From positions 16,161,107 through 16,225,106 of the forward strand of contig JAVIAB010000047.1 in NCBI GenBank assembly GCA_032433765.1: a stretch of DNA of 64,000 bases, in the 5' to 3' direction. The stretch is from Megaustenia siamemsis (taxonomy: Eukaryota; Mollusca; Gastropoda; Stylommatophora; Ariophantidae). Position 1 is the stretch's first letter, and the number at the start of each line of letters is the position of its first letter. Below, one piece after another: positions 1 through 64,000 of this stretch. A program made the position numbers and the translations under genes. Under the pieces are notes generated by a model that was given only the letters and a program-made list of their open reading frames with translations, searched no databases and had not been told where the DNA came from.

Positions 1-816
1 AGGGTTCTTTAACATTCATGATTTAACTGCCAAGAGTTCTTTAACATTCATGATTTCTGCCAAGAGTTCTTTAACATTCATGATTTAACTGCCAAGGGTT
101 CTTTAACATTCATGATTTAACTGCCAAGGGTTCTTTAACATTCATTATTTAACTGCCAAAGGTTCTTTAACATTCATGATTTAACCGCCAAGGGTTCTTT
201 AACATTCATGATTTAACTGCCAAGAGTTCTTTAACATTCATTATTTAACTGCCAAGAGTTCTTTAACATTCATGATTTAACTGCCAAGGGTTCTTTAACA
301 TTCATGATTTAACTGTCAAGGGTTCTTTAACATTCATGATTTAACTGCCAAGAGTTCTTTAACATTCATGATTTAACTGCCAATGGTTCTTTAACATTCA
401 TTATTTAACTGCCAATGGTTCTTTAACATTCATGATTTAACTGCCAAGGGTTCGTTAACATTCATGATTTAACTGCCAAGGGTTCGTTAACATTCATGAT
501 TTAACTGCCAAGGGTTCTTTAACATTCATGATTTAACTGCCAATGGTTCTTTAACATTCATGATTTAACTGCCAAGGGTTCTTTAACATTCATGATTTAA
601 CTGCCAATGGTTCTATAACATTCATGATTTAACTGCCAAGGGTTCGTTAACATTCATGATTTAACTGTCAAGGGTTCTTTAACATTCATGATTTAACTGC
701 CAAGGGTTCGTTAAACATTCATGATTTAACTGCCAAGGGTTCTTTAACGTTCATGATTTAACTGCCAAGGGTTCATTAACATTCATGATTTAACTGCCAA
801 GGGTTCGTTAACATTA
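1..816. repeat. 32-bp minisatellite, about 25 copies, extending past the left edge
   Basis: Unit contains GGTTCTTTAACATTCATGAT followed by TTAACTGCCAA. Substitutions are scattered (TTCGTTAA, CATTATTT) and a few units carry indels. TGCCAAGGGTTCTTTAACAT matches the 3' part of the SINE at 55790 at 19 of 20 bases, suggesting origin from that SINE. Confidence 0.95.
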
Positions 817-1249
817 ACATTGAAGATGTCCTGAGGAAACTACATTTCACTCATTCTTGAGATTGAAATTCTAGTGGAGTGGTTCAAATTTCTGACTTTT
901 TGCAAAAATGTTAATATTCTAAAACAGTAAATTTTTATGCTATTTATTTTTTAATCCAAAAATGTTTATGAAAATTAATATTTCAAAATTTAACTAATTT
1001 GATAATTTCTCCTATAAAATTATCACATTTTAAACACGCACATTGTAACAATTTAAGTTAAAGTGTCTCTTATGGTCATTTTAAATGTACTATAGCACAT
1101 TTATACTTAAAATTCATGTTTCTGTGCTAAGAAAATTTACCAAAACTTCTAAAATATCAACAAACAGCTGTGTCTAGAATAATTCATGAGATAAATACCA
1201 CTGAAATTAAATATAGCGGATATTTGATTGCAGCCAGCATGAGAAACAC
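817..1249. other. AT-rich intergenic or intronic sequence, nothing recognised
   Basis: No ORF, repeat or RNA gene seen. It probably lies inside a TMTC2 intron, because exons after exon 7 must be further left. Confidence 0.5.
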
Positions 1250-1495
1250 ATTTCAAAGTAAGGAACTAAGAAAGCAGTTAGGAATCACCCAGCAATAAAA
1301 CATACAAAGGAATAACAAAAATGGTTTGGTCATCAGAAACAACTAAACATGATCCACACTTATCAAAAACAACAGACTGGGAAAACATTCTCAAAGAAAG
1401 GTGGATATAATGAACACTAAAAATACAGAGAAACATGATAGCAGAAGAAGCCAGCTAAAGAACAAAAGACCATTAGCTATCTGCTGGTTGTTTAG
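1250..1495 (+). mobile_element. LINE remnant (family B), C-terminal end
   Basis: Broken translation resembles the C-terminal part of the LINE at 52225 (ELRKKLGI, Q-x-NGLVI corresponding to QTKWFGH). Several stops; a dead fragment. Confidence 0.5.
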
Positions 1496-1624
1496 ACTGG
1501 TAGTATATATTGATTGTATAGTCTGACAAATTAAGTCACGATATTTCATGAGCTGTCAGGCTGTGAATGCTGCAAGAGGCATATGCCTGAGATCCGTGCT
1601 CCCACCGTTTCCCCCCTACTTTAG

Positions 1625-1984
1625 ATTTTCCTTAGACATTTATTTTCGAATGCGTTCAACTTTGTTTCTATATCTCTTGTTGTTTTCCAGCTTTCACACG
1701 CATATGTAAGGGTTGATAGTACATTTGATTTGAATAGCCTAAGTTTTGTGTTTGTGCTAATGAGTTTTGATTTCCACAACTTTTCAAGGCTTCTGAAAGG
1801 CAGCAATGTCTTTCAGAAGCCTTGAAAAGTTGTGGAAATCAAAACTCATTAGCACAAACACAAAACTTAGGCTATTCAAATCAAATGTACTATCAACCCT
1901 TACATATGCGTGTGAAAGCTGGAAAACAACAAGAGATATAGAAACAAAGTTGAACGCATTCGAAAATAAATGTCTAAGGAAAAT
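1625..1984. repeat. Near-perfect 175-bp inverted repeat (palindrome)
   Basis: Arms 1625-1799 and 1810-1984 are reverse complements around a 10-bp loop (1800-1809). The right arm is LINE coding sequence; the left arm is an inverted copy of the element's truncated 5' end. Confidence 0.93.
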
Positions 1985-2398
1985 ACTTGGTATAGAATGG
2001 AACGAATTCAAAACAAACGAGGAAATTAGAGAAATCGCCAATCAACCACTAATATCTTCAGTAATAAAGAAAAGACGATGGTCATACGTTGGACATGTGA
2101 TGAGAAGAGATAATAATCGAATAGCAAAGCAAGCCCTCATATGGGAAACAACAGGTAAAAGAAAAAGAGGAAGACCCAGGGAGACACTGAGAAGAACATT
2201 GATGAGAGAGGCAAGAGCAGCAGGAATTGGCTCCCTCAATGAGATAGAACTGCTTGCACAGAACAGAGACAGATGGCGAGATTTGATAAAATATCTTTAA
2301 AAGAAAACTGCTAGAACAAAAATTCATATAGGAGAAGGTGTATCTTGGTCTACGCCCTATGGGCCGGTTACGGCTCGAAAGGTCAATAGATAGATAGA
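1806..2398 (+). mobile_element. 5'-truncated RTE-like LINE (family E), C-terminal domain and 3' tail
   Basis: Open frame 1806-2300 encodes the region after the reverse transcriptase: TYACESWKTTRDIE, CLRKILGIEWNEF, RRWSYVGHVMRRD, then the basic GKRKRGRPRETLRRTLMRE typical of animal non-LTR elements. The 3' end reads GGGCCGGTTACGGCTC and closes in GATA repeats (2386-2398). Endonuclease and RT core are missing. Family-level call only. Confidence 0.85.
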
Positions 2399-2499
2399 AA
2401 GGGCTGAAACATTTACTCAACTATGGGAAATCTTCAGATGATCAGTGTGTCTCCTGCTGAAAAAATCTATATAAGGGTTCTCATTATTTCCCTTCTCAC

Positions 2500-2545
2500 A
2501 GAACGGCAAATGAGGAAGGAAAGAAGAAGAAGAATTAAATTCCCT
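2500..2545 (+). mobile_element. Short LINE 3'-end fragment (family B)
   Basis: GGCAAATGAGGAAGGAAAGA is shared, in inverse orientation, with LINE ends near 53260, 36490 and 60190. Confidence 0.5.
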
Positions 2546-2664
2546 TTCAGTATTTGTGGAAAAAAAACTTACCTAGTCTTATTTCCTGTTATGTTCCATC
2601 ATGCAAACACAAATTGAAATTTGACCAATGAGAATGCTCATAACTTACACTTGACCTAGCCTAC

Positions 2665-2787
2665 CTGTAGCTTGTCCTCATCCATGAGTATCCGAGCGAG
2701 GTTAAACAGGCAGGAGATCTTGGTGCCATCATGAAGTCTAGGGTCCTTCAACCCTGATGTGTCAAGGTCAGCACAGTGACTGTAAAT
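2665..2787 (-). CDS. TMTC2: TMTC2 exon 7 (TPR linker; last exon in window)
   Basis: Acceptor ATTTTTATAG, donor GTAGGC. Encodes IYSHCADLDTSGLKDPRLHD then GTKISCLFNLARILMDEDKL. The LKDP-x-x-H...SCL-x-NL spacing matches TMTC2. A second in-frame AG (TTTACAG) eight bases inside the exon would break the frame. Later exons must lie left of position 1. Confidence 0.9.
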
Positions 2788-5700
2788 CTATAAAAATTTG
2801 AAACAAGAAAATTAAATGATCTCCTGTCAAACCACAAATGTCAGGTGACAGTGTCACTTATTAAGACATGACATTGTTTTAATAATCATTGCCATAATAA
2901 GAATGACATCACTCATAAATCATTATGTTATCAATCTATATGCTGCACTTTCAAGTCGAATACAGCTGAAAGGCTAGCAATTCTAGACTCTATGTCTAAC
3001 GATCATTGCTATTTAGTGACACACTTTGCACAGGCCTTGCATTGTGTCTTGCCACACATTCCAGTTCCAGGCGAAGCTCTCAACCTTGGGAAGGGAGCTA
3101 ATGCCTGTTGTTGCTTCTTGTCTCAGTGTTGTTTTTATTGTTTCTCTAGGTCAACCTTTTTTTTCTTATACACTCTGGTTCCCGTTTGAGGGCCTGCTTT
3201 CAGATTCTCTTGCTGTTTTTTCACATCACATGGCCAATATATGACCACTTCATTTTCTTGAACACAAATCATAATGTTGAATGCTTAAAGGTATATTCTC
3301 TCAAAAATCTTGGGGTGTGACCTACCTTCTTGGCTTGGTCTGTGTCCCCTTGCTGAGCTGCCAGGATGGCCAGGTTAAGATGAGCAACTGAAATAGAGAG
3401 TGCTGTGTTATCCAGTCATCTTCCTCATAAGCAAGTAGATAAATATGCAGTGTACAACCCACAACCAAGGTACAGGAGATAAAATGAAGAAGATGCAGAC
3501 AGAAATAGAGTAGGAGAGTAAAGAAAGTGAAAGAGCATCAGATAGATAATCTAGTCTACTCAAGTTAACAGGTCATCTTCAGTGTAAACAGACTAACTCC
3601 ATAGTGTTCAGATCCCCTCCTCAACACCTTCCCCTGTACGAAACTCTCTCGACATACAATAGCAAAAACACCAAATATGGCTTTAGCTAAGATGCATGAA
3701 CTCCACAGCATTGGCAAAGACCTTGACTCCATACCTCATTAGTCACATCTTATGACAAGCATATCATGTGACAATGTCTCTATTCTTTATTCCCCTGACC
3801 ATGGTAAGAGTCCTGATAGCTACATGAGTGAGATAGTTAATCTACCAGACTCTATGCTGTCTACAGCGGAGGGCAGATAAACCCAAATAAAGTTTTCTTC
3901 CTTCAAGAAAGTAACAATAATTTACCAGTTAAATCAATCTATGGATATGATAGATTAACTAACAAGGAAAACTAATTTTTTTTTTAGCTTGAAAAAAAGG
4001 AAATTAATAACAAATTAATTTTGTAACAAACCAAAATAATAAATTATACTTTGGAAAATGATCTTCTGTTTTCAAGATGGTGGAATAGAGTTTATGCTCC
4101 ATTGACTGCTGCAGGATTTCTGCTTGGAGACTGATTACTTTCAGTTCTCTAATGCAGAATTCTATGTTAAAGTCAAATAGATGTTCCACTTAATCGATTC
4201 ACAATGGTGCTACTGGGTCCATGTACCTGGCAGTGGTGCTCTTTGGCAAATAAAGTAATGTGAATGTCACCTACATCCATCGTGAAGTCAATATGTGGTT
4301 TACATCATCACATTGAGAGCTGCTGTTCAATAACGGTCGTTGGATTTGTTTGATGCCATTGCTCACAGCTGCTTAACATAGATTATTCTGCCAAGTCAAC
4401 CAAAGATTCCACTTTAGGGATTTTACATCATCTCTACGGTGTTTTGTGCATTTTTGACTGAATTCTTTGGAGTCGATTGAGCATTGTGGGCGCATCCATG
4501 GTTGGTTTGTGCTACATCATCATGACATTAACAGCATGTTCAATAACTAACACTGGAATTGTTCAGCACCAATTACTTACAAGTTACAGCTCCTTAATAT
4601 GGATTGTTCTGCCAAGTCAACCGAAGATAACAACTAGAGGATTCTGCGCTATTGCTACAGAATTTTGTGAATTTTGGCCACATTTTTTGGAGTGGATTAG
4701 GTGTTGTGGGCACATCCATTGTTGTTTGTGCTACGTCATCATGACAGATGTTTGTATATCCCTAAACCAAACCGTACACTCATAATGAAGGGCGAAACGA
4801 TGAAGTTTTGTTCATGAATTTACAGCCCTGGTGCAACTCTTGGATTTTTATCTAGTCAGGTGGAATGTTGCTGAGATTAAGGAGAGGTACGAGGAAATTG
4901 GGGGTAAACTTATTAACTAATTTATCACTTCACACTGTGGGTCTTGCTGCAGAGGAGATCTGTTATTATGGACTGTTTTCTGATGTGCAATGAGGACAAT
5001 TTGATGACTAACTAACTAAATGGGAAATCACTTTAGTCAAAAGCACTAGCACTTCCTGTGGAGCATTGGTTTACATTTTTCCAGTCTTGAACCAACCTTC
5101 CCAGTTCTTCTCCAAGTGAAGCAATAATAACAAATATTTGTTATTTTGGGGAAACTCTGAGGCTTTGCTTTAGGCTGCTTATTATTTTGTGTTTTCTGTT
5201 GCTGTTTGTGCATTTTTTTCTGAAAGTGTTCCTGTGTAATTTTTATTTCTTTTCCATATCTTCGATCTCTATTATATATCTGCTTCTAACTTATCTTCTT
5301 GTATCTTTTACAATCTTTATGTGATTAAGAGACAGAGAATGTCCTGTAAATTACAATAACACAAAAGATTGAAGTGTTAAATTTCATCTTAACGGGCCAT
5401 AGCATTTTCAGATGAGGTGGCCAATGTTGTCTTCACAGCTATTACCTTTCCTAACTCACAGAGTTGGTTAATAAATCTTTTTTTACCTGGTTGAACAGGA
5501 AAGTATCAGGTTAAATTAAATCCATATTTACCTATGCACCATCCATAAAAACAATATGCGGCATGCAGATGACACAGTCTTAATAACAGAGACAGAATGA
5601 ACTATAAGAAATGATAGACATAGTAGTAAAATAAAGCAAAAAGAAAAGTCTCAGTCTGAATAGTAAGAAAACAGAAGTAATGATCATATCAAAGAAATAA

Positions 5701-8700
5701 TCATCACCAGCATGCAGCATAAAAATAAACAGGACAAAACTGAAACAAGTGCAACGCATCAAATACTTGGGCACAACAATAACATCAGATGGTAGATGCA
5801 CCACAGAAATAACAAGTAGAATAAATAATAAGCAGAATAATAAGCTCAGGTAAAAATAAATTTTCAGAAATTGAAAAACATCTTAGGCAACAAATCTATG
5901 TCAATAGAAGTCAGAAAGAAAGTTCATTGATGCTACATAGAGCCAATTCTGACCTATGGAAGCGTTTGTAGAACGCTAACAGTAGCGTTCAGTAAACAAA
6001 TAAATGAAAAGACGATTAGAGGCCACAGAGTTTGAATTTCTCAGAAGAATGTTGAAAGTTCTCTGGACAGCTAAAAAGACCAATGAGGGAATTCTCAAAG
6101 AGGCCAACACAAAAAGGGAGCTCCTAAAAAACATCAGAAAGTAACAATCAACATTTTACGGGCATTTCATAAAAAGAGGAAAGTTGGAATACTTGGTTAC
6201 AATTGGAAAAAAACAGGGAAAGAGAGATTGTGGACAACAAAGAGAGAAAATACTAGATAGCATGGTGTCATGGCATGGTAAACAGTCAACAACAGAACTG
6301 ATATGATGTATGGTGGATAGAAAATTATGGAGGAACATGGTCACCTACACCAACCGGTATGGCAAATGATGATGATGACCATCCACAAAAATACTGATGC
6401 TCTATTATTTGACTAGAAAGAGGAAATATTGATCACAGAAAAAAGTGATTAATAAACAGACTAGGAAATGCTTACCAGAAAGTTTTGGTCTGAAATAGAT
6501 GGCCTTCTGATAGTTGTCTATGGCTTCATTGACGCGATTCTGATTCTGTAGAAGGACTCCTCTGGTAAGAATAATAACAAGAGGTCAAAAATGATCATAT
6601 TAGCCAGCAAATAGCACTCGGAAAAAATGATAAATAATCAACAACAGAAAAAACAAAGAACAGTATATGGTCTGAAGCAGAATCGAACTTGTACTCCTTG
6701 GCACAGTGCCTTGCCATGAGAAACCAAATGCTAGGTCACATGGTAAATTTAGTTAACTAAAAAATGGGTTCGATAGTGCTTTGAACCATATATTGTTCTT
6801 TGCTTTTTTTCTGTTGTTGATTATTTGTCATTTTTTTCAAGTGCTGTAAACATACCTCTTCCTCTGAAATGAATCACTGATTATCGGCTCTGAAGTTTCA
6901 CTCTATAATAATATTCATTTATTATTATTTGTATCTAGTCAGCAAATATCTGTGCATGCAATGATGATATCAGCCATCACTAGTGCTTTCTCTCTATAAA
7001 AAAGTTAACCAGAACTCTATCATCCCATCCTATAAAAGAAGAAAAATTAAGATTCACCAGGCATAACATTCAAATCAAAAAAAATTTATCAGGACTTTCA
7101 ATGCAAATAACAATGAGGAAAAATTCAAATCAACTTACAGATTATAATAAACATCAGCCATATTTGGTCTAAAAGACAAAGCATTCTTGTACGCTTCCTC
7201 AGCCTTGTCTGCTTCCTGTTTGTCATTGAAGATGTTTGCAAGGTTTCCCCAAGCTGAGACAAAGGGCAAAAAAAATAGTAGTTCAACATTATCAAACCTA
7301 CATCAATACATACACCAGTAAAACACTTGTTTGGGAAGCGCCAATTAATACAGTAATATACATCTTTTTATATTCCCTTTTTATCAACCCTTACCTACAT
7401 ATATGAAAGCTGGAAAACAACAAAAGAGATTGAGAATAAAACTAAACGCTTTTTAAGTGAAATGCCTAAGAAGCATACTATGAGTACAACATAATTAATT
7501 TAAGATTAATATAGAGATAAGAGAAATGGCCATGAAACCAATGGTCTCATCTACATTTAGGGAGAGAAGATGGACATATGCTATGTAGGACATGTGTTGA
7601 GAACAGACACAAATAAATTTCAAAACAGGCCCTTCTAAAGGGAAACACTGGGATACAGAAGAAGAGGAAGACCCAGAGAGACACTGAAAAGATCACTTGT
7701 AAGAGAAGCAATGTATATTCATTGGATAAAATCGATCATCTAACCCAGCACAGAACTAGATGGCTAAAAACACTATGAGCCCTGGGCGACATCTAGTGGT
7801 GCTGTAAGAACAAAGAATCAATACTCTCAAGGAAAGCGAAAGCTTATCACAACACAATAAACATTACTTACTGTCTTCACCATGACCATATTCCTCCTGT
7901 CATCATTACTTATTGTCTTCACCATGACCCTACTCCTACTGTCATCATTACTTATTGTCTTCACCATATTCCTCCTGTCATCATTACTTATTGTCTTCAC
8001 CATGACCATATTCCTCCTGTCATCATTACTTATTGTCTTCACCATGACCATATTCCTCCTGTCATCATTACTTATTGTCTTCACCATGACCCTACTCCTA
8101 CTGTCATCATTACTTATTGTCTTCACCATGACCCTACTCCTACTGTCATCATTACTTATTGTCTTCACCATATTCCTCCTGTCATCATTACTTATTGTCT
8201 TCACCATGACCCTATTCCTCCTGTCATCATTACTTATTGTCTTCACCATGACCCTATTCCTCCTGTCATCATTACTTATTGTCTTCACCCTACTCCTCCT
8301 GTCATCATTACTTATTGTCTTCACCATATTCCTCCTGTCATCATTACTTATTGTCTTCACCATGACCATATTCCTCCTGTCATCATTACTTATTGTCTTC
8401 ACCATGACCATATTCCTCCTATTATCATTACTTATTGTCTTCACCATGGCCATATTCCTCCTGTCATCATTACTTATTGTCTTCACCATGACCATATTCC
8501 TCGTGTCATCATTACTTATTGTCTTCACCATGACCCTATTCCTCCTGTCATCATTACTTACTGTCTTCACCATGACCATATTCCTCCTGTCATCATTACT
8601 TATTGTCTTCACCATGACCCTATTCCTCCTGTCATCATTACTTACTGTCTTCACCATGACCATATTCCTCCTGTCATCATTACTTATTGTCTTCACCATG

Positions 8701-11700
8701 ACCCTATTCCTCCTGTCATCATTACTTATTGTCTTCACCATATTCCTCATGTCATCATTACTTATTGTCTTCACCATGACCCTATTCCTCCTGTCATCAT
8801 TACTTATTGTCTTCACCATATTCCTCATGTCATCATTACTTATTGTCTTCACCATATTCCTCCTGTCATCATTACTTACTGTATTCACCATGACCCTACT
8901 TCTGTAATCATTACTTATTGTCTTCACCATGACCCTATTCCTCCTGTCATCATTACTTATTGTCTTCACCATGACCCTATTCCTCCTGTCATCATTACCT
9001 ATTGTCTTCACCATGACCCTATTCCTCCTGTCATCATTACTTATTGTCTTCACCATGACCCTATTCCTCCTGTCATCTTTACTTATTGTCTTCACCATAT
9101 TCCTCCTGTCATCATTACTTATTGTCTTCACCATATTCCTCCTGTCATCATTACTTATTGTCTTCACCATATTCCTCCTGTCATCATTACTTATTGTCTT
9201 CACCATACTCCTCCTGTCATCATTACTTATTGTCTTCACCATATTCCTCCTGTCATCATTACTTATTGTCTTCACCATGACCATATTCCTCCTGTCATCA
9301 TTACTTATTGTCTTCACCATGACCATATTCCTCCTGTCATCATTACTTATTGTCTTCACCATGACCATATTCCTCCTGTCATCACTACTTATTGTCTTCA
9401 CCATATTCCTCCTGTCATCATTACTTATTGTCTTCACCCTACTCCTCCTGTCATCATTACTTATTGTCTTCACCATATTCCTCCTGTCATCTTTACTTAT
9501 TGTCTTCACCCTACTCCTCCTGTCATCATTACTTATTGTCTTCACCCTACTCCTCCTGTCATCATTACTTATTGTCTTCACCCTATTCCTCCTGTCATCA
9601 TTACTTATTGTCTTCACCCTACTCCTCCTGTCATCATTACTTATTGTCTTCACCATATTCCTCCTGTCATCATTACTTATTGTCTTCACCATATTCCTCC
9701 TGTCATCATTACTTACTGTATTCACCATGACCCTACTTCTGTAATCATTACTTATTGTCTTCACCATGACCCTATTCCTCCTGTCATCATTACTTATTGT
9801 CTTCACCATGACCCTACTCCTCCTGTCATCATTACATATTGTCTTCACCATGACCCTATTCCTCCTGTCATCATTTCTTGTCTTCACCATGACCCATCTC
9901 CTGTCATCAATACCAGTGGTTAAATTCTAAATGAATAACTTCCCCATCCTATGAATAATGATCATAAATGTAGGGTAATTGCTAGACATGTAGCGAGATA
10001 CAATATGGGTCCTGTGCAAGGTCTGACACTTCATAACAAAGATTGTTGGACATGAAGTCTAAAATGTCTGCTGTGTACTGTCTTTGGCTCAAAAGGACAA
10101 TAAAGATAGATAGAATTACAAAGAGAAGTCAATGGGGAAATGCAGAGGAAGGGAAGCAGAAGAGGAAAAGGAAGAAGAATTGGAAGTCTTCTTCTACCTT
10201 TTTAGCTCCCAGTGGAGCATAGGTCTTCAACAAACACTTTCCAAGTCGTTCTGTTTTTTGCAATTCTTTTAAGATCATTCCATGTCTTCCCCATCATCTT
10301 CATCTCTGCTTCAATCTGTCTTCTCCAAGAATTCCTTGGTCTTCCTCTTTGTCTTTTCCTCTGGGGATTCCAAAAAAGGGCCTGTTGTGTAATACTCTCA
10401 GTTGGTTTCCGTAGTGTGTGTCCTATCCATCGCCATCGTCTTCGCTGTATTTCTTTATCCACTGGTATTTGACCGGTACATTTCCATAATTCCACGTTAG
10501 TGACTTTGTCCTGCCATTTCCATCCCTTTATTCTGCGCAAGCATCCATTAATGAAAGTCTGTACCTTCGTGATTGTCAATTTTGTTATTCTCCATGTTTC
10601 ACAGCCATATAATAGAACCGACTTAACATTGGAGTTGAAAATTTGTATTTTTGTATTTAGCCTAATTTCTTTGGATTTCCATATGTTTCCCAGTGCAATG
10701 AAAGCTCCTCTTGCTTTTGATATCCTTATTTTGGTATCGTTTTCTGTTCCTCCCTCTTTATCTATATTACTGCCCAGATATATATAAGATTGTACGTCTA
10801 GTAGAGGTATTTCTCCTAGTTTTATTTGGTTATTGCCAACTGCATTAATTCTCATAATGTTGGTCTTATCTCTATTAATCTTTAGTCCTAGCTGTTGTGA
10901 TCTCTCATCTAATATACTCATTTTATCTTGCATCTGTTGGTGGCTGTGTGATAGGAGAGCTATGTCATCAGCAAAGTCTAAATCATCAAGTTGTTTGGTC
11001 AGTGACCACTGGATCCCATTTCTGTTGTTTTGAGTTATTTTCATAATCCAATCTATGGCCAGTAGAAAGAGAAATGGAGACAGAAGGCATCCTTGCCTTA
11101 CTCCTGTTCTTATTTCAAATGCTTCTGTAAGCTGTCCTTCATGCACCACACTACATTTTGTTCCTTCATACATTGTTTTTATCAGGTTAATAAACTTTAT
11201 GGGGATTCCATAATGACTCAGCAACTTCCAAAGCATTCTTCTGTCTAAACTATCAAATGCCTTTTCGTAATCTATGAATTCAATATAAAGTGGGGATTTT
11301 AGTTCTAAACTTTGTTCAACTATTATACTATTATACGTAAAGTAGTTATTTGATCAGCAAAGAATTGGAAGTGGAGGAGGAAAAAGAAGAGGAAGTGGAG
11401 AAGGAAGAAGATAAAGAGTGGGGGAGATGGAGGAGCGAAAGAAGGTGAAGAAAAGCAAGAAGAGGTGTAGAAGTAGAAGAAGAGGAGGTATGGAAGAAGA
11501 AGAGGAGGATATGGTGAAGTAGACAGAGAAGAAAAAAGAAAAAGTAGAAGAGAAAAATCAGAAGAAGAAGAAGAGGAAGCAGATGAAGAAGGAGAAGGGA
11601 ATGATTAGATGTAATAGGAAGTTAAAGAACAAATATGATAGATATGAACAAATAACACGAGATCTGCTGGAAGACCCAAATCAACAAAAAACTTTTGACC

Positions 11701-14700
11701 CTACCTAACCAGACTCTACAAACCTGGGCTCACCTTTCGCTGGGTTGACACTGATTCCTGCAGCATAAAGTCTTTCCTCTGTCCTCCAGTCAAGGTTCCG
11801 CAGCATCGTTTTAACACTGAAGGTCATTACCAGTAATGCTAGAGCAGACAGCACTAGTCTTTTCCGGAAGCTGCTATTAGAACTCTTGTACAAAAAATCC
11901 ACACCTAGACCTACCAATAAACAAACACCCATGCTGGGAATGTACAATATCCGTTCTGCGATAACAAACCCAACATAGAAAAACAAATTGGAAGCTGGAA
12001 TGAATGGGAACACAATTAATGCCAGGGAGAGAACAACAACATCAACTGGTCGAATTCTCAAGATCAAGAATGACTGAAAACTGTTATCTGTGGACATGTT
12101 AGTTGATCTGCCCCTGTGGCTTTCTGTTGAATTTTTAGATTTGGAATGAATTGAATTAGTTATATTGGAATGCTTATTTGATTTTGAAAATCCATTGGAA
12201 TGTGGAATGTAACTTTGATTTATTTCTGGAACATTGTCAGCAGTAGACTCCACGTATGTTGTTCCTGAACCATGTTGACCATACTTTTTTGTTACAATTT
12301 TCATTTTATTTGGGACAGTCTGGCTGTCTTGCTGCTGTAATAACATAGATATTTTCAAGAATGTATACAGACAAACACCATAAAACGCCAGTGTGGATAG
12401 ATTCCGTATGTCGCTCAAGCTCTCCACAAGTGGAATAGCCTCCATGGACCAATCAAAGCTCAACACACTGGGGCACAGCACCATCCACAAGTTTACTGAG
12501 GGGAGATAATGATATGTAAGTGTCCTGGTCAACAGACTGTCCGAGTCTGAAGCTGGGTTATCTGATGGGGCAAACTCTGGTGGCTTGTTGCCCATGAAGT
12601 AGATCCTCATGGTCAGCAATGTGAAGCCGTACACGGTCAACAGAAAGAGACCCTCCAGTAACGACCTGAACTTTGTCTGGTTGGATGGGACAAGAGAAAA
12701 AAATATATCAATCAAAGCATAAGTAATTTATTAACCCTCTCTTGCTCTTTCTCCCATCCCTCTCTCTTTCCCTCTCTAACCCCTCTCCCTCCCTCTCTGG
12801 ATCCATGATAACTCACTCTCTCTCTTTCTCACTCACTTTTTTTCCTTACTCCTCTTATATCCCTTAGGTAAAGTGACCATATTCTCCAAACAGTAACCTG
12901 GGTCAGGGACCAAATTAAAAAAAAAAAAAAAAACGTGGACAGGGGATTATATAATGTGGTCAGTCCCATGGAAGGACATATTATAAGTAAGTGAAAGCTC
13001 CTTCTACACCTTGCTGGGCATACAAGGAATATGGTGTTAGTGACCATAATTTTCAATGACCACAGCACATTTTTGGGCGATGTGGTTGGTATCACGCCAG
13101 GCCGCCTTTACTTCCCAGGTATATCACAGGTACCCATTTTTAGAGGCTGGGTGAACCCTGGAGACTTGTCAATCAGAAAAAAAAAATCTTGCTACTTCTG
13201 AGTATCAAACCCAGGCCTTTCTGATCAGGAAGTGAACACACTAATCACTCAGCCACCGAGGCTCCTCATATCAGAGGGCAGAATTTAAAATATCTCCTTC
13301 TGGCTCATTCCATGGCCATTCTTCACAAAATGTCTCCATGTCAGACTCGTACATCGTATTTATTTCACAGACTTCCGGTATATGGTGGATAGGCGGCGGG
13401 AACATGAAAAATGTTCCTTGTTGCAGTTTCCTCATATTCCAAGTCCGGCTCGTTGCAGGAGCTACTGAGTTAAGTGCTCTGTGCACACCGTGAGCTGTGT
13501 GTCTCATCCGTTTTGATCATGTTTCGATATTCCATTTGTTTGCGATGAATGATGATATTGTATGACAGGGAACAGTTGGCTGTGTTCACTTTCTGCACAG
13601 TTTCGCCGTATGTCTTTTGGCGTGTGCTGAGACTGCAACGATGGGGACTACAGTTACCTTTCTTTGTTTGGGAGATGAGATATTAATTCGGATGATTATG
13701 CTGGCACCAGCGGTTGAGCAATTATGAATTTTAATTCGTTTGCATTGATACCAGGGCCTTCCATAACCAAATAACCAAATTTATTTCACAACTGCTCAAA
13801 ATCAGGTCACCTCTGGAGAAGGACTGGATGGTCTAGAAGTAAGATGTCAGCATCTGGAGGATTGGGTGGTCTAGAAGTAAGGTGTCAGCATCTGGAGGAT
13901 TGGGTGGTCTAGAAGTAAGATGTCAGCATCTGGAGGATTGGGTGGTCTAGAAGTAAGATGTCAGCATCTGGAGGAATGGGTGGTCTAGAAGTAAGATGTC
14001 AGCATCTGGAGGATTGTGTGGTCTAGATGTAAGATGTCAGCATCTGGATGATTGGATGGTCTAGAAGAAAGATGTCAGCATCTGGAGGATTGGGTGGTCT
14101 AGAAGTAAGATGTCAGCATCTGGAGGATTGGGTGGTCTAGAAGTAAGATGTCAGCATCTGGAGGAATGGGTGGTCTAGAAGTAAGATGTCAGCATCTGGA
14201 GGATTGTGTGGTCTAGATGTAAGATGTCAGCATCTGGAGGATTGGGTGGTATAGATGTAAGAAGTCAGCATCTGGAAGATTGGGTGGTCTAGAGGTAAGA
14301 TGTCAGCATCTGGAAGATTGGGTGGTCTAGGGGTAAGATGTCAGCATCTGGAGGATTGTGTTGTCTAGATGTAAGATGTCAGCATCTGGAGGATTGGATG
14401 GTCTAGAAGTAATATGTCAGCCTCTGGAGGATTAGATGGTCTAAATGTAAGATACCAGCATCTGGAAGATTGGGTGATCTAGATGTAAGAAGTCAGCCTT
14501 TGGAGGATTGGATGGTCTAGAAGTAATATGTCAGCCTCTGGAGGATTAGATGGTCTAAATGTAAGATGCCAGCATCTGGAAGATTGGGTGGTCTAGAAGT
14601 AAGATGTCAGCATCTGGAGGATTGGATGGTCTAGAAGTAAGATGTCAGCATCTGGAGGATTGGGCGGTCTGTAAGTAAGACGTCGACATCTGGAGGATTG

Positions 14701-17700
14701 GGTGGTCTGTAAGTAGGACGTCGACATCTGGAAGATTGGGTGGTCTGTAAGTAAGATGTTGACATCTGGAGAATTGGATAGTCTATAAGTAAGATGTTGT
14801 CATCTGGAAGATTGGGTGGTCTATAAGTAAGATGTCGACATCTAGAGGATTGGGTGGTCTATAAGTAAGATGTCGACATCTAGAGGATTGGGTGGTCTAT
14901 AAGTAAGATGTCGACATCTGGAAGATTGGGTGGTCTATATGTAAGATGTCAACATTTTGAAGATTGGGTGGTCTATAAGTAAGATGTCGACATCTAGAGA
15001 ATTGGATGGTCTATAAGTAAGATGTCAACATCTGGAAGATTGGATGGTCTATAAGTAAGATGTCGACATCTAGAGGACTGGGTGTTCTATAAGTATGATG
15101 TTGGCCTCTCAAGGATTGGGAAGTCTATAAGTAAGATGTCGGCCTCTGGAGGATTGGGTGGTCTATAAGTAAGATGTCGGCCTCTGGAGGATTGTGCAGT
15201 CTATAAGTAAGATGTCGGCCTCTGGAGGATTGTGCAGTCTATAAGTAAGATGTCAGCCTCTGGAGGATTGAGCAGTCTATAAGTAAGACGTCGGCCCTTG
15301 GAGAATTGGGCGGTGTATAAGAAAGACGTCGGCCCTTGGAGAATTGGGCGGTGTATAAGTAAGACGTCGGCCCTTGGAGAATTGGGTGGTTTATAAGTAA
15401 GACGTCGGCCCTTGTAGAATTGGGTGGTCTATAAGTAAGACGTCGGCCCTTGGAGAATTGGGTGGTCTATAAGTAAGATGTCAACCCTTGGAGGATTGGG
15501 TGGTCTATAAGTAAGATGTCGGCCCTTGGAGGATTGGGTGGTCTATAAGTAAGATGTCGGCCCTTGGAGGATTGGGCGGTCTATAAGTAAGATGTCGGCC
15601 CTTGGAGGATTGGGCGGTCTATAAGCAAGATGTCGGCCTCTGGAAGATTGGATGGTCTATAAGTAAGATGTCGGCCCTTGGAGGATTGGGTGGTCTATAA
15701 GTAAGATGTCGGCCCTTGGAGGATTGGGCGGTCTATAAGCAAGATGTCGGCCTCTGGAAGATTGGATGGTCTATAAGTAAGATGTCGGCCCTTGGAGGAT
15801 TGGGCGGTCTATAAGCAAGATGTCGGCCTCTGGAAGATTGGATGGTCTATAAGTAAGAAATCAGCCCTTGGAGGATTGGGTGGTCTATAACTAAGACGTC
15901 GGCCTCTGGAGGATTGGGTGGTCTATAAGTAAGACATCGGCCCTTGGAGGATTGGGCGATCTATAAGTAAGATGTCGGCCTCTGGAGGATTGGGTGGTCT
16001 ATAAGTAAGATGTCAGCCCTTGGAGGATTAGATTGTCTATAAGTAAGATGTCGGCCTCTGGAGGATTGGGTGGTCTATAAGTAAGATGTCGGCCCTTGGA
16101 GGATTAGATTGTCTATAAGTAAGATGTCGGCCTTTGGAGGATTGGGTGGTCTATAAGTAAGACGTTGGCCCTTGGAGGATTGGGTGGTCTATAAGTAAGA
16201 TGTCGGCCCTTGGAGGATTGGGTGGTCTATATGTAAGATGTTGGCCTCTGGAGGATTGGATGGTCTATAAGTAAGATGTTGGCCCTTGGAGGATTAGATT
16301 GTCTATAAGTAAGATGTCGGCCCTTGGAGGATTAGATTGTCTATAAGTAAGATGTCGGCCCTTGGAGGATTGGGTGGTCTATAAGTAAGATGTCGGCCCT
16401 TGGAGGATTAGATTGTCTATAAGTAAGATGTCGGCCCTTGGAGGATTAGATTGTCTATAAGTAAGACGTCGGCCCTTGGAGGATTGGGTGGTCTATAAGT
16501 AAGATGTCGGCCCTTGGAGGATTGGGTGGTCTATAAGTAAGATGTTGGCCCTTGGAGGATTAGATTGTCTATAAGTAAGATGTCGGCCCTTGGAGGATTA
16601 GATTGTCTATAAGTAAGATGTCGGCCCTTGGAGGATTGGGTGGTCGGCCTCTTTGGATAAGTAAGACGTCGGCCCTTGGAGGATTGGGTGGTCTATAAGT
16701 AAGATGTCGGCCCTTGGAGGATTGGGTGGTCTATAAGTAAGATGTTGGCCTCTGGAGGATTGGGTGGTCTATAAGTAAGACGTCGGCCCTTGGAGGATTG
16801 GGTGGTCTATAAGTAAGATGTTGGCCTCTGGAGGATTAGATTGTCTATAAGTAAGACGTCGGCCCTTGGAGGATTGGGTGGTCTATAAGTAAGATGTCGG
16901 CCCTTGGAGGATTAGATTGTCTATAAGTAAGATGTCGGCCTTTGGAGGATTGGGTGGTCTATAAGTAAGACGTTGGCCCTTGGAGGATTGGGTGGTCTAT
17001 AAGTAAGATGTCAACCCTTGGAGGATTGGGTGGTCTATAAGTAAGATGTCGGCCTCGAGGATTAGATTGTCTATAAGTAAGATGTCGGCCCTTGGAGGAT
17101 TAGATTGTCTATAAGTAAGATGTCGGCCCTTGGAGGATTAGATTGTCTATAAGTAAGACGTCGGCCCTTGGAGGATTGGGTGGTCTATAAGTAAGATGTT
17201 GGCCTCTGGAGGATTAGATTGTCTATAAGTAAGATGTCGGCCCTTGGAGGATTAGATTGTCTATAAGTAAGACGTCGGCCCTTGGAGGATTGGGTGGTCT
17301 ATAAGTAAGATGTCGGCCTCGAGGATTAGATTGTCTATAAGTAAGATGTCGGCCCTTGGAGGATTAGATTGTCTATAAGTAAGATGTCGGCCCTTGGAGG
17401 ATTAGATTGTCTATAAGTAAGACATCGGCCCTTGGAGGATTAGATTGTCTATAAGTAAGACATCGGCCCTTGGAGGATTAGATTGTCTATAAGTAAGATG
17501 TCGGCCCTTGGAGGATTAGATTGTCTATAAGTAAGACATCGGCCCTTGGAGGATTAGATTGTCTATAAGTAAGATGTCGGCCCTTGGAGGATTAGATTGT
17601 CTATAAGTAAGATGTCGGCCCTTGGAGGATTAGATTGTCTATAAGTAAGACATCGGCCCTTGGAGGATTAGATTGTCTATAAGTAAGATGTCGGCCCTTG

Positions 17701-20700
17701 GAGGATTAGATTGTCTATAAGTAAGACATCAGCCCTTGGAGGATTAGATTGTCTATAAGTAAGACATCGGCCCTTGGAGGATTAGATTGTCTATAAGTAA
17801 GATGTCGGCCCTTGGAGGATTAGATTGTCTATAAGTAAGATGTCGGCCCTTGGAGGATTAGATTGTCTATAAGTAAGACATCGGCCCTTGGAGGATTAGA
17901 TTGTCTATAAGTAAGATGCCGGCCCTTGGAGGATTAGATTGTCTATAAGTAAGATGCCGGCCTTGGAGGATTAGGTTGTCTATAAGTAAGACATCGGCCC
18001 TTGGAGGATTAGATTGTCTATAAGTAAGATGTCAGCCCTTGGAGGATTAGATTGTCTATAAGTAAGACATCGGCCCTTGGAGGATTGGGTGGTCTATAAG
18101 TAAGATGTCGGCCCTTGGAGGATTGGGTGGTCTATAAGTAAGATGTCGGCCCTTGGAGGATTAGATTGTCTATAAGTAAGATGCCGGCCCTTGGAGGATT
18201 AGATTGTCTATAAGTAAGATGTCGGCCCTTGGAGGATTAGATTGTCTATAAGTAAGATGCCGGCCCTTGGAGGATTAGATTGTCTATAAGTAAGATGCCG
18301 GCCCTTGGAGGATTAGATTGTCTATAAGTAAGATGTCAGCCTCTGGAGGATTGGGTGGTCTATAAGTAAGATGCCGGCCCTTGGAGGATTAGATTGTCTA
18401 TAAGTAAGACATCGGCCCTTGGAGGATTAGATTGTCTATAAGTAAGATGTCGGCCCTTGGAGGATTAGATTGTCTATAAGTAAGATGCCGGCCGTTGGAG
18501 GATTAGATTGTCTATAAGTAAGATGTCGGCCCTTGGAGGATTAGATTGTCTATAAGTAAGATGTCGGCCATTGGAGGATTAGATTGTCTATAAGTAAGAC
18601 ATCGGCCCTTGGAGGATTAGATTGTCTATAAGTAAGATGCCGGCCCTTGGAGGATTAGATTGTCTATAAGTAAGATGCCGGCCCTTGGAGGATTAGATTG
18701 TCTATAAGTAAGATGTCGGCCCTTGGAGGATTAGATTGTCTATAAGTAAGATGTCAGCCCTTGGAGGATTAGATTGTCTATAAGTAAGACGTCGGTCCTT
18801 GGAGGATTGGGTGGTCTATAAGTAAGATGTCGGCCCTTGGAGGATTGGGTGGTCTATAAGTAAGATGTCGGCCCTTGGAGGATTAGATTGTCTATAAGTA
18901 AGATGCCGGCCCTTGGAGGATTAGATTGTCTATAAGTAAGATGTCGGCCCTTGGAGGATTAGATTGTCTATAAGTAAGATGCCGGCCCTTGGAGGATTAG
19001 ATTGTCTATAAGTAAGATGTCGGCCCTTGGAGGATTAGATTGTCTATAAGTAAGATGTAAGCCTCTGGAGGATTGGGTGGTCTATAAGTAAGATGTCGGC
19101 CCTTGGAGGATTAGATTGTCTATAAGTAAGATGTCGGCCCTTGGAGGATTAGATTGTCTATAAGTAAGATGCCGGCCCTTGGAGGATTAGATTGTCTATA
19201 AGTAAGATGTCAGCCTCTGGAGGATTGGGTGGTCTATAAGTAAGATGCCGGCCCTTGGAGGATTAGATTGTCTATAAGTAAGATGTCGGCCCTTGGAGGA
19301 TTAGATTGTCTATAAGTAAGACATCGGCCCTTGGAGGATTAGATTGTCTATAAGTAAGATGTCGGCCCTTGGAGGATTAGATTGTCTATAAGTAAGACAT
19401 CGGCCCTTGGAGGATTAGATTGTCTATAAGTAAGACATCGGCCCCTGGAGGATTAGATTGTCTATAAGTAAGATGTCGGCCCTTGGAGGATTAGATTGTC
19501 TATAAGTAAGATGCCGGCCCTTGGAGGATTAGATTGTCTATAAGTAAGATGTCGGCCCTTGGAGGATTGGGTGGTCTATAAGTAAGACATCGGCCCTTGG
19601 AGGATTGGGCGATCTATAAGTAAGATGTCGGCCTCTGGAGGATTGGGTGGTCTATAACTAAGACGTCGGCCTCTGGAGGATTGGGTGGTCTATAAGTAAG
19701 ACATCGGCCCTTGGAGGATTGGGCGATCTATAAGTAAGATGTCGGCCTCTGGAGGATTGGGTGGTCTATAAGTAAGATGTCAGCCCTTGGAGGATTAGAT
19801 TGTCTATAAGTAAGATGTCAGCCCTTGGAGGATTAGATTGTCTATAAGTAAGATGTCAGCCCTTGGAGGATTAGATTGTCTATAAGTAAGATGTCGGCCT
19901 CTGGAGGATTGGGTGGTCTATAAGTAAGATGTCGGCCCTTGGAGGATTAGATTGTCTATAAGTAAGATGTCGGCCCTTGGAGGATTGAGTGGTCTATAAG
20001 TAAGATGTCGGCCCTTGGAGGATTAGATTGTCTATAAGTAAGATGTCGGCCCTTGGAGGATTGAGTGGTCTATAAGTAAGATGTCGGCCCTTGGAGGATT
20101 AGATTGTCTATAAGTAAGACGTCGGCCCTTGGAGGATTGGGTGGTCTATAAGTAAGATGTCGGCCTCTGGAGGATTGGGTGGTCTATAAGTAAGACGTCG
20201 GCCCTTGGAGGATTAGATTGTCTATAAGTAAGATGTCGGCCTCTGGAGGATTGGGTGGTCTATAAGTAAGATGTCGGCCCTTGGAGGATTAGATTGTCTA
20301 TAAGTAAGATGTCGGCCCTTGGAGGATTAGATTGTCTATAAGTAAGATGTCGGCCCTTGGAGGATTAGATTGTCTATAAGTAAGATGCCGGCCCTTGGAG
20401 GATTAGATTGTCTATAAGTAAGATGTCGGCCCTTGGAGGATTAGATTGTCTATAAGTAAGATGTCGGCCCTTGGAGGATTAGATTGTCTATAAGTAAGAT
20501 GTCAGCCTCTGGAGGATTGGGTGGTCTATAAGTAAGATGTCGGCCCTTGGAGGATTAGATTGTCTATAAGTAAGATGTCGGCCCTTGGAGGATTAGATTG
20601 TCTATAAGTAAGATGCCGGCCCTTGGAGGATTAGATTGTCTATAAGTAAGATGTCGGCCTCTGGAGGATTGGGTGGTCTATAAGTAAGATGTCGGCCCTT

Positions 20701-23700
20701 GGAGGATTAGATTGTCTATAAGTAAGATGTCGGCCCTTGGAGGATTAGATTGTCTATAAGTAAGATGTCGGCCTCTGGAGGATTGGGTGGTCTATAAGTA
20801 AGATGTCAGCCCTTGGAGGATTAGATTGTCTATAAGTAAGATGTCGGCCCTTGGAGGATTGGGTGGTCTATAAGTAAGATGTCGGCCCTTGGAGGATTAG
20901 ATTGTCTATAAGTAAGACGTCGGCCCTTGGAGGATTGGGTGGTCTATAAGTAAGATGTCGGCCCTTGGAGGATTAGATTGTCTATAAGTAAGACGTCGGC
21001 CCTTGGAGGATTGGGTGGTCTATAAGTAAGATGTCGGCCCTTGGAGGATTGGGTGGTCTATAAGTAAGATGTCGGCCTCGAGGATTAGATTGTCTATAAG
21101 TAAGATGTCGGCCCTTGGAGGATTAGATTGTCTATAAGTAAGATGTCGGCCCTTGGAAGATTGGGTGGTCTATAAGTAAGATGTCGGCATTTGGACAGGC
21201 AGGTCCTGGGTTTAAATATCACCACAGGTAGTGGGAATTTTTAAAAAATTTAATCCATTGTTTCCTTGTGGCTTTAATCTCTCCTGGACTCGGTAGTGAG
21301 ATCTGAAGGCTAGCTCTTTCACACAACAGCAAATAAAAAAACAAACAGGAGGTTCCTTGTGCACTTGTACATCGTTAATAAACCCTATGCAGTTGTTGTT
21401 CATGGATCCAGTGACCTGTGAGCTGACACCCTTCTGTCAAAAGCCACGTAATGATACCAGTAGGTATTTCTAAGTTCACTTGTAAGTTCAAAAAAGGTAT
21501 TCAGTTTAATAGAGTCTTGGTAGTTAAAAGTCAAAAAGAGTAGACCAAAGAATTGTCACTGCCAGGTCAAAAATTGTTAAGCAAATCTACTCATGTTAAA
21601 GATGGATGTGTCGAGGCTAAAGACATAGATATCGGAGCTTTGCCATGAACTAGTGACACGAAACATCAACGCCCACTTAACAGGGACGAGCTAAGAAAAA
21701 GAGATGAAGTAGTGATTGTTTTTTTTTGTTTTTAAATGTTGGATTTTCTTATCTGAATAAAATGGCATTTCGTTATGCTAGTTGGAATTTTTTAGCTGTT
21801 GGAATTTTTTAGCTATTCTTGAAAAAGATCATTTCTTTGTTGTCATAGAATTGATCTGCTCTGAAATGAACTTTTTTTTGCTATTTAGTGGAAATGTATG
21901 TTTTCTATTGAAAGAAAAATCATTTTTATTTGTTTTAAGGACATTTCTCGATTCTGATGTCACTTGTCATTAAATAGAGAATTCATTTCTCAGAGAAGAA
22001 CACACTTTCTTTATTGGAGATTTTTTTGTCATTGTTTGAGTGTCCTTGGATAGACATTTCTGATATTTATTCTTGTCATTAGTAAGAACATACCTGTGTC
22101 AATATCCTGCAGGTAAGAATGTCCATAAAAGAAGCTCTGTGGGCTACAAAGACTTCAAATGTGGCACACACGGCCAGAACTGTCAAAGCCTGCTCTTTGT
22201 TCAACATGGCAGCTGTTGTCAGCAACAACACCAGGCCAGCCAACAGCCACCGTGACAAAAGGTGGCCTGAATTCCTGACCCCAACGTACTTCATGTAACT
22301 CAGCAGCGTTAGCAGAAAAAAGGCACATGCTAGCACGTCTGCTCGGCCAACAATCCCGGCCACCGCCTCAGTATGGATCGGGTGAGAAGCAAACACGACT
22401 CCAGCAGTAAGAGCTGCCAGCTGAGAAGGCAGCAAGACCTCAGCCAGAACTGTGAAGAGAAAAGTTGTGCTTGCATGACAAATGATATTGCCAAGGTGGT
22501 AACCCCATGGGTCTAGCTGCCCCAGCAAGTAATTCAGTCTGAAGGTGAGGACACAAAGAGGTCTGTAGGACTTGTGTGATCCACTGTGAACTAAGGGTGT
22601 TCCCCAGAAGTCGTTGTAGAAGAGGTTCCATAGAGGCGTCTCTGGCAGCAGGTCTGGATTCTTCACAATGGCACGACTAAAAGAAGATATGAAAAATTAA
22701 ACATAAATTGTATATAACAGCTTAACTAAAAGGAAGACCGAACAAAAAAATTAACATAAGATTGAATATAACAGTTTAAGAAAAAAGTAGACAACAAAAA
22801 ATAAACATAAAATTGTATGTAACGGCTTACCAAAAAGGTAGACAGAACAAAAACATAAACAAAAATTTGTGTGTAACGGCTTAACAAAAGGTAGACAGAA
22901 TATAAAATAAACATAGATTGTATATAATAGCTTAACTAAAATGAACACCAAATTTAAAAAAATAAACATAAAATTGACTATAACAGTTTAACAAATAGGT
23001 AGACAGAACAAAAAATAAGCATAAAATTGTGTGTAACGGCTTAACGAAAAGGTATGGCCTTTGGCGTCTTGACATACGGTTGGTAGTAAGCAATCATGAT
23101 AAGTCAGTAGTTTGGTAAAGCATTAGCGTGGTTCACTAGGTGCTGCTTTACTGAACATCTTCTCTCGTGGCTGAATTTGCCAAATTCTGGACAGACAGAT
23201 CCGTCCACAATTCCCTCAAGGAAGCCCTGCAAACATCCTTATATCTCAGCACCGATCTGTCCTTTGGTCTCTTTCCGTCCTTTAGTTCTCCATACAATAT
23301 TTGTTTGGGAATATGATTGTTTGTCATTCTTCTTACATGGCCCAGCCACCTTAGTCTACGAATCCTAAGTGTTGCCATGATCGATGGGAGTTTGGCTTGT
23401 TGTAAGACATTAGAGTTAGTTACTTTGTCCTGCCATTTGATATTCATAATCTTACAAAGGCAACGTACATGAAAGCTGTTTAACCTTTTCTCCTGCCCTG
23501 CATAGGTAGTCCAAGTTTCTGATCCATATAGAAGTGTACTAAGCACACAACTTTGGTAAATTTGAATCTTAGTCCTAGTAAATTTGAATCTTAGTCCTGA
23601 GTGTTAAATTGGTGTTGGCCCATGCACTATCTTTAAGTTTACCAAATGTAGAAGCTGCCTTTCCAATTCGGGAATTTATTTCTTCTTCAAGGAAGACATT

Positions 23701-26700
23701 GGTTGTGACCATAGAACCGAGATAGGTGAACTTTCTCACAGGTTCAAGGGGTATATTATTTAATGATATAGCTGCGGGGCTGGCTACAACTTGTTGAAGC
23801 ACCACAGTCTTCTGGATACTTATTGATAGGGAGAATAATTCACATGATCTAGCTAGATTGTCAATCATTGACTGCAGGACGGATTCATCATGAGCAACCA
23901 GTGCTGCATCATCAGCGAATAGAAGCTCCTTGATTAGGGTCTCAGTTGTTTTTAATTTTGACCTCAGACGTGCAAGATTGAATAAGGAGTCGTCAGATCT
24001 TGTACACATGTAGATGTCTCCAGTGACGGTTTCAAACGCATTGTGTAGAAGGGCAGCGAAAAATATGCCGAATAGAGTAGGGCAAGGACACATCTTTGTT
24101 TGACTCCACAGTTCATCTCAAAGGGCTGGGAAGATCTACCGTTGAACTGGATGATGGCAGACATATCAAAAAGGTAGACAGAACAAAAAAATAAACATAA
24201 AACATTGTGTGTAAGGGCTTAATATAAACATAGACAGAACAAACAATGAACTATGTTTCCGTGCATTTGTAAAGAAAAAAACACAGAGAAGATAAAAACA
24301 CAAAGAAGATAAAAACACAGATACATAAAGAAAACTTTTAACAAAAAAAATTAACTGATATGACAAGAAAAATGTTAACTGCATACAAATATTTAGTTTA
24401 TGAACAATCTCTTGGTTCTATTTTGGTACAACTACTTGGTGAGGCAACCTGCGGTGCAGAAGTGGTTGGCAAACTAGGCGAAGTGCTTAGGTTTGCAGTA
24501 AACCTGTGATATTTGCGCCTTTTGGCCAAACACATCCGACTTCAGCATGACATGTTTGAGTACCGGGTTGTTTTCCCTCCTCGATCCCTACTCGCTTGGC
24601 CAGACTAGACAGGTTAGTCTGTTTCTGGAGGCACTACGAAGAGGTGGAGTAGGATCTGGATGGTTCTGGTTTACCTATCCTGGTGTAAGCCATCAGCTAT
24701 GGGTCGCTGACAACTCCACAGGTCTGCTGTGAATCGCCTTTGCCACCGCCTGTGGATTCAATTTGGGTGTTCTCTCATAGCACTTTCCTACTCTCGATAG
24801 TAAAGCTAGACTATGTCCCTCAACGTGCAGCGACTAACGAGACCAGTATTGTGTTGGTTTCTAGCTATCTTTCCTCTGAAACCTCAACCATTGTCATGTG
24901 ATGATGATGAAAAGCTTCCCTGACATTGTCACTCCATCTTGCTCGAGATATTCCTCAATCTCTTCTTCGGGGTGACTGGTTGGTCTCGAGGTTAGCCGTC
25001 GGTCTCAAGATGGAGAGGTTGTGAGTTCAAATCCTGGCTGCACCAGTTGGAACTTTTATTTATGATTTCTCTCTGCAGCAACCACCCTTTGTCTAAGCAG
25101 GCCTGGCCTGAAATGTCAAGTACTCATTTACAGAACAAATATTAGTACCTTTGAAGGCGGAGTTATCTGTTTGTGCGGTGAGGAACCACTGTTGTAGTGT
25201 TGGCATGGCTTGCAGGAAAAAATGGATTAATACGCAAAATTCAGCTCCTAGTCTCTAGGGACTTCACTAGAGGTGAAAGCTCATCATCATCATGTGCCTT
25301 ACCGGTTGGCGTAGGTGATCATGTCCCTCCACAATCTTCTATCCACAGTGCATCATATCAGTTCTGTTGTTGACTGTTTTCCATGCCATGACACCAAGCT
25401 ATCCAGTATTTTCTCTCTTTGTCGTCCGCGATCTCTTTTTCCTTTTATTTTGCCAGTTGTAACCAAGTATTCCAACTTTCCTCTTCTCATGATGTGCCTG
25501 AAAAATGTTGATTGCTTATTTCTGATGTTTTTTAACAGCTCCCATTTTGTGTTGGCCTCCTTGAGAACTTCCTCATTGGTCTTTTTATCTGTCCAGGGAA
25601 CTTTCAACATTCTTCTGAGAAATCCCATCTCTGTGGCCTCCAATCGTCTTTTCATTTGAAAGCTGGCAAACGCAAAACTTTTCTTTTTCATCCTCTCTTT
25701 GAAAATCATCACTCACTCTTCCATTCTTGTTTTTGGAAGATCAACTCTCAGTCTCTCTAGACCAAATATCAGCATCCATCCAGAGCAACTTTAGGCCTCT
25801 AGATTTACTATCAAGATTAACTTCTCAGTCTCTCTAGATCAACTATTAACCTCCATCCAGAGCAACTTTAGGCCTCTAGATTTACTATCAAGATTAACTT
25901 CTCAGTCTCTCTAGATCAACTATTAACCTCCATCCAGAGCAACTTTAGGCCTCTAGATTTACTATCAAGATTAACTTCTCAGTCTCTCTCTAGATCTACT
26001 ATCAACATCCATACAGACTAACTCTCAGTCTCTCTAAAATCAACTATCAACTCCCACCAGAATCTCGATCAACCATCAAGCACTCTCCAAAGATAACTCT
26101 CTGTCAACTTCTCCATAAATTTAAAAAAAAAAAAATAAATAATCTCATTTTTTTCTCGCCTGCATATTAAAAACTAAACCTCCTTTAAATCAACTCTCAA
26201 CATACTACCTCCCTCTCTATTTGAAGATAAACACACCTCCTCCCCGACAGGTCACACACCTGTGCTATTTGCAACACTTTCCGCTCTCAGGTGAGATAAC
26301 AACACCAAGCCCCCAGCATGTTTACCCATCTGACTGACTAGTGTGTGCCTTACGGGCCTTGGGAAGGTGTGTGTGAGATCACAGTGACGCCTAGTTCTCA
26401 CAGAACAGGTTCTAACCATCCTCAACTAACAGTTAAAATTTGCTCAAGTTTCCTGCCTTGAATTACTTGTTCGAGTCAGACAGATCGCTTCATTCATTGG
26501 GTGCCGTCTCCACATCGAAGGTTGACTACCATGGAGCGTCATTTTTCTCTCTCTTTCTCTCTCTCGTCTTGATAGTGCATGCTGCCATAGTTTCACCTGT
26601 CCATTGTTTGATGTTATCATCATCGAGTGCCGTCTCCGCATCGAAGGTTGACTACCAAGAAGCGTCATTTTTCTCTCTCTTTCTCTCTCTCGTCTTGATA

Positions 26701-26922
26701 GTGCATGCTGCCATAGTTTCACCTGTCCATTGTTTGATGTTATCATCATCGAGTGCCGTCTCCACATCGAAGGTTGGCTACCATGGAGCGTCATTTTTCT
26801 CTCTCTTTCTCTCTCTCGTCTTGATAGTGCATGCTGCCATAGTGTCACCTGTCCATTGTTTGATGTTATCATCATCGAGTGCCGTCTCCGCATCGAAGGT
26901 TGGCTACCATGGAGCGCCATTC

Positions 26923-26958
<36 letters not shown>

Positions 26959-29900
26959 CTTTGAAGGTGCATGTTGTCATAGGCTGACTTGCCCATCTAT
27001 TGATGTTACTCGTCAACATTATCTTGGTCTGCTCTGTCTCTTTTACCTTGTATTTTCTCTTCCAAGATTACTTTTATTAGGCTGCCCTGTCTTTTAACAT
27101 GCCCCAAAAATCCCATTTGCCTTGTTTGAATTGTATTTAGTAGTTCTCTTTTCATTTTTTTAATTTGTAAAAATGTTTTTAACATCATTTGATGGTATCA
27201 GTCCACTCTAATCTTCGCCTGCCTCTGACTCGTCCACTTTGCTACTTTCCTTCCAAGACAAGATGACTTTTAGTGGGTATTGTGTCTCTTCACATGTCCA
27301 AGAAGACGTTCTTAAAACGTACTTTCTCGGAAAAGTGTATATCTCCAGCTTCTAAACTTTCCCTTCCTCATTTAACTTCTAGCGTCGAGAAAGCAGTAGT
27401 CTTTTGTTCTTTGACTGACTTTTTTCTGCTGCTATTTTTCCGAATTCTTCAAGTTTTCCCATCTGCCCATTTTTCACAAGAACAGCATCTTGTTCTGTCC
27501 TTTTCGTGGGATTTGTGCATTGTTGCTGGTTGTGTGGATGGTTTTTTTTAGTTTTCCTGTCTTGTCAACCTCCATCCAGATCAACTCTCAGTCTCTCTAG
27601 ATCAACTATCAACCTCCGTCCAGAATCCAGATCAACCAACTTTCAACCACTCTTCAAAGATAACTACTCAGCCACTCTGTCAACTACTCAGCCACTCGAG
27701 CACAAAAAGACAGAAGTAATTGTAGCAACAAAGAAAAAGACATTACCGCAACGCACACACAAAATACAAAAAACAAATGGAATTAAAACAGATAAATGAA
27801 TTTAAATATCTGGGAATAATGTTATTGGGGGAAAATGAATTTGTAGAACAAAAAAAAACGGTAGAGCAAAACTTATGGGTTGTTGGAATCATGGAAGCAT
27901 TGGTGAGCTATAGTTCGAGAAGCACTGAACATTTAATTCACAATTCGGTATTTCCGTAGTTCCTGAGAAACATAATCGCTGGCAAGTCATTTGATGAGAC
28001 GCTATTTTGTCGCTCTGTTTTCACCCATGTTAAAAAGACCACATTCAAATGCTAAGTGTACACACGTACGCGATGACGACAAGTTTACTGAACATTGGCG
28101 CTTTTTATTCGGAACACGTTCCAAATTCTCTCGGTCGGCGACCGCCGTTATTAACGACGGAGGTCAGTTTATTGAATGGCGTGAATCACAGACCGTGGCT
28201 CCGTCGCTACGTCGTGGTGGGAGTCGACGATCGGTGTTTAGAGGAAGCAGTAGATTGGTACAGGATTTATCGGAGTGTTGAAGCACAGCCAACTATACTT
28301 CTCTTAATAGATTGGTAGATTCTCTTAGTAGATTGGTACAGGATTTATCGGAGTGTTGAAGCACAGCCAACTATACTTCTCTTAATAGATTGGTAGATTC
28401 TCTTAGTAGATTGGTACAGGATTTATCGGAGTGTTGAAGCACAGCCAACTATACTTCTCTTAATAGATTGGTAGATTCTCTTAGTAGATTGGTACATGAT
28501 TTATCGGAGTGTTGAAGCACAGCCAACTATACTTCTCTTAATAGATTGGTAGATTCTCTTAGTAGATTGGTACAGGATTTATCGGAGTGTTGAAGCACAG
28601 CCAACTATACTTCTCTTAATAGATTGGTAGATTCTCTTAGTAGATTGGTACAGGATTTATCGGAGTGTTGAAGCACAGCCAACTATACTTCTCTTAATGT
28701 TCTGAATTCTGGTCGCAGCATATGGCACCCCACAAGAGATCTCCATCAAATCCGGTCTGGAGCAAGCATGGACAACTCTCGCCATAAGCTGCCAGTCTCA
28801 TTCAATTTATCATGTATGGTTCATCGTCATGTCTCCAATGGTCTACCTCTACTTTGTTAGCCAGGTAGTGCCCATGTTCATTGTGCCCATGACGAACAGA
28901 GAAAAGTCAAATGGAAGTCACTGTCCCGACAAGGTCCATGATCACCTCCAAGCAACTAATAAGAATTGCAACATGGAAAGTGAAAACAATGTATGAAACA
29001 TGCAGGACAGCTCGGGTGATTCAAGAGATGAAGGGATACAACCATGATAGTTTAGGTCTAAGTGAAGTGAGATGGACAAGAAATGGGAGATACAGAACGG
29101 TAACTGGAGAAACCAAATTTTATTCTGGAAGAAGTGAAGTGGACAAGAAATGGGAGATACAGAACGGTAACTGGAGAAACCAGAATTTATTCTGGAAGAA
29201 GTGAGGTGGACAGGAAATGGGAGATACAGAACGGTAACTGGAGAAACCAAATTTTATTCTGGAAGAAGTGAAGTGGACAAGAAATGGGAGATACAGAACG
29301 GTAACTGGAGAAACCAAATTTTATTCTGGAAGAAGTGAAGTGGACAAGAAATGGGAGATACAGAACGGTAACTGGAGAAACCAAATTTTATTCTGGAAGA
29401 AGTGAAGTGGACAAGAAATGAGAGATACAGAACGGTAACTGGAGAAACCAAATTTTATTCTGGAAGAAGTGAAGTGGACAAGAAATGGGAGATACAGAAC
29501 GGTAACTGGAGAAACCAAATTTTATTCTGGAAGAAGTGAAGTGGACAAGAAATGGGAGATACAGAACGGTAACTGGAGAAACCAGAATTTATTCTGGAAG
29601 AAGTGAAGTGGACAAGAAATGGGAGATACAGAACGGTAACTGGAGAAACCAGAATTTATTCTGGAAGAAGTGAGGTGGACAGGAAATGGGAGATACAGAA
29701 CAGTAACTGGAGAAACCAGAATTTATTCTGGAAGAAGTGAAGACCAACATCATGAAGGAGTTGCTGTAGTTGAGAACAAACAGACGTCGAAAAGTCTCTT
29801 AGAGTGGGAACCCATCAATTCACGCATAGATTTACCTAGAAGACAAATAACAATAAATCATTATTATAATGAGCGGAAACTTTCAGAGTCGACAGATCAA

Positions 29901-32900
29901 CGAACCATTTTAGGGAAATGGGGGGGGGGGGGGAACTGGTTGGTCTCGAGGCAAGACGCCGGCTTCGAGACGGAGAGGTTGTGGGTTCAAATCCCGGCTA
30001 CACCGGGATTTTTATTTATGATTTCTCTCTGCGGCAACCACCCCTGGTCACAGAAGCGAGGCTCGGCTTGAAACGTCAATTACTCATCGACGGTAAAAAT
30101 ATGAGTACCTCCGAAGTCGGAGTTATCTGCATGTGCGGCGAGGGACCCTTGTGCACACAGCTGCCAGGGGAAAATGGATTAACACGCAAAATTCAGTTCC
30201 TAGTCTCTAGGGACTTCGTCAGAGGAAAAGTTGGCGAACGAAAAAATAAATAAATAAAAATTTCAGACGAAGAGCTATATTTACAACACTCGGAAAAACC
30301 CACAAAATAATCAACAGAAAAAAAACGTATAGATTTACCAAGGCCTGCGAGCGAAGAGAAAATTCCCGGGAAAACTTCCAACTAGTGTGACGTTTTCAGT
30401 TCTGCGAGCAGGGTCGGGTTTTTGGATAGTGTGACGTCAGTCGTCTATAGTTCACATAGCTGAAAACCGTCACGCTAGTTGGACTGTTTTATAAATCTAT
30501 AGTTGGCTGTTGTTGAAGAAGAGGCCCACAAATGTCATTCTAAAGTCAGGCCGTCGGTTGATTTGTGTAGAGAGTGGGTTGTGTTTATTTGACGTGAAAT
30601 GTTAATGTTTGCTGTAAGTGTGACAGGTTCCTGAAATAGGTGGCGACTGGTAGGTCGCTGCCTCCTGAAATAGGTGGCGATTGGTAGGTCGCTGCCTCCT
30701 GAAATAAGTGGCGATTGGTAGGTCGCTGCCTCCTGAAATAGGTGGCGATTGGTAGGTCGCTGCCTCCTGAAATAAGTGGCGATTGGTAGGTCGCTGCCTC
30801 CTGAAATAAGTGGCGATTGGTAGGTCGCTGCCTCCTGAAATAGGTGGCGATTGGTAGGTCGCTGCCTCCTGAAATAAGTGGCGATTGGTAGGTCGCTGCC
30901 TCCTGAAATAAGTGGCGATGGGTAGGTCACTGCTTCCTGAAAAAGGTAACGATGGGTAGGTCACTGCCTCATGAAATAGGTGGCGATGGGTAGGTCACTG
31001 CCTCATGAAATAGGTGACGATTGGTAGTCACAACTTCCTGAAATAGGTGGCGATGTTTAGGTCACAGCCTTCTGAAATAGGTGGCGATGAATAGGTGACA
31101 GCCTCCTGAAATAAGTGGCGATGGGTAGGTCACATCCTCTTAAAATAGGTGGCGATTGATAGGTCACTGCCTCCTGAAATAGGTGGCGATGGGCAGGTCA
31201 CATCCTCCTAAAATAGGTGGCGATTGATAGATCACTGCCTCCTGAAATAGGTGGCAATTGGTAGGTCATAGCCTCCTAAAATAGGTGGCGATGGGCAGGT
31301 CACATCCTCCTAAAATAGGTGGCGATTGATAGGTCACAGCCTCCTGAAATAGGTTGCGATGGGTAGGTCACAGCCTCCTGAATTAGGTGGCGAAGGGTAG
31401 GTCACAGCATCCCGAATTAGGTGGCGAAGAGTAGGTCACAGCCAACAATAGATTTTCCAGGGCCCGGTGGCAGAAAATAAAACCGGAAAACCCTCCAGCC
31501 AGCGTGGCGTGTTCAAATATAGGATATATATAGACGATGACTTTACTCTATCCACAACCACCTTTGCTTTCATAGCTGAAAACGTCACGCTAGTGACGGT
31601 TTTTTAGGAATTCCTTTTCAGTCCGCAGGCCTAAGTAAATCTAGAGCTGGTTGTGGATAGGTCATCATAGAAAATATAACAGTATCCTTGACCTCAGTGT
31701 TATCATTTTTTTTTAAAAATGGTGGTTTGGGGGAGAGAGTGAGACAAGGCGCCTGACAGCAGCAGAGTTCAGAGACTTATAACTGGCGGGAGGATCGATG
31801 AGCCAGAACCATCTAGACTCTACTCCACTTGTTTACGATGTCTCTAGAAACAGACTAACTAATTTAGTCTGGCTAAGCGAGTAGGAATGGATGCGGTATA
31901 GAAACTTGGTACTAAAAAGATGCCTTATTGAAGTCAAATGCGTTGGGCCAAAAGGAGCAAAAAAAAAAAAAAAAGAACGACACAATGTGCATCTTCGCTA
32001 ACTTAATGTCCTTTTAAGGACGGTTCATGAAGAGAACTATAAATAACTTTAGTAATCATCAAGTCAAAGTCAGACAGAAAGAAAGAAAGAAAGAAATAAT
32101 TCATTCATATTCATTCGTTCATATGACGACTACTGTCCATTGTCCACCCTTTCAAAACGCCGTTCATTTATTTTATTTTATTATTTTTTTTTTTGCGTAC
32201 GCCAGCTTTTTACCTCTGACGAAGTCTCTAGATGCTATGAACTGAATTTTGCGTGTTAATCCGTGTTTCCCTGGCAGCCGTGTGTTCAGGGGTCCCTCGC
32301 CGCACAGGCAGATAACTCCGTCTTCGATGGTACTCATATTTTTACAGTCGATGAGCAATTGACGTTTCAAGCCGGGCCTTGCTGCTGAGACCAGGGGTGG
32401 TTGCCGCAGAGAGAAATCATAACTAAAAAATTCCACTGGTGTAGCCGGAACTTGAACCCACAACCTCTCTGTCTCGAGGCCGGGGTCTTGACTCGAGACC
32501 AACAGTCCCCCGGCCGTTCATTTGATGGAGATCTACATCGATCATCATCTAACTTGTCCTTGTTGGAACATGGCTCCAATGACAGCTACTCAAACGTTTT
32601 CCCTGTCCTGCTCGACATGGCCAGGGTGAAAAGATAACAAATAAAACGAAATAGTAATTTGGTTTTGTGTTGCCCCTCACCTTCGTAAATCTGTAAAGAT
32701 ACTATTTTATTATGTTTTTCTTTCCATTCTTACCGTCAGCTTTACAACAGCTTAACATGTTTATACCTGTACTCCTTTACTCGAGATGGTCAGTATCTGA
32801 AGTACTCTTCTTCTTAGTGTTCATCCGTTTAGTGGGCGTTGTTGCGCTTGTTGCTAGTTGTGCGCCTTTAAGGCCCGACACTACTCGGCGTCTGTATGTC

Positions 32901-35900
32901 TACTCAACAATTTCTGCCCGACACTACTCGGCGTCTGTATGTCTACTCAACAATTTCTGCCCGACACTACTCGGCGTCTGTATGTCTACTCAACAATTTC
33001 TGCCCGACACTACTCGGCGTCTGTATGTCTACTCAACAATTTCTGCCCGACACTACTCGGCGTCTGTATGTCTACTCAACAATTTCTGCCCGACACTACT
33101 CGGCGTCTGTATGTCTACTCAACAATTTCTGCCCGACACTACTCGGCGTCTGTATGTCTACTCAACAATTTCTGCCCGACACTACTCGGCGTCTGTATGT
33201 CTACTCAACAATTTCTGCCCGACACTACTCGGCGTCTGTATGTCTACTCAACAATTTCTGCCCGACACTACTCGGCGTCTGTATGTCTACTCAACAATTT
33301 CTGCCCGACACTACTCGGCGTCTGTATGTCTACTCAACAATTTGTGCCCGACACTACTCGGCGTCTGTATGTCTACTCAACAATTTCTGCCCGACACTAC
33401 TCGGCGTCTGTATGTCTACTCAACAATTTCTGCCCGACACTACTCGGCGTCTGTATGTCTACTCAACAATTTGTGCCCGAACGATAGTTCAACATTTTTA
33501 AAGTCTACTCTTTTCAACTTCTAACAGCCAAGTGTTCTTTAACGTGCGCGAGTGCACACGAGATTTCCTTTTTTTTAAATACCGTAATTCGAGAGAGCTG
33601 GATGACCAGAGACCCGGGGAGCCACGAAAAAACATCGGATTCGAAGTGAATTTCCTCCGCCTTTTGTGGAATTCGGGAGCCGCGATAGCTCAGTGGTTAG
33701 TGAGCTGGACTACAAAGGACAAGAGGTAGGGTTCGATCCCAATCGACGGCTTCCGGTTCACCTATCCTTTAATGGGTACCGGATTTTTTTTCTGGGAAAG
33801 TAAAGCGGCACGGTAATACCGACCACATTACCCAAAAAATCATGTGCCGAAGGTCTGTAAAATTTCGGTCACTAACACCATATTCCCTATAAGCTACTTG
33901 GCGTGACGGGGGTACTTTACTATTTTTGTGTGTGGAATTCGAACCCAGGACTTTCCTGTACTGAGGCCGACATCTTATCTCTAGACCACCGTGTCTCCCC
34001 TGTAGTATTTGATCGTAGTTTGTACGTGATATCTTGCACCTACCTTTTATCACGCTCGCTGTATTGAATTTAATGAAATCCAATAAATCGATCAGTGGGA
34101 AACAATAATTTGATCCCTAGTGACACATATCGTTACACAGCAACGCAACTCGCGCCTTTCACGGCATGTCTCGTTACTTAGCGACGCACGCCGCGTTTTC
34201 TACAACACTTCTTCAGCGCAAAAAATATATACAATAAGAAAATAGGTTAGTTAGAAATAGTCTATACTGACAATATGGATCTATTTAAATGAAGTATAAA
34301 TAAAAAGATGTTAAAGATACTTATATAATACAAGTAAAGAACACATATCAGAAGCTGCTAGAAGAAGGGATTGAGCGGTGCAGAAGAGAAAATCCTGATG
34401 AAAAAGTTACAAGTATTGGCAATGCATAAAGAAAAGCATACAAGAAGCTTGCGACATCTTACCCTAAAAGGAAAAGAACTAAAAAGGATAACAAACGCTA
34501 TCTTGAAAAAAATGGAAGAAAGAAGAGAGGGACACTAACCAATACATGAAAACTGATAATGAAATACGTAAAATGTGCAAAAAGGCAAAAGAAGACTGGC
34601 TCAGCCAAAGATGTTTATAAATCGAAGCTATGGAAAATAAACAAGATTTAAGAGGGATGCACACAGAAATAAAGAGAATGACTAGTAAATATATTTTTTT
34701 AAAGCCTCAGAAAATGGATGTAATGCAAACAAAAAAGGAAAAATGCTATATATCAATAGATGGCAGGCATATATAACAGAATTATTTGATGACAAAAGGG
34801 GAACACAGAAACCAATTATAAAATGCACATCAGGCTATAAAATCTTAACATTGGAAGTGGAACAAACTATACAAACAAACGAACAAGAGAAAAGCTCCAG
34901 GACCTGACAACAAACAGATAGAAATTATAAAGGCAATAGAGGATTTATACATTGAAATGACATACATATGCAATGACATATACCATACATGATACAAACT
35001 AAAAGAACTAAAAACATGAACTTTCATTGCATTGCCTAAAAAGAATTGTGCAGTTGAATGCAGTGACTTTAGAACAATAAGCCTAATGAACCATGTTACA
35101 AAAATCTTGCTAAAAATTATACAAGGAAGGATTCAGAATAAAAATCAGTGTGGAATTAGATCAACAATTTGGATTTATGAAAAACAGTGGAAACAAACGA
35201 ATCTATATTCTGCATGAGAACATTAATCGAGAAGTACTCAGAAGTAAACAAACCAATATATGCCTGCTTCATAGACTACACCAACGCTTTTGATAGAATG
35301 CACCATAATCAACTTATAGACTGCATAAAAGTGTATGTAGATGACACGGACATTCGACTAATATGTAATCTATTAACAAACAGCAATAATAAAATACAAC
35401 AAAGAGAACTTTACACCCATTGATATAAAAAGAGGAGTATCACAAGGATGCATCCTATCACTAAGCTTGTTCAATCTATACACTGAGCAAATCTTTAAAA
35501 ACATCACAGAGATGGCAGGCCTAAACATTAATGGAAAGATAATCAATAACCTAAGATATGCTGATGATACTGTTCTACTAGCAGAAAATCCTAAAGACCT
35601 ACAACAATTGCTTAATGTGATAAACATAACAAGCAAAAAATATGGACTAGATATGAATATCAAAAAGACTAAAATATTATAATAAACAAAGAAAATTCTC
35701 AAGACCTACAAATAAATATCACAGTTGAAGGAATACATCTGGAGACAGTTCAGAGCAACAACTACCTTGGACATACTATAACCAATGATGGAAAATGTAA
35801 AATTGAAATTAACAAAAGAATACCTATTCATGGCATTGAAATTACTTTTTGCCATACCTATTCTTTTGTTTATTTCAATTTCACATTTTCCATCATTGGT

Positions 35901-37125
35901 TATAGTATGTCCAAGGTAGTTGTTTTCAATGCCATGAAAAATATACTAACAACAAAAGAAATAACAGCAGGGCTGAAACTAAGAATAGCAAAATGTTACA
36001 TCTTCTCAATATTCCTATATGGTACAGAAACATGGACATTAGACAAGAAAACAGAACAGAAAATTGAAGCCTTTGAAATGTGGATTTATAGAAGAATAGG
36101 TAGAATTGGATGGAAAGAAAAGAAAACAAACGATGAAGTTTTAAAAGAACTAAAAATGAAAATAGAACTACTAAATACAATTCAAGCAAGACAAATGAGA
36201 TTTTTGGGGCAAGTTTAAAGACAGACACAGCAGCCTACTAAAAGTAATCTTGGAAGGAAAAATACAAGGTAAAAGAGGCAGAGCAGACCAAGACTAACAT
36301 GAACAAGTAACATCAAAAGATGGACAAGTCAGCCTATGACAACCTGCACCATCAATGCAAAAGACAAAACAGGATGGTACCCAACCTTCGATGCGGAGAC
36401 GGCACTCAGTGATGATGATAAATAATAAAAGGGGAACAATCAATATTCTTCGGTCATTTTATGAGAAAATAACTTTATCTTCTTTCTTTCTTCATTTGCC
36501 TTTCAGCGTCTTGGGAGAAATAATTTGCGGTTTTACAGTTTAATAATTACAGTTTAATCCTAAAACATTCGAGGCGTGGACAATAAGCCATAAGAAATTA
36601 CATCATCGGCCGGTCCTCCCTCCTTCTCCAAGATGCGTAAGAGTCGATGAAGATCAGAATACCTGATGCTGTCAAGCTTTGTATAAAGGGTTTCCTTTCA
36701 TTTGGTCAAAATATTAAGATAATTTACCCCAAGCAGGCTGTATGGAAGGATACCAGTCCTGATATTGCTTTTCCTACTATTCTTCAGCATTCAGGCCACA
36801 TAGAAAGACCGAAGGTGCACAACTTTAGATACTTTTTTTTTTTAGTTTGGCTTTTATGATATTCTGTGTGAATCTCCAAGCGCTGTTTAGACAAGCAAAA
36901 AAAAACTAGTTTAATTTTATGTTCCCTATTGTTCACATTTTCGCTGGCTTTCTTTCTGTCTAATCCTGTTTTGATTTCAATTTGCGATTTAAGCTACAGA
37001 ATGTATGTAACCAAACCGCCCACTGTTTGGTTGTGCACCCCTGGAAAAGGGGACATAATTACTTTATTGTGTGAATATCAGACGGGATCAGAACGACGCG
37101 GGAAACTATTCAATCTTCGCACAGA

Positions 37126-37204
<79 letters not shown>

Positions 37205-40200
37205 TAGAAAACGTTCCCAAATACTTCAGTTAAAGTACATGGCATTGAAAGCAGAGTTCTCTGAGGGTTGATACAGAAACATGAGTTCAACAGTTTATGT
37301 GGAAAGTGGGTGTCAGAGCGTGAGGAGAGGGTAAATGAACTTAACGTGGATTGTTGGGGGTAGGAAGGTAGAATGTAGACAATGGTTGAAAGTAGGTGAT
37401 AGTGGTAGAATGTAGACAATGGTTGAAACTAGGTGATAGTGGTAGAATGTGGACAATGGTTGAAGTAGGTGATAGTGGTAGAATGTACACAATGATTGTA
37501 GTAGGTGATAGTAGTAGAATGTAGGCATTGGTTGAAAGTAGGTGACAGACTGCGGTAGAAAGGACAATGGTTGTCAGCATGTGATAGATTGTGGCAGAAT
37601 GTAGACAATGGTTGACAGTATACGAAAAATATTGGCAAAATGTAGACAATGGTTGACAGCATGTGATAGACAGTGGTAGAATGGACAGAGGCTGACAGTA
37701 TATATGAAAGATATTAGCAGAATGTAGACAATGGTTGACAGTATATGAAAGACAGTAGTAATATGCAGACAAAGATTGACAGCATATGACAGACAGTGGT
37801 AGAATGGACAATGGTTGACAGGATGTGACATATTATGGTAGAATCTAGACAATAGTTAACAGTGATGACAAAATATGGCATAAAGTGGACAATGATTCGC
37901 AGTGATGGTGCGCATAATACAGACAATGATTGGCAGAACAGAGGTGTGTATGACAGAAAGTAGACAGCAAATTATATAATGTAGACAATGATTGGCAGAA
38001 CAGAGGTGTGTATGACAGAAAGTAGACAGCAAATTATATAATGTAGACAATGATTGGCAGAACAGAGGTGTGTATGACAGAAAGTAGACAGCAAATTATA
38101 TAATGTAGACAATACAACACTACTATCTTTACGTCACATAGTACCATTGCTGGTGTATGACGGGGTGCAACGATAGAACCAGAGGGATAAAGGCCGCTTG
38201 GTCAGGCAGTCGCCACGACGTGTGAGACTCATGATTTTTATTTCACCCCCGATAGAAAAAATCCTTTCTGTCTACCGCGAACTTCGAACACCGAACGTCG
38301 GCTTTTCAGCCAGCGGAACAGTGGTTTTAGCCGCACGGCCACGCGCGCCTCCACATTGTCACATAACACAGACAATGTTTGGCAGAACAGAGAAGACAGA
38401 AAGTAGACAGCCAATCACATAACACAGACAATGTTTGGCAGAACAGAGAAGACAGAAAGTAGACAGCCAGTCACATAACACAGACAATGTTTGGCAGAAC
38501 AGAGATGACAGAAAGTAGACAGCCAATCACATAACACAGACAATGTTTGGCAGAACAGAGAAGACAGAAAGTAGACAGCCAATCACATAACACAGACAAT
38601 GTTTGGCAGAACAGAGATGACAGAAAGTAGACAGCCAATCACATAACACAGACAATGTTTGGCAGAACAGAGAAGACAGAAAGTAGACAGCCAGTCACAT
38701 AACACAGACGATGTTTGGCAGAACAGAGATGACAGAAAGTAGACACACAATCACATAACACAGACGATGTTTGGCAGAACAGAGAAGACAGAAAGTAGAC
38801 AGCCAGTCACATAACACAGACGATGTTTGGCAGAACAGAGATAACAGAAAGTAGACACACAATCACATAACACAGACAATGTTTGGCAGAACAGAGATGA
38901 CAGAAAGTAGACACACAATCACATAACACAGACAATGTTTGGCAGAACAGAGATGACAGAAAATAGACACACAATCACATAACACAGACAATGTTTGGCA
39001 GAACAGAGATGACAGAAAGTAGACAGCCAGTCACATAACACAGACAATGTTTGGCAGAACAGAGAAGACAGAAAGTAGACAGCCAGTCACATAATGTAGT
39101 CAGTGAACCTTTAACCAAACCTAGCGTGTGGATGACACGGCCTAACCATATGTTGGTGCATATTTGATTTGGCCTGGCCCAGCGTATGTGTGTGTGTGGG
39201 AGCACAAACAGAAAGTGTTAGCATGATATTAAGGCACATTATTTAGTGTAACATTTAGGCCAGCGTTTCTAGGCCGATATTAAAAAAAAACAAGCTTGCT
39301 ATGGCAACGTTTAGGCCAGCCTTGTTGATCGACATTAATCGAACTGTTTAATGCGACATTCAGGCAAGTATCAAGTTAGAACGATATACATGTTACAGCT
39401 GCGTGTTTTCCTTTCAGTGGCAGTATAGTTCTAATGACGGCTTCCAGGTTCACCCAGCCTTAAATGGGTATCGGATTTTTTCTGGGAAAGTAAAGCAGCA
39501 CGGGCGTAATACCGACCACATTACCCCAAAAATCATGTGCTGAAGGTCTGTAAAATATAGGGTCACTAACACCATATTTCCCTATACGCCACTTGGCGTG
39601 ACGGGGGTACTTTACTTTACTTTGGAAATGGTGTAGGGGTTGTGGGTGAAGAAGTTCCCAGCCCAGTATTTTCTCCTCAATCGTAGAACTGATATTTTAT
39701 GGAGGTGGTTCCAATTTGTGACACAGCACACACACAAAATTCAATTTCTAGCTGAAGTAAATATTTGTGTTGCAATTATGTTTTAGTAACTAATGCTCGC
39801 AATAAAATGAAAGAAAGAGATAAAGAAAATAAAGAAAAGAAAGGAAGAAAATAAAGGAAGGAAAAAATAAAAAGTAAGAAAGAAAGGGAAAGGGAGAGGA
39901 GGAGAAAGGGAGGGAAGAAGGAAGGAGAGGGGATGGGAAGGAAGGAGAGGGGATGGAATGAAGGAATGAATGAAGGAATGAAGGAAGGAATGGAGGGAGG
40001 AAGGAAGGAAGGGAGGGAGGGAGGGAGGGAGGAAGGAAGGAAGGAAGGAAGGAAGGAAGGAAGGATGGAAGGAAGGAAGGAAGGAAGGAAGGAAGGAAGG
40101 AAGGAAGGAAGGAAGGAAGGAAGGAAGGAAGGAAGGAAGGAAGGAAGGAAGGAAGGAAGGAAGGAAGGAAGGAAGGAAGGAAGGAAGGAAGGAAGGAATC

Positions 40201-43200
40201 TGAGAGTAACTGTGATACAATAATCAACTTTTAACCACACAATTTTTGAAGTTATTATTTTAAGATACAGCTTCTTCTAATCACTTCGAACGTTTAACAG
40301 AAGAATCACGTCTATTTGATCTTCCTTGATAAACACAAACAAGCAAATCAACTAAAGTATCGATGACAAACAACTGTGAAACGGGCTTTATTATGCTGGC
40401 AATTAGGCAAGCTAGTTTATGAAATGAGAAAGTTGATAATTTAATTAGAAGACAGAATGCATGAATACATAGAAAAACATATGGTAAATAAGAAGCAATA
40501 TTATTTGTATTGGTAATACATACATTCTTTGTTGCCATTAAGTGAAAACACGACTAGAGTTTTAATAAGAGACTTACTCAACAGGATCTTAAATGGGAAA
40601 CGTCAGGTCAGAGGAAAACAAGAGGACAACTTCCAGAAACATTGGGGAAAAAAAACTCAAAAGAGGCAGGGTTGGCAGGTATAGACTCATCATCATCAAA
40701 TACCGGGCCTGCTGGCGTAGGTGATCATGTCTCTCCACAATTTTCGATCTCGGCAGCTATTTATCATTTCTGTTGTTGACCTTCTGCCAAGCCATTCTTA
40801 ATTAAGCTGTCAGTTATTTTTTCTCGTTGCTTCCCTCTATCTCTTCGTCCCTCAATTTTTCCAGTTGTTACAATATATATATTCCAGCTGTTCTCTTCTC
40901 ATAACATGGCCAAAAAATGATGATTGTTTCTTCCTAATATTGGAAATAAGCTCTCTTTTTGCTTTGGCCTCTTTCAGAACGTTTTCATTACTCTTCTTAG
41001 CTGTCCATGGTATTCTCAACATTCTTCAGTAAAACCACATTTCTGCAAGTGATTTTCTTGTCTGTTGTTCTATTGTCCATGATTCGCATCCATATGTTAA
41101 GACTGGCTCTGCGTAACATTTAAGAACTCTTTTTTCTTGTTTCTATTGTCAAAAATGGATTGCATAGTATCTTCCTCGTTTTTTGGAAAGCTGCTTTTGC
41201 CTGAGCCATTCTGCATCTCACTTCTTTCGTACATCTTCCGTCTGAGGTTAACAACGTTCCCAAATATTTAAATTCATTTACCTGTTTTAATATTGTTCCA
41301 CTTGTCTTTATTTTGCACTGAGGTGATGTCTTTTTCTTTGTTGTTACCATTACCTCTGTCTTTCAGGTATAGACTAATTCTCTATAATCGAACAGAAGGC
41401 CCAAAATAGAAACAATTGACGGGAGACTATGTTCCGCCAGAGCGGTGCTGGAATGATCGAGAATAGAAACAATTGACGGGAGACTATGTTCCGTCAGAGC
41501 GGTGCTGGAAGGATCGAGAATAGAAACAATTGACGAGAGACTATGTTCCGTCAGAGCGGTGCTGGAAGGATCGAGAATAGAAACAATTGACGGGAGACTA
41601 TGTTCTGTCTAGCGGTGCTGGAAGGATCGAGAATAGAAACAATTGACGAGAGACTATGTTCCGTCAGAGCGGTGCTGGAAGGATCGAGAATAGAAACAAT
41701 TGACGAGAGACTATGTTCCGTCAGAGCGGTGCTGGAAGGATCGAGAATAGAAACAATTGACGAGAGACTATGTTCCGTCAGAGCGGTGCTGGAAGGATCG
41801 AGAATAGAAACAATTGACGAGACACTATGTTCCGTCAGAGCGGTGCTGGAAGGATCGAGAATAGAAACAATTGACGAGAGACTATGTTCCGTCAGAGCGG
41901 TGCTGGAAGGATCGAGAATAGAAACAATTGACGGGAGACTATGTTCTGTCTAGCGGTGCTGGAAGGATCGAGAATAGAAACAATTGACGGGAGACTATGT
42001 TCTGTCTAGAGGCGCTGGAAGGATCGAGAATAGAAACAATTGACGGGAGACTATGTTCCGTCAGAGCGGTGCTGGAAGGATCGAGAATAGAAACAATTGA
42101 CGAGACACTATGTTCTGTCTAGAGGCGCTGGAAGGATCGAGAATAGAAACAATTGACGGGAGACTATGTTCTGTCTAGAGGCGCTGGAAGGATCGAGAAT
42201 AGAAACAATTGACGGGAGACTATGTTCTGTCTAGAGGCGCTGGAAGGATCGAGAATAGAAACAATTGACGGGAGACTATGTTCTGTCTAGCGGTGCTGGA
42301 AGGATCGAGAATAGAAACAATTGACGAGAGACTATGTTCTGTCTAGAGGCGCTGGAAGGATCGAGAATAGAAACAATTGACGAGAGACTATGTTCTGTCT
42401 AGCGGCGCTGGAAGGATCGAGAATTAAGTGAAGAGAGCAGCTTTTGTGACAATTGGAAACACCAAGGAGAGGTGAGAGAGATGGAAACAGAAATATAAGA
42501 TCAATCGATCAAATCAAGACCATCTTAGACCCTTTTTTAGAGCATAGGCCACGGACAAGGTCTCTCCATCCATCTTGTGACAAGTGCAAACACCGAGAAG
42601 AGGTGAGAGAGATGGAAACAGAAATATAAGATCAATCGATCAAATCAAGACCATCTTAGACCTTTTTTTGGAAGTATAGGCCACGGTTAAGGTCTCTCCA
42701 TCCATCCCTTCCTTTTCTTCTCAGCATTCACCCGTTAAGTGAGCGTGGCCAGATTCCTTGTGCTCTTAGATTACGTCATAGCCGCCATATTTGCTCCTGT
42801 AAGCCCAAACGTCCGTTTTTGAAGGCATTGGTAGATTTGGTTCACAATTATTGCAACGGTCGTTCGTTCGTTCGCTTTCGTCAACTTTTACCTCTGACGA
42901 AGTCCCACCCACTCAATTTTGTGGGACTGAATTTTGCGTGTAAAGTCTGTTTTATCCCATTACAGGATGCCCCTCGCCATGCAGGCAGATTTACTCCGAC
43001 TTCAGAGGTACTAATTTTTAGGGAATTAGTAAAACCCAGGTGTCCTCGCCAGGGTACGAACCCCGGCTGTTGCCGTGGTAAGCCAACCGCCTATCGATTG
43101 CGCTAACCGGACACCCATTGCAACGGTCATTTTTGGATGAATTTGTTAAACTTGGTTTGTCAATCACAGTCTTCTTTATGGTTACGGAAGGCTCCAGTAT

Positions 43201-46200
43201 CACCACAAATGAATTAAAATTCATAATTGCTTAACCGACTGTGCCAGTGGAATCATCCGAATTAATATCTCATCTCCCAAACAAAGAAAGGTAGCTGCAT
43301 TCCCCATTTTAGCAGTATCAGCACACGCCAAAAGACATAAGACGAAACCGCACAGAATGTTAACACAGCCATCTGTTCTCCATCAAAGGATATCATTATT
43401 CATCGTAAGCAATCGGAATATCGAAACACGATCAAAACGGATGAAACGCACAGTTCACAGTGCGCACAAAGCACTTAACTCAGTAGCTCCGGCAGCAAGC
43501 CGGACTTGAAATATGAGGAAACTGCAACAAGGAACACTTTTCAGACACAGCCTTTAACAACTCCTGTCGCCTATCCGCCATATTGACTGGAAATTCTTTA
43601 GAGTGGAACTGGCTGCCTACTGTTGTTGCCTTTCGCATCAGTGTTCTTTTTAGCGTTATTCTAGATAGATCTTTTTTTCTTTTACCCTCTGGTTACAATT
43701 TGAGATATTTTTTTTTCTTCCGGGCAAGTCCCCTTCGCGTGATACTGAACACATCAACAAATAATAAAGGGGCCTTGGTAGCCGAGTTGGGAAAACCAAC
43801 TGGGACTGGACTACCGACGTTTGGACAACCCGCGTTCGATTCCCGCTGGCAGCAGTGTGAATTGTACTCGTGGTTAGAAAAAAAAAATACCCCCACGGTC
43901 GACCCAGCCGTTGGCAGAAATGGGTACTAGGGTATTACCCTGGGAAGGTGAGGAGTGTCACCACGCATCTGAGTTTCGATGCTTGAAGCGACACTATCCA
44001 GAAATCTCCGAACATTTCTGGATAGATGGCCGAGCCCATATGGGTGGAAACTCACGTGCTAAAGATGCCGGTTCAAGTCTCGTACTTTACCTTTACCTTT
44101 ATCAACAATAAAATATGCAGTTGGTCATTGAACGATATAGGCATTGACATAATATTTCCCATTATGCCTTAGCGCGCAGTGACTCTTGCTTAATTCATAT
44201 GTCTACAAACATCGCTAGTTATATATATACAATACCAATTATATTATACAATATACATGAGATGGTAATTTTACTGGAGAAGTAGCTAAATAAATTCTGA
44301 ATATGTACCTACAAACACAAGAAAACAGCTTGCTTGTTACCACGATCTTAATCTCCATGCCCATGAAGGTCTGTCTATCTTTAACCCTGTTACCACGATC
44401 TTAATCTCCATGCCCATGAAGGTCTGTCTATCTTTAACCCTGTTACCACGATCTTAATCTCCATGTCCATGAAGGTCTGTCTATCTTTAACCCTATTACC
44501 ACGATCTTAATCTCCATGCCCATGAAGGTCTGTCTATCTTTAACCCTGTTACCACGATCTTAATCTCCATGCCCATGAAGGTCTGTCTATCTTTAACCCT
44601 GTTACCAGAATGTTAATCTCCATGTCCATGAAGATCTGTCTATCTTTAACCTTGTTACCACGATCTTAATCTCCATGTCCATGAAGGTCTGTCTATCTTT
44701 AACCCTGTTACCAGAATGTTAATCTCCATGTCCATGAAGATCTGTCTATCTTTAACCCTGTTACCACGATCTTAATCTCCATGCCCATGAAGGTCTGTCT
44801 ATCTTTAACCCTGTTACCACGATCTTAATCTCCATGTCCATGAAGGTCTGTTTATCTTTAACCCTGTTACCACGATCTTAATCTCCATGTCCATAAAGAT
44901 CCGTCTATCTTTAACCCTGTTACCATGATCTTAATCTCCATGTCCATAAAGATCTGTCTATCTTTAACCCTGTTACCATGATCTTAATCTCCATGTCCAT
45001 AAAGATCAGTCTATCTTTAACCCTGTTACCATAATCTTAATCTCCATGTCCTTGAAGGTCTGTCTATCTTTAACCCTGTTACCACGATCTTAATCTCCAT
45101 GTCCATGAAATTCTGTCTATCTTTAACCCTGTTACCAGAATGTTAATCTCCATGTCCATGAAGGTCTGTTTATCTTTAACCCTGTTACCACGATCTTAAT
45201 CTCCATGTCCATGAAGATCTGTCTATCTTTAACCCTGTTACCACAATCTTAATCTTCATGTCCATTAAGGTCTATTTTCTTTAACTCTTTCAGTCCGGAA
45301 GCCTTTTATCAATGCAACAGAAGAGATCTCAGGGAGAAAACTAGTCATGGTTATAACAGTCAATCTACATATTTATATTAACTAACACATAACAAATTAT
45401 ACATGAATTATTAGATAACTGAACAATGAATTATATTTCACCAATACCAAGATGATACAAGACGTGTAAAAAGAATAAAGTTTGATGACGGTTCACACTA
45501 ATCAAATTGAGAGTGACGTACTATGCGGAAACGTATGTCATCGAAATTGAGATGACGCACAGTGCATTGAAACGTATGGAAAGAGTTAAACCTGCTACCA
45601 CAATCTTAATCTCCGCGTCCTTGAAGGTGAGAATCAATTCAGAGGAAGAGGTATGTTTACAGCACTCAGAAAAAATTACAAATAATCAACAACAGAAAAA
45701 AAACAAAAACAAAGAACAATATATGGTCAGAAGCAGGATCGAACCCGTACTCCTTGGCACAGTGCCTTGCCACGAAGTGTCCTTGAAGATTTATTTTTTT
45801 TAACCCTGTTACCACAATCTCAATCTCCACGCCCTTGAATGCCCATTTTCTTTCACCCTGCTACCACAATCTCAATCTCCACGCCCTTGAATGTCTATTT
45901 TCTTTCACCCTGCTACCACAATCTCAATCTCCACGCCCTTGAATGTCTATTTTCTTTCACCCTGCTACCACAATCTCAATCTCCACGCCCTTGAATGTCT
46001 ATTTTCTTTCACCCTGCTACCACAATCTCAATCTCCACGCCCTTGAAGGTCTATTTTCTTTCACCCTGCTACCACAATCTCAATCTCCACGCCCTTGAAT
46101 GTCTATTTTCTTTCACCCTGCTACCACAATCTCAATCTCCACGCCCTTGAATGTCTATTTTCTTTCACTCTGCTACCACAATCTCAATCTCCACGCCCTT

Positions 46201-48279
46201 GAAGGTCTATTTTCTTTCACCCTGCTACCACAATCTCAATCTCCACGCCCTTGAATGTCTATTTTCTTTCACCCTGCTACCACAATCTCAATCTCCACGC
46301 CCTTGAAGGTCTATTTTCTTTCACCCTGCTACCACAATCTCAATCTCCACGCCCTTGAAGGTCTATTTTCTTTCACCCTGCTACCACAATCTCAATCTCC
46401 ACGCCCTTGAAGGTCTATTTTCTTTCACCCTGCTACCACAATCTCAATCTCCACGCCCTTGAAGGTCTATTTTCTTTCACCCTGCTACCACAATCTTAAT
46501 CGTTAAGACCATGGAGGTCTATTTTTAACCCTGTTACCACGATTGTAAGTTTCATGTCTATGAAGGTCTCCATACCTGTACTGTATTTACTTCGTTTCTG
46601 TGGATCTCCCCAAAGCTGTCTATGGCATTAAAGAGTAAAGGCCATCCGCCTAGTACAGTCGCCGCGAGGCGTTGAGGTCAGAATTGTTATTTCAACCTCG
46701 ATTTAAAAAAAAATATGTTTACCTTACCGAGTGGGTCGAAAACTCATTAATCTTATTTGAAGAGAAGGTTTTCTTTTAAAAAAGCCACCGGCTTCCCCTT
46801 TCGCCTTGAAAGTTGGTTGTTAAATTGTCATGTTGCTATTTGAATAAAAGTTCTATCTCGTCACGCCCACAGAGGTCGTGGTTGGGGTGGTGTGCCAGCA
46901 CAATAGTTCAGGACAAACAAGTTGTGAGAACGCTGAAGCGTGGAAATAATGTCCTACCTAAAAGTGAAATGTTCTTGAATTATAAACGAGAGATGAATAT
47001 AAAGGTGCACTCTGTCGGTCGTGTGTGTACAGGGGACTCAGATTACAGGATGTACGATACGATATGAAAAAAGATAAACGGGCTATATGAAAGGTAGACA
47101 AACAGACAGATAGACAGACAAGATGGATGGATGGATAGATAGAAGATTAGGTAGGTAAGTAGGTAGGATCGATGAGTGGATGGATGAAAGGACGGACGAG
47201 TTTCGGATGGACGGACGGACGGACAGATAGATGGATTGCATGATACATTGTTTCGTTATTATTCGTGCATCGACATATATCTTCCTTATTCGCCATTAAA
47301 TCGAAGGAAGTCGCATTATGCTGCATTCACAGTAAACTACAGAAACGCCCCCTTCCGGCCCAATACATCCGACTTCAGCTTGGCAATTTTAGGTACTGAG
47401 TTTGTTACCCCTCTTTGGTTGATGACTACGATGCAAAAACAAACAGGTAGCACGGTATATAAAGATACAGACTGACGGTAATATATGTCGATAACGAGAC
47501 ATGTTTAATTAGACCATAGAGCGTATCTTTAGATATCGCTCCGGTAGACGGGACTCGTAAACCTTGGCTGGCAACCCGTCTAGAAGAAGGGAAACTTCGA
47601 CCACAAAACCCTCCACTACCTTGTGGACTAGCTTCTAGTTAGAATCGAAGGTTATGGGAGTACACCCAGAGTAAAAATCCGGAGGGAGGGACCCTAAGGC
47701 AGTGGACGGCGTTAATCGTCTTTCTGACATCCCCTGCACCTTCTTTCAATTCCGAACGTATGGACTTTGTCCCTCCTTCGGAAATCCTTGAAACGAAGTC
47801 GAGAGGGGGATAGTGCGACTGGGTAAAGCACTATCTCCATATCCTGTGCCCAGGCAGAGTAGGCAAAGTGAAAACGCATTCCTAGGCAAATACTATATGG
47901 CGAGCTAAAACACGGAAAAAGACAAATCGGCAGACCTAAACTACGATATAGAGATATCTGCAAATCATCTCTGAAAGACTTCTCCATCTGTGAAAACGAC
48001 TGGCAACATCTGGCAAGTGATCGCACATCATGGAGAGCATGTATAAGGAACGGTATAACAACATTTGAGACTGTTCTAAGACAGGACTTAGAAGAGAAGA
48101 GACTCATGAAAAAAGATGGTAAACCCCGTGGATCAGCGAGCCTGACCTGTTCCTTATGTGACCGCGTGTGTTTGTCAAACATTGGTAGAATTAGCCAAGA
48201 GAGAAGCTGTTCGGCAAAAACAATACCTCAAAAAAATGCGCAATAGCCTCCACTAGACCGTCTGACAAGACGAAAAGGG

Positions 48280-48328
<49 letters not shown>

Positions 48329-51300
48329 ATCACAATGTTGACAATGCTGTCAATGAAGACTACCAGTGCTGGAGACTACCTGTAAGCGGAAGTGTAAATA
48401 TATGGGACTACTAGTGACTAGGCATACCAGTGGGTGGGGCTATTACTAAATGGATCTACAAGTAAATGTGACGACTCATGGATGGGACTACAGTGAATGG
48501 GTCTACCCAGTGAGAAAAAAAACTAGTAAGTGGGACTACAGTGAATGGGTCTACCCAGTGAGAAAAAAACTAGTAAGTGGGACTACAGTGAATGGGTCTA
48601 CCCAGTGAGAAAAAACTAGTAAGTGGGACTACAGTGAATGGGTCTACCCAGTGAGAAATAAACTAGTAAGTGGGACTACAGTGAATGGGTCCACCCAGTG
48701 AGCAAAACTATTGAGTGGGACTTCAGTGAATGGATTTCACAGTAAGTGTGACCAACGGTGTGTGGGATTATTAATCATTTTGTCTACCTGTATGTAAAAC
48801 TGCTAGGTGGTAAAAATACCAGTTAGAGGGACCACTAATTAATGAGACTACCAGAAAGTGGAACTATCAGTGAGGGGGACTACCAGTGGGACCATTAATT
48901 AATGAGTCCAGTCAGTTGAGTCAGTGGCACTACTAGTGAGCCGGACTAGAAGTTAATGACACTACCAGTCAGTGGCACTACTAGTGAGCCGGACTAGAAG
49001 TTAATGACACTACAAGTCAGTGGCACTACTAGTGAGCCGGACTAGAAGTTAATGACACTACAAGTCAGTGGCACTACTAGTGAGCCGGACTAGAAGTTAA
49101 TGACACTACAAGTCAGTGGCACTACTAGTGAGCCGGACTAGAAGTTAATGACACTACAAGTCAGTGGCACTACTAGTGAGCCGGACTAGAAGTTAATGAC
49201 ACTACAAGTCAGTGGCACTACTAGTGAGCCGGACTAGAAGTTAATGACACTACAAGTCAGTGGCACTACTAGTGAGCCGGACTAGAAGTTAATGACACTA
49301 CAAGTCAGTGGCACTACTAGTGAGCCGGACTAGAAGTTAATGACACTACAAGTCAGTGGCACTACTAGTGAGCCGGACTAGAAGTTAATGACACTACAAG
49401 TCAGTGGCACTACTAGTGAGCCGGACTAGAAGTTAATGACACTACAAGTCAGTGGCACTACTAGTGAGCCGGACTACTAATTAATGACACTACAAGTCAG
49501 TGGCACTACTAGTGAGCCGGACTAGAAGTTAATGACACTACAAGTCAGTGGCACTACTAGTGAGCCGGACTACTAATTAATGACACTACAAGTCAGTGGC
49601 ACTACTAGTGAGCCGGACTAGAAGTTAATGACACTACAAGTCAGTGGCACTACTAGTGAGCCGGACTACTAATTAATGACACTACAAGTCAGTGGCACTA
49701 CTAGTGAGCCGGACTAGAAGTTAATGACACTACAAGTCAGTGGCACTACTAGTGAGCCGGACTAGAAGTTAATGACACTACAAGTCAGTGGCACTACTAG
49801 TGAGCCGGACTAGAAGTTAATGACACTACAAGTCAGTGGCACTACTAGTGAGCCGGACTAGAAGTTAATGACACTACAAGTCAGTGGCACTACTAGTGAG
49901 CCGGACTACTAATTAATGACACTACAAGTCAGTGGCACTACTAGTGAGCCGGACTAGAAGTTAATGACACTACAAGTCAGTGGCACTACTAGTGAGCCGG
50001 ACTACTAATTAATGACACTACAAGTCAGTGGCACTACTAGTGAGCCGGACTAGAAGTTAATGACACTACCAGTCAGTGGCACTACTAGTGAGCCGGACTA
50101 CTAATTAATGACACTACAAGTCAGTGGCACTACTAGTGAGCCGGACTAGAAGTTAATGACACTACCAGTCAGTGGCACTACTAGTGAGCCGGACTAGAAG
50201 TTAATGACACTACAAGTCAGTGGCACTACTAGTGAGCCGGACTAGAAGTTAATGACACTACAAGTCAGTGGCACTACTAGTGAGCCGGACTAGAAGTTAA
50301 TGACACTACAAGTCAGTGGCACTACTAGTGAGCCGGTCTACTAATTAATGACACTACAAGTCAGTGGCACTACTAGTGAGCCGGACTAGAAGTTAATGAC
50401 ACTACAAGTCAGTGGCACTACTAGTGAGCCGGACTAGAAGTTAATGACACTACAAGTCAGTGGCACTACTAGTGAGCCGGACTAGAAGTTAATGACACTA
50501 CAAGTCAGTGGCACTACTAGTGAGCCGGACTAGAAGTTAATGACACTACAAGTCAGTGGCACTACTAGTGAGCCGGACTAGAAGTTAATGACACTACAAG
50601 TCAGTGGCACTACTAGTGAGCCGGACTAGAAGTTAATGACACTACAAGTCAGTGGCACTACTAGTGAGCCGGACTACTAATTAATGACACTACAAGTCAG
50701 TGGCACTACTAGTGAGCCGGACTAGAAGTTAATGACACTACAAGTCAGTGGCACTACTAGTGAGCCGGTCTACTAATTAATGACACTACAAGTCAGTGGC
50801 ACTACTAGTGAGCCGGACTAGAAGTTAATGACACTACAAGTCAGTGGCACTACTAGTGAGCCGGACTAGAAGTTAATGACACTACCAGTCAGTGGCACTA
50901 CTAGTGAGCCGGACTAGAAGTTAATGACACTACAAGTCAGTGGCACTACTAGTGAGCCGGACTAGAAGTTAATGACACTACAAGTCAGTGGCACTACTAG
51001 TGAGCCGGTCTACTAATTAATGACACTACAAGTCAGTGGCACTACTAGTGAGCCGGACTACTAATTAATGACACTACCAGTCATTGGGACTACTATAGAG
51101 CCGGACTACTAATTAATGACACTACCAGTCAGTGGCACTACTAGTGAGCTGGACTACTAATTAATGACACTACAAGTCAGTGGCACTACTAGTGAGCCGG
51201 ACTACTAATTAATGACACTACAAGTCAGTGGCACTACTAGTGAGCTGGACTACTAATTAATGACACTACAAGTCAGTGGCACTACTAGTGAGCCGGACTA

Positions 51301-52948
51301 CTAATTAATGACACTACCAGTCATTGGGACTACTATAGAGCCGGACTACTAATTAATGACACTACCAGTCAGTGGCACTACTAGTGAGCAGACCTACGAG
51401 TGGATGAGACTACCAGTAAGTGAGATTATTAGTGAGCGGACTAGCAGTGAGTGGTGTTACCAGTGATGCTACTAGTGAGTGGAATTATCTAAGAGCGTGA
51501 CTTCTAACTAGTGAGATACTCAGTAACTGGAGCTGCAAGAGTGTGGGCAATTAGTATTGATGAATGGGTAATTACTCAGTGAGAGGGTGTCTACTAATCA
51601 TGGGCAAACAAAAAGAGGTAAACAAGGGTATGGCACCAGAAAGGAGCAGAGCAGGAAGCTGGAAGCTTAGAGTTGATGGCTTGAGCCAGGATTGGTGAAC
51701 TAGAACTATCCAGACCCTTCTCCACCTCTTCGCAGTGCTTCCAGAAACTGACTAACCTGTCTATCCTAATATATGTGTGTTGTTGTTTATTGCTCCAGCT
51801 GAAGATCTACTTGGCCGAAACGTCGTCGTACTTTTGTTTTGTTTCTCACCTAAGTAAAGCTGTTACCATACCACTTTTCCCTTTTTTTAAACTTTCATTA
51901 TTATCATCAGTTTTACAGCAGCTTCTGGTTGCATCTTGATGCCTTTACCCCATGTTTAGTCTGGCCAAGTGAGTATAGATCAAAGAGGGAAGGCAACCCG
52001 CTACTCAAAAATGCCGTGTTAAAGTCGGATATGTTTTGAGCAAAAGGGGGCGCAACTATCACAGTTCTACTGCAAACCTCGACAAAACGCTTCAGCGCCC
52101 ACTTAACGTCCTTTTAATGACGGGTGACAAAGAGGACAATCAAATCCTTTTAGTTGTTATCGGGTGAACACCGAGAAGAGAAAGAAAGAAAAGGGGTAAA
52201 GGACAGGTGGCAGACACACGTAAACACACACATTGACAAGTAGAGGAATTCAAATACCTAGGAAGTTTAGTGACAAACGATAATTCAAACAGCAGAGATA
52301 GAATCAAGCTGCAACAAAGCTTGTCAAATCATTGGACAGTTATCACCACTATTGTCCAACAATGAAATAGCTGTAGAGGCAAAACGAGCACTATACAATA
52401 CAATCTTCATCCCAACGTTGTGCTACCAATGCCAGACCTGGACCATAGATGCATGAACAATAAGAAAATAACCTCTACTGAGATGAAATGTGTTAGTCGA
52501 ATGACAGGAAACAGTCTGAGAAATAAGATCAGAAATGAAGAACTGAGAAAAAAGCTAGGAATAGCCCCCGCCATAGAATATATAAGGAAACAACAGACAA
52601 AATGGTTTGGCCACGTGACGAGGCAGAAAGATCAAAACACAACACAACGAGACTTCAGTCAGCAAACGTTGTGAGAATATCAGACCCAATGGTCGACCAC
52701 AAAAAAGATGGATGGATGGAATATTAGAAGCACTGGGAAACATAACAGCAGCAGAGGCGAACAGAAGTGCAAAAGACCGCAAATTATATCTCCCCTCGAC
52801 GCTGAAAGGCAGGCGATGAAGGAAAGAAGGAGAAGATACATTGACATATGGACACATCTCACCTGTCGTCATATGCGAAGTCCGCAGGTAAAGTATTGAG
52901 ATACAAAACAGTAGCCAGCAGTGTAGCCACTATTGGTATATAATCCAT
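2665..52948 (-). CDS. TMTC2: TMTC2, transmembrane and TPR-repeat O-mannosyltransferase-like protein (seven exons, 3' end outside window)
   Basis: Spliced minus-strand gene: 52948-52863, 22676-22094, 12676-11734, 7253-7139, 6561-6476, 3387-3326 and 2787-2665, giving 1998 nt or 666 codons, open to the left edge. All internal junctions are AG/GT and phases fit (2, 0, 1, 2, 1, 0). TMTC1-4 are ER multi-pass GT-C-type proteins linked to O-mannosylation of cadherins. TMTC2 rather than a paralogue is called from GNKPPEF, SDNPASDSDSLLTRTLT, LSFDWSMEAIPL, FYVGFVIAERILYIPSMG and NPAK-AWGNL across the exon 3/4 junction. Residues 1-25 form a membrane segment, followed by the acidic AYDD motif expected in the first lumenal loop. 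HPIHTEAV lies in exon 2, the DUF1736-type block in exon 3, and TPRs from about residue 538. From memory the human protein is about 836 residues, so roughly 150-200 residues are missing off the left edge. No frameshift or in-frame stop is seen in any exon. Confidence 0.95.
2985..3260 (-). mobile_element. LINE remnant (family E) in TMTC2 intron 6
   Basis: Minus-strand reading gives broken matches to the GHVM...KQAL...RETL region of the 1806-2300 element. Interrupted by stops. Confidence 0.6.
3326..3387 (-). CDS. TMTC2: TMTC2 exon 6 (TPR)
   Basis: Acceptor CTCTCTATTTCAG, donor GTAGGT. Encodes (V)AHLNLAILAAQQGDTDQAKK, a TPR helix pair at the position of TMTC2 ASAYLNTGIIL. 62 nt. Confidence 0.88.
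3388..4381. other. Intron 5 sequence, nothing recognised
   Basis: Part of TMTC2 intron 5 (3388-6475). No coding or repeat signal that I can name. Confidence 0.5.
4382..4750. repeat. Diverged direct duplication, about 150 bp, two copies
   Basis: ATTCTGCCAAGTCAACC at 4385 and GTTCTGCCAAGTCAACC near 4606 begin two similar segments. Both include TTTGTG...TTTTTGG and end near GCTACATCATCATGACA. Old and diverged. Confidence 0.6.
4751..5547. other. Intron 5 sequence, nothing recognised
   Basis: AT-rich; no supported feature. Confidence 0.4.
5548..6375 (+). mobile_element. Degenerate LINE (family A), RT motif C to 3' end
   Basis: Broken plus-strand translation shows HADDTVLITETE (RT catalytic box), a SDGRCTTEI stretch, KRRLEATEFEFLRRMLKV, KKTNEGILKEANTKRELLKN and a 3' end with GATGATGATG. 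Many stops. Same family as 25280-25740, 40690-41380 and 63395-63725. Confidence 0.75.
6476..6561 (-). CDS. TMTC2: TMTC2 exon 5 (TPR)
   Basis: Acceptor TTCTTACCAG, donor GTAAGC. Encodes LGVLLQNQNRVNEAIDNYQK then AIYFRPKLS. It continues the TPR begun by exon 4 (N-L-G across the junction), matching the LGLLLQ segment of TMTC2. 86 nt. Confidence 0.92.
6603..6945. mobile_element. Two SINE-D copies in inverted orientation inside TMTC2 intron 4
   Basis: Copy 1 (6603-6725, minus) carries the tRNA-like B box as TCGAACTTGTACTCCTTGGC on the plus strand. Copy 2 (6774-6945, plus) has the same body (TTGTTGATTATTTGTCATTT, AACATACCTCTTCCTCTG) and an ATT-rich tail. The shared ~75-bp segments face each other and could form a hairpin in the pre-mRNA. 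Confidence 0.75.
7139..7253 (-). CDS. TMTC2: TMTC2 exon 4 (first TPR)
   Basis: Acceptor GTCTCAG precedes CTTGGGG, which with the G from exon 3 restores AWGNLANIFNDK. Then come AEEAYKNALSFRPNMADVYY and donor GTAAGT. This is a TPR with the W-x-N-L start and A-x-x-x-Y-x-x-A-L pattern. 115 nt, phases 1 to 2. Confidence 0.93.
7375..7815 (+). mobile_element. LINE remnant (family E) at the end of intron 3
   Basis: Broken frames read LSTLTYIYESWKTTKEIE, YVGHVLRTDTNKF and RRRGRPRETLKRSLVREA, homologous to 1806-2300. Intact enough to classify, not to function. Confidence 0.8.
7862..9905. repeat. 36/42-bp minisatellite, about 52 copies, in TMTC2 intron 3
   Basis: Core TCATCATTACTTATTGTCTT repeats throughout. 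Units are 36 bp, or 42 bp when ATGACC is added. Both lengths are multiples of three, so frames stay open over 300-690 codons on both strands (for example 9890-7827). The predicted proteins are pure repeat, lie in an intron and are not called as genes. Near-identical longer blocks (around 8870-8910 and 9710-9750) show segmental amplification. Confidence 0.95.
10008..10115 (+). mobile_element. Short LINE 3' tail ending in GATA repeats
   Basis: GGCTCAAAAGGACAATAAAG followed by ATAGATAG resembles RTE-type 3' ends such as the one at 2398. Confidence 0.5.
10195..11335 (-). mobile_element. RTE-like LINE (family C), reverse transcriptase and C-terminal domain, 5'-truncated
   Basis: Open frame from about 11328 to 10202 on the minus strand. 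RT motif A reads EFIDYEKAFDSLDRRM (just upstream of the first ATG), followed by RTGVRQGCLLSPFLF, the catalytic box DDLDFADDIALLSH and SYIYLGSNIDKEGGTENDTK. The C-terminal part has LLYGCETWRIT, WIGHTLRKP and RKRQRGRPRNSWRRQIEAEM. Upstream endonuclease is absent. The frame is uninterrupted over about 375 codons, so the copy is young. A second fragment is at 63765. Confidence 0.9.
11360..11620. repeat. Polypurine GAA/GGA-rich tract
   Basis: About 260 bases of almost only A and G on the plus strand (AGAAGAGGAAGTGGAGAAGG and similar), in intron 3, 115 bp from the exon 3 donor. Confidence 0.85.
11734..12676 (-). CDS. TMTC2: TMTC2 exon 3 (DUF1736 and C-terminal membrane helices)
   Basis: Acceptor CCCATCCAACCAG precedes ACA-AAG-TTC; donor GTGAGC follows GCG-AAA-G. 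The 943 nt encode residues 224-537. They contain FMGNKPPEFAPSDNPASDSD, YLPSVNLWMVLCPSVLSFDW, a polar low-complexity stretch of roughly 75 residues rich in Ser, Asn and Thr (around 12080-12330), then VFPFIPASNLFFYVGFVIAE and LYIPSMGVCLLVGLG. The polar insert lies where human TMTC2 also has a variable loop. Confidence 0.96.
12855..13262 (-). mobile_element. SINE with SINE-B body and a different tRNA-like head
   Basis: Minus-strand head reads GCCTCGGTGGCTGAGTGATT (A-box side) and CCTGGGTTTGATACTCAG (B-box side). The body shares GGTTCACCCAGCCT, ACCACAT-GCCCAAAAAT and GTCACTAACACCATATTCC with the SINE at 33673. The tail carries a T/A run (12917-12934). Confidence 0.75.
13275..13770 (+). repeat. 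Dispersed repeat DR2, copy 1
   Basis: Homologous to the inverse strand of 43175-43600: both carry TTCCTTGTTGCAGTTTCCTC, TGAGTTAAGTGCT, CATCCGTTTTGATC and GCAATTATGAATTTTAATTC in the same order. Identity unknown; could be a non-autonomous DNA element. A 78-codon minus ORF (13507-13271) inside it matches nothing I know. Confidence 0.75.
13815..21195. repeat. 38-bp minisatellite, about 190 copies (7.4 kb), in TMTC2 intron 2
   Basis: Core GTCTATAAGTAAGATGTCGG followed by CCCTTGGAGGATTGGGTG. The left third uses TCTAGAAGTAAGATGTCAGC with ATCTGGA; the right two-thirds mix GGATTGGGTG and GGATTAGATT subtypes. The unit matches the tRNA-like head of the SINE at 33933-34000 at about 25 of 28 bases, and the last unit runs directly into the rest of such a SINE. 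Confidence 0.97.
21150..21410 (+). mobile_element. SINE-C copy whose head is continuous with the 38-bp array
   Basis: After the final array unit comes ACAGGCAGGTCCTGGGTTTA (B-box region), a body with GTTTCCTTGTGGCTTTAATC and CTCTCCTGG, then GAGATCTGAAGGCTAGCTCT and a 3' part with TTGTGCACTTGTACATCGTT. The same order occurs in the element at 55760-57200. Confidence 0.75.
21411..22093. other. Intron 2 sequence, nothing firmly recognised
   Basis: AT-rich DNA beside exon 2. ACGCCCACTTAACAGGGACG near 21670 resembles part of dispersed repeat DR1 (compare 52090). Confidence 0.4.
22094..22676 (-). CDS. TMTC2: TMTC2 exon 2 (N-terminal membrane region)
   Basis: Acceptor TCTTCTTTTAG precedes T-CGT-GCC-ATT, completing Ser29 and giving RAIVKNPDLLPETPL. 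Donor GTATGT follows ILTQ. The 583 nt encode residues 29-223: FYNDFWGTPL, SGSHKSYRPLCVLTFRLNYL, ASHPIHTEAVAGIVGRAD and several hydrophobic segments. HKSYRPL and HPIHTEAV are TMTC-family signatures. Confidence 0.96.
22685..23054. repeat. AT-rich tandem repeat, ~53-58-bp unit, first part
   Basis: AAATTGTGTGTAACGGCTTA and AAAAGGTAGACAGAACAAAA recur six times with drift. The array resumes at 24168 after a LINE insertion. Confidence 0.85.
23055..24168 (-). mobile_element. RTE-like LINE (family D) inserted into the AT-rich array
   Basis: Minus frames 24164-23575 and 23546-23148 encode NGRSSQPFEMNCGVKQ, RT box IKELLFADDAALVAHD, RKFTYLGSMVTTNVF, LLYGSETWTTYAGQEKRL, RLRWLGHVRRMTNNHIPKQI and LYGELKDGKR. 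Small frameshifts separate the pieces. AAAAGGTA at 23047-23054 and 24169-24176 is the likely target-site duplication. 5'-truncated. A second copy lies at 47820-48325. Confidence 0.88.
24168..24390. repeat. AT-rich tandem repeat, second part
   Basis: Continues the 22685-23054 array (AAAAAGGTAGACAGAACAAA, TGTGTGTAAGGGCTTAA) on the far side of the LINE, then decays. Confidence 0.75.
24425..24890 (+). repeat. Dispersed repeat DR1, longest copy
   Basis: Markers: GGCCAAACACATCCGACTTC, CTACTCGCTTGGCCAGACTA, GTTAGTCTGTTTCTGGAGGC, GAGGTGGAGTAGGATCTGGA. Other copies are at 31780, 47340, 51650, 58190 and 59700. No coding capacity seen; origin unknown. Confidence 0.75.
24970..25275 (+). mobile_element. 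SINE-A copy
   Basis: tRNA-like head TGGTTGGTCTCGAGGTTAGC with B-box GAGTTCAAATCCTGGCTG. Body has TGATTTCTCTCTGCAGCAAC and GGCGGAGTTATCTG. 3' part is ACGCAAAATTCAGCTCCTAG then TCTAGGGACTTCACTAGAGG. Confidence 0.85.
25280..25740 (-). mobile_element. LINE C-terminal fragment (family A)
   Basis: Minus frame 25712-25353 encodes KRRLEATEMGFLRRMLKVPW, TDKKTNEEVLKEANTKWELL, FFRHIMRRGKLEYLVTTGKI and KGKRDRGRQREKILDSLVSW. 3' end in ATG/CAT repeats near 25285. Confidence 0.85.
25745..26000. repeat. 77-bp tandem repeat, about 3 copies
   Basis: Unit contains CCATCCAGAGCAACTTTAGG and GATTTACTATCAAGATTAAC. Related degenerate sequence resumes at 27565-27690 beyond LINE fragments. Confidence 0.85.
26001..26480. 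other. CT-rich DNA, nothing recognised
   Basis: Decayed relatives of the 77-bp unit at first, then unassigned sequence. Confidence 0.4.
26480..26975 (-). repeat. 126-bp tandem repeat, about 4 copies, made from a LINE 3' end
   Basis: GGTTG markers at 26521, 26647, 26773 and 26899 give a period of exactly 126. On the minus strand the unit reads GSQPSMRRRHSMMI, which matches the 3' end of the LINE at 36340-36420 (ACCTTCGATGCGGAGACGGC). CT microsatellites sit inside each unit. Open frames arise because 126 is divisible by three. Confidence 0.9.
26976..27255 (-). mobile_element. LINE C-terminal fragment (family F), upstream of the 126-bp array
   Basis: Minus frame 27188-27006 encodes KKMKRELLNTIQTRQMGFLG and EEKIQGKRDRADQDN, matching KMKIELLNTIQARQMRFLGQ at 36150-36215. 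Confidence 0.8.
27256..27690. other. Unassigned, with remnants of the 77-bp repeat at 27565-27690
   Basis: CAACCTCCATCCAGATCAAC and CAGTCTCTCTAGATCAACTA echo the array at 25745. Nothing else recognised. Confidence 0.45.
27695..27930 (+). mobile_element. LINE remnant, region after RT core
   Basis: KKTEVIVATKKKTLPQRTHK then, frame-broken, INEFKYLGIML resembles VMVTTKKKTSPQ...VNEFKYLGTLL on the minus strand at 41350-41250. Confidence 0.65.
27931..28253. other. CpG-richer unassigned segment
   Basis: Two overlapping short ORFs (27991-28281, 28049-28318) with no recognisable domain. Probably not coding. Confidence 0.35.
28254..28698. repeat. 78-bp tandem repeat, about 5.7 near-identical copies
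   Basis: GGATTTATCGGAGTGTTGAA, GCACAGCCAACTATACTTCT and TAGATTGGTAGATTCTCTTA repeat almost without change (one CAGG/CATG variant), so expansion is recent. CAGCCAACTATA also occurs at the end of the MITE-like element at 30510. Confidence 0.93.
28905..29110 (+). mobile_element. LINE endonuclease N-terminus
   Basis: Frame 28911 on encodes IRIATWKVKTMYETCRTARV then IQEMKGYNHDSLGLSEVRWT, the start of an APE-type endonuclease domain (TWNVRTM...LGLSEVRW) of non-LTR elements. It then runs into the 67-bp array. Confidence 0.8.
29076..29745 (+). repeat. 67-bp tandem repeat, about 10 copies, inside LINE endonuclease coding sequence
   Basis: Unit holds GGACAAGAAATGGGAGATAC, AGAACGGTAACTGGAGAAAC and TTTTATTCTGGAAGAAGTGA. 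In frame it reads EVRWTRNGRYRTVTGETKFY, ordinary endonuclease sequence. 67 is not divisible by three, so each copy shifts frame and the element is dead. Confidence 0.92.
29930..30255 (+). mobile_element. SINE-A copy, best preserved
   Basis: Starts after a run of twelve G. Head GGTTGGTCTCGAGGCAAGAC, B-box TGGGTTCAAATCCCGGCTAC. Body GAGTACCTCCGAAGTCGGAG; 3' part ATTAACACGCAAAATTCAGT, CTAGGGACTTCGTCAGAGG and an AAATAAAT tail. Confidence 0.9.
30325..30510. mobile_element. MITE-like element, copy 1
   Basis: Ends are imperfect inverted repeats: left TATAGATTTACCAAGGCCTG, right (reverse complement) CAGCCAACTATAGATTTATA. Inside is AGCTGAAAACCGTCACGCTA, shared with the element at 31440-31660. No coding capacity. 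Confidence 0.55.
30620..31440. repeat. 34-bp minisatellite, about 24 copies
   Basis: Unit CCTGAAATAGGTGGCGATTG plus GTAGGTCGCTGCCT. The left half is almost identical between copies; the right half (after 30915) is divergent. Confidence 0.95.
31440..31660. mobile_element. MITE-like element, copy 2
   Basis: Left end CAGCCAACAATAGATTTTCC with GGGCC; right end reverse complement CAACCAGCTCTAGATTTACT with TAGGCC. Internal AGCTGAAAACGTCACGCTAG as in copy 1. The two copies bracket the 34-bp array. Confidence 0.55.
31780..32030 (-). repeat. Dispersed repeat DR1 copy
   Basis: Minus strand carries TACTCGCTTAGCCAGACTAA, GTTAGTCTGTTTCTAGAGAC and GGCCCAACGCATTTGACTTC, in the order seen at 24425. Confidence 0.7.
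32195..32520 (-). mobile_element. SINE-A copy
   Basis: Plus strand shows the 3' part first (CCTCTGACGAAGTCTCTAGA, AACTGAATTTTGCGTGTTAA), then the body, then the head as ACTCGAGACCAACAGTCCCC. B-box region is diverged (GGAACTTGAACCCACAACCT on the plus strand). Confidence 0.87.
32868..33482. repeat. 43-bp tandem repeat, about 14 copies, nearly identical
   Basis: Unit CCCGACACTACTCGGCGTCT plus GTATGTCTACTCAACAATTTCTG. The only recurring variant is TTTGTG for TTTCTG, in two copies. The unit lacks plus-strand stops, giving long open frames (32712-33524, 32858-33487, 32896-33501), not genes. Confidence 0.96.
33527..33605 (-). mobile_element. SINE-C 3'-domain fragment
   Basis: GCCAAGTGTTCTTTAACGTG and TTCGAGAGAGCT match 55790-55860. 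Same orientation as that copy. Confidence 0.6.
33673..33930 (+). mobile_element. SINE-B copy with complete tRNA-like head
   Basis: Head GCCGCGATAGCTCAGTGGTT ... GTAGGGTTCGATCCCAATCG is tRNA-like with A and B boxes. Body has ACCGGATTTTTTTTCTGGGA, CATGTGCCGAAGGTCTGTAA, CACTAACACCATATTCCCTA and GGCGTGACGGGGGTAC. Better read as a SINE than a tRNA gene, because head and body recur together at 57310-57565. Confidence 0.85.
33931..34002 (-). mobile_element. SINE-C tRNA-like head, the parent motif of the 38-bp array
   Basis: Minus strand reads GGTGGTCTAGAGATAAGATG, TCGGCCTCAGTACAGGAAAG, TCCTGGGTTCGAATTCCAC. A box and B box spacing fit a tRNA-derived promoter. It abuts the 3' end of the SINE-B copy. 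Confidence 0.75.
34003..34239. other. Unassigned spacer
   Basis: No feature supported. Confidence 0.35.
34240..36430 (+). mobile_element. Long degenerate LINE (family F), RT to 3' end
   Basis: Broken plus frames: RT motif A ACFIDYTNAFDRMHHNQL near 35260, motif C LRYADDTVLLAENPKDLQQL near 35560, then FLYGTETWTLDKKTEQKIEA, KEKKTNDEVLKELKMKIELL and QARQMRFLGQV. The 3' end (36300-36425) reads TSQPMTTC and NLRCGDGT-like sequence with GATGATGATAAATAATAA. Stops and frameshifts throughout; upstream 34240-35030 is A-rich and barely readable. Confidence 0.85.
35757..35945. repeat. Inverted duplication inside the family F LINE
   Basis: ACTACCTTGGACATACTATA with ACCAATGATGGAAAATGT (35760 on) recurs inverted at 35880-35920. 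A second short pair, CATGGCATTGAAA at 35829 and TTTCAATGCCATG at 35925, is nested. Arms are about 70 bp. Confidence 0.85.
36478..36545 (-). mobile_element. LINE 3'-end fragment (family B)
   Basis: TTCATTTGCCTTTCAGCGTC and AATAATTTGCGGTTTTACAG correspond to CTCATTTGCCCTTTAGCGTT at 53275. Confidence 0.6.
36546..37127. other. Unassigned; faint Ig-like fragment near 37000-37120
   Basis: One frame reads KGDIITLLCEY and the next reads IRRDQNDAGNYSIFAQN, which look like two strands of an immunoglobulin domain but are only a few bases apart. At best a decayed exon piece. Confidence 0.25.
37128..37200. repeat. (TA)n microsatellite
   Basis: Uninterrupted TA dinucleotides for about 70 bp. Confidence 0.97.
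37370..38115. repeat. Degenerate tandem repeat around GTAGACAATGGTTGA, later a 62-bp unit
   Basis: GAATGTAGACAATGGTTGA recurs every 30-60 bp and drifts. From 37925 three near-identical 62-bp units carry AATGATTGGCAGAACAGAGG. Confidence 0.85.
38116..38335. mobile_element. Possible SINE inserted between two related arrays
   Basis: Minus strand 38270-38340 is tRNA-like (GTGGCCGTGCGGCTAAAACC ... GACGTTCGGTGTTCGAAGTT). It splits the 62-bp and 56-bp arrays. GGCAGTCGCC...TTATTTCA also occurs near 46660. Confidence 0.45.
38340..39110. repeat. ~56-bp tandem repeat, about 13 copies
   Basis: CACAGACAATGTTTGGCAGA, ACAGAGATGACAGAAAGTAG and ACAGCCAATCACATAA repeat. Clearly related to the 62-bp unit on the other side of the insertion. 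Alternation of AGAAGACAG and AGATGACAG gives a partial dimer pattern. Confidence 0.93.
39111..39424. other. Unassigned spacer
   Basis: Two diverged copies of an AACRTTTAGGCCAGC motif (39250, 39308). Nothing else. Confidence 0.4.
39425..39625 (+). mobile_element. SINE-B body, head missing
   Basis: GACGGCTTCCAGGTTCACCC, GGGAAAGTAAAGCAGCACGG, GTCACTAACACCATATTTCC and CTTGGCGTGACGGGGGTACT match the 33673 copy from its head-body junction on. Confidence 0.82.
39815..40198. repeat. (GGAA)n-rich polypurine tract
   Basis: Irregular GA-rich sequence from 39815, then almost pure AAGG repeats from about 40030 to 40198 with a few GGGA and GATGG interruptions. Open frames in it are artefacts. Confidence 0.96.
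40199..40689. other. AT-rich, nothing recognised
   Basis: No supported feature. Confidence 0.4.
40690..41380 (-). mobile_element. LINE (family A), post-RT region to 3' end
   Basis: Minus frame 41350-41120 encodes MVTTKKKTSPQCKIKTSGTI, LKQVNEFKYLGTLLTSDGRC and AAFQKTRKILCNPFLTIETR. It continues broken with TTGKIEGRRDRGKQREKI. The 3' end at 40690 is in CATCATCAT. Confidence 0.85.
41398..42425. repeat. 57-bp tandem repeat, about 18 copies
   Basis: GAAGGATCGAGAATAGAAAC, AATTGACGAGAGACTATGTT, then either CCGTCAGAGCGGTGCTG or CTGTCTAGMGGYGCTG. The two subtypes are interspersed; the CTGTCTAGAGGCGCTG type dominates the right end. 57 is divisible by three, hence the repetitive ORF 41600-41953. Confidence 0.95.
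42433..42710. repeat. Direct duplication of about 130 bp
   Basis: GAGGTGAGAGAGATGGAAAC, ATATAAGATCAATCGATCAA and AAGGTCTCTCCATCCATC occur in both copies. Confidence 0.9.
42885..43120 (-). mobile_element. SINE with SINE-A body and a different tRNA-like head
   Basis: Minus-strand head GTCCGGTTAGCGCAATCGAT ... GCCGGGGTTCGTACCCTGGC. Body TTAGTACCTCTGAAGTCGGA, GGCGAGGGGCATCC, CACGCAAAATTCAGTCCCAC and GGGACTTCGTCAGAGGTAAA match SINE-A. Confidence 0.8.
43175..43600 (-). repeat. Dispersed repeat DR2, copy 2
   Basis: Inverse homologue of 13275-13770: GAATTAAAATTCATAATTGC, CCAAACAAAGAAAGGTA, CACGATCAAAACGGATGAAA and GAGGAAACTGCAACAAGGAA. About 30 kb from copy 1. Confidence 0.75.
43770..44095 (+). mobile_element. 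SINE-E, tRNA-like head plus body
   Basis: Head GGCCTTGGTAGCCGAGTTGG ... CGCGTTCGATTCCCGCTGGC. Body GGGTACTAGGGTATTACCCT; AAATCTCCGAACATTTCTGG forms a short palindrome with its surroundings. 3' end is TACTTTACCTTTACCTTTAT. Only one copy in this window. Confidence 0.65.
44096..44335. other. AT-rich spacer, nothing recognised
   Basis: No supported feature. Confidence 0.4.
44336..45284. repeat. 53-bp tandem repeat, about 18 copies (left part of split array)
   Basis: GTTACCACGATCTTAATCTC, CATGTCCATGAAGGTCTGTC and TATCTTTAACCCT per unit. Ends at the TTAA target of the inserted element at 45285. Confidence 0.95.
45285..45585. mobile_element. piggyBac-like MITE with TTAA target duplication
   Basis: 301 bp flanked by TTAA (45281-45284, 45586-45589). 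Ends are CTCTTTCAGTCCGG and, inverted, CTCTTTCCATACG. Host units contain CTTTAACC at this position, so removing the insert plus one TTAA restores a unit. No ORF of its own. Confidence 0.7.
45586..46560. repeat. 52-53-bp tandem repeat, about 15 copies (right part of split array)
   Basis: CTACCACAATCTCAATCTCC, ACGCCCTTGAAGGTCTATTT, TCTTTCACCCTG. It is a distinct, more homogeneous subtype than the left part. It contains a SINE at 45627-45778. Confidence 0.95.
45627..45778 (-). mobile_element. SINE-D inserted into the 53-bp array
   Basis: 152 bp flanked by GTCCTTGAAG at 45617-45626 and 45779-45788, a duplication of unit sequence. On the minus strand, B-box region GTACGGGTTCGATCCTGCTT, then TGTTGTTGATTATTTGTAAT and AACATACCTCTTCCTCTGAA. 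Confidence 0.85.
46561..47094. other. Unassigned
   Basis: GGCATTAAAGAGTAAAGGCC...CAGTCGCCGCGAGG resembles 38165-38220. A single 84-codon ORF (46813-47067) has no recognisable domain. Confidence 0.4.
47095..47235. repeat. GATA/GACA/GATG microsatellite cluster
   Basis: ACAGACAGATAGACAGACAA, GATGGATGGATGGATAGATA and GGACGGACGGACGGACAGAT. Confidence 0.9.
47340..47450 (+). repeat. Dispersed repeat DR1 fragment
   Basis: CGGCCCAATACATCCGACTT with CAGCTTGGCAATTTTAGGTA matches the start of DR1. Confidence 0.6.
47820..48325 (+). mobile_element. LINE (family D) C-terminal end with zinc-finger-like motif and (TA)n tail
   Basis: Open plus frame from about 47860 to the stop at 48246: RIPRQILYGELKHGKRQIGR, PKLRYRDICKSSLKDFSICE, NDWQHLASDRTSWRACI, then CSLCDRVCLSNIGRISQERS plus C, a C-x2-C-x-S-R-I-G-type finger common at the end of this LINE class. 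Ends in (TA)n at 48283-48324. Matches YGELKDGKR...RYKDVCRASLREL at 23148-23350. The 156-codon ORF on the other strand is a shadow. 47520-47820 upstream is possibly more of the element. Confidence 0.8.
48485..48720. repeat. 46-47-bp tandem repeat, about 5 copies
   Basis: ACTAGTAAGTGGGACTACAG and GAATGGGTCTACCCAGTGAG. Grades into the next array through degenerate sequence. Confidence 0.9.
48880..51410. repeat. 48-bp tandem repeat, about 51 copies
   Basis: TTAATGACACTACAAGTCAG, TGGCACTACTAGTGAGCCGG, ACTAGAAG or ACTACTAA. The GACTAGAAG and GACTACTAA subtypes are interspersed in runs. Each unit has an ACTAGT palindrome. Degenerate related sequence continues to about 51600. Confidence 0.97.
51650..52145 (-). 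repeat. Dispersed repeat DR1 copy, with 51770-51890 insert
   Basis: Minus strand shows GTTAGTCAGTTTCTGGAAGC, GAAGAGGTGGAGAAGGGTCT, TACTCACTTGGCCAGACTAA and AACATATCCGACTTTAAC. Between them lies GATCTACTTGGCCGAAACGT with a T-rich end, likely a separate insertion. Confidence 0.65.
52225..52858 (+). mobile_element. LINE (family B), C-terminal region, ending at TMTC2 exon 1
   Basis: Broken plus frames: VEEFKYLGSLVTNDNSNSRD, SLSNHWTVITTI, ITSTEMKCVSRMTGNSLRNK, QQTKWFGHVTRQKDQNTTQR, DGWNIRSTGKHNSS, RRRYIDIWTH. The 3' end (GGCGATGAAGGAAAGAAGGA) lies within about 50 bp of the exon 1 donor at 52862. Confidence 0.82.
52863..52948 (-). CDS. TMTC2: TMTC2 exon 1 (start codon, first membrane segment)
   Basis: Reads MDYIPIVATLLATVLY then LNTLPADFAYDD, 28 codons plus AG of a split serine codon, followed by donor GTGAGA. 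The ATG at 52948 has A at -3 and G at +4. An in-frame TGA lies upstream with no earlier Met, which fixes the start. The hydrophobic stretch from residue 3 to 20 would enter the ER membrane. The DD pair at residues 27-28 is the conserved acidic motif. The exon is too short to appear as a long ORF and was found by matching the known TMTC2 N-terminus. Confidence 0.9.
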
Positions 52949-53250
52949 CTTCTGTAATTGGTAGTCCTGTTCCTCTTCTGGGCCATATCTGACACCGAAT
53001 CACTCAGATTTCCTCTCGTTACCTGGGATCGATCTGTCCTCGCAAGTCACCACGCTAAGCTCCGAGGCGACACTGGCTACAAGCACGCATGTGTCATGTC
53101 GCGGTCTGTTGAAAATGAAGGCAAATGGAAATAGTTTTATTAATGGCGCCGCAGGTGGGCGGTGTCACCGTGGTTTGTTTACGGTGAAAAAGGAAAGTAG
53201 TGCGAGGAAATAAATTAAACCACCTCCTCTGTGTCTGATCGCACATTCCT
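52949..53250 (-). promoter_or_regulatory. Presumed TMTC2 5' UTR and promoter region
   Basis: About 300 bp between the TMTC2 start codon and a LINE copy beginning near 53251. It is locally CpG-richer than the surroundings (around 53030-53210). There is no clear TATA box and the transcription start cannot be located by eye. The role is inferred only from position. Confidence 0.4.
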
Positions 53251-53870
53251 CGTGTTCTTCTTCTTCTTTCCTTCCTCATTTGCCCTTTAGCGTTGAGAGG
53301 AGATATAATTTGCGGTCTTTTGCTCTTCTGTCCGCCTCTGCTGCTGTTATGTTTCCTAGTGTTTCTAATATTCCGTTAATTCATCTGTTTTCGTGGTGGA
53401 CCCCTGACCCCTGGGGTCTGGTGTTCTCACAACGTTTATTGAAGGCTCGTTGTGTTGTGTTTTGATCTTTCTGCCTTGTCACGTGGCAAAATCATTTTAT
53501 CTGTTGTTTTCTTATATATTATATGGCGGAGGTTATTTCTAGCTTTCTTCCCAGTTCTTCATTTCTGATCTTATCTCTCAGGCTGTTTCCTGTCATTCAT
53601 CTAACACATTTCATCTCTGTACATGTTATTTTTCTTATTGTTCTTGCATGTAAGTTCCAGGACTGGCATTGGTAGCACAACGTTGGGATGAAGATTGTAT
53701 TGTTGAATGCCCGTTTTGCCTCTAGAATTATTTCGTTGTTGGAAAATAGTGGTGATAGCTGTCCAGTGATTTGACAAGCTTTGTTGCATCTTGAGTCTAT
53801 TTCTGCTGTTTGTGAGTTGTCGTTATTCCTCGTGTTGAGTGATGTAAACTTAGATAAACCTGCTACACTG
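53251..53870 (-). mobile_element. LINE (family B) C-terminal region, upstream of TMTC2
   Basis: Minus frame 53986-53597 encodes FTSLNTRNNDNSQTAEIDSR, QITGQLSPLFSNNEI, NTIFIPTLCYQCQSWNLHAR and ITCTEMKCVR, homologous to 52260-52500. 3' end near 53256 as CCTTCCTCATTTGCCCTTTA. It converges with 52225-52858 across exon 1. Confidence 0.82.
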
Positions 53871-53924
53871 GATCTCCAACTTCGAGCCTCAGACAACCAT
53901 AGACATGAACTGCTGTGATGAGTG

Positions 53925-54305
53925 CAACATTCTATGGGAGATCTGGCTAGGGACGGATTATTTCCGACGGGCTGTGATGAGTGCAACGTTCTGTGGAAGA
54001 TATGGCTAGAGTTAGGGATTATTTTCGACAGGATGTGAAGAGTGCAACATTCTGTTGGAGATGTGACTAGAGACAGGGATTATTTCCAACGGGCTGTGAA
54101 GAGTGCAACTTTCAGTGGAAGATCTTGCTAGAAACAGGGATTATTTCCACTGGGCTGTGAAGAGTGCAACTTTCAGTTGATGATATGGCTAGATACAGGG
54201 ATTATTTCCGACGGGCTGTGAAGAGTGCAACATTCTATGGGAGATCTGGCTAGAGACAGGGATTATTTCCGACGGGCTGTGAAGAGTGCAACGTTCTGTA
54301 AAGGT
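53925..54305. repeat. ~60-bp tandem repeat, about 6 copies
   Basis: GACGGGCTGTGAAGAGTGCA, ACATTCTATGGGAGATCTGG and CTAGAGACAGGGATTATTTC. Confidence 0.92.
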
Positions 54306-54685
54306 CAGGCAACTTGATGATCCAAGCCTGTGATTTCACAAAAGTGTGCATTTTGTCACATAGTGGCGCATTTTGCGTGCAATTTGCGCCCACAGAACTT
54401 AACTTGTTTGTTCACTCTGACCGGCTGCTTGACTGGCACAGCCTATTCGATAGGTCATCCTCTTCGCACACCGAACAATCCCACCTGTACTCAGATCTCT
54501 TCTGAAGAATATCCATCAACGTATAGCGACTAACGACACCGGTATTGTGTTGCTTGACAAGTCTTCTTTGGATTCCCGCGTAGCGTTCTCATCTGGTATC
54601 CCCTACTCTGACATGAAGTTCGTTTACGGCTGCATATTCATGGTAATTTTTTTGAGTCGTTTTTACAGTCCTGGGACTGAGGGCA
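54306..54685. other. Unassigned, DR1-like pieces
   Basis: CAACGTATAGCGACTAACGA then CACCGGTATTGTGTTG resembles 24820-24860. No gene. Confidence 0.4.
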
Positions 54686-54689
54686 TTCA

Positions 54690-55010
54690 GAATGTCAAAA
54701 TGGTACATAGCCCTGCCGCACTCAACATCAGCCAAACTAGCAAGTTTGCGAACCATAGCCCTGCCACACTCAATATCAGCCAAACTGGTAAGTTTGCGGT
54801 CCATATCCCTACCGCACTCAACATCGGCCAAACTGGCAAGTGTAATTTTTTCCGAGTGCTGTAAACATACCTCTTCCTCTGAATTGATTCGCTGATTATC
54901 GCCTCGGAAGTTTCCCTCTATAATAATATTCATTTATTATTATTTGTCTCCTTGCGGTCCGTAGCCCAGCCGCACTCAACATCAGCCAAACTGGCAGGTT
55001 TGCCAGCACG
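54690..55010. repeat. ~48-bp tandem repeat, about 4 copies, interrupted by a SINE-D end
   Basis: CCCTGCCGCACTCAACATCA and GCCAAACTGGCAAGTTTGCG recur. 54842-54955 is a SINE-D 3' part (GAGTGCTGTAAACATACCTC, CTATAATAATATTCATTTAT) on the plus strand, after which one more unit follows. Confidence 0.88.
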
Positions 55011-55755
55011 TTTATTACCTCTAATTAACACCCGCGTGCCTAGGCACGGAAATGAAGCAAACATTTCTTAGAATAATCCTCCATAGAGACTGACTACTGG
55101 CACAGTCCCTCGTGTTGGCATCTACTATTGCTGATATATATTATGTTGTGCTGTTATGTTATATTATGTTAAAATAATCATCACTGCACTCCGGACACAT
55201 CCATAGGTGTTCCGATCTTCTCAAAAAGCTGAGAACCTCCGAAGAAAACTTTGACCTACGTACACGAACTCCGTTGCAGGCCCCGAGAGGAATCCGTGCT
55301 AAATTATACGGATGTGTTACTGGTCAGATTTTCCCACATGAATCCTAACTTAATAGTATCATCGCCTTTTGGGTTATAGAGTCGCATGGTGTCAGATCTG
55401 ACACGCCATGAAAGAGACGTCACAGCTGGCTCATGCCATTGACAGGTTGCTGTTGTTATCCAATCTATCATGTGAGCGATACTGCTGCCCACTTGTCTTG
55501 TTAGTGCGTTCTCATTGATCGATACTGATCCATTCCTTCAAGACTTTCTCCCATCTTTTCATACTCATCCTCTTTACTACCTTGTACATTATTACAAGCT
55601 ACTTGTCCAACCAATTCTTATCGTTCACTTGTCAATTGGCTTGAGTTCGTATTGTTGTTGGTTTACGACAAAGATGTGTTATATGCACCTTTCGGCCCAA
55701 CACATCCAATAGTGGATACATTTGCTTAGTTTTACCCAGGCAGCCGTAATTTTAG
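55011..55755. other. Unassigned, with a DR1 scrap near 55690
   Basis: TTTCGGCCCAACACATCCAA is DR1-like. No supported gene. Confidence 0.4.
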
Positions 55756-57200
55756 CCTAGTCTTTTTTTTTTTTTTTTTACTTTTCATTGCCAACGGTTC
55801 TTTAACATGCGCACATGCACAGGGGATCTTATTTTTTCGCCGTTTTCCGAGAGAGCTAGGCTCTGATCTCGCTACACAGAGACAAGGGATGGGTAAAGTC
55901 ACGAAGAGACGAAGGGAGGGTAAAGCCATGAAGAAACTAGGGGAGGGTAAAGGCATGAGGAAACCAGAGGAGGGTAAAGCCATGAAGAAACCAGGGGAGG
56001 GTAAAGCCATGAAGAAACCAGGGGAGGGTAAAGCCATGAAGAAACCAGGGAAGGGTAAAGCCATGAAGAAACCAGGGGAGGGTAAAGCCATGAAGAAACC
56101 AGGAGAGGGTAAAGTCATGAAGAAACCAGGGGAGGGTAAAGCCATGAAGAAACCAGGAGAGGGTAAAGTCATGAAGAAACCAGGAGAGGGTAAAGCCATG
56201 AAGAAACCAGGAGAGGGTAAAGCCATGAAGAAACCAGGAGAGGGTAAAGTCATGAAGAAACCAGGAGAGTGTAAAGCCATGAAGAAACCAGGAGAGGGTA
56301 AAGTCATGAAGAAACCAGGAGAGGGTAAAGCCATGAAGAAACCAGGAGAGGGTAAAGCCATGAAGAAACCAGGAGAGGGTAAAGCCATGAAGAAACCAGG
56401 AGAGGGTAAAGTCATGAAGAAACCAGGAGAGGGTAAAGCCATGAAGAAACCAGGAGAGGGTAAAGTCATGAAGAAACCAGGAGAGGGTAAAGCCATGAAG
56501 AAACCAGGAGAGGGTAAAGTCATGAAGAAACCAGGAGAGGGTAAAGTCATGAAGAAACCAGGGGAGGGTAAAGTCATGAAGAAACCAGGAGAGGGTAAAG
56601 CCATGAAGAAACCAGGAGAGGGTAAAGCCATGAAGAAACCAGGAGAGGGTAACGCCATGAAGAAACCAGGAGAGGGTAAAGCCATGAAGAAACCAGGAGA
56701 GGGTAAAGTCATGAAGAAACCAGGAGAAGGTAAAGCCATGAAGAAACCAGGAGAGGGTAAAGTCATGAAGAAACCAGGGGAGGGTAAAGTCATGAAGAAA
56801 CCAGGGGAGGGTAAAGTCATGAAGAAACCAGAGAAGGGTAAAGCCATGAAGAAACCAGGAGAGGGTAAAGCCATGAAGAAACCAGGAGAGGGTAAAGCCA
56901 TGAAGAAACCAGGAGAGGGTAAAGCAATGAAGAAACCAGGAGAGGGTAAAGCCATGAAGAAACCAGGGGAGGGTAAAGTCATGAAGAAACCAGAGAAGGG
57001 TAAAGCCATGAAGAAACCAGGAGAGGGTAAAGCCATGAAGAAACCAGGAGAGGGTAAAGCCATGAAGAAACCAGAGGATGGTAAAGCTGTGAAAGAAAGA
57101 AAAGTTGAAGAGACAAATTCCCATTGCCTACGGCGGGATTAGAACCCAGGACCTTCTTGACCTGAAACCGGCCTGTTACCTTAGCTCACATAGTCTCCCT
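55756..57200 (-). mobile_element. SINE-C element carrying an internal 27-bp array
   Basis: Minus strand from 57200: CCGGTTTCAGGTCAAGAAGG, TCCTGGGTTCTAATCCCGCC (B box), GGGAATTTGTCTC, then the array, then GTAGCGAGATCAGAGCCTAG, CTCTCTCGGAAAACGGCG and ATGTTAAAGAACCGTTGGCA, ending in a T run on the plus strand. Order and spacing outside the array agree with 21195-21410. Confidence 0.78.
55890..57092. repeat. 27-bp tandem repeat, about 44 copies
   Basis: Plus-strand unit GGTAAAGCCATGAAGAAACC plus AGGAGAG. Inverted, it matches GTTTCCTTGTGGCTTTAATC with TCTCCTG, single copy in the SINE at 21260-21287 (about 22 of 27). Open plus ORF 55889-57142 (KKPGEGKAM repeated) and two minus ORFs result from the 27-bp period; none is called a gene. 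Confidence 0.96.
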
Positions 57201-57309
57201 ATCTCTTAGCTCACATAGTCTCCCTATCTATCTAACAATGCTTTTCTCCCACGTATCTGTCGTTCTCTTTTATGTTCGTACATTCTAACAGGCGTTTAAA
57301 AAAAAAAAA

Positions 57310-57565
57310 AAGGAAAGTGCCACCGTCACGCCAAGTGGCGTATAGGGAATATGGTGGTAGTGGCCATATAATTTACAGACATTCGGCACATGATTTTTGG
57401 GGTAATGTGGTCGGTATTACGCTCGTGCCGCTTTACTTTCCCTGAAAAAAAAATCCGGTACCTATTAAAGGCTGGGTGAACCCGGAAGCCGTCGGTTGGG
57501 ATCGAACCCTACCTCTTGTCCTTTGTAGTCCAGTTCACTAACTACTGAGCTATCGTGGCTCCCAT
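57310..57565 (-). mobile_element. SINE-B copy, full length
   Basis: Minus-strand head GCCACGATAGCTCAGTAGTT ... GTAGGGTTCGATCCCAACCG. Body GGGAAAGTAAAGCGGCACGA, CCGACCACATTACCCCAAAA, CTATACGCCACTTGGCGTGA. T-run tail near 57300. Confidence 0.88.
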
Positions 57566-57834
57566 AATAGGCGTGGATTAACCAAAATAGTATCCTCCAA
57601 CAGACAGCTTTCTTGTCCTATCTCTGATATTTACATTCGATCTCTCTTTCAAGTACACGACTTTCGGCACGATATCATATCATATAGCTTTTCGCATACC
57701 AAATATATCTCACTGTCTAATCTCCACCACTTTCAGTATCACACATTCCATTCCCAGTTTTCTTTTTTTTTTTTAATTTAAATGTATTACTTGACTGGCT
57801 GCTTCTCTGTTGATATATTATCCTCTTTCGTCTG
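57566..57834. other. Unassigned
   Basis: AT-rich; nothing supported. Confidence 0.4.
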
Positions 57835-58070
57835 GTGAATTATTATGCCCCGTTCGTCTGGGTGAATTATTATGCACCGTTCGTCTGGGTGAATTATTAT
57901 GCACCGTTCGTCTGATGAATTATTATGCACCGTTCGTCTGGTGAATTATTATGCCCCGTGCGTGTGGTGAATTATTATGCCCCGTGCGTCTGGTGAATTA
58001 TTATGCCCCGTTCGTCTGGGTGAATTATTATGCACCGTTCGTCTGATGAATTATTATGCCCCGTTCATTG
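57835..58070. repeat. 27-28-bp tandem repeat, about 8 copies
   Basis: CCGTTCGTCTGGGTGAATTA followed by TTATGC, with GTGCGTGTGG variants. Confidence 0.93.
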
Positions 58071-58189
58071 ACATAGACTCAAGATGTTGGGCAGGCATAG
58101 GCAGTTACCTACTCATCGTTGCTTGCTTGCAGGTCTCAGGGTCAACAAACCATATCTGATAAAGATTGTGGCCCACTTACCAGTGATAT

Positions 58190-58300
58190 TTCTGGAAATA
58201 AATTAACTTGTCTGACCAGGCAAATAGAGCTCGAAAGAGAAAGGTAAACTCGGTGCTCCAAAATTGTCATGCTGACGTCGGATGTGTTGGGTCGACGAAA
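58190..58300 (-). repeat. Dispersed repeat DR1 fragment
   Basis: Minus strand has CCAACACATCCGACGTCAGC and TTGCCTGGTCAGACAAG. Confidence 0.55.
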
Positions 58301-58308
58301 GGATAAGT

Positions 58309-58660
58309 TTAGTTTAGCCAACGGATCACCTCACCCTCGTTGCACGTCGAACACGTCCAGAAGAGCTCAGACGTGTGGAGACAGATGAATCCAGTTCTGT
58401 GTTGATTTGTTACTCGTCTGTACTTCCTCACGTAGCACTCTTTTTCTGACATCCCCAGTTTTGACTTGATTTTCGTGCAATCTAACATGGTTGTAGATTC
58501 ATGCCCAAAGGCACAGTGCAAGATAAACCCAATTAATGTCGAAAATAGCAGAAACGTCGCAAAATAAGGGATTGTTCTTCTTCTTGTATCTAGCAGCTGA
58601 AGCCCTAAAACGCCACAGAAAAAGGAGGGTGTTGTCAGTATACGGTGGTGTCTCTAGATA
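58309..58660 (-). CDS. Candidate exon or remnant: hydrophobic leader plus six-cysteine peptide, unidentified
   Basis: Minus-strand frame open from a stop near 58650 to the TAA after GEVIRWLN. It reads PYFATFLLFSTLIGFILHCA, a signal-peptide-like stretch. A polar segment follows, with Cys in LDC, KEC, FICL, FWTC and STC (six including HC). There is no ATG in frame; a plausible acceptor (TTTTCTGTGGCGTTTTAG) sits just upstream, so this could be a terminal exon of another gene. It could equally be chance. No function proposed. Confidence 0.25.
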
Positions 58661-58689
58661 TTTCGTTGCTTGTTTGCTTCTCTCTTTCC

Positions 58690-58945
58690 ATAAATGGAAC
58701 GTATTTCTTTAGCGTATCTGGTTGCTGTTAAAAAGGAAAAGTTTTGGTCTTTGCATGTCTTTTATTCAATCTCTCCATCTTCTCTTTGGTCTTCCTCTTA
58801 TCCTCTGTCTTGATGTTCTTAGATAGAGTGCTGTTGATGACATTTGGTCTTGTTTCATTCTAACTATATCGTTGGATATCATTCTCGTGGAAGTTTTCTT
58901 TGTTTGTGTCTATTGTGATCCCATGGAGAATGTTTGAAGCAATAT
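58690..58945 (-). mobile_element. LINE C-terminal remnant
   Basis: Minus frame reads STRMISNDIVRMKQDQMSS then RQRIRGRPKRRWRD, the basic GRPKRRW motif of animal LINEs. Confidence 0.65.
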
Positions 58946-59695
58946 AGTGTCTACATAAGATAGAAATGATCTTATGACAGACCTAGCAAGTCAACGCTAT
59001 CTGTCCTATGTAGTATTTATAAAATAATCGTGAGTTATTTCTTAGAAAAGGAGGATTATTATGTGAAGTGAAAGTCTAACAACATGACAGAAACCGGTGT
59101 TGTTAACAAGAAGTGAATTGATAATAAAGGTCTAGGCCTGGGATAAGACGAAGTATCGGTTGATCTTTCAGCCTTTCTGGTCAGAGGCCTTATCATCCAT
59201 GGCTTTTGGTTTAGTAATCTTCTGTTGTGTAAAAACATGCTTATACTGATACAACTAAAGCTGCGAGGGGTGGGGGACAGTCACACGTCCAGACAGTCGG
59301 AGCATGATAGCCATAGCGGACAGTCAAATTAAGATAAGGGAAATTAAATACAAATCCTGTCAGGAAGGAATTCTTAAAATAATGAGAATAGAATAGTAGG
59401 AGAGACGGCTCTGTCTACAATCTATTGCTGCCATGCGGGAAGGTCAATAAAGAAGAAAGAATAGGAAGCAGTCACAAACAAATGCGTACTTAAGTCGGAT
59501 GCACTGGGCGTTAGATACACACCACATTGCAGAGTGAACATGGTTAAAAGAATAAATATATGAAGAATATATGTTCTGATGATGACGTCGCTGGAGCCAA
59601 GACGCCAGACAGCATTTGTGCTGAAACCAGTCAGCGACTCATCGCGTCAATACCAGCAAAACAGAACTGATCAAGATCCCACTATGCATCTCTGT
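58946..59695. other. Unassigned
   Basis: No ORF, array or recognised repeat. Confidence 0.4.
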
Positions 59696-59699
59696 GGTA

Positions 59700-59900
59700 G
59701 ATCTGGAAACAGAATAGCCGGCCTGGGCAAACGAACAGAGATCAAAGAGGGAAGGTAACCAGATACCTAAAATAGCTGTGCTGAAGTCGGATATGCACGC
59801 TAGGTCCAAAGCATGCAGGTATCGCAGCTTACAACCACTATATAACTCAACTATGACTGAGTAATATGTTTTTAAAGGGCGGATAATGAAGAGAGTGATC
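59700..59900 (-). repeat. Dispersed repeat DR1 copy
   Basis: AGATCAAAGAGGGAAGGTAA and GTGCTGAAGTCGGATATGCA match the inverse of DR1 and the segment at 51980. Confidence 0.65.
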
Positions 59901-59924
59901 GCCGGGGAACACAGGAGAAGACAT

Positions 59925-60165
59925 AAATAACTAAACTACTGATGTAATTAAATACTTAACATAAATATAACTAACATAACTAAACAGTTAACGTAAATAT
60001 AATTAACTAACCAACCAACCAACTAACGTAACTAAACAGTTAACGTAAATATAATTAACTAACCAACCAACGTAACTAAACAGTTAACGTAAATATAATT
60101 AACCTACCAACCAACAAACAAGTAAATACTTAATGCATAACTTTCTAGATATAATATAACCAAAC
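59925..60165. repeat. AACTAACC-rich tandem repeat, first segment
   Basis: ACTAAACAGTTAACGTAAAT and ATAATTAACTAACCAACC recur every ~45-55 bp. Continues at 60545 after a LINE insertion. Confidence 0.88.
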
Positions 60166-60169
60166 TGCC

Positions 60170-60544
60170 TTTCTTTCCTTCCTCATTTGCCCCTCGGCAT
60201 CAATGGGAGATATGGTTCGCGATTTCTTGACCTTCTATTGGCCTCTTCTGCTGCTATACCTCCGAGTGTTTCTATAGTTCTCCGTTTATCCACCTTTTTC
60301 TTGGTCGACCACTTGGTCTGTTCTAGTATCATTTGTTGGTAACTAGTTGTAATAAATTTAGTTCTTTATGTCTTAAGGTCCGAACCACTTGATCTGATGT
60401 CGCTGATGTATTCAATAATTGGTTCCGTTCCTAGTCACTTTCGTAACTCTTCGTTTCTGATCTCTCAAGTTGTTTCCTGCCATGCGTCTGATACACTTCA
60501 TTTCTGTGGTGGTTATTTTTCTAATAGTTCTTGGGTCTAACTTA
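60170..60544 (-). mobile_element. LINE (family B) fragment inserted in the array
   Basis: Plus strand begins TTTCCTTCCTCATTTGCCCC (3' end) and carries TCCACCTTTTTCTTGGTCGA and ATACACTTCATTTCTGTGGT, parallel to 53270-53620. Confidence 0.8.
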
Positions 60545-60913
60545 AAGAAAATATATCGCAACTAACTAACCAACCAACATAACTAAATACTTAACGTATG
60601 TAAATTAACTAACCAACATAACTAAATACTTAAAGTATATAACGCAACTAATAACTAACCAACATAACTAAATACTTAACGTATATAACTCAACTAACAA
60701 CTAACCAACATAACTAAATACTTAATGCACATAACTCAACTAACAACTAAGCAACACAACTAAATACTTAACATATATAACTCAACTAACCAATATATCT
60801 AAATACTTAACGTATATAACTCAACAAATAACTAAATCCTTAACGTATATAACTCAACTAACAACTAACCAACATAAGTAAATACTTAATGCATATAACT
60901 CAACTAACAACTA
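60545..60913. repeat. AACTAACC-rich tandem repeat, second segment
   Basis: AACTAAATACTTAACGTATA and TAACTCAACTAACAACTAAC per ~45-bp unit. Interrupted by the transposon at 60914; a last piece lies at 63029-63060. Confidence 0.9.
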
Positions 60914-63028
60914 TAGCTTGTTTCATAAGTCGTGCCCAACTTTAAAAATCAATATCTTTTAAACCGCTATTTGTAATGTTTTCAAAATTTGCATGTAAAG
61001 TTATAATGATTAGAACCCAACAGGGAATTAATTTCATTAAAAACAAACATTTGGTTATTATTATTGCTTATTTGATTTATATAAATTTATAACGACCCAT
61101 TGATGTAGTCAAAACTTAGTGTTTACAGTATTTAAGTTAAAAATAGCGATTACAAATCCATACACGCTCAAATTTACGATTTTGCACGCTTTCCGCGTGA
61201 GTTGTCTGACACAATTAGACACTTGTAGTAAACACGAGACATTGTGTGTTCCATTTCCGTTAATTCAGCGGCGTAACGTGGAACAATAACATTTATCATG
61301 AGTCTTAAAATGAAATTCTGCAGTTTACAAAACATCGCAATAAAAATGTATGACTATTTTTGCAAAGAGGCTAAACGAGGAAGATTATTTCATTCTTTAG
61401 AAAACCCTGAGAATAGGACAAGACACATTTTGGATTTATGTAAACGGTCATTTAATCGCTGGATTCAAGCACGTGACCGTCAATGTTCCAAATATACAAA
61501 ATCACAAGGAAGAGCAAAAATGTTGGATAATTTCGACAGTGAACTTATTAGAAGTGAAATTCGCAAAATGTTGGGTATGAATGAAACTGTTACAATAAGA
61601 AAATTAAAAGTATTGCTGAAAAAGAACAACAGTATTGAAATATCAAAGTCTACATTATGGAGGAATGTGAGAGCTGCAGGCTTTACATTCAGAAAGTATT
61701 CCAATGGACGAAACATCATCTGTGAGAAGCCACATATAGTAGTCATGAGAAGCAAGTACTTACGTGAAGTAAAAGAGGTGCGCAAGCAAGGTTATGATAT
61801 TGTGTACTTGGATGAAACATGGATCAATGCTCACCACACTAACCAAAGGGAATGGCAGTCATCAGATGGAAAGATTAAGAGATTAATACCTAGCAGCAAA
61901 GGACAGCGCTTGATAATTGCTCATGCAGGTAGTCGACAACATGGACTAATACAGAATGCACAGCTCATTTTTCTTTCAAAATCCATAGACAATCGGGATT
62001 ATCACTCTGAGGTGAATGGTCACATATTTAGACATTGGATTGAAAATTCTGTTCTCCCAGCACTAGATCGACCATCTTGCCTAATAATGGACAATGCAGC
62101 GTACCACAACATTGTTGCACTTGAAGATAAAGTCCCGACGTCATCCAGTACAAAAGATGCTATTAAGATATGGCTCACAAAGGAGCACATACAATTTAAT
62201 AACATGTACTTAAAACCTGAATTACTATCTCTAGTAAAGCAAAAGCAGAGGACAAAGATTTTTCAAATAGATAAGATTATCCAAGAGCACGGTCATATAA
62301 GTTTGAGGCTGCCACCTTACCATGCTCATTTAAATCCAATAGAACTAATCTGGGCAAAATTAAAAGGACAAGTGGCAGATGAAAATACAACATTCAAAAT
62401 ATGCGATGTAAAGACTCTTGCTAATCTCGCTTTATTAAATATAGACAAAGATTATTGGGCTAAATGTGAAGACCACGTCTTAAAACAGGAAGAGGAATAT
62501 TGGAAAAATGATGGTTTGTGGAATGTTCAACCCCAAACAGTTATTAATCTTTTAGACTCGTCTGATTCAGAATGAAAGTATATAGCCCCCACAATGTTGG
62601 CCCTATATTACCTTAAATTATTTCAACAAACGGTCCTTTTCAGGACCACACAACTATGAAAATTGGACATGCAGGTATACCTTGATATTATTATCGTCCG
62701 TCCTCGAACTGAGCAGACAATAATTCTCCTGGTGTTTTGTTTTATCCAGTTATTTCCCCATTACGGCCACGCCTTTACCTAGTGAAAATTAATCGTAGAC
62801 CATCAACTACGGTAATTTCTATTCTTTAGGGCTTCACAATTTACAATTTTGATAAACATCAAAGAAATATCGCCGCTTTAAGAAAACTGCAGCTGCAAGA
62901 TATTTGTTAAATATACATTTAAAGGGTCTTTTGCATTCTAATAACATTTGGAAAATTTCAAAAGTAGTTAACAAACGGTTAGAGAGTAATAGCGTTTTGA
63001 AGTTGGGCAAATGTTTTGAAACGAGCTA
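60914..63028 (+). mobile_element. Complete Tc1/mariner-superfamily transposon with TIRs and TA target duplication
   Basis: 2115 bp flanked by TA (60912-60913, 63029-63030). Left end TAGCTTGTTTCATAAGTCGT and GCCCAACTTTAAAA; right end inverted TAGCTCGTTTCAAAACATTT and GCCCAACTTCAAAA. TIRs are about 34 bp with several mismatches. Rejoining the flanks gives AACAACTAACCAACA, the unit sequence of the host array, so the empty site is visible. Carries one intact ORF. Confidence 0.93.
61298..62575 (+). CDS. DDE transposase, IS630-Tc1-mariner superfamily, long second spacing
   Basis: 425 residues, uninterrupted, in the only complete transposon of the window. The N-terminal half has helix-turn-helix-like DNA-binding sequence: VTIRKLKVLLKKNN then SKSTLWRNVRAAGFTF (about 98-131). 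Catalytic residues are visible: D172 in YLDETWIN, D265 in IMDNAAYHN and E349 in HAHLNPIELIWAKLKG, with PPYHAHLNPIE typical of this superfamily. D265 to E349 leaves 83 residues between, far more than the 34-41 of classic Tc1/mariner. From memory a DD82E group named Sailor has a similar spacing; membership is unverified. The acidic end is SSDSE. Start chosen as the first ATG of the frame; the ORF sits about 385 bp inside the left TIR. Intact residues suggest recent or current activity. Confidence 0.93.
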   Translation: MSLKMKFCSLQNIAIKMYDYFCKEAKRGRLFHSLENPENRTRHILDLCKRSFNRWIQARDRQCSKYTKSQGRAKMLDNFDSELIRSEIRKMLGMNETVTIRKLKVLLKKNNSIEISKSTLWRNVRAAGFTFRKYSNGRNIICEKPHIVVMRSKYLREVKEVRKQGYDIVYLDETWINAHHTNQREWQSSDGKIKRLIPSSKGQRLIIAHAGSRQHGLIQNAQLIFLSKSIDNRDYHSEVNGHIFRHWIENSVLPALDRPSCLIMDNAAYHNIVALEDKVPTSSSTKDAIKIWLTKEHIQFNNMYLKPELLSLVKQKQRTKIFQIDKIIQEHGHISLRLPPYHAHLNPIELIWAKLKGQVADENTTFKICDVKTLANLALLNIDKDYWAKCEDHVLKQEEEYWKNDGLWNVQPQTVINLLDSSDSE

Positions 63029-63060
63029 TAACCAACAAATAACGTTAACGTAAATAAATT

Positions 63061-63394
63061 CGCAAAGAGCTCAACAGATGCTGATGGTCGAGACCAAAAC
63101 AGGACCGGAAATAGTACAAGAAGAAAGACCGGTTTAGCGTGTGTAACGACCTAAAAGTAATAGAAGGCGGAACGGAGTTATTTGTTTGTCACTGTCAGCA
63201 GAATTGACAAAAGATAACCTTGTAATTGGCGGTGACACTTATCAACGCAACAGGTTGATCCAGTTAGGCCTGGTAATCAGGAGATAACAATGTGGGAAAA
63301 CTTGTTTCTGGGCCGACGTCATAGCACCACGATTTATGATCACTCAATTTTCGTTTGTTTGTTTTGCTGTTGAATATTCTTCTTCGTCGCAAAG
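63061..63394. other. Unassigned
   Basis: No supported feature. Confidence 0.4.
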
Positions 63395-63725
63395 ATGCAT
63401 TGTGTTGTAGAAGAATGCTGAGAATACCATGGGCAGCTAAGAAGAGTAATGAAAACACGTTTTGAAAGAGGCCACAGCAAAAAGAGAGATAATTTTCAAT
63501 ATTAAAAACAATCATCGTTCTTTGGCCATGTAATGAAAAGGTAAGAGCTGGAATATATTGTGACAGCTGGGAACATCGAGGGACGAAGTAATAGAGGGAA
63601 GCAAAGAGAAAAGATACCAGACAGCCTAAGTAAAATGACAGAAGGTCAACAACAGGAAAAATAAATAACTGTCAAGATCGAAAGTTGTGGAGAGACATGA
63701 TCACCTACACCAGCACTTGATACTG
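63395..63725 (+). mobile_element. LINE (family A) C-terminal remnant
   Basis: AGAATACCATGGGCAGCTAA, GAGGCCACAGCAAAAAGAGA and GACATGATCACCTACACCAG match the inverse of 40700-41040. Many stops. Confidence 0.7.
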
Positions 63726-63764
63726 ATACTTGATAATGATGGTTGTGTCGTTTCTTCTTCTTCT

Positions 63765-64000
63765 AACTTTCAGCTCCCTGTGGAGCATAGGTCTTCAACA
63801 AACACTTTCCAAGTTGTTCTGTTCCCCGTCATTCTTTTAAGATCATTCCATGCCTTTCCCATCATCTTCATCTCTGCCTACATCTGTCTTCTCCAAGAAT
63901 ATTTTGGTTTTCTTCTGTCTTTTTCATGAAGTTTTTGCGGTTTATTTCTGTTACAGTACAGGATTCCAAATCCCATGCCCAACCCTCCTTAGTCACCTCT
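63765..64000 (-). mobile_element. LINE (family C) 3' fragment, running off the right edge
   Basis: GTGGAGCATAGGTCTTCAAC and AAACACTTTCCAAGTTGTTC are almost identical to 10213-10250. Then TCATCTTCATCTCTGCC follows, with growing divergence. Confidence 0.8.

Follow-up and report, generated by a model that had tools for sequence, protein, structure and literature searches.

A 38-bp minisatellite of Megaustenia siamemsis that very probably arose by in-place growth from a single SINE insertion

Tandem repeats derived from SINEs are a known kind of repeat (PMC10702118), and several described systems are close to the array analyzed here; statements about them refer to excerpts of the sources cited. 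Vassetzky et al. 2023 described SINE-derived satellites (sSats) in squamate reptiles, where few unit types dominate and a subtelomeric position is likely (PMC10702118). The human tandem repeats derived from transposable elements that were surveyed by Ahmed and Liang 2012 include 136 cases in which a full Alu has a partial Alu beside its 5′ end; most consist of few units, and 6% fit known starting mechanisms (PMC3389668). Minisatellites derived from Alu and B1 elements (Jurka and Gentles 2006; Bois et al. 1998; cited through PMC6947457 and PMC9659126) represent a SINE segment expanded in place, for which short direct repeats are blamed, and in the Haber-Louis model a minisatellite starts between short direct repeats of 5-10 bp (PMC6947457). 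Xenopus Satellite 1 and Hydromantes Hy/Pol III, in which a tRNA-related region of a SINE-like element has turned tandem, are listed as named satellite families (PMC9659126).

The array considered here lies in a window of 64,000 nucleotides of contig JAVIAB010000047.1 (assembly GCA_032433765.1) and belongs with others built from the same SINE. As in the squamate sSats, the unit comes from part of a SINE, the terminal unit is longer and reaches the SINE end (here consensus base 411), several parts of one SINE are used, and many loci of one genome carry arrays of unequal length (PMC10702118). Unlike the squamate sSats with their few dominant types, the head arrays come in many unit lengths and start at the SINE 5′ end, two of them with upstream bases in the unit. 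As in the human set (PMC3389668), fragments of mobile elements have given rise to minisatellites, but the present set allows comparison among separate starts within one family, with up to ~190 units. They share growth in place with the Alu and B1 minisatellites, whereas the element and the animal group are different and the 5′ junction often forms an array edge. The likeness to Satellite 1 and Hy/Pol III is in the region that became tandem, and the difference is that the present arrays are separate, each within its own SINE copy. The array and its immediate surroundings comprise the following features, the SINE positions being those of the consensus.

11708..12727, minus strand: TMTC2-like coding frame with DUF1736, on one flank of the array
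13820..21195, plus strand: 38-bp minisatellite of ~194 copies, unit = SINE consensus 3-40 (TRF, segmentation, shuffles)
21159..21702, plus strand: array-carrying SINE copy, with consensus 4-231 at 21159-21394 and 222-411 at 21516-21702
21208..21220, plus strand: single, degenerate B-box-like stretch (presumed motif) at the right end of the array
22082..22696, minus strand: TMTC2-like coding frame, on the other flank of the array
33927..34000, minus strand: unexpanded SINE head, the sequence with which the unit was originally compared (sequence match)

The array is found between two TMTC2-like exons, in agreement with its earlier placing within TMTC2, and nothing points to its involvement in gene regulation or in Pol III transcription. 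The first-pass annotation had reported ~190 copies of a 38-bp unit at 13815..21410, and such an array is real: TRF delimits it to 13820-21195, with a period of 38, 194 copies and 90% matches. Our own segmentation gave 193 unit starts, and the 192 spacings between them are 38 bp in 187 cases, 36 bp in three, and 37 bp and 86 bp in one each. Likeness between units is 0.91 for neighbours versus 0.85 for units 100 apart. By reading, the left edge is a degenerate part-unit from ~13803. On the right the last unit leads uninterrupted into the B-box side and the body of the SINE, just as originally described, although the SINE does not end at 21410 as then supposed; blastn against the consensus carries it to 21702, in two blocks of 80% identity each that are separated by 121 bp of other DNA.

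For the SINE, a consensus of ~412 bases was built from 29 copies located elsewhere in this 2.59-Gb genome. It holds the unit at bases 3-40, as derivation from the SINE head implies, with 32 of 38 positions identical and none of 200 shuffles as good; the score of 52 compares with a best of 30 among 500 dinucleotide shuffles (0/500 as good). The previously noted match of 25 of 28 bases between unit and head is recovered as 89.3% identity over 28 bases against the minus-strand head at 34000-33934; the bases agree, but these 28 are the conserved part of the 38-bp period. A scan of the consensus head finds an A-box-like TRGYNNARNGG at base 11 and a B-box-like GGTTCRANTCC at base 54, which we take to be the relevant motifs. 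The earlier description of the head as tRNA-derived is unconfirmed: Rfam covariance models gave no match at E≤1 among 10 SINE pieces, and for the window no tRNA was returned by Rfam at the gathering score or by ARAGORN. Its description as a promoter region stands insofar as the expanded segment carries the A-box-like motif; however, only two A-box matches are left in the array, and we have set aside a reading of it as an array of promoters.

Three further arrays in the window are built from different segments of this SINE. The origin test behind this result covered 28 of 69 TRF rows (period 20-140, ≥2.5 copies, score ≥150). These arrays, and a short head duplication beside one of them, are as follows.

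1..815, minus strand: 32-bp array, unit = consensus 211-234 plus 8 bases (24/24 identical, 0/200 shuffles)
32873..33480, minus strand: 43-bp array, unit = consensus 265-295, altered (24/30 aligned bases identical, 0/200 shuffles)
55891..57087, minus strand: 27-bp array of 44 copies, unit = consensus 103-129 (TRF; 24/27 identical, 0/200 shuffles)
57180..57229, minus strand: two-copy 25-bp head duplication in the SINE copy of the 27-bp array (TRF, 2.0 copies, 100%)

Comparison with the consensus places the 27-bp array between a SINE head at 57199-57113 and a SINE body at 55888-55653, both on the minus strand, and the unit of the adjoining head duplication includes AGATA, located directly upstream of the SINE start. 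The 27-bp unit was found again at no fewer than 24 further loci (part of 299 matches), and no 27-bp dimer occurred among 45 SINE copies not selected for this unit. The 43-bp array is within a SINE copy that has its head at 34000-33927 and its 3′ end at 32859-32806 (minus strand). The SINE that bears the 32-bp array is truncated near base 211; the array occupies its 5′ edge, passes into consensus 211-409 at 82% (L166), and extends left beyond the window, for a total of ~49 copies including the part outside. A 31-bp unit from an internal SINE array is common to three loci. The supposed LINE flanks of 29064-29742 were not recognized by Pfam.

The first-pass annotation had proposed looking for further SINE loci with head expansion, and these do exist: at least 22 loci, the window array included, carry tandem copies of the SINE head, with units of 20-51 bp and from 2 copies (L060, 57180-57229) up to ~190. 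These unequal unit lengths argue against a single dispersed satellite. A preliminary screen for this SINE family gave 2453 candidate copies. Loci less than 5 kb apart were taken as one, and the sample was drawn from part of 638 pattern sites (100 listed) and part of 391 matches; among 84 sites with one mismatch, 80 were newly examined, three (L036, L037, L043) were already in the sample and one was omitted. Most loci were found through head queries, which biases the set toward units that hold the head. The array continues into the SINE at 18 of the 22 and fails to do so at one (L028); at the remaining three (L026, L065, L067) the sequence piece ends inside the array and its right edge is outside view. 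With junctions placed by us, array starts fall from -7 to +8 around the SINE 5′ end, and the 3′ breakpoints are spread between 20 and 50. The L036 unit contains ACAACTC, found directly upstream of the SINE start, which could alternatively be a left part-unit. The right edge at L025 lacks the B-box part of the SINE, and filler bases without explanation occur in L022, L025, L026 and others. One 28-bp junction is common to seven loci (L027, L029, L032, L065, L067, L068, L069); at four single places with the 28-bp pattern there are single-copy SINEs (L063, L064, L066) and an array (L065). A tree was made of 61 SINE bodies, L026, L028, L065 and L067 being left out for want of a usable body; array-bearing copies are scattered in it and the nearest copy of each (16/16) is one without a head array; array-bearing pairs are L024 with L030 (support 0.84), L036 with L060 (0.66) and L029 with L046 (0.57).

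Microhomology of at least 2 nt is present at 8 of 11 readable head junctions, for which simple models give a chance of 4e-5 to 4e-4, or 0.003 to 0.015 with the common 28-bp junction entered once (17 classes after merging the 28-bp loci, breakpoints entered by hand). A direct repeat of ≥5 nt is found at one of the 11 (L024, 6 nt), in a consensus itself rich in chance pairs, and by reading the 43-bp array has a 6-nt direct repeat. Because the consensus contains 60 direct-repeat pairs of ≥4 nt at spacings of 18-60, repeat spacing is non-predictive and was rejected as a predictor of unit length; it fits 45 (CTGGGT), 27 (TGGT; 7/8 over TGGTTTCT/TGGTCTCT) and 31 (TCTC). The first 25 SINE bases have the highest G4Hunter score among the windows scored (1.32). 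The window-array unit reaches 0.64 at best and the 27-bp array is C-rich, and G-quadruplex formation as a cause is kept as a suggestion.

Very probably the window array is a minisatellite that expanded where a single SINE had inserted: a duplication near the SINE 5′ end would have come first, and slippage or unequal exchange would then have lengthened the array. Growth from a single copy was also the original proposal, and it is supported by the unit match and the unbroken right edge. Insertion of the SINE would have been followed by tandem duplication near its 5′ end, presumably a DNA-level event at the junction between host DNA and SINE that short microhomology, and perhaps also the G-rich 5′ end, would help; the likeness of neighbouring units suggests slippage or unequal exchange for the later growth. 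In-place growth after insertion is likely also for the arrays of this SINE family as a whole, which occupy dozens of sites, including four within the window. Counting against this explanation, the window array lacks microhomology at its junction and begins on the left with a part-unit instead of a clean SINE 5′ end, L028 has no SINE on its right, the L025 edge skips the B-box part, array-bearing copies form some pairs in the tree, and fillers occur in L022, L025 and L026.

Non-LTR reverse transcriptases can template-jump, and the first duplication could instead have arisen in retrotransposition, the enzyme jumping back at the RNA 5′ end and recopying the head before the array grew. The 5′ starts, the 3′ breakpoints ranging from 20 to 50 and the short microhomology at 8 of 11 junctions fit such a jump, but upstream bases lie within the units of 57180-57229 and, less surely, L036, which an RNA template would not contain, and the internal arrays are away from any 5′ end. 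We consider this route improbable and have set it aside as the main one over those upstream bases; starts near the SINE 5′ end together with upstream bases in two units favor duplication at the junction after insertion. The 5′ junction is not the sole starting place, since the internal arrays (27, 31 and 43 bp) begin elsewhere in the SINE.

A source SINE with a ready duplication might also have been spread by retrotransposition, its copies growing afterwards, and the 28-bp junction at seven loci, the 27-bp unit at its further loci (≥24) and the 31-bp unit at three are what it would produce. However, the bodies of the five readable 28-bp-junction copies are no closer to each other (0.62) than are SINEs without head arrays (0.69), and the 5′ ends of first units differ between loci. 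The body tree and the 0/45 count of 27-bp dimers in unselected copies make a mobile source less likely still, and we regard it as unlikely. Insertion of a ready-made satellite into or beside the SINE, or its exchange with the SINE, would accommodate the left edge of the window array and the missing SINE at L028, but the last window unit is in register with the SINE as it runs into it, and periods differ at other loci; we give this origin very little credence.

More tentatively, the SINE 5′ junction may itself be a birthplace of minisatellites, in which the first unit joins a few host bases to the first 20-50 bases of the element. The first unit would then use whatever part of the element adjoins the junction, whether the full head or, as at 1-815, base 211, and repeated insertions of one SINE family would sow separate arrays of new period genome-wide. 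A single family with many array starts from near-identical sequence constitutes a natural experiment on repeat birth, in which breakpoints, upstream bases and junction repeats can be compared from start to start, so that the starting step becomes directly testable.

The 38-bp minisatellite described by the first-pass annotation was recovered at window 13820-21195 by TRF (period 38, 194 copies, 90% matches), and segmentation gave 193 unit starts with a spacing of exactly 38 in 187 of 192 cases. Its 188 full-length units comprise 71 distinct sequences with a mean pairwise identity of 0.864. Identity is higher between neighboring units (0.91) than between units 100 positions apart (0.85), and the left 40 units are the most divergent from the array consensus (0.81-0.83 vs 0.92-0.94). 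The array stands between a frame with DUF1736 and a frame whose matches include TMTC2-named proteins, and therefore its earlier placement in an intron of a TMTC2-like gene holds. The best named matches of the latter frame are gastropod proteins (Batillaria, Plakobranchus), and the genome probably belongs to a mollusc. Coding-like frames in the window are:

11708-12727, minus strand: frame with DUF1736, flanking the main array on one side
22082-22696, minus strand: TMTC2-like frame, flanking the main array on the other side
10205-11353, minus strand: reverse transcriptase frame (RVT_1)
61277-62572, plus strand: transposase frame (DDE_3)

The SINE was sought across 2.59 Gb in 155 contigs, with 2453 candidates at first look. 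Scores were obtained for 40 of them and sequence for 30, one being the window's own copy, which was left out of the consensus built from the other 29. This consensus is ~412 bases long and begins GGGGACTGGGTGGTCTAGAGGTAAGATGTCGGCCTCTGG. The proposed derivation of the unit from the SINE head is borne out: 32 of its 38 bases agree with consensus 3-40, a score that none of 500 shuffles equaled. The last unit does run on into the SINE, which resumes with consensus 4-231 at 21159-21394 and is followed by consensus 222-411 at 21516-21702, both at 80% identity. The description of the head as tRNA-derived fared less evenly: motifs resembling the A box (base 11) and the B box (base 54) are present in the consensus, and tRNA origin is not confirmed because an Rfam search of 10 fetched SINE pieces gave no match at E<=1.

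Other SINE loci with expanded heads, which the first-pass annotation had suggested looking for, proved numerous. A three-unit query located arrays at no fewer than 12 places besides the main array among the matches listed, and further searches added L036, L046, L060, L065, L067-L069 and L109, loci elsewhere in the genome. Counting the main array and a two-copy, 25-bp duplication at 57180-57229(-), tandem head copies occur at at least 22 loci, with units of 20 to 51 bp; L172 is probably a 23rd. The array passes into the SINE at 18 of the 22, the fetched piece stops within the array at three (L026, L065, L067), and at L028 the SINE is absent after the array. One locus, L032, mixes 28-bp and ~51-bp units in a single array (1813-4117), the two unit types arising from distinct junctions within one SINE head.

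Two samples of SINE copies not selected for arrays were used to gauge frequency. Tandem head copies were present in 3 of 29 copies chosen by SINE match, a sample that may be biased toward arrays because search ranking uses shared words; a 31-bp internal array was present in two of these (L047, L059). Among 96 sites picked by a 25-base body pattern from the matches listed, 87 had the head by score cut-off and one (L109) had a head array, or 2 of 90 when three further sites from the same lists are included. Array-bearing copies are dispersed across a tree built from 61 SINE bodies, and for 16 of 16 with a readable body the nearest copy has no head array, with low supports; three pairs of array-bearing copies cluster. 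The head arrays appear to represent, for the most part, independent events in old SINE copies that had inserted separately.

At the head loci, units begin at -7 to +8 of the SINE start, and their 3' edges fall anywhere from 20 to 50. In 17 junction classes, the spread is 3.9 for the 5' edge vs 9.1 for the 3' edge (Levene p 0.007), a comparison that depends on our placing of ambiguous junctions; head queries also favor units containing the head. Bases from upstream of the SINE are present in some units. The 57180-57229 unit contains AGATA, five bases standing directly upstream of the SINE, and the L036 unit includes the seven bases ACAACTC, present also directly upstream of its first copy, where they could possibly be a left part-unit instead. 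The array at 1-815 lies on the 5' edge of a SINE that is truncated near base 211; the 8 additional bases in its unit agree weakly with the flank (6 of 8). Microhomology of >=2 nt was found at 8 of 11 readable head junctions (chance 4e-5 to 4e-4 under simple models); counting a shared 28-bp junction once makes it 5 of 8 (p 0.003-0.015). Among the readable junctions examined it is absent at the main array's own and at L036.

Comparison of 28 of the window's TRF rows with the SINE consensus, with 200 shuffles each, singled out four, each at a different SINE segment and each reaching 0/200 shuffles:

13820-21195: 38-bp array, consensus 3-40
55891-57087: 27-bp array, consensus 103-129
1-815: array at the left edge of the window, consensus 211-234
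32873-33480: 43-bp array, consensus 265-295

The left-edge array extends beyond the window to ~49 copies in total and is followed by consensus 211-409 at 82%, and the array at 32873-33480 is flanked by consensus 178-286 and 357-411 of one SINE copy. The 27-bp unit occurs at at least 24 other loci among the matches listed; of 12 fetched, 10 are flanked by SINE sequence on one or both sides, and at L173 and L175 it was not found beside the array within the fetched piece. A 31-bp unit is common to L027, L047 and L059, and in L027 one SINE copy carries two arrays, one of 28-bp units in the head (4428-5084) and one of 31-bp units in the body (2248-4320). The 27-, 31- and 43-bp arrays, sited inside the SINE, are a class apart from the head arrays. 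Internal arrays may be no rarer than head arrays, a comparison for which the queries used do not give a fair count. Edges of the internal arrays bear the short direct repeats TGGT (7 of 8 matching in its surroundings), TCTC and TCGGGC, which are consistent with but not predictive of array sites because the consensus holds 60 such pairs.

The listed tandem arrays span 23,764 of the window's 64,000 bases, and most are not derived from this SINE. Other repeats include:

29064-29742: 67-bp array, 10 copies, both flanks readable in one frame
30629-31443: 34-bp array within 30330-31643, its unit not from the SINE

The flanks of the 67-bp array, in one frame, we take to be LINE endonuclease-like; Pfam gave no match for them. 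Inverted stretches 71% alike (30330-30490 and 31487-31643) flank the 34-bp array, a layout resembling that of a TIR or foldback element. Another repeat, with a SINE-like head at its start, is present in three copies (75-87% alike) at 29929-30225, 32208-32511 and 24969-25273, with no array seen in their heads. The adjoining arrays at 44335-45285 and 45781-46501 have units of 53 and 52 bp that look alike by eye.

For the head arrays we favor a mechanism in which an already inserted SINE would undergo a tandem duplication at the DNA level, at its 5' junction or close by, followed by growth through slippage or unequal exchange. The unit's match, the array edges, the recurrence and the upstream bases are direct observations, and from them we infer both the timing of the duplication and the mode of growth. 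Of the stretches scored, the first 25 SINE bases are the richest in G (G4Hunter 1.32), and reports from yeast describe G-rich minisatellites as unstable (PMC2673046, PMC3486850, PMC5491262). Long G runs were seen at the SINE 5' end at window 29920-29935 and in L047, L060, L068 and L069.

Among the titles and abstract openings surveyed, in a library with few subscription journals, neither a mollusc case of SINE-derived arrays nor a class of 5'-junction arrays whose unit includes host bases was found. In human, minisatellites derived from TEs are common, and they include partial Alu copies lying at a full Alu's 5' end (PMC3389668). Squamates have SINE-derived tandem repeats whose terminal unit continues into the SINE (PMC10702118), as it does in most of the head arrays here. 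The array as such belongs to a known type; what differs is the 5'-anchored family of separate starts.
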